A stretch of DNA of 64,000 nucleotides from Haliotis asinina. Its lineage: Eukaryota > Mollusca > Gastropoda > Lepetellida > Haliotidae. The stretch lies in NCBI RefSeq assembly GCF_037392515.1, contig NC_090295.1, forward strand, positions 14,465,001-14,529,000, written 5' to 3'. This document shows positions 1 through 64,000 of this stretch, in pieces. The translations under genes were made by a program, and so were the position numbers. The notes beneath the pieces are model-generated. The model made no database searches, had not been told where the DNA came from, and was given only the letters and a program-made list of their open reading frames with translations. Each line of letters opens with the position of its first letter. The first letter of the stretch is position 1.

Positions 1-94
1 CGCCTCTTACGACAAGCATAGTCGCCTTTTATGGCAAGCATGGGTTGCTGAAGGCCTATTCTACCCCGGGACCTTCACGGGTCTCCTACGAGAG
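1..94 (-). mobile_element. SINE-B, 5' part (cut by window edge)
   Basis: The text 'GGCAAGCATGGGTTGCTGAAG' through 'CCTTCACGGGTC' matches the head of the SINE-B family in reverse orientation. The word TCCTACGAGAG at 84-94 is the right target-site duplication; the left one is outside the window but is visible in the second copy at 8320-8330. Confidence 0.75.
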
Positions 95-159
95 CACAAT
101 GCTGCATCTTTTGTTGCATAGATTATTATTATCATTATTGCAAACATTTCTCATGCCCA

Positions 160-355
160 TGAAAATCCAGGTTAGCATGGGTATTCAGTGGCTAAAGGGA
201 TCGGGTGGTCAGGCTCGTTGACTTGGTTGACACACGTCATCGTATCCCAATATTGTGTAGATCGGTGCTACCGCTATTGATCACTGGACTGTCTGGTCCA
301 AACTCTATTATATGCTCACAACCGCCATATATCTGGAATATTGGGGAGTTAAACA
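160..355 (+). mobile_element. SINE-B copy
   Basis: Forward copy of SINE-B with the family landmarks GGGATCGGGTGGTCAGGCTC, GACTTGGTTGACAC, CACTGGACTGTCTGGTCCA and CATATATCTGGAATATTG. Together with the reverse fragment at the window start it forms an inverted pair, and the same pair recurs in the duplicate at 8331-8572 and 8640-8855. Confidence 0.7.
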
Positions 356-1083
356 ACAAACATACAAGACATGCACGTAAGTGCACGTGTTATGACGGGA
401 CATATATATAGCTGTATAGGAACACTTGTAGATGTTACTCATTTTTAAGTTTAGTGTTATGTCTTATCAAATCTGGCAAACAAGACATGCATGCAAATGC
501 ACGAGTATGATGGGACATAGCTGTATTAGGACACTTGTTAATGTTACTCATTTTTAAGTTTAGAGTTATATTTTCCCAAATACGCCCCATTTAATGCAAT
601 CACCCTTTTCTATGCCCAGAAATAATCACACGTTGGTGCACACAAAGACTGAACAACACGTGGGTATTATATTTTAAGCAGGACATGTACTATACTGGGC
701 TAATATCACTGTGGTAGAAATATCATCCAGCACTGTAAAGACACACAAACCTGACTGCTGCTAATCAAGTCGGGCTTTCAGTCATCATCAGTGTTTATTC
801 TCAAGAATGTTTGTGATATTTGCAAGTTGTCATATCCTATGAATTAGATAAAAAAATTATGTGCATACATACCAGGTAAACTTTTACGTAAAAGAGAAAG
901 AATTGTTAAGTTTTGTCTACAGTTTTCTTCCTTGGAGGTGCTATCTGCTTTTGCGTCTTCTCTTTTCAAATGTAATTTGATAAAACTAAATGACATCACA
1001 CTAACATTACCCTCGACATAGAGTAAATGTTGGGTCAGTTCATCTGGGATAAAACGTCCTGGTGATGTGAAAACTCAGACAAT

Positions 1084-1270
1084 ATGCGTGAGTGAGTGAG
1101 TGAGTGACTGTTGAAGCGTGACGCCGCCTGCAGCAATGTTCCAGCAATATCAGGAGACACCAGCAATGGCCTTCAAGTATTTTGTCAACGTGGGGAACCG
1201 AACCCGGATCTTCTATGTGGCCCAATACCGCTAAAACTGCAAGGCTACCTCACTGTGCAAGAGTAAGCAA
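1084..1270 (-). mobile_element. SINE-A (tRNA-headed) copy
   Basis: Reverse copy of the tRNA-headed SINE. It begins with the GAGT repeat and carries the shared tail (CAGCAATGTTCCAGCAATATC). The reverse complement gives an A-box-like AGGTAGCCTTGCAG and a B-box-like GGTTCGGTTCC. It is duplicated at 9515-9690. Confidence 0.7.
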
Positions 1271-1498
1271 GATCAACCTGGGCTAGTTTGTGACTTGCCT
1301 ACAGGCGAAACTGGATCGGGGAATTTGCTACCAATAAGTTTGAACAATACATTTTCCACAAACAAGTAAGGAGAAAGGAACATATATATACTGTACGGCA
1401 ATGTACAAAGAATAATAATAAGCCTAATTTTACTTCGACTGCAATGTTGTTAATAAATCCCTAATATAAACACTATCATTGAAACGATTATAATGTTC

Positions 1499-1998
1499 TT
1501 GGCAAACGTGTACCGACACAGACATTGACCTAGATATGCAACACATGTCATATGTAATATTCTTGTAAATTTAGCACTGTAAGAGGTACAATTCTACGGA
1601 CACATTTTATTTCCTTAAAGACGTCACTAGTTCTGAATATAACATTTGCAATTTACATCTCTAAGCTGACAAGCTGACTATTAATGTGCAAATTATCATT
1701 GTTTGTGTTTGGCAAACATGTACCGACGCAGGTACTGACTTAGATATGAAGCACATTTCACATGTAGTATTCTTGTAGATTTAGCACTGTAAGAGGTACA
1801 ATTCCATAAACTCATTTTATTTTCTTAAAGATGAACTGCAATTTACATGTCTAAGCTGACAAGCCGACAATTAATGTGTAAATTATCAATGTTTATGTTT
1901 TGGTAAACATGTACCGACATAGACATTGACTCAGATGTGAAACACATTTCACATGTATTATTCTTGTACATTTAGCACTGTAAGATGTACAATTCTAT
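1499..1998. repeat. Tandem repeat of about 190-210 bp, 2.5 copies
   Basis: Three successive units start with TGGCAAACRTGTACCGAC and contain CTTGTAnATTTAGCACTGTAAGAGGTACAA and CTAAGCTGACAAGC. The first two are about full length and the third stops near 1998. The units are diverged from each other. No coding content is seen. Confidence 0.8.
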
Positions 1999-2235
1999 TT
2001 TTGTTGCACATTAACAAGGTATAAATCGAGATCATATATTGTCTGTGTATCTTGAGTTTTATAATAGTCATGAATGTGTATATTGCACTGTTATACTTCT
2101 GATAAAGCACATACTATACTGAGGTAGCACCTACATGTGAAGCCTAAATTTACCTTCCAAGTATATTCCTTTGCCTATAGCTTAAGGAGGCTAGTTTAGA
2201 TATGAAATATACCTAAGGTTTTGACAGTTATTTTA

Positions 2236-2425
2236 GTCTGCTTAGGAGAGTTTGTAATGTTGGGTGTTCGTGTTCGGCGATCTCTGGAGTACCATTCTGT
2301 GTTGTCGTTAGCGTGTGCAGTGCAGTAGCATGTGTTCTGGTGTGTCTGTTTCGTTGCAGCGTGTGCATTTATCTATTCGTTGGTTACATTTCATGTCGAT
2401 GGGAATTCAATTTGTGTGACCTGGT
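2236..2425 (-). mobile_element. LINE ORF2 3'-end relic
   Basis: The minus strand translates to a short Cys/His motif, C-x2-C-x7-H-x4-C (CTRCNETDTPEHMLLHC), preceded by PGHTN and MKCNQRIDK. This matches the zinc-knuckle-like C terminus found after the reverse transcriptase of Jockey/CR1-type non-LTR retrotransposons. The frame is interrupted by stops on both sides, so only a decayed tail remains. The family within LINEs is not resolved. Confidence 0.6.
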
Positions 2426-2469
2426 GGTAGTTTGCATATAAATGAGAAGTTGTATATGATTAGATACCA

Positions 2470-2576
2470 GTGGATTGATAAAGAACATTAAGGGATAGAC
2501 ATAGAACATCAATGGATAGTTAAAGAACATCAGTGGACAGATAAAGAACATCAATGGATAGATAAAGAAACAACAT
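2470..2576. repeat. 21-bp minisatellite, about 5 copies
   Basis: Tandem units of AGAACATCAATGGATAGATAA with small changes, lying in an AT-rich non-coding stretch. Confidence 0.75.
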
Positions 2577-2942
2577 CATTGCATTGATGTGGTGGCAGAC
2601 ATAGCTATGGGGATCAGAGCTCCAGATAAGCTTTTGTCCACGTGGGTATGATACACATACATATGAACCTAAGTGGATATTTCTATTTTCAAGTGGGTAT
2701 CTATACTCTTAGATGTATTTTAAAGTTTGAGAATTCATTTCAAACAAATATAACACGTGCCACATTTCTCATTCATTTATTATATAAGACAAAATCCTCC
2801 CAATAATGCTAAATAATGGCTAATCTAGTGCAGCTTTATCCACTTGTGTTGTAAGAAATAATATATAACAGCATCCATTTTGGCGATACCAATATGGATA
2901 TTAGATGATATAACAGCCATGACTTAACTATTACATTCATTT

Positions 2943-3176
2943 TTAATTTTCAAAAGACTTGTTCCCATCGTGTTGTTTCACTTCCATGTCGCGAATAGGT
3001 AATGATACAAGTTCATTTAAAATATCATCGCTAATTGATTCTGATTGTGAATCACAGTACTTGCCTATTAATTCATCCACCAGTCCACTGATGAAGTAGT
3101 TTTCTGGTTGTAAAGCGTAAAAACTAGATATCTTCCTTTGAGCGTGTAGAAGCTTTCTGCCATACTTTCTCACCAT
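2943..3176 (-). CDS. Unassigned 77-residue ORF
   Basis: An open frame of 77 residues beginning MVRKYGRKLLHAQRK and ending MEVKQHDGNKSFEN. Its composition looks protein-like (charged and balanced, with no low-complexity runs), but I recognise no family. It lies about 500 bp downstream of the BTB-BACK gene on the same strand, so it could be an extra exon of that locus, a separate small gene, or chance. No clear splice sites decide between these. Confidence 0.2.
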   Translation of the reverse strand: MVRKYGRKLLHAQRKISSFYALQPENYFISGLVDELIGKYCDSQSESISDDILNELVSLPIRDMEVKQHDGNKSFEN

Positions 3177-3695
3177 AATAGATTTGTTTAGACAGAAAAC
3201 AGTTATTTGAGTTGGTCCCTATTATTTTATAGATGGGCCAATATGTGAGGAGGTTAACATACCACGATTGATATTCTATATCTGTTACTCATTTCATTTG
3301 CGTTAGAAATAATCAAGCTCTTTTATCGCGAATATTTAGAGATGGATAAACGTTTATAGGTTTGAATTGATACGATCACACAACATGATTTTGATGCATT
3401 GTTATCTTGATATAGCGTAAACGTCAGTATTTCGTATTTTTGCATTCTCTGGCATTTACTTTTCTTGAGTATTTCACCTTTTCTATAGCGTATTTTACGC
3501 AAATACGCAGCTTAACTGGAGCTCTGGGTTGTGACCAGTTATAGGATATATAACTGTATACAATAATTTATGAAAGTCATCCTGGTTCATTGACATGTAA
3601 ATGTACAATGTGGTGGAGATGAAGACTATGAATGGAGAGTAACGTCATTTAAGTGAATATTCCATGTATGGATTGTACTCGGCTTTTTTGGCTGT

Positions 3696-5431
3696 TTAAT
3701 GCCGTGGCAATCTGCCTATGAGCCCCCTTGAATGCGGACGATGGGCCATTCGCTGTTTACCATTAAACTTCATTGTACCTTCTGCTGTGCCTGATATAGC
3801 CTGGAAAAGTGTCACCTTTTCAGCATCTGTCAGTATCTTTCGAGTAGAAACCTTTGAGGAATAATACGAGATGTCAAGCAGACTGAACCGAATTTGGAAG
3901 AGCAGTTCACCAAGAATTTTCCTCAAATTCGAATCGTGTACAGGCTCGTTTTGACGTTTACATTCCGCCTTTGCCCAGCGAAGCATTGCCTCGACGACGT
4001 AGCGTTCCTCACAAGCCAAAGAGTCGGAGGAAATGACGTCAAGAACACATGTGCGCGAGAGCTGAATGAATCCAATTGTTCGCAACACATCCGTCCCATG
4101 TTGGTGAATGAATGAGAGACAACTCTGATACAACTGTGGCTCGTCAAAGAAATGAGCTTGTTCGAACAAGGAACACACGTTGTCGACAGACATCATATTC
4201 TTGACGAGGTCCAAGCACTTGGTCAACAGAGACTGGACGTTGTACTTCTTGGAACAGTAAAGGACAGACAGCACGTTGTCCGAATTAATGAGGACTTCAT
4301 CGCAGTACAGGTAGCTGAAACAAACAAAAGAAGGGTGTCGGATCCAGGGTTTTTCAGAAGTGTGTGTGTTAAGTCCAATTACTAAGGAGAAGTGCTCCTC
4401 AGGTAGTGTTTGCCCTCAACCCTGAAAAGCTGGTGGCCCTAAAGACCCACAGCCTAGATTTTCGAAGCTCTCTTAGTTCTTAAAAAGTTGTAAGTACTCT
4501 ACATTAACTTGAACTTACGACCATCTAAGCGTTATGAGAGCTTAGGAAATCTAGGCCCTAAACCATAACAGGTTGTGAATCCTGATCAGAATGTGTAGGC
4601 AGGTGCGTAACTACCAATATAAAAACACCGGGTTTACATATGATCATGGATAAAAAGATTGGGCATGTCCTCAGTACTATCTAAAAATAGAACTTTGCAA
4701 TCTTTCGGGCTTTCAAGAAAGAAGTGGCTGGCAATACGTCTTGCACGCCCTAAGTAATTCCCAGTATACGAAAATGTGACTACTAACAAACTTAGGTAAA
4801 GAGTGTAATTCAACCCTAATCACTGACTAGTTTTCATCTGCAGAAAAACCAACATCCACGTCAAGTTCCAAGTCTTCTGAAAAGTCTGAATCCGGATGTT
4901 CAGGGTTTTCAGTTATTGTTGATGAAAATGCTGTCGGCTCCTGATCCTTCTCTAGATCCGCCCGTGATGTGTCACATACTATTTTCAAAAATGGTCAGAG
5001 TTTCTGATTTCGTGTATTCCCAAAGCGAGAACAAGTAAGGCATGGATTCAAACGCTAGTTGGCGTTTAACATACTTTCTTCATTATGATTTTTTCAAAAT
5101 TGTTCTATGCTCCCTTTCAGAAAAATATACCAGTCTCCTCTGAAAATGTAAGCGACAAAGAAATGATAACGGCCATACCGTAAGAATATCTTGAAAGGTT
5201 CAATCTCTATATCAGGAACATCGACGTCATTACTTTGTGGAATCGACCCGTTGAACATGGTGAAAAAGACGTCACTCCTGGCACCCAGCACATACTTGTG
5301 GGCACCTACGGGAGACCTCGACTGCCCGACCTTGAACTTGACGTCACACGCAAGCTGTTGATCAAACATCCGTCTGTTACTTCCAATGACGGTGTCTTCG
5401 GGGTTGTCAACGGGAGCCGAAGTTGCAGGAA
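3696..5431 (-). CDS. BTB-BACK domain protein (BTBD3/BTBD6-like)
   Basis: Two exons on the minus strand. 5431-5179 carries the BTB fold (MFDQQLACDVKFKVG, GAHKYVLGARSDVFFTMF, PDIEIEPFKIFLR). 4314-3696 carries the end of the BTB fold (YLYCDEV) and a full BACK domain (CSLFEQAHFFDEPQL, ERYVVEAMLRWAKAECKRQ). The donor G|GTATGG at 5179/5178 and the acceptor TTTCAG|CTAC at 4315/4314 join in frame as ...FLR-YLYCDE. Family members act as substrate adaptors for cullin-3 ubiquitin ligases. BTBD3/BTBD6 continue into a PHR domain, but here the frame stops about 30 residues after BACK (GLIGRLPRH), so no PHR domain is present. The visible part is 289 residues. The exon's 5' edge at 5431 is an acceptor-like site, so an upstream exon with the start codon is expected but was not found. 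Confidence 0.8.
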
Positions 5432-5564
5432 CTGTGGAGTTGAAAATACTCAGAAGATGTTTATTCTTATATGTATTAATATAAAGGCCTTAGAAAACTA
5501 GGAGGTAATGAATTAAAATCAGCAGAAGTGTGCAGGTATGCTGAACTTTATCTTCATAATTCGC

Positions 5565-5735
5565 TTCGAGTGAGTTTCGTTTTACGCCGCTTTTAGTACT
5601 ATTCCAATAACATTACGGCAGGGGACACCAAAATTGGCTTCACACAATGTACACATGTGAGGAATCGATCCCAGGTCTTAGGCGCGACGAGTGAACACGT
5701 TACCCACTTGGCTACCCTATCGCCCCTGGTTAAAG
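5565..5735 (-). mobile_element. SINE-A copy
   Basis: Reverse copy with the shared tail (GAGTGAGTTTCGTTTTACGC), the central GGGGACACCAAAATTGGCTT and the B-box complement GGAATCGATCCCAGG, ending in the A-box complement near TTGGCTACCCTATCGCC. Confidence 0.75.
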
Positions 5736-8315
5736 TATGGAGCGTGGGTGTTAAGAACGGGTGCGGGATATCATCTGATTTCGACTTTATCTCTACACTT
5801 GACCTAGAAGGCCAGACGTTTGTACAAAGAATGAGGGTAGTGCAATTGCGAGGATCAGCGTTCAAATGTGACAAGCAGGTAGACAAATTGAATACTATGG
5901 GCAGGGAGGTGAAAGACTGACCTACAGGTTCAACACATTTCTGGGGTGAAAAACGTAAGGTTTGATTAAACCGCACGTTAAAGAAGTCGGGCTGTGCAGT
6001 TTTCGATCAGGCTTCCAGAATCACGAGTGTCACCCCTTGTGTATTTTATGTAGTGAGTGTTAAAAATCCATTTCTTCACCGATTTCGTTCAAATTTGAAA
6101 TATATGTAAATTATAGCACCTACAAACATTATACGATTGCAAAAATCTAGATTTATATTTTTGAAAATTATTGTCCAAACAGAGATTCGAACCTCTGTGG
6201 TGGATGATAAGGCCAAATGCAACATCACCTAATTTTGACACTATCTCTACACTTGACCTAGGAGTAATTGTTCACGCCGTAATCACCAAAATTAGTCAAG
6301 GCACGATATGCATCTGGGAAACACAATTAACATTCCCCTATCAATGCTGTAGTCTGTTTATGTACGTCCTGTTGACTTCCACTGAAGATGACACAAGAAT
6401 GGAGAAAGCTCTTTGATGGGAGAAGTCCTCTTCAAGATGTACGAGGTAGGGGTCGTCATTCGTCACCACTCGCCCGTTTCGGTAACCTCGTCATTCGGCT
6501 TGTCCCGGAAAAAACGCGTTGGTCACGAGTGGGTCGTAATGTTTCTAACGATTGTTTCTCAAGGGTAGTCAAAATGAATGTAATGCAGGAAACACGACCG
6601 GCATTTCTTGTTGGATTGTAGACTGACATGATGCGAATATTGAAAGTTCGAGGATAGATTTGAATTATGAGAGTTTATTTAGCAATACATGTTTATGCAG
6701 AAAGTCCAATTTTAGCACAAGAATTGTCATGTCAACAGTTGCGCAGTTTCCAAGGTAGGTCACTCCATGGTAGCCATGTTTGATAATTGGAGTCGATGAC
6801 CATGTGAAAGTAAATCGATGAGCGGGTTTGATTGGTGACATGGGGAGAATATGAAGCAAATTCCCGTTTGTTGCACCTTTACTTTGTTGGAATATTGCTC
6901 AGTGTGGCGAATAACTCACAGACCATGTATACGAGGATGCTTTTATAAATGTGCTACGCAAAATGTGGTGGCTGTCGCCACAGCGAGTAAACGAGTTTAG
7001 CACTCAACAAAGTCTCCACCAATATGGCTATATGTATAATCGGATCATTTCCATGTTCCATTGCTTTAATTAGCAAACTTTTTGCTTTTAATTCACAAAC
7101 TGATCCATTAAGATGCTTGATTGATTCGACTGAAGGCAAGATGTCAACATGAAAGTAGTTGACCGTATATTATGGACAAAGGTCAGATCAATACCAATAA
7201 ATGGATGGGAATATGTTTAACCCTTGTCCCACGACAACTTCTTTATAATTCTCCCTTTGTCATAATTACCTTAGCCGCAAAATATTTTCAGGAAAATGTA
7301 TTTCGACGCAAATGTGGTGAAAAATTTAAATATGTAACATACCAACCTTGTTGAAACACGAAGAGGATTCGGTGTTTACAGCACAGAGTACGTACTCACG
7401 TGTCTGTGAAATTTTCTGCGAGGAAGTCTAGACCGAGACCGCACAGTGAAGTGAAATCATACATTAACGTTTGCGATAGGATATTTTTTAATGACCAGGT
7501 AGTTTGATCCGGCGCACCCAAGGCAAAGCCACATCAGTTCGCACTTCTTGCTTGAACCAATATTGCGAATGTCAGTGGGAGACATGTTGTGGCTACTTTG
7601 CAGAACGAACCCTCGGTAAGCAAAGTTAAATTTGTGAAAGGAAAGAATAGCATTACCTTCCCGTCTAAAAAAGTCGTGCTGGTGATACATCTTGCCAACA
7701 ACGCAGTTGCACCCAAATCGAAAGTGAAAGCAAACTCCGGTATTTTCGTGTCAGGGTCACGTGCAGGAGTCATGTGACATTTTATCTGCGTGTGTTGCAC
7801 TTGTTGCTAGGTTTGTAAGAAGGCGAGCTGAATTCAACAAGATCAGTCGTTTGCTGTTGATGGTTATGCATAAAACAAGAAGCCACGTGATCAAAACAGT
7901 GTCACGCTGTGCGGAGGTAAAAGTATGGCTCATCGTGGAAAATACATTCTAAATACCCGGATGTGGCAAGCGGCTACAGTTTCGCCGATGTGATGTTATT
8001 AACGCTATTTTTTGTAGGAAACACATGGTATTTTTGTGTGAAATAGGTGAATATATCTTTATCACTCAGGGTTAGCAAAATCAAAACTTTAAATGGTATT
8101 TAAGATACAAATTACGTTTTTGTCTTACATCGTGGAAATCCCCTAACATCGGGGTACAACACTGTTCACAATAAGAAAAGACGTATCTAAGTTTATACGA
8201 CGATTCAGTAGAGACTGGGTTCCCAATTCCAACGCGCAATCAGGTCATTACAACAGGTGGAAGAGAATATGACAAATGACGGACACGAATTCAAAGGACT
8301 GTGCTTCAAAATAAT
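5736..8315. other. Intergenic stretch, no gene recognised
   Basis: About 2.6 kb in which I recognise no protein family. A short direct repeat, TATCTCTACACTTGACCTAG, occurs near 5788 and 6240. Frames at 7457-7800 on both strands are open for 60-88 codons but overlap each other and show no family signature. The BTB-BACK gene's missing 5' exon(s) and promoter may lie here. Confidence 0.5.
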
Positions 8316-8330
8316 TCAATCCTACGAGAG

Positions 8331-8572
8331 TGGGTGAGTTTAGTTTTACGCCACTCTCAGCAATATTCCAGCTATATGGCGGCTGGACCAGACAATCCAG
8401 TGATCACCCACATGCGCATCGATTTGCACAGTTGGGAACCGATGACGTGTCAACCAAGTCAGCGAGCCTGACCACCCGATCCCGTTAGTCGCCTCTTACG
8501 ACAAGCATAGTCGCCTTTTATGGCAAGCATGGGTTGCTGAAGGCCTATTCTACCCCGTGACCTTCACGGGTC
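8331..8572 (-). mobile_element. SINE-B, near full length, with 11-bp target duplication
   Basis: Reverse copy from GGGTGAGTTTAGTTTTACGC to CCGTGACCTTCACGGGTC. It is flanked by TCCTACGAGAG at 8320-8330 and 8573-8583, an 11-bp target-site duplication. This sets the ends of the SINE-B family and shows movement by target-primed reverse transcription. Confidence 0.85.
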
Positions 8573-8639
8573 TCCTACGAGAGCACAATGCTGCATCTTT
8601 TGTTACACGAATTATTATTATTCTTATTGCAAACATTTC

Positions 8640-8855
8640 TCATGCCCATGAAGATCCATGTTAGCATTGGTATTCAGTGGCTAAAGGGATCGGGTGTTCA
8701 GGCTCGTTGACTTGGTTGACACATGTCATCATATCCCAATATTGTGTAGATCGGTGCTAGCGCTATCGATCACTGGACTGCCTGGTCCAAACTCGATTAT
8801 ATGCTCACAACCGCCATATATCTGGAATATTGGGGAGTTAAACAACAAACATACA
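8640..8855 (+). mobile_element. SINE-B copy
   Basis: Forward copy inside duplicate 2, with CATGAAGATCCATGTTAGC, GGGATCGGGTGTTCAGGC, GACTTGGTTGACACATGTC and CTGGAATATTGGGGAGTTAA. Confidence 0.7.
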
Positions 8856-9514
8856 AGACATGCATGCAAATGCACGTGTATGATGGGACATAGCTGTATT
8901 GGGACACATGTTAATGTGCACGTGTTGTGACGGGACATATATACAGGTGTATTGGGACACATGTTAATGTTAGTTATTTTGAAGTTTAGTGTTATATTTT
9001 CTCAAATACGCCCCATTTAATGCAATCACCCTTTTCTATGCCCAGAAATAATCACACGTTGGTGCACACAAAGACTGAATAACGCGTGGGTATTATATTT
9101 TAAGCAGGACATGTACTATACTGGGCTAATATCATTGTGGTAGAAATATCATCCAGCACTGTGAAGACACACAAACCTGAATGTCGATAATCAAGTCGGG
9201 CTTTCAGTCATCATCAGTATTTACTCTCAAGAATGTTTGTGATATTTGCAAGTTGTCATATCCTATGAATTAGATGAAAAAAAGTATGTGCATACATACC
9301 AGGTAAACTTTTGCGTAAAAGAGAAAGAATTGTTAAGTTTTGTCTACAGTTTTCTTCCTTGGGAGTGCTATCTGCTTTTGCGTCTTCTCTTTTCAAATGT
9401 AATTTCATAAAACGAAATGACATCACACTAACATTACCCTCGACATAGAGTAAATGTTGGGTCAGGTCATCTGGGATAAAACGTCCTGGTGATGCGAAAA
9501 CTCAGACAATGTGC

Positions 9515-9690
9515 ATGAGTGAATGAGTGAGTGTTGAAGCGTGACGCTGCCTGTAGCAATATTCCAGCAATATCAGGAGACACAAGGAATGGCCTTCAAG
9601 TATTTTGTCAACGTGAGGAATCGAACCCCGATCTTCTATGTGGCCGAATACCGCTAAAAACAGCAAGGCTATCCCATTGCGCAAGATTAA
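9515..9690 (-). mobile_element. SINE-A copy
   Basis: Counterpart of the copy at 1084-1270, inside duplicate 2. The reverse complement shows the B-box-like GGTTCGATTCC and a tail beginning TATTGCTGGAATATTGCTAC. Confidence 0.7.
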
Positions 9691-9908
9691 GCAAGCTCAA
9701 CTTGGACCAGTTTGTGACTTGCCTACAGGTAAAATTGGATCGCGGAATTTGCTATTGATAATTTTGAACAATACAAGCAAGTAAGCAGACAGGAACATAT
9801 TTAGTGCGGCAGAGTACCAAAAAATAATACTAAGTCTAAATCTACTTCGACTGCAATGCTGTTAATAAATTCCAAATGTAAACATCATCATTGAAACGAT
9901 TATAATAT

Positions 9909-10857
9909 AATTTATCCTTGCAAAACAGTCATAGTTTTAGAGCATCTTGTTTGTGCGTTAGCGTTACTAATTACAATATAACATCGATGTCCACAATTAA
10001 ATTTTCATGACGTGTCGGTAAAGTATGACGTTCCTGTCAAAGTGCGGTTTATATCGTAAATGAGAAATTAGTTTGTGGTGCACTTGTATTCATACACACT
10101 TTTTTTATTTCAACATTATTCATTTGCTTTCATAAATATGAAATTCGAAACAAAAACTGAAACATTATCGTTTGCCTTTCCAGTTGGAGAGACAGATATG
10201 ATTTATGATACGTTCCCGGCAAATTGATGGAACTCCACTTCTCCGGTTTTTAAAAGACCGGAAGTTATCCGACAAAATCATCAACAAAACGACCCCGCGA
10301 AAGCGGACTGTGGAAAAGAAGGGTTTCACTGGACAACTGGTGATCTGTGGTGACGAACACGCCTCATCATTGGAATGATAGCACACCTGATGCAGTAAAT
10401 TGGAATTGCTTTAGCTTTTCTCGTGCTATTGCTACGGTAAATAACGAATAAGGACGATCTTCGAAATTTTAGGTGTGAACATTTGCACTGTATTTTACGC
10501 TTACGGGAACCCTAGCCGCGATCGGTAAAATGAAAATTGCGGCGTGTTCAGTAGAACTATTGGCTAGATTGCAGTTTACCGGGCACTGAACGCTCGTTAA
10601 TGAGCAGTCACGGCGTATCGCGCTATGGCGAGTCTGTGTCCCTGAACAATTCTTAGCCCTTGGACACCCCTATTTACGATCCTTAGGGTTAGGGTATAGG
10701 GTTAGGGTTAGTGCGCCCGACAAAGTGCAAGACTCCCGAACTGTGGTCCAATATATCTGCTAATGTACCTTATTTTGCAGGCGAATTTTACCATGGTTCA
10801 CCGGACCTATGACATATTCAGCTATTGGCAGCATCGTTCCATAAAAACGTTGACGTA
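9909..10857. other. Intergenic stretch with a short telomere-like tract
   Basis: No protein family was recognised. On the plus strand a 57-codon frame, with its start near 10199, ends at the stop near 10377. On the minus strand a 73-codon frame overlaps it. Neither resembles a known protein. Confidence 0.5.
10682..10711 (+). repeat. Interstitial telomere-type repeat
   Basis: Four TTAGGG-type units in about 30 bp (CTTAGGGTTAGGGTATAGGG, then TTAGGGTTAG), interrupted by one TATAGGG. TTAGGG is the molluscan telomere unit. The tract is far too short for a telomere, so it is an interstitial tract. Confidence 0.7.
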
Positions 10858-12052
10858 ATGACGTGCCAAAAGTATTGCAACAAACATATCTGACGTCACA
10901 GGTGTTGCATCAATAGTGCTCCATAAAATAACATTAAACAAGATGAATAAATACATTAACTTGCATTGACCAAAACTTGTCCATACTTGGCAATATAACC
11001 CTTCGGATTATGATACTTTGGACTCTTTGAGGGATCGATAGGTATAAACTTTGGATAAACACTTGTGGGAGAGTGGCCTAGATCTGATGTAGGAATGCTA
11101 TCAAATCTTCCAGAGTTGATGTTTTCGCAGTCTTTCTGAAGAAAATCATCGAATATCATTATTAGAATTCCAGGAAATGGCCTCCTGAAACTAGCACAGG
11201 TGTGTTGTCATCCTGAAATATGCAAGAGCTGTTTCCAAATTCCTTGGCTACAACTGGTCACATATTGGTCTCAAGTAAATCAACGTACTTTGCTGACTTA
11301 ATATTTCCAGCTACTGGAACCAGTACACCCACACCATTGAAGCTAACACATCCAAGACATTACACTTGTCCTGAGAGGATGTTTCAGTTCGTTCAGACAT
11401 TCCGTGTGACTTTTCGTCAGCCTTCCTTGAAACAGAATTGCTTTTATTTTCTCCCCACACAACCTGAGTTGCATCAGGAACAAAACATTCTTCCAGCTGT
11501 TAAGTCCCCATGTGATTTTCCCCTACACCACCTGACCAGCTTCTGACAGTTGACGTGAAATGGTAATACCCCTTCTTAGCATACAGTTTTTAATGCCAAC
11601 TCAATGTAAATGTCCCTGAATTGTTCTGCAAGTGAATGGCGCCTGTTTTGTTGAACAACACAGAAAAGGTGCCTGTCCCTTCTCAGACTAATCACACTTG
11701 GAGGTCTGGTTTTGTGCCTTCACCATCAACAAACTTTGTCAAAATTCTTCCAGTCATAGATCTATTAATTGCTGACAACTCTGTAATCTTACTATATTTC
11801 AAACTTTTTTGATGCAATTCAGTTATAATTCTTTTTGCTCTTCTGTCAGTTCCCTTGCCATGTGAGCCATGTCATCTGCTAGGCACGTGACCGATGGAAA
11901 CACAAGCAATGACATCATAAGGAGTATCATGTGAAAGAGCAGACTCTACAATTTGAAAATACCAAATTTCATTTGGCGGTCTTTTCTTTACAGTAAATGT
12001 TTGCGGGCGATATACAGCAAACAAGTTCGTTGCAATACTTTTGGCGCATCAC
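10858..12052 (-). mobile_element. Tc1-like DNA transposon relic
   Basis: About 1.2 kb bounded by inverted ends TGACGTGCCAAAAGTATTGC (left) and the complement of GTTGCAATACTTTTGGCGCA (right). The minus strand carries a decayed transposase: an N-terminal MAHMARELTEEQKE, then in several frames CVSFNGVGVLVPVAGNI and FQDDNTPVLVSGGHFLEF, the latter matching the Tc1/mariner second catalytic aspartate region. Several stops and frame changes interrupt it. The last 67 codons (11159-10956) are open but do not resemble the usual DDE C terminus. A clean TA target duplication is not visible, so the ends are approximate to a few bases. Confidence 0.75.
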
Positions 12053-12980
12053 AACCACTTCTGATTGTCATCCATGTTAAAGTAAGGGAGTTCGTTGTGG
12101 GATGTGACCCATCTGTGCATCTCATTTTCCTCTTCTTCAGGTTTACTGGAGTAGGATAGATTGGCTCAAACATTAATCCATTTTGCTTTCAAAAACACAA
12201 ATTACACTTATAACAATGTAAACTGATATGTTCGTCATGTCAAGTATAGGAAAAAGTAAGGGGAAGCTACTCTCATTTGACACACTTTGGAATTACATAG
12301 AGGCCCATGGGTCTCTCCGATTAGTAGCACAAGGGCTTCTAAATGAGAGGGATTGGGTTTGGAAAACCCCGGTAGCGATTTGAATCACTTGTTAAACAAC
12401 TGTATCCTAAGTTGGATAACAATTTGGCAATTCAGAATCTTCAGTTGGTAAGTTGAAGTTGTGGGGATTCACAATCTTAACTTCAGTTTATCTGATTTAC
12501 TTTTTTTTTAAAATGAAATTAATCAGTACGTTTTCACTGCAAACAGTCTATAAGAAAATGGCTTCATGAGAAATCCATTTCAAACAACATAAAGAAGTAA
12601 GACATAAGAATGTGTAGGGCAGAACATTATGCTAATTCAAAGAACATGGAGAAAAGGTTTAATGATTCATGGTCAAATGTCCTGATTGTGTTGAATCTGG
12701 AACATGCTCGTACAGCATTGGCACACAGAAATTAAAATGGCACATATATTTCTCTCCTGTGGCTTCAATGTGTCCCCACAATCCGCTTTCACATGTAACC
12801 ACTCATCAGCGTTATACACAAGGTACTTGATCTCAACCACCAGGTGTCAGAGTGGGATAGAATTTGATGTGGGTTTATGTTCTGGCAGTTTGATACATAT
12901 ATCTTTTCATTTTGATTTCAGACAGTTCGTCAAGTATGGCAACGCTTAACTGTAGTGCATGAACCTACCAATTAGCCAAC
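12053..12980. other. Upstream region of the asteroid-like gene
   Basis: Non-coding, AT-rich and without a recognised repeat. An acceptor-like TTTTGATTTCAG ends at 12921, about 60 bp before the start codon at 12981, so the coding start is probably in a second exon whose 5' leader begins inside the exon. The promoter was not located. Confidence 0.4.
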
Positions 12981-15900
12981 ATGGGGATTCGGGGACTCTT
13001 GTCATACTGTCATGAAGACATCTCTGCATGTGCTGACACCATTGATCTGGTTGAGGTCGCAAGACATAGAGATGGAATTACGATTCTCGTTGACTTTTTC
13101 TCCTTCGAATACTTCATCCTGGAACAATTCTGGCGTGGTCTCTCAGAGTTGTGTCACAACCCTTACCTCCAGTTTGATGGAGGTGAATACCAAACCTTTG
13201 ATGCCTACATGTCAAAGTTCATAAATGATTTGAAAAGTTTAGGAATTGAACTTGTCTTCTATGTAGATGGTGCAAAGGGAAGTTCATATGAGGGAACAAA
13301 GCAGAAGCTTGAAACATGGCAGATTCGGCACAAGCACGAAGTTCAAAGACTGAAAGAGATCATGGACATGTGTCGCGGGGTACTTCCTGTTGAGCAGCTT
13401 CACCGTGAGGTTCGTATGCGGCCTGTGCTGCTGGAGGTCCAGTTTATGAATACCCTGAAAGCTTGTGGATGTACTGTACATCAGCTGCCTTTAGGAGAGG
13501 CAGATTACATCATTGCACAAGAATTAGAGACAAATCCAAAGGCTGTGGCTGTCTTGAGTAATGATACAGATTTCCTGGCGTTTCGGAAGGGGGCACTGAT
13601 TTCGAATGAGATGTTTGATGTACATGGTGACCTTCAACTTGGCAGGCCAAGGGCTCTGCCAGAAAAACCTCTTAGACTTGTATGTCATGTTTTAAAGGCA
13701 GAAAAAGTTGCACGGACCCTTGGGGTGAGTGAGTCAGGGTATTTGTTGCAATTGCTCAGGCTCTATGAAAACTCTTAAACTATTAAGACTCTTGTTGTTC
13801 AAAGACCTTAATTCAGACTCTGTAATGACGTATTGGTTGTAATGAAGATAGTAACTATGGTGGCATAGGGGTGAGAAGTGAGAATATCATGGAATCATAA
13901 TGGACTGTCTTAAGAGGAGGGATATAATAAATAATAAGGGATAAATATGATAATGTTTGAGAAGTGTAAAATTGCACTTAGATTTTATAAGAAAGTATAG
14001 AAGTATATTTGGGTGGTTAAGTTTCCATACAACCTCTGCATTTCCATACAAGTCGCTGAAGTCACAGAATGCAAATATACTATGTTTTCAAAACCTTGAT
14101 AGAATTCAGGTTAATCTGATGACAAATGACACTCAGCAGCAATAGAAAATACATTTTGTAATTTAATTTATAGAAACTGAAAGTTGGCTCATAGATGACA
14201 TTGCCAATGTTTTCATTGGATTTTTTCATGGAACTGTTGGTTTACACAGCCAATACACTGATTATCTATTTTAAATCTTGAAAGCTGTTTGAATTTTGAA
14301 TTTTTTGGAATTACACATTTTATATACTACAATTACATTTTGTTGTCAAGAAGCTTAGACTGACCGTTTTTATGTGTATGTTCAGTTGACAGAACATTCT
14401 CAAATTGTGGAGCTGAGCATCATTGCGGGAAATGACTTCACTGGACCATTCATGCAGAGTGGCCTGTCTCATGCTCTCGGTATTGAAGGTAGTCGAAGTA
14501 TTCAGAAGCTGGCCTCATGGGTGAGACATTACAGGAATGTTGAAAACCATCCTGGAATCCTCAACTATATGGTAAGTTGAACCATTTGTCGTATATTTGT
14601 ATGTATCATGCATGTTATGTTGGAACTCATGGATCTTGTATGTTGGATATCATTTACCTTATATGATGTGTTGGAAATTATATATGAAACAAAGTTTGTT
14701 GGCATCCATATATTATGTAGTTTCTTGTCATCTTGCAGGGCTTCAAAATATCCCATTGCCTGACGCCTGGGACAAGCCAGTTTTTTATTTCGGGCAATCA
14801 AATAATGGTATCTTACGTGTCTGTGGACTACTAGATGGTTTCAAACTGCAAATAATCATGGATTTAATTTCATATCTGCTCATAATGAAGCTATTAAAGA
14901 TCGCAGTAATTATAAAGTTGAGGTAGTAGAGAGTGAAATTATCATTCTTCGATAAATAGTCCAGCAAACATTAACATCACGCATTGTGTCATAAAATCAG
15001 GGCAAGTGGGAAATTAGTGAGGACATGTTACTTTCTTGAAGGCATTTGCCCTGTGCCAAGTGACTTTTCAACATATTTTTGAACCCCTGATCTTGGTAAG
15101 GAACATAGCACAATGGGCAGGTAATGTGGTATTAGTGCCATATAAGCGAACTGTTACTATATATCATAGTATGTTAACCATGAATCTTCTTGTCATCTAT
15201 GTGTCATGTTGTATGTTGACACCTATGCATAATGTTGGCAGGTTTATTTTAAATAGAATGTTTGCAGCTATGTATCATTTAGTATGTTGGTATCCATATA
15301 TCAAAGTGTGTTGGTACCCATGAATCATGTTGGCATCCTCATGTTATAAGGCATATTGGCATCTTTATGTCATGTAAGGTGTTGGCATCCATATATCAAA
15401 GTATGTTGGCAATCCATGAATCATGTTGGCATCCATGTATTATGTAGTATGTTGGCATTCATATGTCAAAGTATGTTGGCAATCCATGAATCATGTTGGC
15501 ATCCACGTATTATGTAGTATGTTGGCATTCATATGTCAAAGTATGTTGGCAATCCATGAATCATGTTGGCATCCATGTATTATGTAGTATGTTGGCATTC
15601 ATATGTCAAAGTATGTTGGCAATCCATGAATCATGTTGGCATCCATGTATTATGTAGTATGTTGGCATTCATATGTCAAAGTATGTTGGCAATCCATGAA
15701 TCATGTTGGCATCCATGTATTATGTAGTATGTTGGCATTCATATGTCAAAGTATGTTGGCAATCCATGAATCATGTTGGCATCCATATATTATGTAGTAT
15801 GTTGGTGTCCATGAATCGTAAAGTATGGTTGGCATCCACGAATCACATTGGTTATTACTGTGTTGGCATCCATGTATCATGTCAGCATCCATACATCATG

Positions 15901-18900
15901 TGGTGTGGTTGGCATCCATGAATCATGAGGTACGGTTGGCATCCATATATCACATGGTATGTTGACATCCATGAATCACGACATTTGGTTGGCATCCATA
16001 CATCACATGGTATGTTGACATCCATGAATCATGACATTTGGTTGGCATCCATACATCACATGGTATGTTGACATCCATGAATCATGACATTTGGTTGGCA
16101 TCCATGAATCATGAGGTATGGTTGGCATCCATGAATCATGTTTGGCATTCATATATCACATGGTGTCTTGTAAAATGCATTGACAGACCTCCATATGTTT
16201 AACCATTAAGCATCAAGTGAACAAAACCTGTAATCACCATGGTTACGCTTACAGCGAAGAAATCATCAATTCGCAGCTGCCATAACCTACACCCGTAACT
16301 TCTACATGGTGACTTGTCCTGGGGAAAAGCACAGTACAGGGGGCTTCATCTACAACTTGCTGTGTGAAGGCATAAAAAATGGCTCTTTCTCCCCGCATGT
16401 CCTTGGCTTCCATAATAGCTTCTACTGGCGCCGCATCATTGTGGAAGAGGTTGCTAACAGACATCCATCATCGGAAATTGCTTTGATTGGCCTGAGGATG
16501 TATATCTATCGGATCGTTCTACCAACTCACAAGCATCAGGTTACAGAACATGGCCGATCAGACTACAGGGACTATGAATACACCAGGGTAAGTGATTGTC
16601 AGTGAGATGCCTTTGATTTGGGGAATGTGAGATGAATGTGTGACCCATCATCTTACTGGCAACCAAGGATAAGTTGAGCACCTACCTTACAATGGACTTG
16701 AATTATGATGTAGGAGTGCCTCCCATGGTGATCAAAGGATGTTGTCTGGGATCAAGTGCAGTGCGATGGGTGAAGCATGAGAATTTTATGAGCATATCAT
16801 ATAAGTCATATGCAGCTACACAGGGAATCAATGTCATTGTTGTGCACTACCCTATATCTACTCTCCCTTTCACAGACAAAATGGCTTTGCTAATTGCTGT
16901 GCACTGCCTGCATCTGATAAAAATGTTCCCTGCACTGGTCCAACTTATCTTTGTTTGCCAGTAGGTGCTGCAATCCAATTGCAAGTTGCCTCCTTTGGGT
17001 GCCAGAAACCTATTATTATAGATTTTAAATGCCAGATTGGCCCAATCATTTTTCAAGGTTTGTCGCCAACATGCCCTTGCTTATGAGTTTCCCTAGAGCA
17101 GTGAATGACTGAGAACTTTCTTCAAAATTAAGTGGATGTACTGTGATATACCGAAAAAAGAGGCACCAGTGGTCAGATTGTCATTGTCTCTGTAGTCATC
17201 AGAAGTTGTTGGTATGGTAATGTGTGGACACTGCTACTCATCTAGTACGAGATACATTCACTGATAAGTATGACTTTTGATAGTCATCGGGGAAAGTCTA
17301 TTTCTTGAATTGCATTGTTATTTTCAGGATTGCTGTTAGTAGTATTCCTTACTGCTTGAATGTGCTTGAATGTTAATTGTCACAATAACATGCGATTGTA
17401 TTTCAAATTAACGCATCCAGAAGAGAGACTCCTTGAAACGCAAGCTACTCTCCGAAGAACATATGAATTCATTCAGTCTTTTGATGAAAGTTGCTTAAGT
17501 GTCAGAAGGTCCAAATGTGTGTTGGGCATCTTGTAAGCTGATAACACTTAAAAACAAAGAAGGTCCAAAGTAATAAATGTTCGACATGATATTTATTCTC
17601 TATCCTTCAGATTAATGCAGCAGACCACAGGATGATTCCTTCAATCAACCAAATAAAGCCTCAGGAAATATTTAAGAATCTGAGGCTCTTTGATCACATC
17701 ATGTCCCATCAGGAACCACAGGGTGAGTGCCCAGTAGTGAAGAATCTGCTTCAAAGTTCTGTACATTTACCTCCATGGCCAGACTTCCAAGGAAACTTTT
17801 CATAAATTAACATCATTCATAGTACTTGAGGGGTGGCAGGGTAGTCTGGTGGTTAGAAGTGTTTGCCTGGCAAGCCTAAGACCCATGTTCGATTCCACAC
17901 ATGGCTACATGGGTGAAGTCCATTTCTGATGTTCCTGCCATGATATTGGAATATTGTTAAAGTGGCGTGAAACTTTACTCACTCACTAACTGATATTTCT
18001 TGACTTTCCCAAGTTCTGCATTCCAATGGTTTGTTTTACATTTTTGAAGAGCTGTTGTTTTTTTTATCTAAATACAAATCTCTGTCATTCTTTACTAAAA
18101 TGTTCCACATATGCATCAAGATAATCAAAAAAGAATCTAAACAATCTTTGGAAGTTTTCAGCTCAAAGGTCAAGGTTCTAAAATAATGATGCTGTTGATG
18201 ACTGGATAGTCTGGTCCAGACTTGACTGTTTACAGACTATCGCCATAGTGGAATATTGCTGAGTGTAGTTTTAAACAAAACTAGAAGTAATGTTTTCATC
18301 CTGGAAATGGCCGGTTGTAACAAAATATGTTTCGTGATTTGAAATAGCATTGAAGGGTTGATTCTGGTTCTGCAAGTACATGCAAATACATGAAGAATAT
18401 TCTTTTCCAGCGTTCCCAAAGACCTGGTTTGATCGATATGGAAGAAAAAATGGTTTCATCTGTTACATCCTACGTTATTTTCTTATTCAAAACTGGGACT
18501 ACAACCTGCGCATATCTGAAAATGAGTTCCTTGCTTTGGTTGCCATAGCGTTCGGCAAGACAAATGAAACATGGTACCAAAGTCTAGGTCTGAGGCCTAC
18601 CCCAAGATGTGTTACTGTTGGCAACTGGTTCCAGGTAATGTATGCATTATTGTATTGTTGTACATGGAATTATGGGTATGACCTTGAAGTCTTGGAATTG
18701 TGGGTATGACCTTGAAGTCTTTGTTATGTATGTGCTGAAACCTGTTCTGGGTAATCAGCCATTCAGTTCGTTAGAGTTGAACTGAGGGTTTAAGAATTAG
18801 AGTTACCTCCCCTTCATTGTCTCAACAAAGACATGTCATTTTTTCATTCTGCTATTAGTAATAACATAACTGTTTGAAGTACAATAACCACATATTTTAT

Positions 18901-21381
18901 CAAATCAGTGAAAACAGAGTGAAAAGAATGGATGAATTTTGAATGGCTCAAAATGTCCTCACGAGTGACTTCACTGAACAATGACTAAACATGCTAAATG
19001 ATAGGGATTGAGTAACAGCATGGGTACGGAAATTCTAATCTAAGACAGAGAAATTTTCTGAGATTCCAAATGGTTTGCCCTTAAAGGAAAATTGGTAAAG
19101 GATACAACAATTTTTGTTCAAAATTTTAATGTCATAATTTTGGCCCAAGTTACAAGTCTCCATGACATGGCTCAAATTTTACAAACAATTGTGTCAACTG
19201 ATTTTATCTCTCTGCAGAATATTTACCGTCATGCGTTCCTGTTTCTGGGTAACCTGCTGTACCTGACTCATGAGTTTCCTCTGCCCAAAGAGATCTTCTC
19301 CGGCTCTGTGTGGACAGCCTTCCACGCTTGCTGCAATAATGAAGGTGGGTTGTAATACAATACAGGCAAATCCTAGCACCATAAAGCAGATTCACAAGAA
19401 TCTGTTACAGGGAAATAATAGAACTATATTGTTGGGAGTTGATCTTTGTTGGGAGTAGGTAGACAAACACATAGTCTCTGAATGTATGTAGTTTTCACAG
19501 AAACATTCAATTCCTTTTGAACATAAATGGAGCTCCAAGGGGGTTTAGAACCTGAGGAAATCCAGACTTGCTTCATTTATCAGTTTGATATTTCAGAAAT
19601 GGTTAGGCAGAATGGAAGATAAACCAGCTCAGGGACTGTGACTAGTGTGAGACATTCTAGGGGGCTGGCTGTGTGAAATAACAGGCAAATGTCTGTTAAC
19701 ATTGTGAAGCAGAGTGGCATAGATCTGTTACAAGAAAGCGGTACAACAGTATTGATAATAGATGTTAGAGGGTTGGTTGTGTGAAATTACAGGCAAATGT
19801 TTGTTAGCACCATAAAGCAGATTGGAATGGATCTGCTACAGAGAAGTGAGTGAGTGAGTTTAGTTTTATGCTGCACTCAGCAATATTCCAGCTATATGGG
19901 TCGGGTCGCTACAGAGAAGTAGCAGAACAGTACTGATGCTCCATGTTTAAGGGTTTGTTGTGCGAAAGTACAGGCAAATGTCTGTTAACACCATAAAGCT
20001 GACTGGGAAGGATCTGTTGTTGGTAGGCAGCAGCAGTAAGCTTTACTATTTTAGTCCTTATCGTAACTCTAGTGTTAAAAGATTTCAGGTTCATTGGAAA
20101 TAGATTATATATGAGAAACCCTCAAGGACATAAAGACCCTTGCTTTAATTTAATTAGCTAGTTAATAACTATGCAAAACATACTTAGGACTAAGAAAAAA
20201 GACTAACAGTTGGAAATATTGTCCACTGGAGTATTTAATATCAATGACTGATGAACAATTTGTGATAATATCTTACACAAACTATTGTCTTCTTTGAGAG
20301 GCATGTTTAGAAGTTGGTGAATCTGATAATGACAAAACGTTATGGATGAGCAACTTCTTTATTTGGGTGGAGCGATGTTTCGATACAGCTTCTTGTATCG
20401 TTGTCAACCAAGTAAGAGGCATACTGAGGCCAGTGGGTGGTACGGGGCTTTAGAGTGGGGCATGTTGCAAGCACTTAGCATTCGTTGATGAGTTCGTCAT
20501 ATGCTGACGGGATGAAGTAACCTTGATCTCTGTTGGTCGGTGTTGTTTGATGTGGATGGCCTCTGTTAATTTCCGTTTGATGAAGTCGGGTTGGTTGGCG
20601 GACAGTAGTGTGTATTCCACCTATTGTCATGACTTTTTTCATTTTAGCTCAAACATACTTCTCCATCATTTATCAATAATCAATAAATATATTTTTAACA
20701 ACAGGTAATAATCAGCCCTATACATACTACTACATATTCAATATTATTTTTCCATAACAGACTAAAAGGATTCTCATAAATAGAGGATATGAAACATCAG
20801 ATGATACCTGTCAAATGCTGAGATGTACATTGCTTTCTTCCTGACATTTTTGCATTTTTGTTTGAAGTTATTTCTCTCTTGCCAGTATTTATCAAGCATA
20901 TATCAATATCTGTATGATCTGTATTGCCATTCATCCATATACGTAATGCTTCACATTTAACACACAAAACTGATTCTCATATATACAGGGTATATTTAAA
21001 TATGACATCAGATAATCAAATGTCAAATGTTCAGAAGTATAGAATGACTGACTGAGTTTGACAGCGGGGGACACCAGAAATGGGCGTCACACATTGTACC
21101 CCTGTGGCTATTCGAACCCCAGTCTTCAGCGTGATGAGCCAACGCTGTAATCACTAGGCTACCCACTGCCCCCAGCATAGAATGAAGATTCACTGAATAG
21201 TTCAGGATGATGTAAACTGACATCCTGTCTTTTGTTGACAGAATGGCATGCAGGCTGTAGACAGGTATCCCGTGATGCTCTGATGCGGGTTCAGCGTGAG
21301 ATGGATGCTGTCATCAGTGAAAAACGCCACATGATCAGATACCTTACCGAGTATGTCTTCTACTTTGATGACAGATACTGA
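12981..21381 (+). CDS. Asteroid/FAM120-type XPG-fold protein
   Basis: Seven coding exons: 12981-13724, 14386-14571, 16255-16587, 17611-17722, 18411-18634, 19218-19344 and 21242-21381. All have GT-AG ends and joined frames, giving 621 residues. The N terminus MGIRGLLSYC and the following XPG-N/XPG-I (PIN-like) folds match protein asteroid and FAM120B. Acidic residues aligning with the FEN1/XPG metal site are present: VDFFSFEYF, FYVDGAK, LGEADYIIA, LSNDTDFLAF and, across the first junction, IIAGNDFTG. The C-terminal exons (YRHAFLFLGNLLYLTHEFPL) match the helical tail of the ASTE1/FAM120 group. The function in molluscs is unknown; relatives are described as signalling modifiers or nuclear-receptor coactivators. 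Which vertebrate member is the true orthologue is not settled, so no symbol is given. Confidence 0.88.
15180..16165. repeat. Minisatellite with 70-bp core repeat
   Basis: About 1 kb in intron 2 of the asteroid-like gene is built from TATGTTGGCATCCATGAATC-type words of 22-26 bp. Between 15401 and about 15820 they form a higher-order unit of exactly 70 bp, six near-identical copies starting at 15401, 15471, 15541, 15611, 15681 and 15751. The flanks are older, degenerate versions. It ends about 90 bp before the exon 3 acceptor. Confidence 0.9.
17828..17990 (+). mobile_element. SINE-A copy
   Basis: Forward copy with A-box-like GGTAGTCTGGTGGTTAG, B-box-like TGTTCGATTCC and a tail of TGATATTGGAATATTGTTAA followed by ACTCACTCACTAAC. 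It lies in an intron of the asteroid-like gene. Confidence 0.75.
18185..18275 (+). mobile_element. SINE-B 3' fragment
   Basis: Contains GCTGTTGATGACTGGATAGTCTGGTCC, then ATAGTGGAATATTGCTGAGTG, the 3' half of SINE-B. It is intronic. Confidence 0.55.
19362..20030. repeat. Degenerate tandem repeat of about 125 bp, 4-5 copies
   Basis: Recurring words ACAGGCAAATGTCTGTTA, CACCATAAAGCAGATTGG and GATCTGTTACAG/GATCTGCTACAG define units in the last intron of the asteroid-like gene. One unit is interrupted by a short SINE-B insertion at 19848-19907. Confidence 0.7.
19848..19907 (-). mobile_element. 5'-truncated SINE-B with 13-bp target duplication
   Basis: Sixty bases of SINE-B tail in reverse orientation (GAGTGAGTGAGTTTAGTTTT onward). 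It is flanked by GCTACAGAGAAGT at 19835-19847 and 19908-19920. The exact 13-bp duplication and the 5' truncation are the marks of LINE-driven target-primed insertion. Confidence 0.85.
20335..20620 (-). mobile_element. Penelope-like element 3' fragment
   Basis: The minus strand encodes the C-terminal end typical of Penelope-like elements after the GIY-YIG nuclease (QPDFIKRKLTEAIHIKQHRP, then RDQGYFIPSAYDEL, the two in different frames). It is followed by a 3' tail with the inverted words GATACAAGAAGCTGTATC and CAAATAAAGAAGTTGCTCATCC. It is a broken fragment; no reverse transcriptase domain is present nearby. Confidence 0.65.
21048..21176 (-). mobile_element. SINE-A with 9-bp target duplication
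   Basis: Reverse copy (CAGCGGGGGACACCAGAAAT, B-box complement, then CACTAGGCTACCCACTGCCC). It is flanked by ATAGAATGA at 21039-21047 and 21177-21185, which fixes the ends of the SINE-A family. Confidence 0.85.
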
Positions 21382-21519
21382 AGCTCACACTGTATATAAC
21401 AGAAGATCTGACTTGTTTTGTGTCATCAGGCAGCTTAGGATGTCATTGTCCGTTCGGATTGTTCCGCTGCATCATCCAAGTGCACCCTGATATCGGAAAG
21501 TTTCGAGTCAGTCTCTGGA

Positions 21520-21860
21520 TGAAAAAAATGGATGCTGTTCTCAAAGTTGGATAGCTTTTTCATCATCAGTCACTTCCAATACAAATGTCTGAACTTGAAA
21601 ACTGTCCTCTTTGCTGAAGAAAAGGACATGAACAGGTTTAACTATGCATCTATGTGATGAAGGATGAGAATCTTCGGCTTTTGATGTGGTGCTTGAAAAT
21701 GGGTGACACCTTTTAAGAAATGGATACTGTTTAAATATCTCATCATCAGTCACTTCCACTGCAAATGTATAGAATGGGACAACAAGTCTCAAAGTTGAAG
21801 ACACAAGGACAAGAACAGGCCTTACTATGCATGACAGTGTGACACTTTAGAAGTCTCTGG
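21520..21860. repeat. 180-bp tandem duplication
   Basis: Two units share CATCATCAGTCACTTCCA (21561 and 21741) and GGACAWGAACAGG...ACTATGCAT. They lie just 3' of the asteroid-like gene's stop codon, probably in its 3' untranslated region. Confidence 0.7.
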
Positions 21861-22629
21861 ATTTTTGTTTTTATGCTTGAATAAAACGGGCAAACATGGT
21901 ACAGGATGACATGCATGTCATTCTGGGAGATGTAACCGAGTGTCCTGAATCGGGATGGTGGAGTCAGGAATTGACAGATGCCGGATTGGAATGCTATTGA
22001 ATAATACTAATGTACTAAGATTTTATTGCTGGTTTCGACAACTTGCCGGATTGGACAGCTGCCAGTTATTACATTGTACCTGATGATTGGTTTGATTGAA
22101 ATTGTTCGCTTCAGTTCTTTGTAAAGCAGCAGCTGTTAACTGAATTCTGTGTCAACTAAACCCCGTCAGTGCATACTTGATGCGTTCTTGGATTCAACCA
22201 ATACATTACTGACAATGTGTACTTCTCTAAAATCTGTGAGAAGCATCAGATGATGCTGTGTGATTTGTCTGGAAAGCTCACTCACTCTCTTATCTGTATA
22301 TCTCTGCCTCTTGTCCAATGCTGGTGCAGTCCTTGTCTGGAGTGCCACAAGTAAAGCCCAGATGACAAGTATTTGTAACTTTATCCTGATTACCACAAGT
22401 AGTTATGAACAGATGGACTTTGAACATATTGACTTTTCCCCAGCAATCATGATGTTCAGTTATTTTTGTTACAATGTCTTTTATTTGTTAATGGTGAGGC
22501 TGCAGTACAATACGTATCCCAGTAATTTGGGTGCAGTATACTCCTGACACAGTATTTTCACTTCATGAAGTTTGTATTTGTGCATTTTTATAAAGTGAAT
22601 CACAACTCAAATTAGTTGACCACTCATCA

Positions 22630-23060
22630 TGTCGTAGACCTGGGTTGATTCCCCACCCAAGTACAATGTCTAAAGCCCACATCTGATGTCCCCTGCCCAG
22701 ATATTGCTGGAATATTGCTAAAATTGTATCATTAAATACATTGTATCTACATAAATTGTAAATTGATGCATTAAATCATGTGCCTTGTAAAGTGATACAA
22801 TAATGTACAGCAGACAAACTAGAAGAACCTTGATTTTTCCTTATCCTGACTCATGACGTAAGCAATTAAGCTTACAATTTTATTCAGATAATTACATTTT
22901 CACACAGAAATCACTGGTAATTTGGAGTAAGAATCGGTTTCCAGCAACCTCATCATAAGATCCTAATTGGTCAGACTCAGGGATCATTGTACCATTGGCA
23001 CTGATTGCAGCTTATCAATCACTGGATTGTCTGATACACTCTAATATTTAAGTGCTGTTA
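22630..23060 (+). mobile_element. SINE-A and SINE-B fragments
   Basis: 22630-22735 is the 3' part of SINE-A (CCTGGGTTGATTCCCC to GCTGGAATATTGCTAAAATT). 22930-23060 is a diverged forward SINE-B (TTCCAGCAACCTCATCATAA to TCACTGGATTGTCTG). Both lie between the asteroid-like gene and KLHDC9. The rest of 21.9-23.6 kb shows no gene. Confidence 0.6.
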
Positions 23061-23644
23061 TCACATTGCCATGACATCAAACAACTACACAGAAAGCAGG
23101 TAAAGTGCTGTGGTTGTGTTGGATCCCTTGTCATGCTTTTCACTGATTTTTTGTTTAACTTTACATCTGTAAAGCGTGCTAAAATGGGACATTACGAAAT
23201 GAGTTTTTTTAAATATAAAACAGATGATTGGCAAGACAATTTGTTGTTTTTATCATGATCCATTTTCCCTAAGTTTGCCATTTAACAGTTGATTGAGTGA
23301 TGCTGCTGAAAGAATCATGCCTGCTTTCACAAATCACTACCATTGTTTGTGACTGAATACTTTCTTGACCAAATTACTCCAGTCATTTGAGTTTTATGAA
23401 TCTGTTAATTTGAATAAAGAAAATTGTTGACATTTGTGGAGATGAAGTTGTTTATTGGCACATCACATAACAAATATATTGAATAATGAGATATACTGAT
23501 GAAACTGATCTGCCAATAAAGGTTTGGTGTGTCCTGAAACCAGCAGCTGTTAACCTGACCTGAAGTGAATGAAGAGTACTGATGTTGTCTGGTTGATCTT
23601 GGAACATTTGAGACCATTGAGAGTGGATATGGTGCCAATAAACA

Positions 23645-23815
23645 AAGGTGGTTGCTAGCCCAGTGGCTGAAGTGTTCGCTTGCCACACCTAGTTGCACGG
23701 GTTCAGTTACCTACATAGGTACAATATGTGGAGCCCGTTTTTTTGTGTCCCTCACTGTGATATTGCTGGAATACTGCTAAAAGCGGTGTAAAACCCAACT
23801 TGCTCACTTGCTAAC
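23645..23815 (+). mobile_element. SINE-A copy
   Basis: Forward copy with A-box-like TAGCCCAGTGGCTGAAG, GGGTTCAGTTACC at the B box, and the tail GATATTGCTGGAATACTGCTAAAAGCGG followed by TCACTTGC. Confidence 0.75.
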
Positions 23816-23997
23816 AAAGACACTGGATCTAGGATTTGAGTTGAGACAAAGTGATACTACTCCACAAAATTAATTTCAGCACCTTAGATTCCTGATCCTT
23901 TCACATTCTTTCTCTCGCAGAGAACTGAATGTCTGATCCAAGGCTGAATAAAGGCAACAGATTTGGGAAACAAACCCAGCAGATACAGTTACCTAGG

Positions 23998-24972
23998 TTA
24001 CAAAACAATCTTCAGTAAATCTCCGCACACTGATGTTTTACCAGTAATTCCCCCATGGATGTACACATGTTCTCCATCAGTAAAACAAATGTGTCCAGCT
24101 CTTTTAACTTGACAGTCTCCAAGTTTGTAAAAGGTTATTTCTGGTTTCAACATTACAAAGAACATTTCACCAACAGGATCTCTATTCCGGCCATCAAATG
24201 TTTCTCCACCATGAACAAAGATAAGGTCTGGTCCAAACATTGAAACATGATGTCTCCGACCACATGGTAATTTCAACATGGGTTTTAACTCTTTGCCGAG
24301 GGTTTTAAGAATTTTTAGAGATGATGCTGGACCTATGGACCCATCGGAAAATCCATTTTGAAACTCAAGCAGTTTATCGTCTCTACCACCAATGACATAC
24401 AGTTTGGATCCAATTATGTGAGTGCTGTGACCGGATCGTGACGTAGTTGACCGGCTGTATTCAGAAAATGTAAATCCCTTTTCAATACTGCCTTGTAGTA
24501 AATAAGCATTTCCAGTTCGTCTTTGAGTGCGTCTGCTTCCTTCCCTGCCCAGAATCATGATGCTGCCATCACCCATTAGATTAGCAGTATGGGAACTGAG
24601 ACCTGCGTCACTTGGGAAGCCAGTTTGTTCAGGGAACAGCCATGAATTAGCTGCAGTATCATAAGCATGTAACATTCCTGTTCGGGATTTGCCATTCCAG
24701 CCTCCAATGAGAAGAATATATCGATCATTTAATGCAATGCAAGCATGGTGACTGAGCGTAGGACTACCAGAAGCATTCACTTCTTCCCATATTTGCTGAG
24801 ATAGGTCAAGTCGATGTAGTTTGCCTGATGGGTTGGTGCTTCCTTGGCTTGTTATGCCACCATGCAGATATAAGCAGTTTTTGATGATGCAGCCTGTGTG
24901 AAATGCCAGTTCAGGACCTAGAGGTACGACAGGCTCCCAGTTTACATGTATCTCCCCCTTTGCTGCTGCCAT
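23998..24972 (-). CDS. KLHDC9: Kelch domain-containing protein 9-like
   Basis: A single 324-codon open frame. It has five to six kelch blades, shown by the glycine pairs and downstream aromatics: YLHGGITSQG, ILLIGGWNGKSR, MILGREGSRRTQRR, LYVIGGRDD, IFVHGGETFDGR and VYIHGGITG. SSHTANL...REG..TQRR and RRHHVSMFGP correspond closely to human KLHDC9, whose length (about 349 residues) is similar. Kelch propellers bind partner proteins; the partner here is unknown. The coding part has no introns. An acceptor-like TTGTTTCAG lies about 32 bp before the start, so an intron in the 5' leader is likely. It is head to head with EXOSC10. Confidence 0.87.
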   Translation of the reverse strand: MAAAKGEIHVNWEPVVPLGPELAFHTGCIIKNCLYLHGGITSQGSTNPSGKLHRLDLSQQIWEEVNASGSPTLSHHACIALNDRYILLIGGWNGKSRTGMLHAYDTAANSWLFPEQTGFPSDAGLSSHTANLMGDGSIMILGREGSRRTQRRTGNAYLLQGSIEKGFTFSEYSRSTTSRSGHSTHIIGSKLYVIGGRDDKLLEFQNGFSDGSIGPASSLKILKTLGKELKPMLKLPCGRRHHVSMFGPDLIFVHGGETFDGRNRDPVGEMFFVMLKPEITFYKLGDCQVKRAGHICFTDGEHVYIHGGITGKTSVCGDLLKIVL

Positions 24973-25869
24973 CGTTGAATCTTGCTAGCATAGGTGAAGT
25001 CTATCTGAAACAATGGTTGATCTCAGATAAAGTTGTTTCTTAAGTTGACCTATATATTAATCTTTGACGATAAAACATGAAAATTATTGTACTTGATCAT
25101 GCAGGCGTCAGTTGAAAATTTACCTTTAACATCAAACCGACCTATACAAAGCAAATGTCATCAAACTCAGATATCATTGTAATCAATCCTGTGGCAGTCT
25201 GTTTAATCCTGTCTGGACCAGACAATACAGTGATCGACGTCAATGATCATTGATGTACACAGTTCAGCAACCAAGTCAGCAAGCCTAACCATCCGATCCC
25301 GTTAGTCGCCTGACGATTAGACCAATAACCTGGAACTTCACGGGTAGTAAACTTATATATTAGAATGAAAAGCTTGGAAAGGCACTTCCAAAGTACTGAA
25401 TGTTGCCGATGTTGATGTTTTCATAAATTAACAGAAAAAGGCTTCGTGGATCTCGAAAACAGGTGACATATTGAATCACACTTGGTTACCAACAATAACA
25501 AATAAATTGAAAATGTTTCAGGCAAACTCTGTAGAGTAACAGTACCTTGTCATGCCTGCTTTTGGTAGGTAAATGTATGTCTTGGGCAATGCCAGGTGAC
25601 ATTATATTTAGAATGGTTAAAACAATAATTATTTTTAACTAAATTCAAATTCCGTTACATTCCTCGCGTCCGATCAACGAGAAGTTTGTTACGTTGTAAG
25701 TTTCGTACAGATTGGTTAATGATATGTTCTCCAAAGATTAAATATGATGCCTCCATTATTAACTACTAATAAAAGTAGTTATTACTTTTGCTTTTATGGG
25801 TGTATTGAAACTTTCATTTATTTTCCCAAACTGATCAGATAGATATTAGCTTTACATTCTCCGATCAAA
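24973..25869. promoter_or_regulatory. Shared upstream region of KLHDC9 and EXOSC10
   Basis: 897 bp between two divergent start codons. No TATA box is obvious at either end. The part nearest EXOSC10 (25660-25700) has several CpG pairs (CCTCGCGTCCGATCAACGAG), which fits a housekeeping promoter. 25203-25345 is a reverse SINE-B fragment (CTGGACCAGACAATACAGTG to ACTTCACGGGTAG). The bidirectional promoter role is inferred from layout only. Confidence 0.4.
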
Positions 25870-28224
25870 ATGGCGGCGTCCCATGAAAGCATGGAGAGCG
25901 ACGAGGCGAAAGACGACAACAGAGAAAGTAAACCGATCATTCCGGGATATGCTGACATCAATGATTATTCACAGGTATGCAGTTTTAGTAGATACCCAAA
26001 ATAGCATTTACATGGGGAGGGGTGCCTCTTTTTCTTATGTCTACCATTAGTTCGGTGCAAAACCTTAACTCCTCGAAACGTCACTGATTTCATGTAAGAA
26101 GTTTCTGTATTCAGATGATGCGACGTTTCGATGCAGATTATTGTCAAGCTGGTATGAGTAAGGTGGAAAAGAGAGTAATACATACACAGTACTTACGTAC
26201 CTAACAACTAAGACATTAATTTGGACAGCTTGTCCTTATATTACTCCCACTCAAAAGATTATTTGCCACACAAAGAAATCACTGATTTCAGCAAGAGAGC
26301 AGTTTACAACAGTTGACTGTTGAGTTGCTTGACTCAGACTGCCAAGACTGACCTGTCCTGACAAAAGTCGACTGCCTATGCATTGATGTTCAATTCAAAT
26401 CAACTCATCACATCTATTACCTGCGTGATCCTTATGTTTTTTGAGTGAGGTTGCCGTTGGGTACATAACATCTGAAAAATAATCCATTACCATATTAGGA
26501 AACTAGTTTCTAGTTCGAGAATATGAAGACTACCCACTTGTAGAAAGGTAAAGAATTTGCTGAGGGCCACAATTGAAAAAAGTCAAAGGGGCCATAGACT
26601 CAAGTCGATAAGACCATAGCTGAAAAAAACCCCATTATGTCATACAAACCAATGTGTGTTTAATTATACTAATATTTGTTATTACTTGTTTTAACATAAT
26701 TCATGTGTAGATAGCAACGGAAGTACTAATTTATAGTGGGATCATCATACACTCAATAGTTGAAATGGATCTGAAGTGTACAAATTTGATGCGACGATAT
26801 ATTATGATAAGGTCATTGAATTTGAAATGTTCGTCTTGTACAGAATTTAAAGCTACTGAACCAGTCACAACTAAAGGATGAGGACTACTGCTCGATGTAT
26901 AAGAAGTATAAGAAGCTATACCGAAATGTCGCATCATAGAAATAAAGAAGTTGTTATCCACAAAGTATTGCACTTTTCTATTATGTATCAGCTTCTAAAA
27001 TAGTTGACTATACTACTGTTGATTTTGTTTTCAGTACTGACTACTTGTGATCCTTACACAAACATTTGTATGGTATAAAGTAAACACTTCATACAACACT
27101 GAGGATATGTAGATTGAATTGGAACTGTTGCAAAAACATGAAATAAAATTCTTTTAATCTTGGCCCCTTTGACTTTTTAAGTTTTGGCCCTTTTATCCTT
27201 TGGCCCTTTTGACCTGTTCCCATTTTCCCATTTGATGCTTGTTATTGGTGAAAGTGCCTGTGGTCCCAAGATATGGATGTGAATACCTAAAACATGAAAA
27301 AAAAAACATTGTTCCTACACAACATATGATACAGAGAACTATGGTTATAATATAACAGCCGAAAGGGACGTCTAATGTTAGTTTTTAAATACCAGTTGCA
27401 GTTTTTTCACCTGATCTAAAAACAGTTAGCCTTGAAAAGAAACAACCCCTAACCCTTGTTTGTTTTGTTATGAATACTGTGAATATCTTCAGAAAGAATT
27501 GAAACTTAGTCTAAAAGTGCTGATTTCAAGAATTTGATGTGATAGACGTTCTGAATCACATACTGCACAACACTAGGCAAGACTCCATCATGGAATTTGT
27601 AAACAAGTATTTGATATTTGATCTGCCATAGTATCTGAACATGTGAGAAGTACACAGGCTATAATGGTTATATGCAGCTCATCCGATCTGGAACCCAGTG
27701 TTCATGGACATGCTTTTGGGAGTCAACTTCAGTTTAGAATTTTCATGAAGACATCAACTGTAATTGTATAATAACTACTCTCTCTCTCTCTCTCTCTCTC
27801 AACTACCCACCTCACCCACAGGCACCCCCCCAGTTACACACCCCTCTACCCACAACATGGAAAAAAGCAATAACACCAACACCCCCTGACTGAATTCGAG
27901 ACATGTATTTCAACATGTGCTTATGAATCATGAGCCAGGCAATAAAGGAGTCCAAATATTAGGATGATCAAAAGTCTATTGGTAGAGAATTGAAGCTACC
28001 AAAGTTCTGGTGACATTTGGCTAGGTAGGCCCAGAATCATTCTAATTCTGTATAGTATATGAACGAACCATTACTCTGTCCATTTTTCAGACAGTCCTTA
28101 AAAGTGTTCTTCAAGCCACACGGTCCTCAAACAGCCTGCCGACAGGTGATGACTATGACTTCTACTCTACATACAGATCTGTCAAGGATGTGCTGGACAT
28201 TGAGGGCAAGAGAATACTTCAGCT
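25870..28224 (+). CDS. EXOSC10: EXOSC10 exons 1-2 (PMC2NT start)
   Basis: Exon 1 begins ATGGCGGCG and encodes the acidic start followed by [11 protein letters not shown]. Exon 2 encodes [30 protein letters not shown] and GKRILQ, the PMC2NT region that binds the cofactor C1D/Rrp47 in relatives. Exon 2 ends in CT with the donor GTAAGC, so the split leucine codon is completed by the first base of exon 3, across the Polinton-bearing intron. Confidence 0.95.
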
Positions 28225-31200
28225 GTAAGCCTTGCTTGTTATAATTCATTTCAAAGTTATTTTATTCATGAATACATTACCTAACAGGTATCTTATGTTT
28301 GGAAGTCGCTACTAAACTGAGACTCTGTCATTTACATCCCATAAAGATGCGGGTTAGCATTGATATTCAGTGGTCCATGCTTACTGAAAAAGGTGACAAA
28401 TGGGATCAGGTGTTCTGGCTCGCTGATGCAGTTGACACGTCATCGTATCACAACTGATACACAATCATATATTGGTGCTCATGCAGTTGATCACAGGATT
28501 GTCTGGTCCAGATTCGATTAATTACAAATCACCGATATATAGCTGTACTAGCTGGGATGTTGCCAAGTGCAGCATAAAACTGAACTCATTCACTCATCTT
28601 CAAACAATAAGACACTGTAACCGGATAGGTCTGGCATAAATTCTTTGTTTATGTTCTTCGTCAGTCTAAGTGAACTTAGTCTCAGTACTTTCCGTTACAC
28701 TCCACTACTGAGACTGACAAAACCTTGTAGGAGGTTGCATCAGGTAACCTTTCAGCTACTTGTGATAATCTGATCAAACACGAGAATGTTGAACGGATTT
28801 AACCAATCAGACAACGGCTGTTGTTTACGGTTTGGTGGGATCGCTAGTCACTGACACTGATCCCTCAATAAACGAAAATCTGCATAGTTTAAAAGACAGG
28901 TATCTAACCTGTAGTATATATGCTTAGTTCTTTCTGATGACATGGTTACCATTAGCTGATATTTCTGCTAGCTTACATCTTGAATATTGACAAAAATGCA
29001 TTCAGAATCATTCAGGTAGTAGTATATACAATGGGGGTTTTAAAACACTTTCAAAAAAAGTCTCTACAAAGCCTTATTTAGTAAATAAGGCTTTGGTTGG
29101 GTCCTTAGCTCTTGCTACTATTACCCCTACTACTTAACGTGTGTTGGAGGTAACACTGTGCCGTACGGTACGATCAATAATTCTTCTCTTACAAACCCCC
29201 TACCCGGCCCATCCCTCAAGTAGTATAAGTTAGGTTCGTCGGCTTTCATATCCACTTTATCTATGTTGTAAGTTTTGACTGACCATATAGGATCGGTGGC
29301 CCGCTTACGGCTATCACCCTCGTGTTCCCCCGGCTGGTATAGATACCTCACTAGGGCCCTATCTGGTATCTGTTTCTCCTTCCCACGCAATGGAGCGGCC
29401 GACTCTGCAACTATTGATTTTAGTTTGATAGCGTCTGCCGGTTTCTTACCGGTGAGACGGGTGACTTCATGGTTGATTGCCGACACCACCTTGGGTAACC
29501 TCGTGACCCATTCAGTCGATCGTTTTCCAGGGGTGGTCATCTCCCTAGCATACTGATGGCCGAACAAGCGCTCAGCCAAAGTCCTATTAAATCTTTTAAC
29601 TATGGCTTGGCTGCGATGGGCTCCGGCCGTGCCACGCCTGACCTTTGTATCGTGTTTGGCTAGCAGTTGTGACACGGCACCCATGAACTCCCGTCCGGGG
29701 TCAACTTGCAGCTCTGTTGGCCACGTCAGCGGGCTGCGTTTGTATATGCGTTCGAATCCTCTGGCTACCTGGGCCGAATCTTTCGTGGTCAAGGGTTCGG
29801 CTTCCTTGTAACGACTGGCTACGTCCACTACGGTTAAGGCATACTTGTACCTCTTGTCGTGGGGTAGGAACAGTAGGTCTGCCTGGTGAACGCTATTAGG
29901 TATGTTAATACCGAACCTCCTTCTAGGCACGTAGCGTGGTGCCGGCAAATAGATCTGCCACAGGGCTTGTTTTTCAAGCCACGCTTTGGCTTCCTCCGGG
30001 GGTACTCGCGCTATTTTAGCTAGCTTATCTACTGCGCTAGCTCCTTTCCAGTACCCACGCGGGCTGTAGTAAATAGCCTCAAATTTTTTCATGTCCATAC
30101 GCGTATGTGTTTATCCCATCAATAGCTATCCAAAGTTTCGTGTCCATAGGCGACAGGGACGTCTTGCTTATAGTCAGTCCGTATATCTTATGTCCATCAC
30201 TTCTAAGTGTGTTCATTTTATGCCTAAAGGTACGGGTCTTGAACAGGGCTTCCTTGAATCGTGTTTGATGTGTTGTTTCACCACATACTTCTTAACCCCC
30301 TTAGCCTTCCGGATCTCACTATTGTCGGTTTTCAGTATGGAGTACATCTTAGGTCTCAAACCTATGTACTCGGCTATGGGCGTGCCAGCACACTCGTCCT
30401 TCATCTTACCTAGGACCTTTTTATTTACCGTACTGTGTATGGTATGGGTCTTAGGGTAGTCGCTGGTGTCGTATAAATCGAGGTGTTTTTTCATGTCCTC
30501 GTACACGTCCTCGGTTCGAATCTCCATCAGCAGGGAATCCGTGTCAGTGTACAGCACTTCACACCTGTCGCCGTACTGTTTCTTGAGCTCGTTGTAGTAA
30601 AAGTCGTACATCAGGTGTTTGGATAAATCGAGGATGCTCATCCCCACGTAAACAGGCCGGTTGAATTTTATGTGGCTTTTCTTCATGTGTAGGGCAACCA
30701 GGTTGTCTGTGAATATCTTACTACGGTTGAATGCCGGACTGGCTATCAATCTCCTGAGCTTGTCTTCCTCACTCGACCGAACCAGCTTCACGGTCACGCG
30801 TTTCCTCAGGTTCTCCATAGTCTTACCAAACACCGAGTTGTTCATGAGCTTGTAGAGATTTTTCTCAAAATCACTGGTGGCTTTTTTTCGTAGGTCTGTG
30901 TTCATTCTGATGTAGGGCTCCATCCATGGGCTCTGGTCGAACATGAGCACCCTGTGTATTTTGGTCAGCCTCATACCCAACGACAGGTACAGCTGTAGGT
31001 TGCGATAGTGAACGATGTACTTGGTCTTATTCATTAAGTTAGGCATGAGTTTTTCAACGTCTGTCACACGCCCACCTAACAAGTTATGTTGGTACTCAGA
31101 CATCCAGTCTGGGTTAACCCTCATACGTTCGGGGGCCAGGGGGTAGCTGTTGTGTGATGTGTGTAATTCCTTGGTATACTCTAAGTCAACCTCGAGGATA

Positions 31201-34200
31201 TAACCTTTGTTCGAATCTGGTGCAACCCCCATAACATCAACGTGGGGTACCCATTCGAATCCCCCTGTAGGTAGATACTGGCTCATGGCCCAGCCGTACA
31301 GGTTGTTTGCGTCGAGGTAGAGAATGTGATTGGTTGGCTTGTTAGGATCGTAACCTTTCACGTATTGATTATTTGCTTTCGCGTATCGTTTGGATGCCAT
31401 GGAAATCCCACCTCGCAAGCCTTTCTCAATGAATAGGTGCATGTCGTAATCTGTGAGCAATTCCAAATTAACTCCGGTCTTTTTAAGCAAGGCGTCCCAC
31501 GACAGACCTGGGCTGGTGTAATACCATGCGGGGTCGAGTTTATACTGCTTGAAACACGTTCGCCTAAACGTCTCAAACACGTCGGCTAACAGCAGTACAT
31601 CTGTCCTCAAGTACAGGTCGTGATAATCACCCAGGTTCTTACAACCCAGTTTATTCCATACGTTAGTCGCGTGCGAGTAATCATCTCGTGAGACGGACGC
31701 CTCATTCAGCTTGCTATAAAAGCAGTCAATAGGGGGTAGTCTGGTCTCGGTGAACTTGACCCAGCTATCCATGTACTCATAGGGGTACACACCCTTCCTC
31801 ATAAGCAGGGGTCTAGTCTCAGCGTCTGTGTATCGATCGGTGATAGGGAAGGTATTGTTGGCCTTGACCAGACTGTCGAGTGACGACAGGAGGAACTGAA
31901 ACGAGTCAATGAACCTAAGTCCGTTTAAGCTGAAGGAGATGTATCTCTCCATGTTGTTGGGGATGCACGTTATATTACCATCGATTTTCGCGATGGCCTG
32001 CATGATCAAGTGTGAGTCGTACCCTCTCAAGTTGTGAAAGACAACGGGGATGTTTATTGTCTTAGGGTTGATTTTAAGCTTGAGGTTGCACGCGCTGTGA
32101 GCGGCGCCTCTATACTTACCAGTTATGTGGCAGTGATCTCTCACCGAATCACCGTTAAGTGGTGAGTCACACACGTGACAGTTAGTGCTACTAGCGTGAG
32201 CTAGCCTATCGACTCGGGTCATACGCATGGGAGCGATTCTATACAATGCATTCCTAATAATTTTTTCTTCCTCCTGCAAACACTTTAGAAACCTTTCAGC
32301 CGCGTCAGGGCCCCTATACACTACCGGAGCTTTCGTTTCCCCGTCACAACGGACGACAATGTATCCAAACCCACAGGCTTTATGCTCTTGTGTTTTGTGG
32401 GTGATGGGAACCTCGCCGGCGGCACCACTGGGGGAATCCCCCACCACCAAGGCTTCGAAGTCGGCGTATATGATATAAGGCACAGACATTTGGTTCTTGT
32501 GGTTACCAAATTTTAGGATATTATCACCTTCCTTAGGCATGTCGACTCGTATGGCCGTCTGCCCCACACCTTGGCAATCCTCCCGGTGGGATTCTAATAA
32601 ATCAGCTCGTGTGAAGCCATGTAGGCATCGTTCACAGAAGTGGGTCTTTTCTCTGTGTGCCGATTGGTCATACAACAGCCTGCTAAAGTGTTTTATCCAT
32701 GTGTAGTGATACTTGTCACCTCGCTGGATCATGAATATATTGATAACTTGGCGATCCTTCACCGGGCTGACCCTGTGTACTATTGTTGTGTTACCTTCGT
32801 GCCCAAAGACATTTATAGCCAGATTATTCTGTTTTTCTACTTTAGTGATCTGGGATATGGGGGTGGGTTCATCTATACCATCCCAGTTGAGCCCATCATC
32901 CTGAGGATAATTAGAAGACCTGTTCGGATTAGTGTCAGCTGGAAATAAGGCTGACCTGATAGCTAACCTCAGGCAATCGTTTCCTCTATTCTTAACGTTT
33001 ACTATGGCATGTTTGTTCCTATAGTAGGGGGGCAAGGCTAGGTATGACCCGCCTCTGAATGGCACGTAGTTAGCTATGTCTAGATAGACATTATCGATTT
33101 TATCTACAGCCCACCCGGACCCCAAGTGTGTGTAGCGTTCTAGGTATTCTCGTATCTGCTGAAAACTGGTATCGATTGATGCGTCAATGGTCTCTGTATG
33201 TGTGACGACCTCTTGTTTACCTCGGAAGTAAGGCTGAACATACTCATCCTGCTTATCGAGCGACATTTTCACTGTGATCTGAAACTTGATACTTCCTAGG
33301 TTATTTAGTTCCTGGTTGACCTTATCAGCTATCAGAGGCTTGATATCTGTGATGTCTATGTTTCTATCAACGTGCATGCGCCAACCTCTCAAATAGTTGC
33401 CTACAGCGCGCTCAGTGCGCACGAACTGTAGGTCAATAGCTCTATTCTGTCGTAATAATTCTACAAGCTGTGGTTTTCTCATACGGGAATACCCGCCTAA
33501 ACCCAAATCGTGTGCCTCGGCTTTCAGTTGTTTTACAGTGGGAGGTTTTGCTACGGGGTATGTGATAACAATGCGGTTAACCCGGCTCTCCCCAGGTTTG
33601 AATAACCCGTGTATCCAAGCTGTTTTGCTTGAGCTTTTAATTGTTTTACCGTAGGAGGGGCTTCTAAACCTAGTAATCTCAACAATGCTGACTTCCGCAT
33701 TCGAGAATACCCGATCACACCTCTCTGTTTTGCGACCCGCTTAAGCTCGCGTACAGTAGTCATAGTGTTTACACCTAAGAGAACCAATGTCTAATTGGTT
33801 CACAGTAAAGGGAGGTAACCCTTGATAAAAAATATGTGGCTGTTGGATATAGTGTTCCTTGTGCATGTATTCCTGTATATGAGTAAAACATTTATTTGGA
33901 GTCTATCTTGAGCAGTCGCCTACGTTCTTTTATGTAGCCCTTTTTATTCTCGTAGATGAGTTGATGTCTGACTACGTTCGCTCCGTGAGCTTTACATAGA
34001 CAGTAGTGTCCTTTAACCCCGATACCACACACAGAACACGTGTAGTTAGGACTTCCCATATGGAAACAACAGAACCCCTGATTCCTGCATTTCCTACCAC
34101 AGGCCTCGGTCTTCCCCATAAGTATGTATTCGCATCGGTATGGAGCGGGTCTCATGTTTACTTATATAGGTATTTAATTTAATTGCTTCGCAACCAACGC

Positions 34201-37200
34201 AGTAGCTGCTATACCCAACACTATGAAGCCCAGTTCACGATTCATTTGTCCCTTGGATGGTGTGTAGTACTGAGCGAGTGTGGGTTTATTGAGCGGTTCC
34301 AATCGTTTACCAGTTAGTAGGTAGTATTCTTTCATTGCTTCATCGACATCGTTGAATGTTTGAACGGCATGGTTTTCACGCTGGAGTTGTTCGTTAATAA
34401 AATCGATCCTCTGGAGGCGTTTTTTAGCGTACTCGGCCTGTGCCTTTTGTAAGTTCTCAGTAGCGAGATCGTGCCGCTTCCTTTCTTCCTGTATTTCAGC
34501 CGCGTGGTCATCTCGTAGTTTCGAGAAGAGGAAATTACTCCCGGAAAATGCCAGGGCATTCACTAACGCCCCACCGACCATCATAGCTATCGTGGCCATC
34601 CTATATTTATTTCATTATATTTTCAGGTATTATCCCTTGTTTTACTAGGATGTCTTTTGTGGCCATCGCCATACCAAGGTTCATTATGAGCATACCCATA
34701 TCCTGCAGGTTGAAATCTAGCTTGATAGTTGGTTGTTTAAGCACCATTTTAGTCAACCGAGCGTACCCTACGGCTAGACTGGCGACCACTGTGGCGTGGT
34801 ATGCGTCGTTGACGAACGTTTTCCCCTCAGACATTATGTATATATAAAAATATTTAAATTATAACATGATATGCGGGTCGACAGTGGGGGATACCACCTC
34901 ACTGTTGGGGGGTACCACCTCACTGTGGGAGGGTACTCCCACGTATAACCATGTTATAACCACGGCAGCACCTACAGCCAACAACAGTCGGGGGTTGATA
35001 ATTTTATGTTGGTTACACCACCGTTTTTTACCGGCAGCTACTCTCTTAGGATTCTTCTGCCTGGTTACTGTTGGGGGTTCCTGTGTCACTTCCCCCACTG
35101 GTTCCTGTGAAGGGGTCACTTCCCCCACTGGTTCCCTGGTCACTTCCCTCACTTCGGGAGCAGTATCCATCTATACTATTATTATTATTTTTTCTCTCAA
35201 ATTGGCAATGCTTTGCCATGATAATCGCCGCCGTCACTGGAGCCAACAACATGCCATATTTGTGGTACAGCTCGCAGCTGATAGAGCTCACGGCGTGTTC
35301 GATAAAAGGGTCTTTCTCGAGGTCCTCCCACAGGTAAAGTCGGCGCTCTGGTGGAATGGGAAGGAAGTATGACACAATACCGGTGTATATCTGGGTCATA
35401 GCCGATCCTATTGTCTTTGTCATTTCTGCTCCGAGCCGGGACTCGTATCTAGCGTACAGCTTATCGATTTCTTCGGCTGACATTTTGTGAATTTTATCCG
35501 GAGTGTAGTCTCCAAAGTAATGTTTGGCTTTGCCGCCAACAGCCAACGCCACCAGTTTCTCTCGCTTATCATCAGTGGGGGAACCCTCCACCAATAATTG
35601 TTCGAGCAATTCCTCACACTCCATCTTATAATATAACAAGTAAGATTTAGTTTTAACTATATAATACCCGATGCAGACAAAACACAGAGAAATGAAGGTT
35701 AAGTTGCACACGACAAACACTTCAAATATCATAGCTATACTTAGCATTTGCTTAGCTTTAGCTTAGCTTTGCTTAACTTTAGCTTAGCTTTGCTTAGCTT
35801 TGCTAAGCTTTGCTTAGCTTTAGCACACCCTATATGCTACTGGTTGGTCGGTCTTGAGCACGAGCTTAGCGTGTTTAGTTTCAGCGAGCTGTTTCTTCAC
35901 CCGTTCCCGTTCTAATTTGCTCATCACATCGTTCTCTCTCAAACACTCCTCGAACGAATCCCTGTCCTTGCAGTGAAATAAGGCCACCCATCGCGTCTGC
36001 TCCCTGAGGTCTTTCAACACCGAGTTGAACTTCTGCGTTAGCACCCAGACGCTGTGATTTGCATGCCGGCCGGAGAAGGCCAGGTACGATAGCATGTCTC
36101 TCTTTTTTGTTATCTCGCGATTAGCGCTGCAGTCGTCCAGTATAAACAGCGTCGGTTCCCCTTTAAATTTCTCGTGAAGAGCTTTCAACCAGTCCTGCAG
36201 GCGTGTTCCAGGGTCGATTTTGTGTACGTCCGGGTCCGTCATCACCCAAGGTCGCGCGTACGTTTTATTCATGCTCAGAGTAGGGCACATGATAACGATG
36301 TTATCGAACACATCCTTGTAGTAACCCTCCAACATATCCAACACGAAAACGGTCTTCCCACAGCCAGTCTGCCCGCACACTATGGCGCAGTGTGGGTCAG
36401 TGGGGAGGTGGAGGTCAGTAGATGGCTTGCACGAATCTCCCATTGTCTATATTAAGTTGCGCGTCCATAATAACGTACAGATATAATTTCAACTTACCAG
36501 CGGGTTGAGCCTTCTTAGTAATCTGGATGGTTATCCCTTCGCTGCCGTTATCTATACGGCGCCCGCTACCGTGCAGTTTATCATCATCCGTGGATCGCAT
36601 GTCCAACCATAGGGCGTACTTGGTGGTCAGGTATTCACCGATCTGCACGGAGCCGAGGTCCAGGTCCTTTGTTATGTAATCCCCCACTGGTAGCTTTTTT
36701 ATCTCATCCCACTGCTGGTGTGGTCTCATACCATGACTGAACAGCTGGTTGGGCACGCCCTCGATGGTCACTTCCACCTTTTCAATCTCGGGGTTGAAAA
36801 ACTTCTCGCTGTCCCTCCGGAATGGCTCGTAATCCTCCACGACCAGGATACCTTTCATCGATCGCGCCGGCACGTTCAGGTTGATATTCCACACAGTGTC
36901 GCTCTTATCTCGCACGACTGACCTATGCCTCAGTACGCGATCGTACAGGATAGCCATCTTCCCAGAGTACTGGCTTCGAACCTGCCTGGCCAGCTCCGGG
37001 CTAGTGACCATGTCGAACTCCAGAGAGATGTTGTCTATGGCATAACTGGCCTCATCACCGTTCGGCGTACGCACTACTTTGCTATAGTCGTTAAACGTGA
37101 GCTCGTATTCGAGCCTATCACCCAGCGCGGCCTGGTAAAACGGCGCGTGTCCCGTGAGCAACTCGAAGTCGAGCGGCACGCAGAATCGATTCCCGTATGC

Positions 37201-40200
37201 TCGAGCGATGGCCTTTTCACCGTCCGATAGCTTGTCTAGCTGGTCTGGCGTGAAGGCATACCCTATGCGCGACCGGGTTGATTTGCTGATACCCTGGTAC
37301 ACATCATTGACTCGTTCTCCCTCGCTTTTCCAGAGATCCCCGTAGCAGTGAAACACGTCGCTGTCGTCGATACTCAGCACCTCGTTACCGCTGATCTTGA
37401 CGGTCGTTTTCTTGATGATAGCTCGACCCACGTTCCGCACTAGCTCGCGTTTGTCGTTGTCGGAGGTCAACGTGATATTGAACGCCAGTCGAACAGTGCC
37501 TGGTACAATGAGGTCATTCTCACCAAGGTTTGGAAATCTAACCAGCAGAGTTTGATTCTGGTCTATCTTGCTGGGATTGTTGGTGATGGTCACCGACTGG
37601 CGCACGGCTCTGGCTCCTAATGGCTCTCTCAATCTTCTGAAAGGATCTAATTTTCTGCCGTACATTGTTATATATAAATGAAATATATTTTTAATACTAA
37701 ATAATGGCTGAAGACATACCTATGGATGATATGTGGGACGATAGTGCCCAGGCATTCAATGATGACCAGGAGACCTCATTCTCGCAAGGTGGCTCACTCA
37801 TGGAGGGCGCCGTCGACGATTATTACAACGCAGTTGAAAATAAATCCAAACTCAAGCCGTTGGGTAGGAACTATTCCAGGTTTACCCTCGATAGCAATGG
37901 CACGCTGCGTTTGAAGGTTCACCCGGAGATCGATCTCGTGCATAAACGCACGAGAGAACCGCTTGCTTTATCAACACTGAGCAGTCGACATGGGAGTAAC
38001 TTTGTCCGCGATGAACTAGGCTTCATAGATTACGGTGGCGCGCGACCGAGGCAGTATCCTCCAAAGTTAGTTCAAAGTCTGGAAGGCATCAGGGACGCCA
38101 CATCGGATCAAAACATGACTTATGATATTGAAAAGGTGTTGGCCGACTACAAGAACAAGCCCTTCCCGGGTCTCGAAATTACCTTTCGGGAACTGAAGGG
38201 GTTGGACCTGTTGATGCAAACCATTCATGGTCAGCTCTGGAAAAGCACGGCCAAAATGAGTGAGATAGACGACCACATCGCCTATGAAAAGGAAAAACTC
38301 GGTGAAACTGAGGACGAGTCTATGAAAGCCACCATCGAGGAACGAATACGTAATTTGGAAGAGAAAAGGCAGGTCTGGTTGGAGACAGCATCCGGCTACA
38401 AAGAAAAGCTTCGATCCCAGACCAACCGTGTGCGGGAAACCATCAATCAAGTCCTCCACCGAGACACCACGTTAGCAGACAGGATTCGGATATTGTTCCG
38501 GGAGCAAGGGATCACCATCGCCAGCATTCTGACTGCATTAGGTTTCATCATATCAACCCTGGTGGTGTCACTGACAGGGGGTACTGTGGGAGTTCCCCCC
38601 ACACCCCCCACACCTGCCGGCGGCGGTGGGGTTAAAGACTGGATAAAAAAACTCGGGGAAGGCCTAGCTAAACTGGCTGGTAAAGCCGCCGAAGCCCTCC
38701 CAGGCATCCTGGGTAGCATCGTCTCGTGGTTGTTGGGCGCTCTGGCTAAAACTGCCACGTGGCTCAGTCAAAACCTGTGGGCAGCCATCGTCGCCGTGGC
38801 GGGTCTGGTGTACGTAGCGGCTAAGAAATTTTTAACCAAATAAGCCCCAAAGCTACCCCACCAACCACCAGGGCCGTTTTATTATCAATATGCTGCTGAT
38901 TGGTGGCCTGAATATGGGTGTGTGTGGGGGGTACCCCCACATGAACTTTAGACTCCGGGGGTGGCGCCACTATACCCGTTTCACGTGGTGGGATGTGTGG
39001 GATATAGGGGGTGTTAATATCGGGGTTGATACCCAACTTTTGATCCGCCGTGGCTATGACTATTTTGTTGTTATAACCCACCACTTTTTTTACTCTCAGT
39101 TGCATATCACTCGGAGCCATGTACAGCCCCACGCCGAACACGTAATTGACGTTCGATCTGGCGTATTCTAACATGTTTTGGTAACGGTCGATGGCCCGCG
39201 GGAGATCAACTGGAGAATTGATAGCATCCTCAACGTTGGCAACGAACTGTTTCTGAGCGTCGTAAGCAGTTCCCTTACCGAGGATGTTGGAACGCGTCAT
39301 CGACTGCGCACCCAACAGCGCCCACACGTACGTTCGAATCGAGTCGTTCAAGCGTATTGTACCAGCACGAGTGAATTCTTTCGATGTTTTTGAGATCATT
39401 TTAGTCCAGGCTGTGGCTGCATCAGGATTGGTTTGCTTTATACAGCTGACATGGATCTTTTCATTCGTTGTGGGGCCTGTAAATGTATGACGTTTTGGGT
39501 TGTATGTACCATCTGCAGAACCGGCCATATATGTTCCGGACCTGTAGAAGTACACGAGAACTATACCGAGACCATGGTTCACACCAGGAAGGCGAAAGTC
39601 TTTATTCGTTGGAATCTCAAACTCCCCACAAACACGTTCATAAGCGCGTTTATCATAGGGGTTATTCGTCATACTCCACGCTTTATCTTGGGGAAGAGGA
39701 GCACTTATTTCCTTCAATATTCGTCTCGTTTGATAATAAATATGAAACAAAATGACTGCCTTACTCAGTTCGTCTATACCGTAGTCTAGTGTCACACCCG
39801 ACCCTGTCGTCGCACACCACACAGCAAAGTTGAGTTGGTTCTGCCAAAACTGCATTGGGTTTTGATTCCAGTTTACCACCGCCTGCGCGTTATTAACGGT
39901 CACGATATAGTTTTCAAAGATATTAATAAAGGTTGCTTTAAACCCTGTACTACCTACCACCACGATTTTCAAGTGTGCTAAGTCCATATTATAATATATA
40001 AATTATATATTATAATATGTACATAACACTTCCAGGAATAACGAGCGGTGAGGCCGTTCAGCTGACGCACGCGATCGATAACACGTCAGGTCAACTCGAA
40101 GTCGCACTCTGCGATATTACCTACCTACCGCAATGGACTAACATCAACGCCAGCAACAATAAGCTGTTCGTCAGTGGAACTCGCAGCCAGATAACTGACG

Positions 40201-43200
40201 GCTACTACAGCGTGTGCTCTCTAAACGACGAGGTCTTCAAACCCCTGGGAGCCGAACTCAAGATGAACGACTCAAACGGCACAGTGGTGTTAATCAACAA
40301 CGGAAGAACCTCATTGAGGCTCGGCCGACCATTAGCGAGGATACTCGGTATGTCTCCTGACGAGATAAAACCAACAACAACCGTCACAGGCACGAAGTTA
40401 CCCGATCTAGTACCGTACCGAGAGCTGTACATTCATCTCGGTCAGGTGAGCACAACGTACAACATTCAAGGAGGTCACCCTTCCACTATACTGAGAGCAG
40501 TGCCGGTGAAAACTGAGAAATACAACGACGGTAGAACCGAGTCGTTTTCACCACGGCAGTATAAGAGATTAACCCAGGGCAACATACCTGAGCTGATAAT
40601 ATCGGTGTTAGATATAAATCATAATCCTGTAAATATAGGATACCTCAGCTTAACGCTTCATGTAAAATGACCAGCGCACAAGGGCCCGGAGTGAAAAAAT
40701 GCGTCAATATCGGGATCTCCGACCTCGGAGACACGCGCGGTTTCGACGCTCCCGGAGTAGATGGTAAATCGTACGCCTTTCAACTGAAAAACAACATTTA
40801 CAAACGCGTTGAAGTCACCTCCGGTGGAACCCTAAGTGATATAGTAGATACCACAAGAGCAACAGTCAACACTAAGTACGCCCTTGTCAACACTGGTAAT
40901 AACTGGATAATATACCCATCGTTCGGGGGTAAACTGTTCGACTTAGACGATGTTGAGAGCACTACCGTCGCCCGAAACAAGCCATATATGCTCGTCTTCA
41001 CCGAAGATGACAAGTGGGTGTTGTTACCCGATAACGACTGGTTTCTCAATATTAGACTCGTCTCCCCCTACGTGTTCACGGATAACAAAGACAACCACCT
41101 AAACAAAGTCGTGAACAATGGAACCCTGCTCGTGGCTTACGTCCCAACTCAGAGACGTAGCATAGTCGTCAGCCCACTCGACACTATGGCAGCCCACATG
41201 CTATCGAGTAAACCGGCCATACAAAACGTGACATTACAGTTGGTGTCTGAATTCGAAGGCGTGGTCAGTATACTAGAGAGTCTACCGGCAAACTCAACAC
41301 TGATCATCAAAGTCTACCTAGGGGAACCATCGGGGAATGATGTCGAGATCGTGAAGGGAATCAAACTCGGGTGGGGGAAACGACACCAGTATCAAGTTTG
41401 CAACGTTTACGTGCGGGTGGGTGTCGGCTCCAACACCAGTCTGCAGGGGGTCAACGTGATCGTGGAAAACAAGATATCACTAACCAAGATCTTCCTGCCT
41501 GACAACATACACTTCATGGGTATGAAGTTCACCCCTGAATTATTATCAGAAAACCAGTTGGAAATTATATCGTAATAGTATAATAATGACCAGTCATCGT
41601 CCCAACACTACGCTTAACGACCTAGGAGATACGGAGGGATTCGATCAGCCTGGTGAGGAAGACACCTTATATATCCTGCACTTCAAAGACAACGTGTACA
41701 GACGGGTGTCGTTATCAGATTTTAAAGAGCCCAAATGGCTGATCAACTTAACACTCACCTCACCTTATATCATAATAGACGCAGATACGGGGGGATATAT
41801 CTCTAAGATTAGGAACAACGGTATCTTGGTCGTGGATTTCATTCCGGAGAAGGAATTAGTATACATAGAATCTATTGGTCACGAAAAAAAGGGGTTAAGG
41901 GCTTGGCCAAACAATAAATTAATATTTAGCAATAATACTTATGGCATAGGTTTTGATATATTCCCCCCTTTCACACTCATCATAGAAGTCTTCTTTTATT
42001 TAAACAATGAAAACACCTCAAGAGTACACCAAATTTTACCCGGGGTGTCAATACACTGGTTTGACGAACACATAGACCAATATTGTCGTATTGTTATACA
42101 ACGGGATACCACGGGTCCTATAAACCACTTAATAAGCCTCAGTGGGTTTTTTATTACAACAGGAAATTCTATTAGACTCTCACCTATTACCCTGACTAAT
42201 AGTCTAGATCTTGTAGACTTCAAATTCATTAATAGACTATTAACTGAAACCCAATTAAAATATCTTTCAAAATATATATTATAGGATGGGTCTGTACCCA
42301 GTCGTAGAGGAAGTAGCGAAGACGCTGGAAACCGTAGATGGGTTCCGCTTGAGGCAGTTATGTGACGTGAAACGCCAACTAGAACAAGACCGTGACACGC
42401 GGAAAGCACTATATAAAAAGTACCATAGAGCTTTCAATATCTTGGACGGGGCTGACACTACCCTTATGACAACCAGCATGGGACTAGGGGCGGCAGGTGT
42501 TGGATTGTTAGCTACCATCGTGGCTACACCTATAGTGCTAGGTATTGAAATAACAGCTGGGGTGGCAGGGGTGTTAGGGTTGGCACTTAAGTTGATATCA
42601 CGCAGACTGCATCGTAAGGCATTGAAACACGACGAGATCAGGGTTCTGGCCGAAGCAAAGCTCAACACAGTAAGTGGGCGTATTTCCACGGCACTCTCTG
42701 ATAGTAAGATCTCAGAAGAGGAGATTTTCGTTCAATCCTCTCTGAACTCACAAAATATAACGGAATGAAACAAGATATTCGATCCAAGTCTCGTAAGTCT
42801 GCTATCAGCGAGGACGAGAAAAAAAAGTACATAGAACAGGGGATACAAAAAGCCCAGCAAGCCTTTATTACGTACACCAAAGAGATCATAGGCGGTTCAC
42901 GTTAAACTGTTTCATCGATATAAACGTGATATAGGCACAGTGTTACCTCCAACACACGTTAAGTAGTAGGGGTAATAGTAGCAAGAGCTAAGGGCCCAAC
43001 CAAAGCCTTATTTAGTAAATAAGGCTTTGTAGAGACTTTTCTTGAAAGTGTTTTAAAACCCCCATTGTATATACTACTCAGGTACAAATCTTTCTGGGGT
43101 AAAAGCTCAAAAGGTAAGTGCAAATGTCCTTTTTCGCAATTTGGTGAGCTGTTTTCTGATTGGTCAGTCTGAAAGGTTACCTGATACCACCTCCTACTAG

Positions 43201-43632
43201 GTTTTGTTAGACTCAGTAGTGGATTGTAATGAAAAGTACTGAGACTAAGTTTACTCAAACTGTGTTCTTCATGTTTGTGATACATATATTTCAGGATTGA
43301 GAGCATCTTGCGGCAACAGAATGTCAAGGCAAAAATATCTACCAACAGTGACGCTATTGAGCTTGAGGACAAGTTTGATGCTGTCATGGATGCCAATGAT
43401 CAGATTCTTGAGAGGGTTGTAAGCATTGAAAGGGACTTTCTACATTACCTTTTTCATGTTACTTAAAATAACCTTTTTCAACACTTATTCATGACTAATG
43501 TTTTGGAACATTTAGCCTACTTGACAGAATAAGTATAAAATATCAATTTTTTTCATAAAAATTACATACTTCTGATCTGGGAAGTCAGTTTATCTTGCAT
43601 TGTTATTCAATGAGTTGCAAGTGGCTACATGA

Positions 43633-43667
<35 letters not shown>

Positions 43668-46600
43668 TTTGTGCTTTATGTCTGCATTAACAAAAATCTT
43701 TGACAGAACACATCTGTGAACACACAACTGTTTTCTGATTGGCTAATGATAGAATGGGTGGAATGATGTAACTGGTTTCTGTTGTTGTTCTACTTTTTTA
43801 GAATGATAAAAGTCATAGTCTCCAAAGTCATTTTAATTTTTGTGTACATATGGGCATTAATTCATTATGCTGATGTATGACGTATGCTCGCTTACCTCAA
43901 TAAATGACGGACCAACTTCAATACCAGGGTTCTAGTCTGGATGAAGCCGCAGGCATCAGGAAACCAGAGGCTGACTTGGTGTTTGCCTCGGCAACAACAA
44001 GGACACCAACAGCTGCTAGCTGGAACAAAAAGGTAGTTTCTGCAGTTACTTTGATGAATTTAGATAATGCTAGCATAGAAATATGAATATTTTTTTCATA
44101 GTTGACTGTCTCCAAGGTGGAATCACCAGAATAAACATGTGTAAAGACATCTATGTGTAAGAACAAGAGATTGCTCCGTTGGCATGTACTTGGTGCAGTC
44201 CAACTGTCTGAAGATTAAGACTTCACTTCTTGATGTATTGAAGCTATAATAGGTCCAGGGATCGGAAAGGCAGTGGCCATTTTACATATTAGAATAAAAA
44301 ATGGCCCACCAAAATTTTGATGTTTACTTTGCATACAAAGGCAATGGCCGATTGTAAATTCAGAAAATGACAGATAATCCTGAAAATGACCCTTTTCCAG
44401 TGCCTCCAAGTCTAAAGATCTAAACACTTGAAAGCAAGACATCATGGGTCCTAGAGCCTCCTTAATTTCAAACAATTGTTGTCTTTGGGTCATGAAAAAG
44501 AGACTAATGCTTTCATGTTTTGTTTGACCATTGACTGGACTTGTTTTAATGACGTTTAATGTAAAATGTTCATATGATACTGTTTAGATTGTGTTTTGAA
44601 TTACAGCAAGTCTGAACAAGATGATTTCCTATAGACTGCATTCATGAATCATATTTAAATGCACGATTTTGCATTTTGGAATCTGGTTCATCACATTTTT
44701 ATCCACAAATTGAAAAATATTATGACAGCTAACTAAAGGCCCCAGACTGAACTAGCTACCAATTTGTGACTCCAAAAGAATAGTCATACTTGACGTAGTT
44801 CATGAATATCAGCCTAGGACCCTGTCCACAAAATGTATGCACACACCTATGGTAAAGTGTAGAGAATGATAGGTTGTAATTTTACGAAGACTTTGTGAAT
44901 CGAGACTAGTTTCTGTGAAATACAATGAGAAATAGACATTTGTTTTCAATGTCACAAATTTCAATCATCAGACGTTCCATCCGACTGTGGCATAAAACAA
45001 CATGCATTCCTTTTGCTGTTTCAGGAGAAAAGCACTGCAGGGGAGAACACCTACAGACTCCTGGCGGCTCGGAACATTGAACGCCCCCAACTCAAGTTTA
45101 AAATGAAGATTGACAACAGCAATCGACCCTTCATTCCACAGATTAAATACAAACCAAATGCTCAACAGTCTCTTGCGGGTAAGCTGCCATAATCATGGTA
45201 ACAAGGGAGTTGTCATTGTGGAATATTCTTGTTCATTAGAAATGTTTGTCTCTGTTCATTTGTTGCTTATCACTGCATTCAGCATCATTTCAGACCAGAA
45301 AATCCACTTTTCAACAGCATGAGCATTTTTTGCAATTTGGATACAATGACATCTAGCAGCCAAGCTATTGAGCCAGACCAACCACCCAATCCTGTTAATC
45401 AACTCTTACCACAAGCCTGGTTTGCTGAAGACTAGTTCTAATTCAGATCTTCAGGAATATTAAAAATTTTGAAATAAGGTGTAAGATAAATTCTGTGTAG
45501 CAGACACTTGTCATGTATTATCTTGATCCATCACATTACGTATATGTATGTATACTATATGTATACTATGCAAGTGACAGAACACCTATGCCAATAGGAT
45601 AGCCAGCCCTCAATATTCATACAAGTCTTCTCATATTATATTGTCCTGAGGACAGAGTACAAATTCAAAAGTACCAGCCCTCACTGTCCAGTACAATTTG
45701 AGGGCTGTAATCCTGAATCATGTTTCAGTTCGACAACAAACTGGACATGTATAAAACTGATGCAAAAAGCATTGCACAGGGTATTAAAATGGACTCGTCT
45801 GTGTGTCTGTGCACATTTGTTTTTCCAGAGCATAACTTTAAAAGTGTTCCATGTTTCTTCACCAAACTTAACACATAGATAGATCCTGTGGTGCCTTTTG
45901 GTAGTTTTGGAATACTGAATAAAATATTTTTTGCATTTCCATGGTAACAGGTTGACTGAATTTGGTGGGTGTGCTCTTTTCTGGACCAGAATATCAAAAC
46001 TGTTCAATATTTCTAAACAAAACTTGGCACATAGGTAAATCTTATGATGTACCGGTGCCTTTTTGTTCTTTCGTAATTTTGTATTGCTGAATAATATACT
46101 TGTTTTTGAGTTTCCATATCAACAATTTGGACTTAGACTGAAATTGGTGGTGGTACTTTTTCTGGAGCAGAACTCTAAGACTGTGCAAGGTTTCTTCACC
46201 AAACATGGCACATAGGCAGATCTGGTGGTGTACTGGTGCCTTTTGGTTGATTTGGATTTCTGAAAAAAATATTTTGCTTCAATGGCAACATGTTTGACTT
46301 AGACTGAATTTGGTGGATGTGCTCTTTTCTGGACCAGAACTTCAAAACCGTGTACTATTTTTTCACCAAACTTGGCACATAGATAGATCAAGTGGTGTAC
46401 TGTGCTGTTTGGAAGATTGGGATTTCTTAATAAAATATGTTTGTGTGTTTTCATGACAATTTGACTTAGACTGAATGTAGTGGTAGTGTTTTTTTTTCGG
46501 AGCAGAACTGTAAAACCTTTCAGTGTTTCTTCACCAAACTTCATCTTTCAATATTTCTTCTCAAAGATTATTATCTTTATGCAATATATTTTCTTTTAGA

Positions 46601-49600
46601 GGTAACAAGGTGAAATAATAATTTTTTTTGTTTAAACAGACAGTTTGCGGTTACCAGAGAAAGTCACACCACTTGATATGGAGAGTCCTAATTTTGTGTA
46701 AGTTGAGTGTTGTGACTTTGTGATTGTGAGCTCATCATAATCGAGTAGAAATTACATTGTACCCGGTCATTTCTGATTAGGGGCAAAGAAGGTGTTACTG
46801 CTCACCACTAAAAACATAAAGAAAATCAGGGTTGGGGAAATATGTTTTTTGTGTATGGTTTTGGGTGTGGGGTCTTTCCACTAACATTTCAGCAAGAATG
46901 GGCTTGTCATGACTGCACAGTTAGTAAGACATTTCTGGTTTATCCTGATAATTGTTTGGGTCTGCTTTTATACAAATTAAAAGTATTTTAATTATGTACT
47001 AGCGTGGGCCATCTTGATTCAAAATAACATTTGCGGTATACATAAAATATTTTCAAGTGTGGTCAGACTTATTTTTTGAATCATTGATTTTACAGTTTTT
47101 ATTTGTAGTGTTTAATATTGTGGGTGAATGGAATTACTGAATGTTTTTTTTTTCATTTCAGGTGATTCCCATGAAAAATGTTTAAGAAATTCTTGTAAAT
47201 GTTATAAAAAATAATCACAGCATAGTAACCTAATTTTAAAACTTTTTGAATGATTGGAATGGATTGAAGATGACTATACTGAAATGTTGTGAAAGAGTAC
47301 TTGTTGACAAATACATAATTTAACGAACAATACACCCCCCACACTCCCCAAAACACCCCCCACAACTTATTTGTTTTTCCAATGTGCTTTATTACAGCTA
47401 TCCACATCCTTATCAATATGAACTTGATCACCTTCAGTATAACCCCCAGCAAGTGATGGAGACAGAAGCACAGGTATGTGTTTGTTAGCATTCAGTGTCT
47501 CAGGAGAGAAATATTGAGTGGTTCTTTGAAACAGCATAGAACTTACAGAATTTACAGATCAAAACAGTGGGTTCTGTACTTCCCATTTGCAGAAAATATG
47601 TCATTATTGGTAGCTCTTGCAAAGTTGGTGTTTGAGTGCTGCCAAAAGCGATCCATAGTCACTCCACTCCTTCAGGAGATGATAATTTTGGCAATGGTGA
47701 TATTACCAGTATTACCTTTTGAGATGTTTTATGGACTGTTTGATTAGGCGGGCTAGGGTAGCCTAGTGGTTAAAGTGCCTTGTCACACAGAAGATCTGGA
47801 TTCAATTCCCCACATGGATACAGAGTGTGAAGTCCATTTCTGGTGCCCCCCAGAATGGTGAAAATTGCTGAAAGCGGCGTAAAAACACTCACTCATGCAC
47901 AAACAGTTACCGTTCAGACCTCACATTTATTATGCTTCCAGGAACCTCGTCCAATCGAATCAACTCCCTTGACGGTCATCGATTCTGAGTCAGAGCTGAA
48001 GAGGCTGTGTGATCATCTGAAGACTGTACCAGCGCTTGCAATAGATCTGGAGGTGAGCAGATCACGTGATCAACAGTCACTCATTTCTCCAGTGTTTATA
48101 AACACTTACTTGTTTGGCTGCACGCTCAGTTCACATATTATCAGGACTTTGTCAGTGTTGGTGGTTTTGACATGTTATCTGTGATACATATCACATATGT
48201 TGTACTGTTCAAAATTCTGAATTTAGAAGCTGGTTGATGGTCCTGAAAAAACTGTGCACCCTTGCTCCTGTTGTGCAGGAGTACGGAACATTTGCCCCAA
48301 AGGATGAAACATCAGTTGTTCGATCCCCAGTGACATGATACCATAGATATTGGGAGATAGTACTTATTGCCCAGCTTGGTGCTCAACATTAAGGAGATAA
48401 CACAGGAAATGCTTGGTTTAGAATCAAAATTCTGTGCTTGGTTGGGGGTGTCATTAGTGATTCGATTCCCAGCAGCGTGATACCATAGATATTAGAAAAT
48501 GGTACCTATTGCTCAGCTTGGGGCTCAGCATTAAGGAGATAAAACGGGATATGCAAGTATTCTGTGCTTGGGTGCGTTATTGAAGGTGAGCCTCTGTGTG
48601 ACATATCAGTAAGATTGCTCTGTAAAACTCAGATAATTACAATGAGTCAAGTACTGCATATGTGTTGTACAGGTGCAGTTATCTTAAAATGTACCTGAAG
48701 TGCCATTTCATGTCACTTCTTTGTGTGCTTTGAATGTCAAAACATCACAATGTTTTTCTATTTCAGGCTCACACATACAGGAGCTTTCAAGGGCTGACAT
48801 GCCTGATGCAGGTGTCGACAAGGGAAGAGGACTACATCATTGACACATTGGAGCTCCGACACAGCATGCACATCCTTAATGAAGTGTTCACAGACCCTAA
48901 CATTGTAAAGGTAAGAACTACATTATCGACACCCTGGAGCTCCAACACAACGTTCATCTCCTTAAGGAAGTGTTCACAGACCCTAACATTTAAAGGTAAG
49001 AACTACATCATTGACACCCTGGAGCTCCAACACAATGTTCATCTCCTTAAGGAAGTGTTCACAGACCCTACATTATCGACACCCTGGAGCTCCAACACAA
49101 CGTTCTTCTCCTTAAGGAAGTGTTCACAGACCCTAACATTGTAAAGGTAAGAACTACATCATCGACACCCTGGAGCTAAAACACAACGTTCATCACCTTA
49201 AGGAAGTGTTCACAGACCCTACATCATCGACACCCTGGAGCTCCAACACAACGTTCATCTCCTTGAGGAAGTGTTCACAGACCCCAACATTGTAAAGGTA
49301 AGAACTACATCATCGACACCCTGGAGCTCCAACACAACGTTCATCTCCTTAAGGAAGTGTTCACAGACCCTACATCATCGACACCCTGGAGCTCCAACAC
49401 AACGTTCATCTCCTTGAGGAAGTGTTCACAGACCCCAACATTGTAAAGGTAAGAACTACATCATCGACACCCAGGAGCTCGAACACAACGTTCATCTCCT
49501 TAAGGAAGTGTTCACAGACCCCAACATTGTAAAGGTAAGAACTACTTCATCGACACCCTGGAGCTCCAACACAACGTTCATCTCCTTAAGGAAGTGTTCA

Positions 49601-52600
49601 CAGACCCTACATCATCGACACCTTGGAGCTCCAACACAATGTTCATCTCCTTAAGGAAGTGTTCACAGACCCTACATCATCGACACCCTGGAGCTCCAAC
49701 ACAACGTTCATCTCCTTAAGGAAGTGTTCACAGACCCTAACATTATAACTAAACTATGAAACTACTGTTTGCCTTAAATGATTATTCACTTGTTAAGCAT
49801 ATTTCAACATTTATGAGAACTATCAATAATACCATAAAAGGATAACACACTAATACATTCATTGTTGCCAAGTGATCATAACAATTTATCATTTATATGA
49901 TGACTGTATTTGTATTGTTCCTGTACCACCAATAGTGGTTTGTCAGAATAAATATTGAATTGTAAAGGTAAGGACTACATCACTGACACACATGCTCAAG
50001 AACCAGGTTAGAATTGATCCCATGCTTGTTGTTAGAGGCGACTCACATGATGTGGTGATGAGGCTCACTGACTTGGTTGACACGTCATCATATCCCAACT
50101 GCATAGATCCATGCTTTTGACAACTGAATTGTTTGGTCCAGTTTCGATTATTCACATATCATCACCATACAGCTGGAATATTCCTGATTGCAGTGTGAAA
50201 CAACAAACAACCATCATTGGCACACTGGAGCTATGATAAAACATGCACATCCTCAGAAAAGACTTCACAGTTCCTATGATTCTTGTCAGTTACTTAATGA
50301 TAGCTGTGATGTTATTTTTGATGCTTGAGTATTTAAGAATATTTCCATTGCTGCCATTGGCGAGGTTTACTGATATAAAAAAAATGTGATTGCATGAAGA
50401 AGCTGTAGCATTGCTTTTTCTCACTCAGTCTCTTGTCGTGTCAGATTTTCCATGGTGCTCATTCGGACATTGAGTGGCTTCAACGTGACTTCAACTTGTA
50501 TGTAGTCAACATGTTCGATACAGGAGAGGCAGCTCGGACACTGGAACATTCTAGAGCATCACTGGCTCACTTACTTAATGTGTACTGTCAGGTGACCACA
50601 GACAAGAAATATCAGCTTGCTGATTGGAGGATCAGGTAGGTCATGTGATGTCCTCAGGTAACCAAAACTTGATTGCAGTACACTGAGGCACAGTGAGTAA
50701 AGGTAGAAGTTTTGGTACACAAGTTATAAGCCTTATTCGGTGATATGTTTTTCAAGATATGAAAGACAAGACGAAGTTTGGAAATTATACAGCATCGAGG
50801 ATTATTTGATTTGTTTTGGATAGTCATGTCTGTTTCCTTTTTCAACCCCAGCAACACTTTTTGTGGCTTGTATTAAAATGGACTCTGTCTGTGCATTTGT
50901 GCATCAGTGCACATTTCCCTTTCCTGAGCAGGACTTTAAAATTGTTCTTTATTTCTTCACCAAGAAGCCTAGCCTCATATGGTGGTTTGTATGTGAGGTA
51001 ATACTGTGGACAACATGGACAAGAGGTGTTTATTCCTGTATGTTGTAAAGAAAAATGTTGACATCTCTTTCAGGCCACTGCCAGAGCTTATGTTGAAGTA
51101 TGCGAGGACTGACACACACTACCTGCTCTACATCTATGACAAGATGAAGAATGAACTACTGCAGAAGGGCAATGAACAGAAGAACCTCCTCTACCATGTC
51201 CTGTCAAACAGTGCCCGGATCTGTGCCAAGGTATGACCTGAAAACTGATTGTTTGACTGACGCAACAGTGCCTGATTCTGTAGCAGGGTGTGTCCCGATA
51301 GCTTATTGGCTGGTTGACGTAACAGTGCTTAAATCTCCATGAGGGAAGGTCAGTGAAGATCCTGATAGCTGGTGGGTCCATTGACACAACAGTGCCTAAA
51401 TTCTTCACAGTGAAGGTCCTGATAGCTGACTGGTGAATTAACACAATGCCATCGCACTGACTCCATCAAACAGAAGGTCTTGATAGCTGATTGGTCCATT
51501 GACACAGCAGTGCCTAAATCTCTGCTAGGGAGGGTCATGATAGTAAGTGAAGCTGATTGGTTGAGAGCACAGTATCAGCATCTGTGCCAGGATAGCCTCT
51601 AATTGGCTGTTTGACACAACAGTGCTGACAGTGACACACACTCCAAATGTACTCTATGTAATACTGAATCATTACTTGTAACTGAAGCACCTCTGAACTG
51701 CTGTGACTGTCCCTTCCTAAAAGTTTGTGTATACTCAGGTGTTCCGGAAGCCGTTGTTTGAGGAGAACCAGTACCTGGACCTGTACAGGAAGAGCAAGAA
51801 GCTGTTTAACTCCCAGCAGCTCCAGGCTCTCCGAGATCTCTATGCATGGCGGAACAAGGTGGCCAGACAGGAAGATGAGAGTCCCTGGTAGGTCAAGGTC
51901 ATCACCTAGGGTCATCCACAGGGTAATTCTGTGGTTCAATAGTCCCCATTGAACATAAGAACTGAAAAAAAATTAGCATCAGGGTCTCATACATGCAAGC
52001 AAATTCCAGGTTTAGTAAGACAGAAGTATGGTCCTCAGGCTGGGAGGTCTCTAAATGCATAATAGGCAAAAGCACCTTTTTGCTTAGATCGCTTTGCTGA
52101 GTTGGGGTCAGGAAATAAGGGTACAAATATGAATCTACTATGTATATTAAAGTAACCATTTAGTTCTCACTGTAGCATGTCCTTTGTCACAGGGGTAGCC
52201 TAATGGTTAAAACATTATCTTGTTATTCCAACGACCCCAGTGTAATGAAGGTTCAGTGTTGGGGGAGAGGGATTAGCCCAGTGGTAAAAGTGTTCGGTTA
52301 TCACACCAAAGACCCAGGTTTGATTCCCACATGGGTGCAATGCCTGGGCCTATTTTTGGTGTTTCTGGTACTGCTGGAATACTGCTAAAATTATTGTAAA
52401 ACCATACTCACTCACAAAACAGAGCAGAAAATCAGGTATCTGTGCTGGCAGATGCTGGTATATGTTGCAGGTATGTGTTCCCAAACCACATGCTGCTGCA
52501 GACAACGCAGGTGTTGCCAAGGGAACAGCAGGGTGTGTTGGCATGCTGCCGACCGATCCCTCCCCTCGTCCGACAGAATCTGTCCGAGATTCACAGCATC

Positions 52601-55600
52601 ATCCTGGAGGCGAGGAGTGTTTCTGTTGTCAAGGTCAGTGTTGTCAAGCATCCAGTAGGGGGACAGTACTAAACATGTCAAACTTGAATTTCGCAACACC
52701 AAAAAGTTGATCGACATGGCTACTATGAGTGAAGCCCATTTCTGGTGTTTCCCACCATGATATTGCTGAAATATTGTTAACAGCAGAGTAAAACTAAAAC
52801 CACCCACTCACCATTACAATTTCCTGTGGGTATTGTAGGTAGCAGAGTGGTTAAAGCAATTGCTTGCTAAGCTAAAGACTGGTTCAATTCTCCACATGAG
52901 TACAAAGTCTGAAGCCCAGTTCTGATGTCAAATTGGTGGAATATTGAGACAAATATGCATTAAGCCATGCTCACTCACTCACTCACTGTTTACTTTATGT
53001 ACATAGTAAGAAGTTCTTTCAAAACCAGTCTAGATCAGAATTTGAGAGAGGACTGGAAATCATTAGTGTTGGGTTGTAGAAAATGGCTTGGTCTTCAGAT
53101 TGTCTGATCAGACCACTAATCATTATTGAAGTTGAGATGTACTGGTTCATTGAGCTTTTTGCTTTTGAATTGGTTTACTTTTGAGGACATCCATAGGAAA
53201 AAAATTAACACTCTGTTTTGTATGCAATTGTCAAAATGAATTAACAAAAACTGAATTTTGCATCAGACTGAACGGACAAAAGCCCAGTTACCTTCTGCTG
53301 CCCAGCATCCAAAGTACGACTCCGAAAGCCTCCTTAACTGCCCTCATGACACCTCGCACCTCAACAAGGCTGTTGCCATGGTTACAGATGATGAATCCCA
53401 ACCAGGTAAATCAACAGACAGATGTGGTTTTATTTTTTTTTAAAATTCCACATTATTTATTTTCATTTCCTGTAGAGACAAATATCGCTAAGATAGCAAG
53501 GTATGGGTAATGATGCAGAGTTGCATCCCATGGTTGCACTGGGATCTTCCCAATCTTCAGTGGAAACATTTTATGATGATCTATACCAGCCCATGTCGGA
53601 AGAGTGGTTATCAAGTTAATTTAGAAAATGATGTAAATATATGAAGTAGCACATGTAACTTTCACTCCTACATCCTCAACAGTGGCTGAGTGATATCAGA
53701 CAACCCAGATTTCACAGTCCTTACTTTTAATATGATGATTAAATAGCCTTAAAATGTCATGTTCCTATGCATTGCTGTGTGCAAGAAATAAGGGGATGGC
53801 GTGGTAGCCTAGTGGTTGAAGTGTTTGCTGAATACCTGGCTTTCAACCTCAAGGAGTAGAACCTTAACATCACTGAGAGGACAATACGCCAGTGAAGGTT
53901 TGTCCTAATCGATTCTAGTCAGGTCTGTTGGAGTTGAATCGCTTAGGGCTGTCAGGATCTTCAGGTTATTGGTTTGAATCCCTGACTGTGAATACAGTGG
54001 AAACCTGATGAGTAAATTTCAAGGGACTAGCCAAATTGTTTACGTATCAGGTATTTTACTTATCCAAACTTATGAAAACCTGCCAATGACAATCATATGC
54101 ATGTACATGTATACAACAGAACAACTAAGCAGGGCTGGCCTCTAGTTGTCAGTGTATTGTCAGTGTATTGTCAGCTGCATGTAGCTGGTCAGCTAATAGT
54201 GATAATCAATAGAGAAATTTGCCAGGACCAAATAGTGTTTACTTATCTGGTCTGTTTAGTTAAAGGGTCTTTACTTTTCCACTGTAGTAGCAGAGCTCTC
54301 TGCCTCAAGACTATTTTGTTTTCAAAGAGGTGTATTTTTACTGACCTATGAAGATCAGGAGTAGAGTAGGTCTTCAGCAACCCATGTTACCACAGAATGT
54401 GACTATGGTTGTCGTGAGAGGTGACTATTGGGATCGGGTGGTCAGGCCTGCTGACTTAGTTGTGATATATCATCGGTTCCCAATTGCACAAATTGATGCT
54501 CATGATGTTGATCATTGGATTGTCCTTCCACAGTCAGTTATTTACAGACTGAGTCATAAAGCTGGAATATTGCTGAGAATGGCCTAAAACTAAACTCACT
54601 CACTCACTCACTCCATTTTTTTACTCTTTCAGATTCTTCTCTGATTTCCACATCACCATCTTTATTCCATCATGACAGGGATAAGATACTCTTGCAGGAC
54701 AAGCCAATCATCTCTGCCTTCAGCTGGACAACAAAGGTGATGACTCTTGACACTCTCTGTCTTGTTATGACGCGACAGTGTGAAATCATCAGAAATGTCT
54801 CAGTTTGTAAACAAACTGGCGAATTCTAAAATATGGGTCCTAAAGTAGAAATCTCAGATTTTCTGATTGCTTTGTGTCATAATTATGAGTGAGTTTAATT
54901 TTATGCTGCACTCAGCAATATTCCAGTTATCTTTTGGCTTTCTGTGAATCTGTATATAATCGAGTCTGGACCAGGTAATCCAGGGATCAACAGCATGAGC
55001 GTAGATCAACACAGTTAGGATACAATGACATTTGTCAACTCAGTGAGTCTGACCACTTGATCCCATTAGTTACCTCTTATGACAAGAATGGGTTACTGAA
55101 GACCAATTCTAACCTGGATCGTCTGGAGTAGTCATAATTATGATGTGAAAGTGGGAAGTAAGATGATATTCTGGACACACGAGAATGACAATGCCACAGT
55201 TTATCAGAAGACCTTTAATGTCTCAATAAATATTCAATAAGCAAATAAATTTATTTTATATGTATGTTAATTATATTTTCTCAATGAAGGTTCATGGTGT
55301 AATGACAGAACAAAAAACAGATGAAAAAGACCTGATTTACTGGTTTGGTATATCACCACATCTTGATGGTTTGTGGCAGAGGTTATCTAGACTAGTTTGA
55401 AATATCAGAGTAGGCCTCTTAAAAATATATCAAGACAGATTCATGATACAAATCTGGCAGTTCAGTACCAGTGAAATGTTGGCATTCGTGGGTAATCATA
55501 GTTGAGATAGACATTGACAATTTTAATCATTTAATGGCTTAACTAACTGGAATCATTTGTAGGTCTATATTGGTAAAATCTTTCAAATCAATGACATCAA

Positions 55601-58600
55601 AACTCTGCAGTTGCAGAGCTAGAATATGGGTGACTAATGAGTAAAACAACATCCACTCAGGTTTTTGTTGATTTTTGAATAATCAATAAATTGTTCTAGT
55701 ATTCCAGTGAAGAATATTTGTATTATTGCTTGCATGGCCTTTTTGATTTCAGAGAGCAAACAGTTTTGTGTCAGAGGTTCAGAAGAAGGCAGAAGAAATA
55801 AAGGGAATGTTTTTGAGTCCATTCCAGATGGTAAGTCAGTTCATGTAAGTTGCCTCCCTTAGTTTGCAATGCTCTGCTGTCATATGATTTTATGCCAGTA
55901 TTAGCTGACCTTTAGACTGGTCTATCAGGAATGGGCAGTCTGGTGTCTCCTGCCTTAGTTTGCACAGATCAGCTGATCATTGGTTTGAATCCAACGTAGG
56001 GCTTGACTATGTACCATGTTCTATCTGGACATTGTCATAAACTGGAGTTGCATGTCTTAGTTTTGCAAGGATATGCTGCCATATAGTTTGATGAAAACAT
56101 TGGCCTGAGTATGAGCCATGTTCTGTGAGCACAATATCTGGCATTAACTGGACACTGTTAGAGGCCAATAATCAGCAAGTCAGCAACATTTTCAGTATAA
56201 TTTCCAAATGGGAATAGATATTTTTGTATCTCCAGGAATATAACTTATGTAAAGCTAATGTGTTGGCTTGGTCATGGTGACTTGCATTCTCCCAACATGA
56301 TCTGTATCAATTGCAGGAGATGGATTTAAAGACAGACCCAGGAAGATTTGGGTCTAAACTGTCTTCCATAACCCATTCATTGTGTTTGTAAGTGTGGTAA
56401 ATGTATATTATGTCTTTATATTTCAGTATTTACAACCAGATGAAAAGTCTACTAAGACCAGAGTGACGTCACAAGCACAACTTTCCGTTCAGGTGGGTGC
56501 ATGTTGAAAATCTGTTTGTTGAAATTGTGTTGTTTTTAATGTTGAGTGTCATTTCTCTTTCTCTGAGCACCTCCATGGTAAAAAATAGTGAACTGTGTCA
56601 ATACAATATGTTAATGATAGTTTGTTAAACAACTTTTTTATTTTAAGGAAAAATATTCTGTAGAAACCTGGTATGATGTTCTGATTCTGATCAGTGTTTC
56701 ATTGAGTATGTTATGTTTATTAGTTTTCAAGCTTGACTGCAATTCATCAGTTCACTTTTGAACCATACAGACTATAACTTGTGCTGATAACAGAAACTTA
56801 TTCAATCATTCACTATGATATAATCAGGTGCCATGCAATTCCTGCTTGTTTTAGGGCATATCATAATCATTTTAGTGTCTGCTCGTCACTCAAAAGACCT
56901 GGGTTCAATTCCCCAAGTGGGCACAATGTATGAAGCCCATTTCTACTGTCGACAATCAGGATATTGCTGGAATATTGTCAAGGTTGCATAAAACCACACT
57001 AACTCCTTTACTCCATGTTACAGTAAACTGAAGTCTGTTTCTGAATAATCAACCACATTATTCCCTACAAAGTCTTAAAAGGGTGAATAATCTTCTCCTT
57101 TCCTTGTTTTAGAATGTAAATCCTTGGAAGCTGAAACCAAACACTGTCAAGAAGAAGGATGTAAAACCGCCGAAAGAGCAGACATCGGACACAGAGATCG
57201 ACCCAGTAACAGGTCAACCAGTGCATATATATGGTGAGTGACAGGTGCCCAGTGAGTTCCAGGTTTGGAGCGGTTGACAGAACTTCATTGTTGGTCATCG
57301 GAGTGGAGTTTTGGAATCAGGTGGAGATGGGTCCTTTGGCAAAGTTGGAGTTAATTAAGTGAAAGGTCAAGCAAGATATAAAAAATCAAGAGTGACAGGT
57401 GTTCCTTTTTGTCCCTGTAAGAATTAGATCCAGCATTTTACAGTCAAAGGCAGTGTTTGAAATAGTTCCTGTGGATTATACATTATTGAAACATTTCCTA
57501 TTTGCAGTTCACCACTTGGTTTCAATGTGTGACTTTTGTTCCCACTGTCATGATGGTAGAATAATGGCAGGTCAGGCTTTTAAACCTGACTGAACCTGAC
57601 TGACTTCCTCCCTACACTCACTCGCACTCCACATTCTACTGCTTATGTTTAAGAATTGCTCACTCACTCACTCTTTTTGTGTTTCAGAACAAATGCTCGC
57701 TCTCTTGCTCACCCACCCACCCACTCACTCACTGTTCATGTTTCAGAACCCCCTGCCAAGAAAATGAAGGTTGACACTATCCCCATCAGCACCAATGAGT
57801 TTGTGCTGCGGGAACAGGCTCAGGTGAGACATGCTAAGGATAATACTGGAGGACATAGATGAAGCTGCTGACTCTAGGGATGAAGCTGCTGGCAGCAGCG
57901 GTGAAGCAGCTGGCAATAGGGGTGGGCGCTGCTGGCACGAGGGGTGAGGCTGATGACAGTAGGGGTGATGCAGCTGGCACTAGGGGTAAAGCAGCTGGCA
58001 CTATTGGTGGAGCTGCTGGCACTAGGGGTGAAGCTGCTGACTCTAGGGGTGAAGCTGCTGGCAGCAGGGGTGAAGCAGCTGGCACTAGGGTGGAGCTGCT
58101 GACTCTAGGGGTGAAGCTGCTGGCAGCAGGGGTGAAGCAGCTGGCACTAGGGGTGGAGCTGCTGGCACTAGGGGTGATGCTGCTGGCACTAGGGGTGAAG
58201 CAGCTGGCACTAGGGGTGAAGCAGCTGGCACTATTGGTGAAGCAGCTGGCACTAGGGGTGAAGCTGATGACAGTAGGGGTGAAGCTGCTGGCACTAGGGG
58301 TGAAGCAGCTGGCACTATTGGTGGAGCTGATGGCACTAGGGGTGAAGCTGATGACAGTAGGGGTGGGGGTGTTGCCTTGTGTTGAGATAGTCACACCTTG
58401 GCCCTTAATGTGTACGATATGTGAAGATGCTCTGCCATGGTGTGGCTAAAGGAGGTATAAAACCCATACTCAGCAAAGTTCAATCTTGTGACTGGGAAAG
58501 GTGAACTCAGAATATGTCTTCCATGCCTACCACACAGATCTTAGTTCAATTATCTCAAATATGTGAGACAGGAATGTTTCTTGGATTTTAATTTAATTAT

Positions 58601-60549
58601 TTTTGTTCAAAAGTGTCTTTTATTACAGTTTGCATTTTCCTAAATCCACAAATTCAGAGGTACATCACCATGCAATGCAAAAATGTTAAACTGAGTATTA
58701 ACGCCTTAATGTGGGTTTCACAACATGTTTGGCAGTGTCATTATTTTGGACTTTGTCCATCTGTCCATTCAAATATGTCTTTTCCAGAGCAGAGCTGAAA
58801 GAATTTCAGTGCTCTCCATCCACTTTGTGGATATATTCGTAAATAGTTTGAGATTGTTATTGATGGTTGGAAAATTTAAAGTTGAAGATGAGCAACAAGT
58901 TGGCAAAATGGCTCAAAGCTATGGCTTGTTGATGTTGTTTGCCCATGTCATGGTATCTGAGAGATGTACATCGATTCTCAATCACAGCAATATGTGGTCC
59001 ATGCTCAGTTGTTTACTGTGCTGTGATATTGATGAAATATTGTCTTAAACAATACACTCAAGTCAGTAAACAAATTCTGACAAGGCTGGTATTTATTTGC
59101 AGAAGAAGAAAAAGAAGAAGAAAAAGGAACTGCTGTATGAGGCGAGTCTTCCTGGGGCCATGGATGAAGGAGTGGTTGAGGAACCGTCGTTAGGAGATGA
59201 GGAGGGAGAAGAGCCAGAGGAAGAGGTTGAGGAAGAAGAAAAGGTGCCGAAGAAGAAGTCAAAGAAGAGCAAGGAGTTTGTGGCTCATGATTACACTGGG
59301 TCTTACAACCAAATGTTTCAAGGTTTGTGTCCTGTGTAATGTTTGTATTGGGATTGTGAGGTAGCCTAGTGGTTAAAGTGCTTGCTTGTCATGCTGATGA
59401 TCTGGGTTCAATTTCCCACATCAGTTGTGAAGCCCATTTCTTATGTGCCTTTGATGTGGTGTTGCTGGAATATTGCTAAAAGTGGTGAAAACCATACTCG
59501 GTAGCTCACTCCCTATTATGTTAATGGGGACATTTTTCCAGTTTGGTGAAAGTTTTACAGTCCAAGTTCATCAGTCTATAGAGTAATGTACAAATTAAAA
59601 TCATCAAAGTTTTTAACATTTGGAATTGAATTGTCATTGGTAAAATGATGATTCAGACATCATCAAACAACATGTTTGCAAAAGAGTAATTTTCAGATTA
59701 ATGAAGTTTGGAATAACAAGGTTTCACTGAAATTGCTAAAACTGAATGACAAATATTGTTTTTGGTTTTCATGATTAACACTTTGTTCAATACATGTACC
59801 ACAAGCTTACTGAAGGTATTTTGTGATATTATTGCATTTGATAAAATTGTGAATTTGAATTTGTGATTGAGTGAATGTCTCACACATTTGTAACCTCTAT
59901 TTCAGGAACTTCCAAAGCCAAAGATGGTTTTAATCCTGCTGGTAAATTCCAGAAAGGGAAAAAGAATAAGGTAGGAATGCATTAAATTGGAAATTCATGT
60001 CAGCAGTCCTTTATTCTTTTCCACTGCAGTCATGAAGATCTGGGGTAAGAATTGATTTTCAGTAACCCAAGCTTGTCATAAGAGTCAGCTAAGTGGATTG
60101 GGTTGTGTACATTCATGCACATGCTGTTGATCACTGGATTACTGATCCAGATTTGATTATTTACAGATTGCTGCCATGTAGCTTGAATATTGCCAAGTGC
60201 AACATAAAACTAAACTCACTTACCCTTGGCTTCTGCAGTCAGCATTATTTCCACTTTATCATTGTGAACTGTGATAATGATTGTGTTTTGTAACAAGGAA
60301 GTAACATTGATGTTTGTGATATGTTATTTGGTCACTGTACTGGCTGGTTTTCATGTTACAGAGACCAAGTGTTAGTTATGAACAATGACCTAACTGTTCA
60401 GGCTAGTATGATTCAAGTGTAAAACATCTGTCATTTGTTCTCTCCATGTCTCTCATTGTCAGAATCAGAAACATGCCAGCTCCCGAGGAAACAGAAGTTT
60501 CACCTACACCCATGGTGGGGTCCAGAGCCGAGGCCACAAGAAACATTAG
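25870..60549 (+). CDS. EXOSC10: Exosome component 10 (Rrp6-type 3'-5' exoribonuclease)
   Basis: Catalytic subunit of the nuclear RNA exosome, a DEDD-Y 3'-5' exonuclease acting on rRNA, snRNA and aberrant transcripts in nucleus and nucleolus. Twenty-two coding exons: 25870-25974, 28091-28224, 43295-43418, 43928-44032, 45025-45178, 46640-46697, 47398-47473, 47942-48052, 48767-48910, 50445-50635, 51074-51230, 51739-51887, 52471-52633, 53267-53405, 54633-54736, 55753-55830, 56427-56492, 57113-57233, 57747-57823, 59103-59322, 59906-59970 and 60463-60549. All are GT-AG and frames join throughout, giving 875 residues (human about 885). Domain order: PMC2NT (exons 1-4), exonuclease (8-11), HRDC (12-13), basic tail (14-22). 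Intron 2 is 15 kb because a Polinton sits in it. Confidence 0.97.
26060..26165 (-). mobile_element. Penelope-like 3' tail fragment
   Basis: The minus-strand text TTGACAATAATCTGCATCGAAACGTCGC followed by GAATACAGAAACTTCTTACA matches the tail of the fragment at 20335-20620 (TTGACAACGATACAAG... TATCGAAACATCGCTCC... AAATAAAGAAGTTGC). No coding part remains. Confidence 0.45.
27779..27801. repeat. (CT)n microsatellite
   Basis: About 11 perfect CT units in EXOSC10 intron 1, followed by a C-rich ACCCAC stretch. Confidence 0.9.
28336..28600 (+). mobile_element. SINE-B copy, diverged
   Basis: Forward copy just downstream of EXOSC10 exon 2 (AAGATGCGGGTTAGCATTG, GATGCAGTTGACACGTCATC, ACAGGATTGTCTGGTCCAG, ATAAAACTGAACTCATTCAC). 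Confidence 0.75.
29018..29162 (+). repeat. Polinton left terminal inverted repeat
   Basis: 145 bp, matching 42934-43078 in inverse orientation with about three mismatches. It contains a 27-bp hairpin at 29068-29094 (AAAGCCTTATTTA, centre G, then its complement). Confidence 0.95.
29130..30098 (-). CDS. Polinton integrase (rve family)
   Basis: 322 codons. The N-terminal helical part ([30 protein letters not shown]) is followed by an RNase H-like rve core ([45 protein letters not shown]). The C terminus is SH3-like and ends in [16 protein letters not shown], the usual ending in this group. Such integrases insert the linear element with a short target duplication. The stop codon lies inside the left terminal repeat, as is common when the integrase is the terminal gene. 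It is related to retrovirus-type integrases only through the shared fold. Confidence 0.92.
   Translation of the reverse strand: MDMKKFEAIYYSPRGYWKGASAVDKLAKIARVPPEEAKAWLEKQALWQIYLPAPRYVPRRRFGINIPNSVHQADLLFLPHDKRYKYALTVVDVASRYKEAEPLTTKDSAQVARGFERIYKRSPLTWPTELQVDPGREFMGAVSQLLAKHDTKVRRGTAGAHRSQAIVKRFNRTLAERLFGHQYAREMTTPGKRSTEWVTRLPKVVSAINHEVTRLTGKKPADAIKLKSIVAESAAPLRGKEKQIPDRALVRYLYQPGEHEGDSRKRATDPIWSVKTYNIDKVDMKADEPNLYYLRDGPGRGFVREELLIVPYGTVLPPTHVK
30213..33506 (-). CDS. Polinton protein-primed DNA polymerase B
   Basis: 1097 codons. In order: an N-terminal SAP-like helix pair ([18 protein letters not shown]), a C2H2-like finger ([19 protein letters not shown], about residue 290), Exo I (YADFEA, about 346), a Cys/His endonuclease VII-like finger ([11 protein letters not shown] with [11 protein letters not shown], about 440-470), Exo II (LRGYDSHLI), polymerase motif A ([11 protein letters not shown], about 730), motif B ([14 protein letters not shown], about 885) and motif C ([10 protein letters not shown], about 984). 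This is the protein-primed (phi29/adenovirus-like) family B arrangement, which would copy the element from its termini. It lies 114 bp upstream of the integrase on the same strand. Confidence 0.95.
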   Translation of the reverse strand: MGLGGYSRMRKPQLVELLRQNRAIDLQFVRTERAVGNYLRGWRMHVDRNIDITDIKPLIADKVNQELNNLGSIKFQITVKMSLDKQDEYVQPYFRGKQEVVTHTETIDASIDTSFQQIREYLERYTHLGSGWAVDKIDNVYLDIANYVPFRGGSYLALPPYYRNKHAIVNVKNRGNDCLRLAIRSALFPADTNPNRSSNYPQDDGLNWDGIDEPTPISQITKVEKQNNLAINVFGHEGNTTIVHRVSPVKDRQVINIFMIQRGDKYHYTWIKHFSRLLYDQSAHREKTHFCERCLHGFTRADLLESHREDCQGVGQTAIRVDMPKEGDNILKFGNHKNQMSVPYIIYADFEALVVGDSPSGAAGEVPITHKTQEHKACGFGYIVVRCDGETKAPVVYRGPDAAERFLKCLQEEEKIIRNALYRIAPMRMTRVDRLAHASSTNCHVCDSPLNGDSVRDHCHITGKYRGAAHSACNLKLKINPKTINIPVVFHNLRGYDSHLIMQAIAKIDGNITCIPNNMERYISFSLNGLRFIDSFQFLLSSLDSLVKANNTFPITDRYTDAETRPLLMRKGVYPYEYMDSWVKFTETRLPPIDCFYSKLNEASVSRDDYSHATNVWNKLGCKNLGDYHDLYLRTDVLLLADVFETFRRTCFKQYKLDPAWYYTSPGLSWDALLKKTGVNLELLTDYDMHLFIEKGLRGGISMASKRYAKANNQYVKGYDPNKPTNHILYLDANNLYGWAMSQYLPTGGFEWVPHVDVMGVAPDSNKGYILEVDLEYTKELHTSHNSYPLAPERMRVNPDWMSEYQHNLLGGRVTDVEKLMPNLMNKTKYIVHYRNLQLYLSLGMRLTKIHRVLMFDQSPWMEPYIRMNTDLRKKATSDFEKNLYKLMNNSVFGKTMENLRKRVTVKLVRSSEEDKLRRLIASPAFNRSKIFTDNLVALHMKKSHIKFNRPVYVGMSILDLSKHLMYDFYYNELKKQYGDRCEVLYTDTDSLLMEIRTEDVYEDMKKHLDLYDTSDYPKTHTIHSTVNKKVLGKMKDECAGTPIAEYIGLRPKMYSILKTDNSEIRKAKGVKKYVVKQHIKHDSRKPCSRPVPLGIK
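33551..33787 (-). CDS. Small SAP-like protein, Polinton
   Basis: 78 codons with two copies of a 35-residue SAP/Rho-N-like helix-extended-helix motif: [20 protein letters not shown] and [21 protein letters not shown] third, similar motif stands at the N terminus of the polymerase frame next to it. Such motifs bind nucleic acid. The start could also be the later methionine of MTTVRELK. Confidence is limited by the short length. Confidence 0.6.
   Translation of the reverse strand: MVLLGVNTMTTVRELKRVAKQRGVIGYSRMRKSALLRLLGLEAPPTVKQLKAQAKQLGYTGYSNLGRAGLTALLSHTP
33775..33891. promoter_or_regulatory. Spacer with hairpin between small Polinton genes
   Basis: Contains the perfect inverted pair GAACCAAT-GTCTA-ATTGGTTC at 33781-33801, right before the SAP-like frame on the minus strand. 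It may be a promoter element or a transcript-end structure. Confidence 0.35.
33892..34155 (-). CDS. Small Cys/His-rich protein, Polinton
   Basis: 87 codons with ten cysteines and several histidines arranged as zinc-binding pairs ([32 protein letters not shown]), then a basic helical tail ([13 protein letters not shown]). It resembles no named family I know. A nucleic-acid or protein-binding role is plausible. AT-rich TATATAAG lies about 6 bp before its start. Confidence 0.6.
   Translation of the reverse strand: MRPAPYRCEYILMGKTEACGRKCRNQGFCCFHMGSPNYTCSVCGIGVKGHYCLCKAHGANVVRHQLIYENKKGYIKERRRLLKIDSK
34174..34599 (-). CDS. Membrane/coiled-coil protein, Polinton
   Basis: 141 codons. A hydrophobic N terminus ([17 protein letters not shown]) is followed by a charged coiled coil of about 60 residues ([20 protein letters not shown] onward) and a C-terminal hydrophobic segment ([17 protein letters not shown]). 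The shape suggests a virion membrane or penton-associated protein, but no family is recognised. It is 7 bp from the preceding small gene, in a compact same-strand cluster. Confidence 0.6.
   Translation of the reverse strand: MATIAMMVGGALVNALAFSGSNFLFSKLRDDHAAEIQEERKRHDLATENLQKAQAEYAKKRLQRIDFINEQLQRENHAVQTFNDVDEAMKEYYLLTGKRLEPLNKPTLAQYYTPSKGQMNRELGFIVLGIAATALVAKQLN
34607..34834 (-). CDS. Small hydrophobic protein, Polinton
   Basis: 75 codons with a moderately hydrophobic centre ([38 protein letters not shown]). TATATATA stands about 8 bp upstream of the start. The role is unknown; small proteins at this position are common in Polintons. Confidence 0.5.
   Translation of the reverse strand: MSEGKTFVNDAYHATVVASLAVGYARLTKMVLKQPTIKLDFNLQDMGMLIMNLGMAMATKDILVKQGIIPENIMK
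34859..35170 (-). CDS. Single-pass membrane protein with EPVGEV repeats, Polinton
   Basis: 103 codons: an N-terminal run of EPVGEVT-type repeats, a basic stretch ([13 protein letters not shown]), one transmembrane helix ([18 protein letters not shown]) and a short acidic tail with SEVVPP/SEVVSP repeats. Its start overlaps the end of the next upstream frame by about 125 bp in another reading frame. The function is unknown. Confidence 0.5.
   Translation of the reverse strand: MDTAPEVREVTREPVGEVTPSQEPVGEVTQEPPTVTRQKNPKRVAAGKKRWCNQHKIINPRLLLAVGAAVVITWLYVGVPSHSEVVPPNSEVVSPTVDPHIML
35046..35747 (-). CDS. Conserved Polinton protein with hydrophobic helix
   Basis: 233 codons if the first methionine is used. 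An internal start ([11 protein letters not shown], near 35624) would give about 192 and may be the real one, because the first 40 residues are a plain hydrophobic stretch. The core ([53 protein letters not shown]) is followed by a low-complexity Ser/Gly/Thr tail. I have seen similar proteins in invertebrate Polintons without assigned function. Confidence 0.6.
   Translation of the reverse strand: MLSIAMIFEVFVVCNLTFISLCFVCIGYYIVKTKSYLLYYKMECEELLEQLLVEGSPTDDKREKLVALAVGGKAKHYFGDYTPDKIHKMSAEEIDKLYARYESRLGAEMTKTIGSAMTQIYTGIVSYFLPIPPERRLYLWEDLEKDPFIEHAVSSISCELYHKYGMLLAPVTAAIIMAKHCQFERKNNNNSIDGYCSRSEGSDQGTSGGSDPFTGTSGGSDTGTPNSNQAEES
35741..35822. repeat. GCTTAGCTTT short tandem repeat
   Basis: About eight imperfect units of TTAGCTTTGC/TTAGCTTTA fill the gap between the ATPase stop codon and the next gene. 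Both flanking genes run leftward, so this is the upstream spacer of neither capsid gene. It could act as a transcript-end region or a spacing element. Confidence 0.7.
35820..36443 (-). CDS. A32-type genome-packaging ATPase, Polinton
   Basis: 207 codons with Walker A GQTGCGKT (about residue 25), Walker B LFILDDC (about 98-104) and a sensor-like region [17 protein letters not shown]. This fits the FtsK/HerA-like packaging ATPases of Polintons, adintoviruses and nucleocytoplasmic large DNA viruses. It overlaps the end of the major capsid gene by 29 bp on the same strand, the usual neighbour arrangement. Confidence 0.92.
   Translation of the reverse strand: MGDSCKPSTDLHLPTDPHCAIVCGQTGCGKTVFVLDMLEGYYKDVFDNIVIMCPTLSMNKTYARPWVMTDPDVHKIDPGTRLQDWLKALHEKFKGEPTLFILDDCSANREITKKRDMLSYLAFSGRHANHSVWVLTQKFNSVLKDLREQTRWVALFHCKDRDSFEECLRENDVMSKLERERVKKQLAETKHAKLVLKTDQPVAYRVC
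36415..37665 (-). CDS. Probable major capsid protein (double jelly-roll), Polinton
   Basis: 416 codons, the right size and position (next to the packaging ATPase) for the Polinton hexon-like capsid protein. It is rich in beta strands: [33 protein letters not shown], a long central loop region with the strand [15 protein letters not shown], and [13 protein letters not shown] in the second half. The start is preceded by TATATATAACA. The capsid call rests on family context and strand pattern rather than on an invariant motif. Confidence 0.8.
   Translation of the reverse strand: MYGRKLDPFRRLREPLGARAVRQSVTITNNPSKIDQNQTLLVRFPNLGENDLIVPGTVRLAFNITLTSDNDKRELVRNVGRAIIKKTTVKISGNEVLSIDDSDVFHCYGDLWKSEGERVNDVYQGISKSTRSRIGYAFTPDQLDKLSDGEKAIARAYGNRFCVPLDFELLTGHAPFYQAALGDRLEYELTFNDYSKVVRTPNGDEASYAIDNISLEFDMVTSPELARQVRSQYSGKMAILYDRVLRHRSVVRDKSDTVWNINLNVPARSMKGILVVEDYEPFRRDSEKFFNPEIEKVEVTIEGVPNQLFSHGMRPHQQWDEIKKLPVGDYITKDLDLGSVQIGEYLTTKYALWLDMRSTDDDKLHGSGRRIDNGSEGITIQITKKAQPAGKLKLYLYVIMDAQLNIDNGRFVQAIY
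37666..37703. promoter_or_regulatory. Divergent AT-rich promoter region
   Basis: 38 bp of almost pure A/T (TGTTATATATAAATGAAATA...) between the leftward capsid gene and the next rightward gene. It has TATA-like words facing both ways. Confidence 0.55.
37704..38843 (+). CDS. Conserved Polinton protein with coiled coil and C-terminal membrane helices
   Basis: 379 codons: an acidic N terminus ([13 protein letters not shown]), a conserved core ([36 protein letters not shown]), a coiled coil of about 80 residues, then [20 protein letters not shown] leading into a hydrophobic helix, a Pro/Gly linker ([12 protein letters not shown]) and amphipathic/hydrophobic helices to the end. I recall close relatives in cnidarian Polinton-like loci, where they have no assigned function. 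The helical C terminus could act in membrane penetration or capsid anchoring, but this is inference. Confidence 0.75.
   Translation: MAEDIPMDDMWDDSAQAFNDDQETSFSQGGSLMEGAVDDYYNAVENKSKLKPLGRNYSRFTLDSNGTLRLKVHPEIDLVHKRTREPLALSTLSSRHGSNFVRDELGFIDYGGARPRQYPPKLVQSLEGIRDATSDQNMTYDIEKVLADYKNKPFPGLEITFRELKGLDLLMQTIHGQLWKSTAKMSEIDDHIAYEKEKLGETEDESMKATIEERIRNLEEKRQVWLETASGYKEKLRSQTNRVRETINQVLHRDTTLADRIRILFREQGITIASILTALGFIISTLVVSLTGGTVGVPPTPPTPAGGGGVKDWIKKLGEGLAKLAGKAAEALPGILGSIVSWLLGALAKTATWLSQNLWAAIVAVAGLVYVAAKKFLTK
38821..39987 (-). CDS. Conserved Polinton protein, function unknown
   Basis: 388 codons. Features include [58 protein letters not shown] and [18 protein letters not shown], then a proline-rich stretch ([18 protein letters not shown]) and a C-terminal hydrophobic anchor ([16 protein letters not shown]). 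The same landmarks occur in proteins I recall from coral and anemone Polintons. It converges on, and overlaps by 23 bp, the preceding rightward gene. Confidence 0.75.
   Translation of the reverse strand: MDLAHLKIVVVGSTGFKATFINIFENYIVTVNNAQAVVNWNQNPMQFWQNQLNFAVWCATTGSGVTLDYGIDELSKAVILFHIYYQTRRILKEISAPLPQDKAWSMTNNPYDKRAYERVCGEFEIPTNKDFRLPGVNHGLGIVLVYFYRSGTYMAGSADGTYNPKRHTFTGPTTNEKIHVSCIKQTNPDAATAWTKMISKTSKEFTRAGTIRLNDSIRTYVWALLGAQSMTRSNILGKGTAYDAQKQFVANVEDAINSPVDLPRAIDRYQNMLEYARSNVNYVFGVGLYMAPSDMQLRVKKVVGYNNKIVIATADQKLGINPDINTPYIPHIPPRETGIVAPPPESKVHVGVPPTHTHIQATNQQHIDNKTALVVGGVALGLIWLKIS
39988..40016. promoter_or_regulatory. 29-bp palindromic A/T promoter between divergent genes
   Basis: The whole 29-bp gap between two divergent start codons is a perfect inverted repeat: ATTATAATATATAA, one central base, then its exact complement. 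It offers a TATA-like box at the same distance to both genes. Confidence 0.65.
40017..40670 (+). CDS. Probable minor capsid (penton-like) protein, Polinton
   Basis: 217 codons, mostly beta-strand, with [16 protein letters not shown] near the start, [17 protein letters not shown] in the middle and [20 protein letters not shown] at the end. Size, strand pattern and the closing 'D-x-N-x-x-P-V-N...LTLHV' resemble the single jelly-roll minor capsid proteins of Polintons. Its stop overlaps the next start as ATGA. Confidence 0.65.
   Translation: MYITLPGITSGEAVQLTHAIDNTSGQLEVALCDITYLPQWTNINASNNKLFVSGTRSQITDGYYSVCSLNDEVFKPLGAELKMNDSNGTVVLINNGRTSLRLGRPLARILGMSPDEIKPTTTVTGTKLPDLVPYRELYIHLGQVSTTYNIQGGHPSTILRAVPVKTEKYNDGRTESFSPRQYKRLTQGNIPELIISVLDINHNPVNIGYLSLTLHVK
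40667..41575 (+). CDS. Unknown Polinton protein, fibre-like paralogue 1
   Basis: 302 codons. It is related to the next gene: both share [78 protein letters not shown] and an ending in [22 protein letters not shown]. The middle is beta-rich with many Asn and Thr. Position after the minor capsid gene and beta-rich content suggest a surface or spike protein; this is inference only. Confidence 0.55.
   Translation: MTSAQGPGVKKCVNIGISDLGDTRGFDAPGVDGKSYAFQLKNNIYKRVEVTSGGTLSDIVDTTRATVNTKYALVNTGNNWIIYPSFGGKLFDLDDVESTTVARNKPYMLVFTEDDKWVLLPDNDWFLNIRLVSPYVFTDNKDNHLNKVVNNGTLLVAYVPTQRRSIVVSPLDTMAAHMLSSKPAIQNVTLQLVSEFEGVVSILESLPANSTLIIKVYLGEPSGNDVEIVKGIKLGWGKRHQYQVCNVYVRVGVGSNTSLQGVNVIVENKISLTKIFLPDNIHFMGMKFTPELLSENQLEIIS
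41586..42284 (+). CDS. Unknown Polinton protein, fibre-like paralogue 2
   Basis: 232 codons, a shorter relative of the preceding gene. It lacks the segment equivalent to residues 50-110 of that protein and is clearly diverged elsewhere ([17 protein letters not shown] against the neighbour's [12 protein letters not shown]). It starts 10 bp after the neighbour's stop, in the same direction. Tandem duplication followed by rapid divergence is the simplest reading. Confidence 0.55.
   Translation: MTSHRPNTTLNDLGDTEGFDQPGEEDTLYILHFKDNVYRRVSLSDFKEPKWLINLTLTSPYIIIDADTGGYISKIRNNGILVVDFIPEKELVYIESIGHEKKGLRAWPNNKLIFSNNTYGIGFDIFPPFTLIIEVFFYLNNENTSRVHQILPGVSIHWFDEHIDQYCRIVIQRDTTGPINHLISLSGFFITTGNSIRLSPITLTNSLDLVDFKFINRLLTETQLKYLSKYIL
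42286..42768 (+). CDS. Conserved Polinton membrane protein
   Basis: 160 codons: a charged N-terminal helix ([20 protein letters not shown]), then a strongly hydrophobic Gly/Ala segment ([20 protein letters not shown]) and a basic helix with [17 protein letters not shown] recall the same [12 protein letters not shown] and [15 protein letters not shown] words from cnidarian Polinton-type loci. The function is unknown; it is probably membrane associated. Confidence 0.65.
   Translation: MGLYPVVEEVAKTLETVDGFRLRQLCDVKRQLEQDRDTRKALYKKYHRAFNILDGADTTLMTTSMGLGAAGVGLLATIVATPIVLGIEITAGVAGVLGLALKLISRRLHRKALKHDEIRVLAEAKLNTVSGRISTALSDSKISEEEIFVQSSLNSQNITE
42765..42905 (+). CDS. Small basic ORF at the right end of the Polinton
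   Basis: 46 codons, highly charged ([21 protein letters not shown]). Its start overlaps the preceding stop as ATGA. It ends 28 bp before the right terminal repeat. No family recognised. Confidence 0.4.
   Translation: MKQDIRSKSRKSAISEDEKKKYIEQGIQKAQQAFITYTKEIIGGSR
42934..43078 (-). repeat. Polinton right terminal inverted repeat
   Basis: Inverse copy of the left repeat, 145 bp, ending ...CCCCCATTGTATATACTACT. It carries the same 27-bp hairpin at 43002-43028. Confidence 0.95.
43295..47473 (+). CDS. EXOSC10: EXOSC10 exons 3-7 (end of PMC2NT and linker)
   Basis: Exon 3 ([14 protein letters not shown]..., [10 protein letters not shown]) starts only 32 bp after the right edge of the MITE-like element. 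Exon 4 ([17 protein letters not shown]) and exon 5 ([35 protein letters not shown]) match the conserved linker that precedes the nuclease. Exons 6 and 7 are short (58 and 76 bp) and carry [12 protein letters not shown] and [14 protein letters not shown], the latter a highly conserved Rrp6 motif. Confidence 0.93.
43636..43667. repeat. (GATT)n microsatellite
   Basis: Eight GATT units in EXOSC10 intron 3. Confidence 0.9.
45335..45455 (-). mobile_element. SINE-B fragment
   Basis: Reverse fragment in EXOSC10 intron 5 (GATACAATGACATCTAGCAG, CCAGACCAACCACCCAATCC, GTTTGCTGAAGACTAGTTCT), lacking the 3' tail. Confidence 0.6.
45760..46560. repeat. 167-bp tandem repeat, 4-5 copies
   Basis: Units carry CTGGACCAGAAYTTCAAAAC, TTTCTTCACCAAACTTGGCA, CATAGRTAGATC and GACTTAGACTGAATTTGGTG at a spacing of about 167 bp (accepted copies near 45830, 45995, 46160, 46333 and 46500). 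Single related units stand at about 50860-50975 and 58745-58815, so it is also a dispersed family. It lies in EXOSC10 intron 5. Confidence 0.8.
47748..47898 (+). mobile_element. SINE-A copy, well preserved
   Basis: GGTAGCCTAGTGGTTAAAGT (A box), GGATTCAATTCCCCACATGG (B box), AAGTCCATTTCTGGTGCCCC, AAAATTGCTGAAAGCGGCGT, CACTCACTC. It is a good representative of the family, in EXOSC10 intron 7. Confidence 0.85.
47942..51230 (+). CDS. EXOSC10: EXOSC10 exons 8-11 (DEDD-Y exonuclease core)
   Basis: Exon 8 ends in PALAIDLE, holding Asp/Glu of motif I. Exon 9 ([34 protein letters not shown]) follows. Exon 10 ([30 protein letters not shown]) holds motif II. Exon 11 ([28 protein letters not shown]) holds motif III with the tyrosine of the DEDD-Y class. 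All four acidic positions and the tyrosine are present, so the enzyme should be active. A repeated array derived from exon 9 fills intron 9. Confidence 0.95.
48911..49745 (+). repeat. Array of about 11 partial copies of EXOSC10 exon 9 with splice donors
   Basis: Units of 65 bp (TACATCATCGACACCCTGGA...GTTCACAGACCC) and about 86 bp (the same plus TAACATTGTAAAGGTAAGAAC) repeat directly after exon 9. The long form carries the exon end AAAG and its donor GTAAGA: after the true donor at 48911, donor copies follow at 48996, 49147, 49298, 49449 and 49535. Units resemble one another more than they resemble the exon (array: CAACACAACGTTCATCTCCT; exon: CGACACAGCATGCACATCCT). Two old outlying copies lie near 49960 and 50213. 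Confidence 0.93.
50000..50215 (+). mobile_element. SINE-B copy
   Basis: Forward copy in EXOSC10 intron 9 (GGTTAGAATTGATCCCATGC, GACTTGGTTGACACGTCATC, GTTTGGTCCAGTTTCGATTA, CAGCTGGAATATTCCTGATT). Confidence 0.75.
51739..52633 (+). CDS. EXOSC10: EXOSC10 exons 12-13 (HRDC domain)
   Basis: Exon 12 encodes [20 protein letters not shown] and [20 protein letters not shown]. Exon 13 encodes [20 protein letters not shown] and [20 protein letters not shown]. Together they form the helical HRDC domain that follows the nuclease and helps RNA substrate choice in this family. The tryptophan codon is split across the junction. Confidence 0.95.
52195..52988 (+). mobile_element. Cluster of SINE-A copies and fragments
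   Basis: 52260-52416 is a full forward SINE-A (GGATTAGCCCAGTGGTAAAA, GGTTTGATTCCCACATGGG). 52827-52988 is another (GTAGGTAGCAGAGTGGTTAA, CTGGTTCAATTCTCC, four ACTC units). 52195-52258 and 52715-52810 are a head and a tail fragment. They surround EXOSC10 exon 13. Confidence 0.7.
53267..60549 (+). CDS. EXOSC10: EXOSC10 exons 14-22 (C-terminal region)
   Basis: Exon 14 carries NCPHDTSHL, exon 15 ISAFSWTTK, exon 16 [20 protein letters not shown] and exon 18 [20 protein letters not shown]. Exon 20 starts with eight lysines followed by acidic and basic blocks. Exons 21-22 end GRGHKKH-like (SRGHKKH, stop at 60547-60549). Nine short exons of 65-220 bp encode the disordered, basic exosome-binding and nuclear-targeting tail. 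The lysine run is coded by AAG/AAA repeats right at the exon 20 acceptor. Confidence 0.9.
53795..54010 (+). mobile_element. SINE-A fragments
   Basis: GGTAGCCTAGTGGTTGAAGT at about 53810 is a SINE-A head, broken off soon after. GGTTATTGGTTTGAATCCCT near 53965 is a B-box region of another. Intronic. Confidence 0.5.
54345..54615 (+). mobile_element. SINE-B, full-length forward copy
   Basis: TGAAGATCAGGAGTAGAGTA, GGTCTTCAGCAACCCATG, GGGATCGGGTGGTCAGGCC, TCATCGGTTCCCAATTGCAC, GTTGATCATTGGATTGTC, AAGCTGGAATATTGCTGAGA, then four CACT units. It ends only 18 bp before the EXOSC10 exon 15 acceptor, so it forms part of that intron's 3' end. Confidence 0.85.
54890..55140 (-). mobile_element. SINE-B, near full-length reverse copy
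   Basis: GAGTGAGTTTAATTTTATGC, TCGAGTCTGGACCAGGTAAT, CCACTTGATCCCATTAGTTA, AAGAATGGGTTACTGAAGAC. It lies in EXOSC10 intron 15, about 300 bp from the forward copy. Confidence 0.8.
56850..57010 (+). mobile_element. SINE-A copy
   Basis: CACTCAAAAGACCTGGG, GGTTCAATTCCCCAAGTGG, GAAGCCCATTTCTACTG, ATATTGCTGGAATATTGTCA. The head is diverged. EXOSC10 intron 17. Confidence 0.7.
57830..58378. repeat. 21-bp minisatellite, about 25 copies
   Basis: Units of GCTGGCACTAGGGGTGAAGCT/A with variants (GACTCTAGG, GACAGTAGG, GGCAGCAGG) begin about 15 bp after the exon 19 donor. Because 21 is a multiple of three and stops are absent, long frames stay open on both strands, but they are purely repetitive and start inside the intron. 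Confidence 0.92.
59351..59512 (+). mobile_element. SINE-A copy
   Basis: GAGGTAGCCTAGTGGTTAAA, CTGGGTTCAATTTCCC, GTTGCTGGAATATTGCTAAA. It starts 28 bp after the EXOSC10 exon 20 donor. Confidence 0.8.
60030..60228 (+). mobile_element. SINE-B copy
   Basis: CATGAAGATCTGGGGTAAGA, GCTGTTGATCACTGGATTAC, TTGAATATTGCCAAGTGCAA, ATAAAACTAAACTCACTTAC. EXOSC10 intron 21. Confidence 0.75.
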
Positions 60550-61345
60550 AGAAGCAGGACACGGATAGTCAACATCAGGAACATCGAGCTGTCTCTCAGG
60601 GGAGACTCAGGCAGTAGGAGAGGACAAAGGGATCGGATGTAATTATCAATATCACGTTTGTCAGGACAGACAATGGAAATTTATTGCATCACACATCATG
60701 GGATGAATGCTGTGTAGAATGCCCAGTAATTGTCTGATACGACAAGCTTAGCAGACCTTTTTCATAAGGAGATATTAAGATTAAGTGTCTAATTTGCCTT
60801 TCAAAAGTAGCCAGACAGAGCGATCAGCTGTTCTCAAACTTCTTTGATCTGTGGGTTATTTATTTCTGAAATACTTTTCAGGGCCAGTGTTCCCAATTAA
60901 AACAAAGGGAAAACAACTTAGGATACAGTGGTGAGGAGACTTTGTATCTGTTTGTGATGCTCATTTCAGGAAGTGTGAGCATGGGCTTGAAAGTCTCAAA
61001 TTTGAGGGTTTACTACGTCTTGTAGGCACCATGAATGCTACTTGCAATTATAAGACATCCATCAAAACTTCAGTACCATAGGTGAATCCAGGAAATTTCA
61101 AATCTTTCAGTTCTGTGAGTACTGTAGAAAGTCTGACATGGCTCCCAAAACAGCTGTTTTCACTTTATCCAAGGCAATTTAAGGTGCGAGTGCTTAGGTT
61201 GTTCACTTGAATATTCTGTTATGAAAGTGTATGTTGAACTATTGGTGATATGGTATGTATTATGTATGTACAGTATGTGAGAGAGAGTGATGTTATGTAC
61301 AGACACAATGTACAGTTATGTCAAATAAAATACAAATATGGCGAA
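60550..61345 (+). other. EXOSC10 3' untranslated region with poly(A) signal
   Basis: About 0.8 kb of non-coding sequence after the stop codon. A canonical AATAAA stands at 61324-61329, followed by a mixed T/G region (CTTTCTTTTGTGTT), which fits transcript cleavage near 61345. Confidence 0.6.
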
Positions 61346-61584
61346 GAAGGCTTTCTTTTGTGTTAAAAGCCCAATTTGGATTTGGAATATTTCAAATTTA
61401 ATTGACCAATTTCAATCAAACCAGAAGTCAACCACAATGGCATGTCTTTTTATTATTAGGCACTACACTCAGTAATATTCAGGAAAGTGATAAACGTCAT
61501 AAAATTTGTTCAGTCACCTTCAGCTCAGCAACTTCTAAAATGCCTCTAAAACAGGTCATGAGCATCAATGCTCACAAAAATTAT

Positions 61585-62050
61585 ATGATGGCATGTGTCA
61601 ACCAAGTCCGTGAATCGCACCAGCCAGTCCCACTTGCTGCATCTTCTGTTTGCAGAAGACTAGTTCTACCCAATTGTGATGGATAGCATGACGAATAAAC
61701 AAGTCTACAAAAGATCAACCAACCAACAATATTATGAACATGCTCCATGCTGTAAGTGTACTGTGCCATGCATTAATCTGCATGTCCATTTTGTAGTCAT
61801 TCGTGCCGTCGTATCCAAATAGTATCAGTGCTTATAATGTTGATCACAGAATTGTCTGCAGGGGCAGATACAATGAGTGAGTGAGTGAGTGAGTGAGTTT
61901 TGTTTTATACCGCACTCAGCAATATACCAGCACTCGATAATGGACCTCACAATCCAGGAATCAAAACCATTAACATCGATGTAAGCACTTAAGGTACGAT
62001 GCCCCAGCCAGATGATTACCCAAGCATTGGTTACTGAAAATCAGTTCATG
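61585..62050 (-). mobile_element. SINE-B copies downstream of EXOSC10
   Basis: 61585-61685 is a reverse fragment (CAACCAAGTCCGTGAATCGC, GCAGAAGACTAGTTCTACCC). 61873-62045 is a reverse copy starting with six GAGT units and TTTTGTTTTATACCGCACTC. A further 5' end fragment (GGCCTATTCTACCCCGGGGC) is at about 62775-62825. Confidence 0.7.
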
Positions 62051-63228
62051 GGTTGATAAAACCTTTGGAGAAAGGTGTGTGTGCGTAGATTGTATTTTCT
62101 GAGACTTAGCGTTCGTTCACGCCCCTGTACAGTAGCAATGATCTTCAAAATGACATTACTCCAACCTCACCGCAACAAAAATGGAAAACGAAAGTAGAGT
62201 GGGGAAAACCCACTCTTCGTAAATACCCCTGACAAACGCAGTTACACTTCCTTGTTGGGACAAATTTTGTAGCTAGGTAAGTTCTCTTTACTATCAATCT
62301 GTCTACAACAGGTAGGCAAACACAGTCTTAAAGACTGAAACAATAAGGTAGTGTTTACTGTACAGTCTTACGTCGAACAGTTTGAGAAAGAAAGGTAGAT
62401 ATACCGTTCCATACGGTCCTATATGGAACTGTTCGCAATTGCTTTGTGTGTGTCACACTGATAGCGATACCACCACGAACCGATGCTGAACTGATGCTTT
62501 CAAGATATTTAATTGTTGTTGTACAAAACTTACGGCAAGGTATAGTCAACGAAAACTAGCCCTCACTTCACAGTGACGGAAACCTGCCTTTGTTCTAAAT
62601 ATAGAATTTCGGCGACGATGAAATCTTTCTACTCCATGCTGACCTCGGAATGAAATGTTTTAAAAAAGTGCTGTTTAGCTGATAGTAAATCAACATTTAG
62701 CGTGTTAATAATGTTGGTATCATTTGGATTCTCTGTGAAAATGTTTTATTTGCAAATATTGATTACTTAATGCGCGTCCCGGGTTGCTAAAGGCCTATTC
62801 TACCCCGGGGCCTTCACGGATCTGTTTTAAGAAACCCATGAGTGATAGATACAAGATTGACAAAAAACAAGATATTTTTCTGAAAGTGAAAACGTTAAAT
62901 TCTGTCAAAAGTGCATCTTGCATCTTGCTCTTGTAGACCAGTAGTACACTCCCAGCCATCGGTGTAACACCATATCAAACTTCTCAAGCAAATATGTACT
63001 ACGGCAGATAACATCTAAGTGTCATTTCATCCACCATGTGCTAGTCATTTTTCATATTTACTGTATAATTAATGTTGTTTGCGACAAAATATTTTAATTC
63101 ACTTGACATCTTCCTGTCCCAAGTGAGCTCTCAGGGAAATGATGTACAACATCGACACTGTCCTGAAATAGTCTGTACAGAACAAAACAGACCATACACA
63201 GCAAATGAACTTAACTGGCGTACAAGAT
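62051..63228. other. Intergenic stretch, nothing recognised
   Basis: AT-rich, with no open frame that resembles a protein. It has a local imperfect palindrome near 62403-62435 (CCGTTCCATACGGTCCTATATGGAAC). The SINE-B end at 62775-62825 is the only known repeat. Confidence 0.5.
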
Positions 63229-63752
63229 GTGAGAGGAGATCCAGATCGGACATACAGAATCTGAGGGGAGATCCAGCTCAGATATACAAGATGTGAGGGG
63301 AGATCCACCCCAGACATACAAGATGTGAGAGGAGATCCAGAAAAGTCATACAAAATGTGAGATTAGATCCAGCTCAGACATACAAGATGTGAGGGGAGAT
63401 CCAGCTCAGACGTACAAGATGTGAGGGGAAATCCATCCCAGACATACAAGATGTGAGGGGAGATCCATCCCAGACATACAAGATGTGAGAGAAGATCCAT
63501 CTCAGACATACAAGATGTGAGAGGAGATCCATCCCAGACATACAAGATGTGAGGGGAGATCCATCCCAGACATACAAGATGTGAGGGGAGATCCATCCCA
63601 GACATACAAGATGTGAGGGGAGATCCAGCTCAGACATACAAGATGTGAGGGGAGATCCAGCTCAGACTTACAAGATGTGAGGGGAGATCCATCCCAGACA
63701 TACAAGATGTCAGACATACAAGATGTGAGAGGAGATCCCTCAGAAATGCAAG
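63229..63752. repeat. 32-bp minisatellite, about 16 copies
   Basis: Units of ACATACAAGATGTGAGGGGA-GATCCATCCCAG, with CATCCC/CAGCTC variants at the second position and one shortened unit near 63710. The frames left open on the minus strand are simple reading of the repeat. Confidence 0.92.
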
Positions 63753-64000
63753 ATATACGCTGAGCTTAACCTCCACGTCCCGGTGTTCCCTCAAAATACG
63801 AAAACCACAAGCTCGCAAGCGGTTGAAATACATACTGGTGGCCAACCTTGCCGATGTGTATGTCTTTTAATATTGAGTGTCATGGAAGCTGTGTGTCCAA
63901 ATCATGTCTGTTATTTCTCTTAAAAATTTGTTTTCGAAAGTGTATTGGTTCAGCAAGTAATTTCCATGTATTTTTATCTCCAGTGTTTGTGTGAAACAAA

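Follow-up and report, generated by a model that had tools for sequence, protein, structure and literature searches.

A Polinton nested within a MITE-like element in intron 2 of the abalone EXOSC10 gene

Vertebrate Mavericks carry the end motif (AGT)2//(ACT)2, and intact copies are flanked by 6-bp target duplications, according to the accessible text of one report (PMC8097293); duplications of 5–6 bp are given for Maverick/Polinton elements and mavirus in the accessible part of a second (PMC8547959). Nesting is also known, with Ngaro retrotransposons found in endogenous virophages and retroelements in polinton-like viruses (accessible portions of PMC12220804 and PMC8547959). The locus described here resembles these cases in that one mobile element lies within another and virus-like members take part. 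In those nests, as far as the same portions describe them, the virus-like element is the recipient, whereas in the abalone locus it is the insert. Among the listed papers on Polinton/Maverick elements, MITEs, Haliotis and nested insertions in molluscs, this locus is described in no title or abstract opening.

We analysed a window of 64,000 nt from Haliotis asinina (NC_090295.1, 14,465,001–14,529,000 of the forward strand; assembly GCF_037392515.1), to which all positions refer. Intron 2 of EXOSC10 holds two pairs of inverted repeats, one enclosed by the other, and each pair is flanked by its own target duplication (Table 1). A sequence-only reading of this DNA had proposed three levels of nesting—a Polinton in a MITE-like element in this intron—and the two separate duplications and the gene borders bear this out. 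The arrangement very probably arose through two successive transpositions, of the MITE into intron 2 and then of the Polinton into the MITE.

Table 1. Features of EXOSC10 intron 2 and its nested elements (positions in the 64,000-nt window).
Feature	Position	Strand	Details
EXOSC10 exon 2	28091..28224	+	GT-AG borders, protein match to Haliotis EXOSC10
EXOSC10 intron 2	28225..43294	+	15,070 bp; 93% is Polinton
Dispersed repeat beside MITE	28346..28601	.	partial relatives at other places in the window
Left outer target duplication TGTTCTTCGT	28652..28661	+	9/10 match to right copy
MITE-like element, left arm	28662..28755	+	83/94 match to reverse-complemented right arm
MITE interior, left part	28756..29012	+	between left arm and CAGGT
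Polinton target duplication CAGGT, left copy	29013..29017	+	exact match to right copy
Polinton/Maverick	29018..43078	.	14,061 bp; ends AGTAGT...ACTACT; TIRs and genes
Polinton left TIR	29018..29162	+	145 nt
rve integrase ORF, 322 aa	29130..30098	-	PF00665 E=1.6e-10
DNA polymerase ORF, 1097 aa	30213..33506	-	PHROG DNA polymerase E=1.6e-13
A32-like packaging ATPase ORF, 207 aa	35820..36443	-	PF04665 E=1.3e-8
Putative major capsid protein ORF, 416 aa	36415..37665	-	62% identity to UniRef cluster
Polinton right TIR	42934..43078	-	matches left TIR
Polinton target duplication CAGGT, right copy	43079..43083	+	exact match to left copy
MITE interior, right part	43084..43168	+	between CAGGT and right arm
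MITE-like element, right arm	43169..43262	-	32 bp of intron downstream, up to splice acceptor end
Right outer target duplication TGTTCTTCAT	43263..43272	+	9/10 match to left copy
EXOSC10 exon 3	43295..43418	+	GT-AG borders, protein match to Haliotis EXOSC10

The host gene was identified from its exon borders and protein. GT–AG borders are present at exons 25870–25974, 28091–28224 and 43295–43418, and a protein query joined by hand from 12 exon pieces matched EXOSC10 of Haliotis rubra (88%; the record is labelled LOW QUALITY PROTEIN) and H. cracherodii (86%). The string LQLIESIL at the exon 2/3 junction is found in both species, with which the splice borders and the junction are consistent. Searched against the PDB, exon 3 alone gave no match and a later exon retrieved EXOSC10. 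A scan of the whole window with Rfam at gathering scores returned no match.

The outer element consists of two inverted arms of 94 nt. Aligned without gaps, the left arm and the reverse-complemented right arm are identical at 83 of 94 positions, and the best ungapped inverted match between the intron stretches 28226–29017 and 43084–43294 scored 61 (maximum of 12 in 30 shuffles). The sequence-only reading had placed the left arm and the outer end of the right arm (43262) correctly, and had begun the right arm at 43168, one base before its actual start. It had also reported an 8-bp repeat just beyond the arms: TGTTCTTC does occur beyond both as a direct repeat, but it belongs to a longer repeat of 10 bp with one mismatch, which abuts the CAG...CTG ends of the arms (a match of at least 9/10 at this fixed place has a chance of about 5e-5). 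Without the Polinton and one CAGGT, the element measures 535 bp, in agreement with the 0.53 kb proposed earlier. A degenerate third arm beside the Polinton site was considered and rejected, its score being reached in 846/1000 and 851/1000 shuffles.

The 535-bp element is short and non-coding, with terminal inverted repeats and a flanking duplication. It resembles a MITE of a terminal-inverted-repeat (TIR) DNA transposon in being some 0.5 kb long, in having inverted arms of 94 nt with a direct repeat outside them, and in lacking an ORF of at least 80 aa. The last point refers to mechanical ORFs inside the MITE parts alone; a 145-aa mechanical ORF on the minus strand (42959–43396) spans Polinton TIR, part of the MITE and exon 3. 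Its anatomy suggests membership of a MITE family, although, unlike a MITE, it was seen in one copy: blastn of the arms against the window recovered, apart from both arms themselves, nothing but short matches (13–38 bases), and no second copy of the element was present in the rest of the 64 kb. Searches by exact pattern likewise gave 0 matches in viral contigs and in prokaryote genome contigs, in both of which an abalone MITE is hardly to be expected. Duplications of the Mutator superfamily are 8–11 bp long. Since the outer duplication is 10 bp, the element, by anatomy a non-autonomous TIR DNA transposon, is perhaps Mutator-like, a guess from duplication length, and we infer its mobilising enzyme.

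The inner element has the structure of a Polinton/Maverick. It shares with this group the AGTAGT...ACTACT ends, long TIRs (142 of 145 positions identical; the left one includes a 29-nt palindrome at 29067–29095), an rve-type integrase, a DNA polymerase, an FtsK/A32-type ATPase, relatives of capsid proteins and a short target duplication. The CAGGT copies are identical at 5/5 positions, and the exact duplication adjoining the ends is 5 bp, within the 5–6 bp of the group but different from the 6 bp given for intact vertebrate Mavericks in the accessible text of PMC8097293.

Most of the Polinton consists of open reading frames. The integrase matches 3612 proteins at E values up to 0.001, of which 120 were listed. 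Where the catalytic glutamate should stand, this copy has a lysine, and its integrase is probably inactive. The DNA polymerase, presumably of the protein-primed type B of Polintons, includes an endonuclease VII-like stretch (PF02945, E=1.8e-5). For the capsid ORF, a candidate for the double-jelly-roll major capsid protein of the group, one relative among the matches listed bears the UniRef name major capsid protein (Elysia, 62%), and the match of the ORF to Pfam Capsid_N fell below the cut-off (E=0.022). Foldseek ranked viral capsid proteins first for a weak model of this ORF (pLDDT 58.5, TM-scores about 0.2), and a sequence profile of the ORF found no capsid among PDB sequences (a single unrelated match, E=0.19). 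The Polinton also departs from the group in the missing catalytic glutamate and in the absence of a protease, Ulp1-type included, from the Pfam matches of the 14 ORFs, which a divergent protease could escape. Searches of viral contigs for relatives with flanks found none by integrase; by capsid alignment, 17 stretches fitted the pattern and 0 were confirmed.

The order of the insertions, with the MITE the older as the sequence-only reading had held, follows from the duplicated CAGGT, which is made of MITE sequence, and from the arms differing more than the TIRs (11/94 versus 3/145, Fisher p=0.003), although this divergence is a weak clock, as MITE arms need not be identical at insertion. The arms could instead be an outer TIR layer of the Polinton, 14.6 kb having moved as a unit; their inverted placement on both sides of the Polinton, with a duplication outside, would fit. 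This is very unlikely, given that the Polinton's ends are complete, bear the known end motif and are flanked by a separate CAGGT duplication, all inside the arms. The spacers separating the arms from the Polinton also differ in length (262 nt on the left, one CAGGT included, versus 85 nt), and the highest-scoring local inverted match of one spacer to the other (16/18 bases), a candidate inward continuation of the arms, was rejected, its score being reached in 78 of 500 shuffles. The arms belong to the recipient, because the inner duplication falls between arm and Polinton. Nor would small duplications at both levels be expected had the Polinton been misjoined into the intron during assembly; repeats are readily misassembled, but such an artefact has a negligible probability here.

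Under two successive transpositions, a non-autonomous TIR DNA transposon of ~0.53 kb would first have inserted a short way ahead of the splice acceptor of EXOSC10 intron 2. A Polinton integrase would later have joined a Polinton into the interior of this transposon, with duplication of CAGGT. The earlier suggestion that hairpins of the MITE attracted the integrase is not supported. As a single strand, the empty element does fold to −114.6 kcal/mol (−51.0 ± 4.7 in 60 shuffles), but the arms make up most of this fold, whereas the Polinton site (352–356 of 535) lies in the interior, outside the arms, with surrounding pairing probabilities of 0.19–0.62; the interior alone folds slightly better than its shuffles (−39.9 versus −30.8 ± 4.2, n=100). 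The 7-mer TCAGGTA of the site has one copy in each arm, but it is a weak argument because it occurs 15 times on the two strands of the window, two junction and two arm copies included. For the related Cafeteria virophages, the accessible part of PMC8547959 reports that no evidence of sequence-specific integration was seen. Direction of the integrase by a hairpin or sequence of the MITE is accordingly a highly improbable account, and we infer that the insertion was untargeted.

It is slightly less probable still that mobile elements collect in intron 2 because it is preferred or safe. The dispersed repeat also lies in this intron, with 50 bp between its end and the left outer duplication, but blastn of the left part of the intron against the window gave 12 non-self matches (E up to 0.01), and partial relatives of the repeat at several places indicate that repeats of this kind are frequent in the region; a single intron provides no measure of preference. 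The intron seems to tolerate the inserted load, as splice sites and exons were left untouched. A more far-reaching idea, to which we give similarly little credence, is that abalone Polintons favour palindromic non-coding elements, this MITE among them, as landing pads and that pairing of the arms in the pre-mRNA loops out the 14-kb insert, which would allow exons 2 and 3 to be spliced together all the same; if true, the MITE would act as a buffer through which a host gene can tolerate an insertion the size of a virus.

The locus is an ordinary, well-preserved nested transposition. It provides a clear order of two insertions within one intron, and its CAGGT junctions could be used as a typing marker in abalone populations. 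It also places a Polinton, still mostly open reading frames, in a housekeeping gene of a mollusc, with an integrase that appears to be inactive through an active-site substitution.

The 14-kb Polinton/Maverick element (Polinton) and the outer inverted-repeat element that surrounds it (MITE, classed as MITE-like by its anatomy) lie in intron 2 of EXOSC10. A query assembled by hand from exons in the window matched Haliotis rubra exosome component 10 (88%; record labelled LOW QUALITY PROTEIN) and H. cracherodii EXOSC10 (86%), with the next mollusc among the matches listed at 59%, and the exon 2/3 junction reads identically in both abalones. Exons 1–5 form an open frame with no stop. As PDB search queries, exon 3 gave no match and a later exon ranked EXOSC10 first. 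Within the gene, 48820–49748 contains repeated units resembling part of an EXOSC10 exon plus its border, apparently an exon piece that was tandemly multiplied.

Features of the nested locus and its host gene
Feature	Position	Strand	Remarks
EXOSC10 exon 1	25870-25974	+	GT-AG borders
EXOSC10 exon 2	28091-28224	+	GT-AG borders
EXOSC10 intron 2	28225-43294	+	15,070 bp
MITE left arm	28662-28755		inverted vs 43169-43262
Polinton	29018-43078		14,061 bp
Polinton integrase ORF	29130-30098	-	
MITE right arm	43169-43262		inverted vs 28662-28755
EXOSC10 exon 3	43295-43418	+	GT-AG borders

The arms (terminal inverted repeats of the MITE) are identical at 83 of 94 positions, with an inverted-match score of 61 versus a maximum of 12 in 30 shuffles of the adjoining intron parts. 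The 8-bp repeat described beyond them in the sequence-only reading is present but longer: the CAG...CTG ends adjoin a 10-bp duplication (TGTTCTTCGT at 28652–28661 and TGTTCTTCAT at 43263–43272; 9/10 identical, chance approximately 5e-5 at that fixed place), a length that, by the duplication lengths of that superfamily, would presumably fit a Mutator-like MITE. Without the Polinton and one CAGGT copy, the empty element measures 535 bp, as anticipated (~0.53 kb). No mechanically called ORF of at least 80 aa lies within the MITE; a 145-aa minus-strand ORF spans a Polinton terminal inverted repeat (TIR), the right part of the MITE and exon 3. The 32 bp of intron 2 between the MITE and exon 3 would, on this model, be a copy of the duplication followed by original intron with the acceptor. 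Intron 2 also holds a dispersed repeat (28346–28601), to which the rest of the window gives 12 partial matches (E up to 0.01), including at ~0.2, 8.4, 8.7, 19.9, 50, 54.9 and 60.1 kb. Further repeats are a 1.5-kb stretch in two copies (1–1494 and 8490–9906; 87% identity), the second containing an ARAGORN-called tRNA-Lys (9607–9690, minus strand), and overlapping self-matches at 15159–16170, 57860–58365 and 63221–63754, apparently tandem arrays.

The Polinton TIRs are identical at 142 of 145 positions, each with a 29-nt palindrome (29067–29095 and 43001–43029), and the termini (AGTAGT...ACTACT) share the (AGT)2//(ACT)2 motif described for vertebrate Mavericks in the available text of PMC8097293. 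Thirteen ORFs, picked by eye, together account for 89% of the Polinton's length. A first scan of 10 ORFs gave Pfam hits (E ≤ 0.001) for three: an rve integrase, an A32-like ATPase and a protein that carries an endonuclease VII-like segment and is named DNA polymerase by PHROGs. Relatives exist for a fourth ORF, and UniRef names one of them major capsid protein in Elysia; the weak structure model of this fourth ORF (pLDDT 58.5) best matches viral capsid proteins, including that of mavirus, at TM-scores of ~0.2, which gives only a hint of a capsid assignment. No protease family matched in the 14 ORFs scanned. The integrase keeps D74 and D133 and has lysine at position 168, where most homologs listed carry the catalytic glutamate (among 120, 113 glutamate and 1 lysine; searched motif absent in 6); judged from these residues, this copy is probably unable to integrate by its own enzyme.

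CAGGT flanks the Polinton at 29013–29017 and 43079–43083. Intact vertebrate Mavericks have a 6-bp target duplication (PMC8097293, in part), whereas the exact repeat in the abalone is 5 bp, within the 5–6 bp that the PMC8547959 excerpt gives for Maverick/Polinton elements and mavirus. Because either junction can be read as TCAGGTA, a 6-bp duplication that lost one base is possible. The duplication consists of MITE sequence, which indicates that the MITE was in place first and bears out the proposal of a Polinton within an older element. Divergence (arms 11/94 versus TIRs 3/145; Fisher p=0.003) agrees with this order, although MITE arms need not begin identical.

The nesting evidence comes from a single locus. 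In the portion of PMC10294476 available, Mutator-like elements, Mavericks and hAT occur in all mollusc genomes analysed and MITEs form a considerable part of bivalve genomes; on these results, each component is of a common kind. In the nestings described in parts of PMC12220804 and PMC8547959, virus-like elements receive the insert, whereas here the virus-like Polinton is inserted into a MITE.

The suggestion that MITE hairpins attracted the integrase was weighed against the insertion site. As a single strand, the empty element folds far better than 60 shuffles, and its interior by itself ~2 standard deviations better than 100 shuffles. The Polinton site is nevertheless interior (352–356 of 535), with surrounding pairing probabilities of 0.19–0.62. 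TCAGGTA also occurs in each arm, a weak coincidence given its 15 occurrences in the window. For related virophage elements, the consulted part of PMC8547959 reports no evidence of sequence-specific integration. Taken together, these points do not favour attraction by hairpins. Most likely, the Polinton would have entered the MITE interior without targeting and been retained because of its location in an intron.
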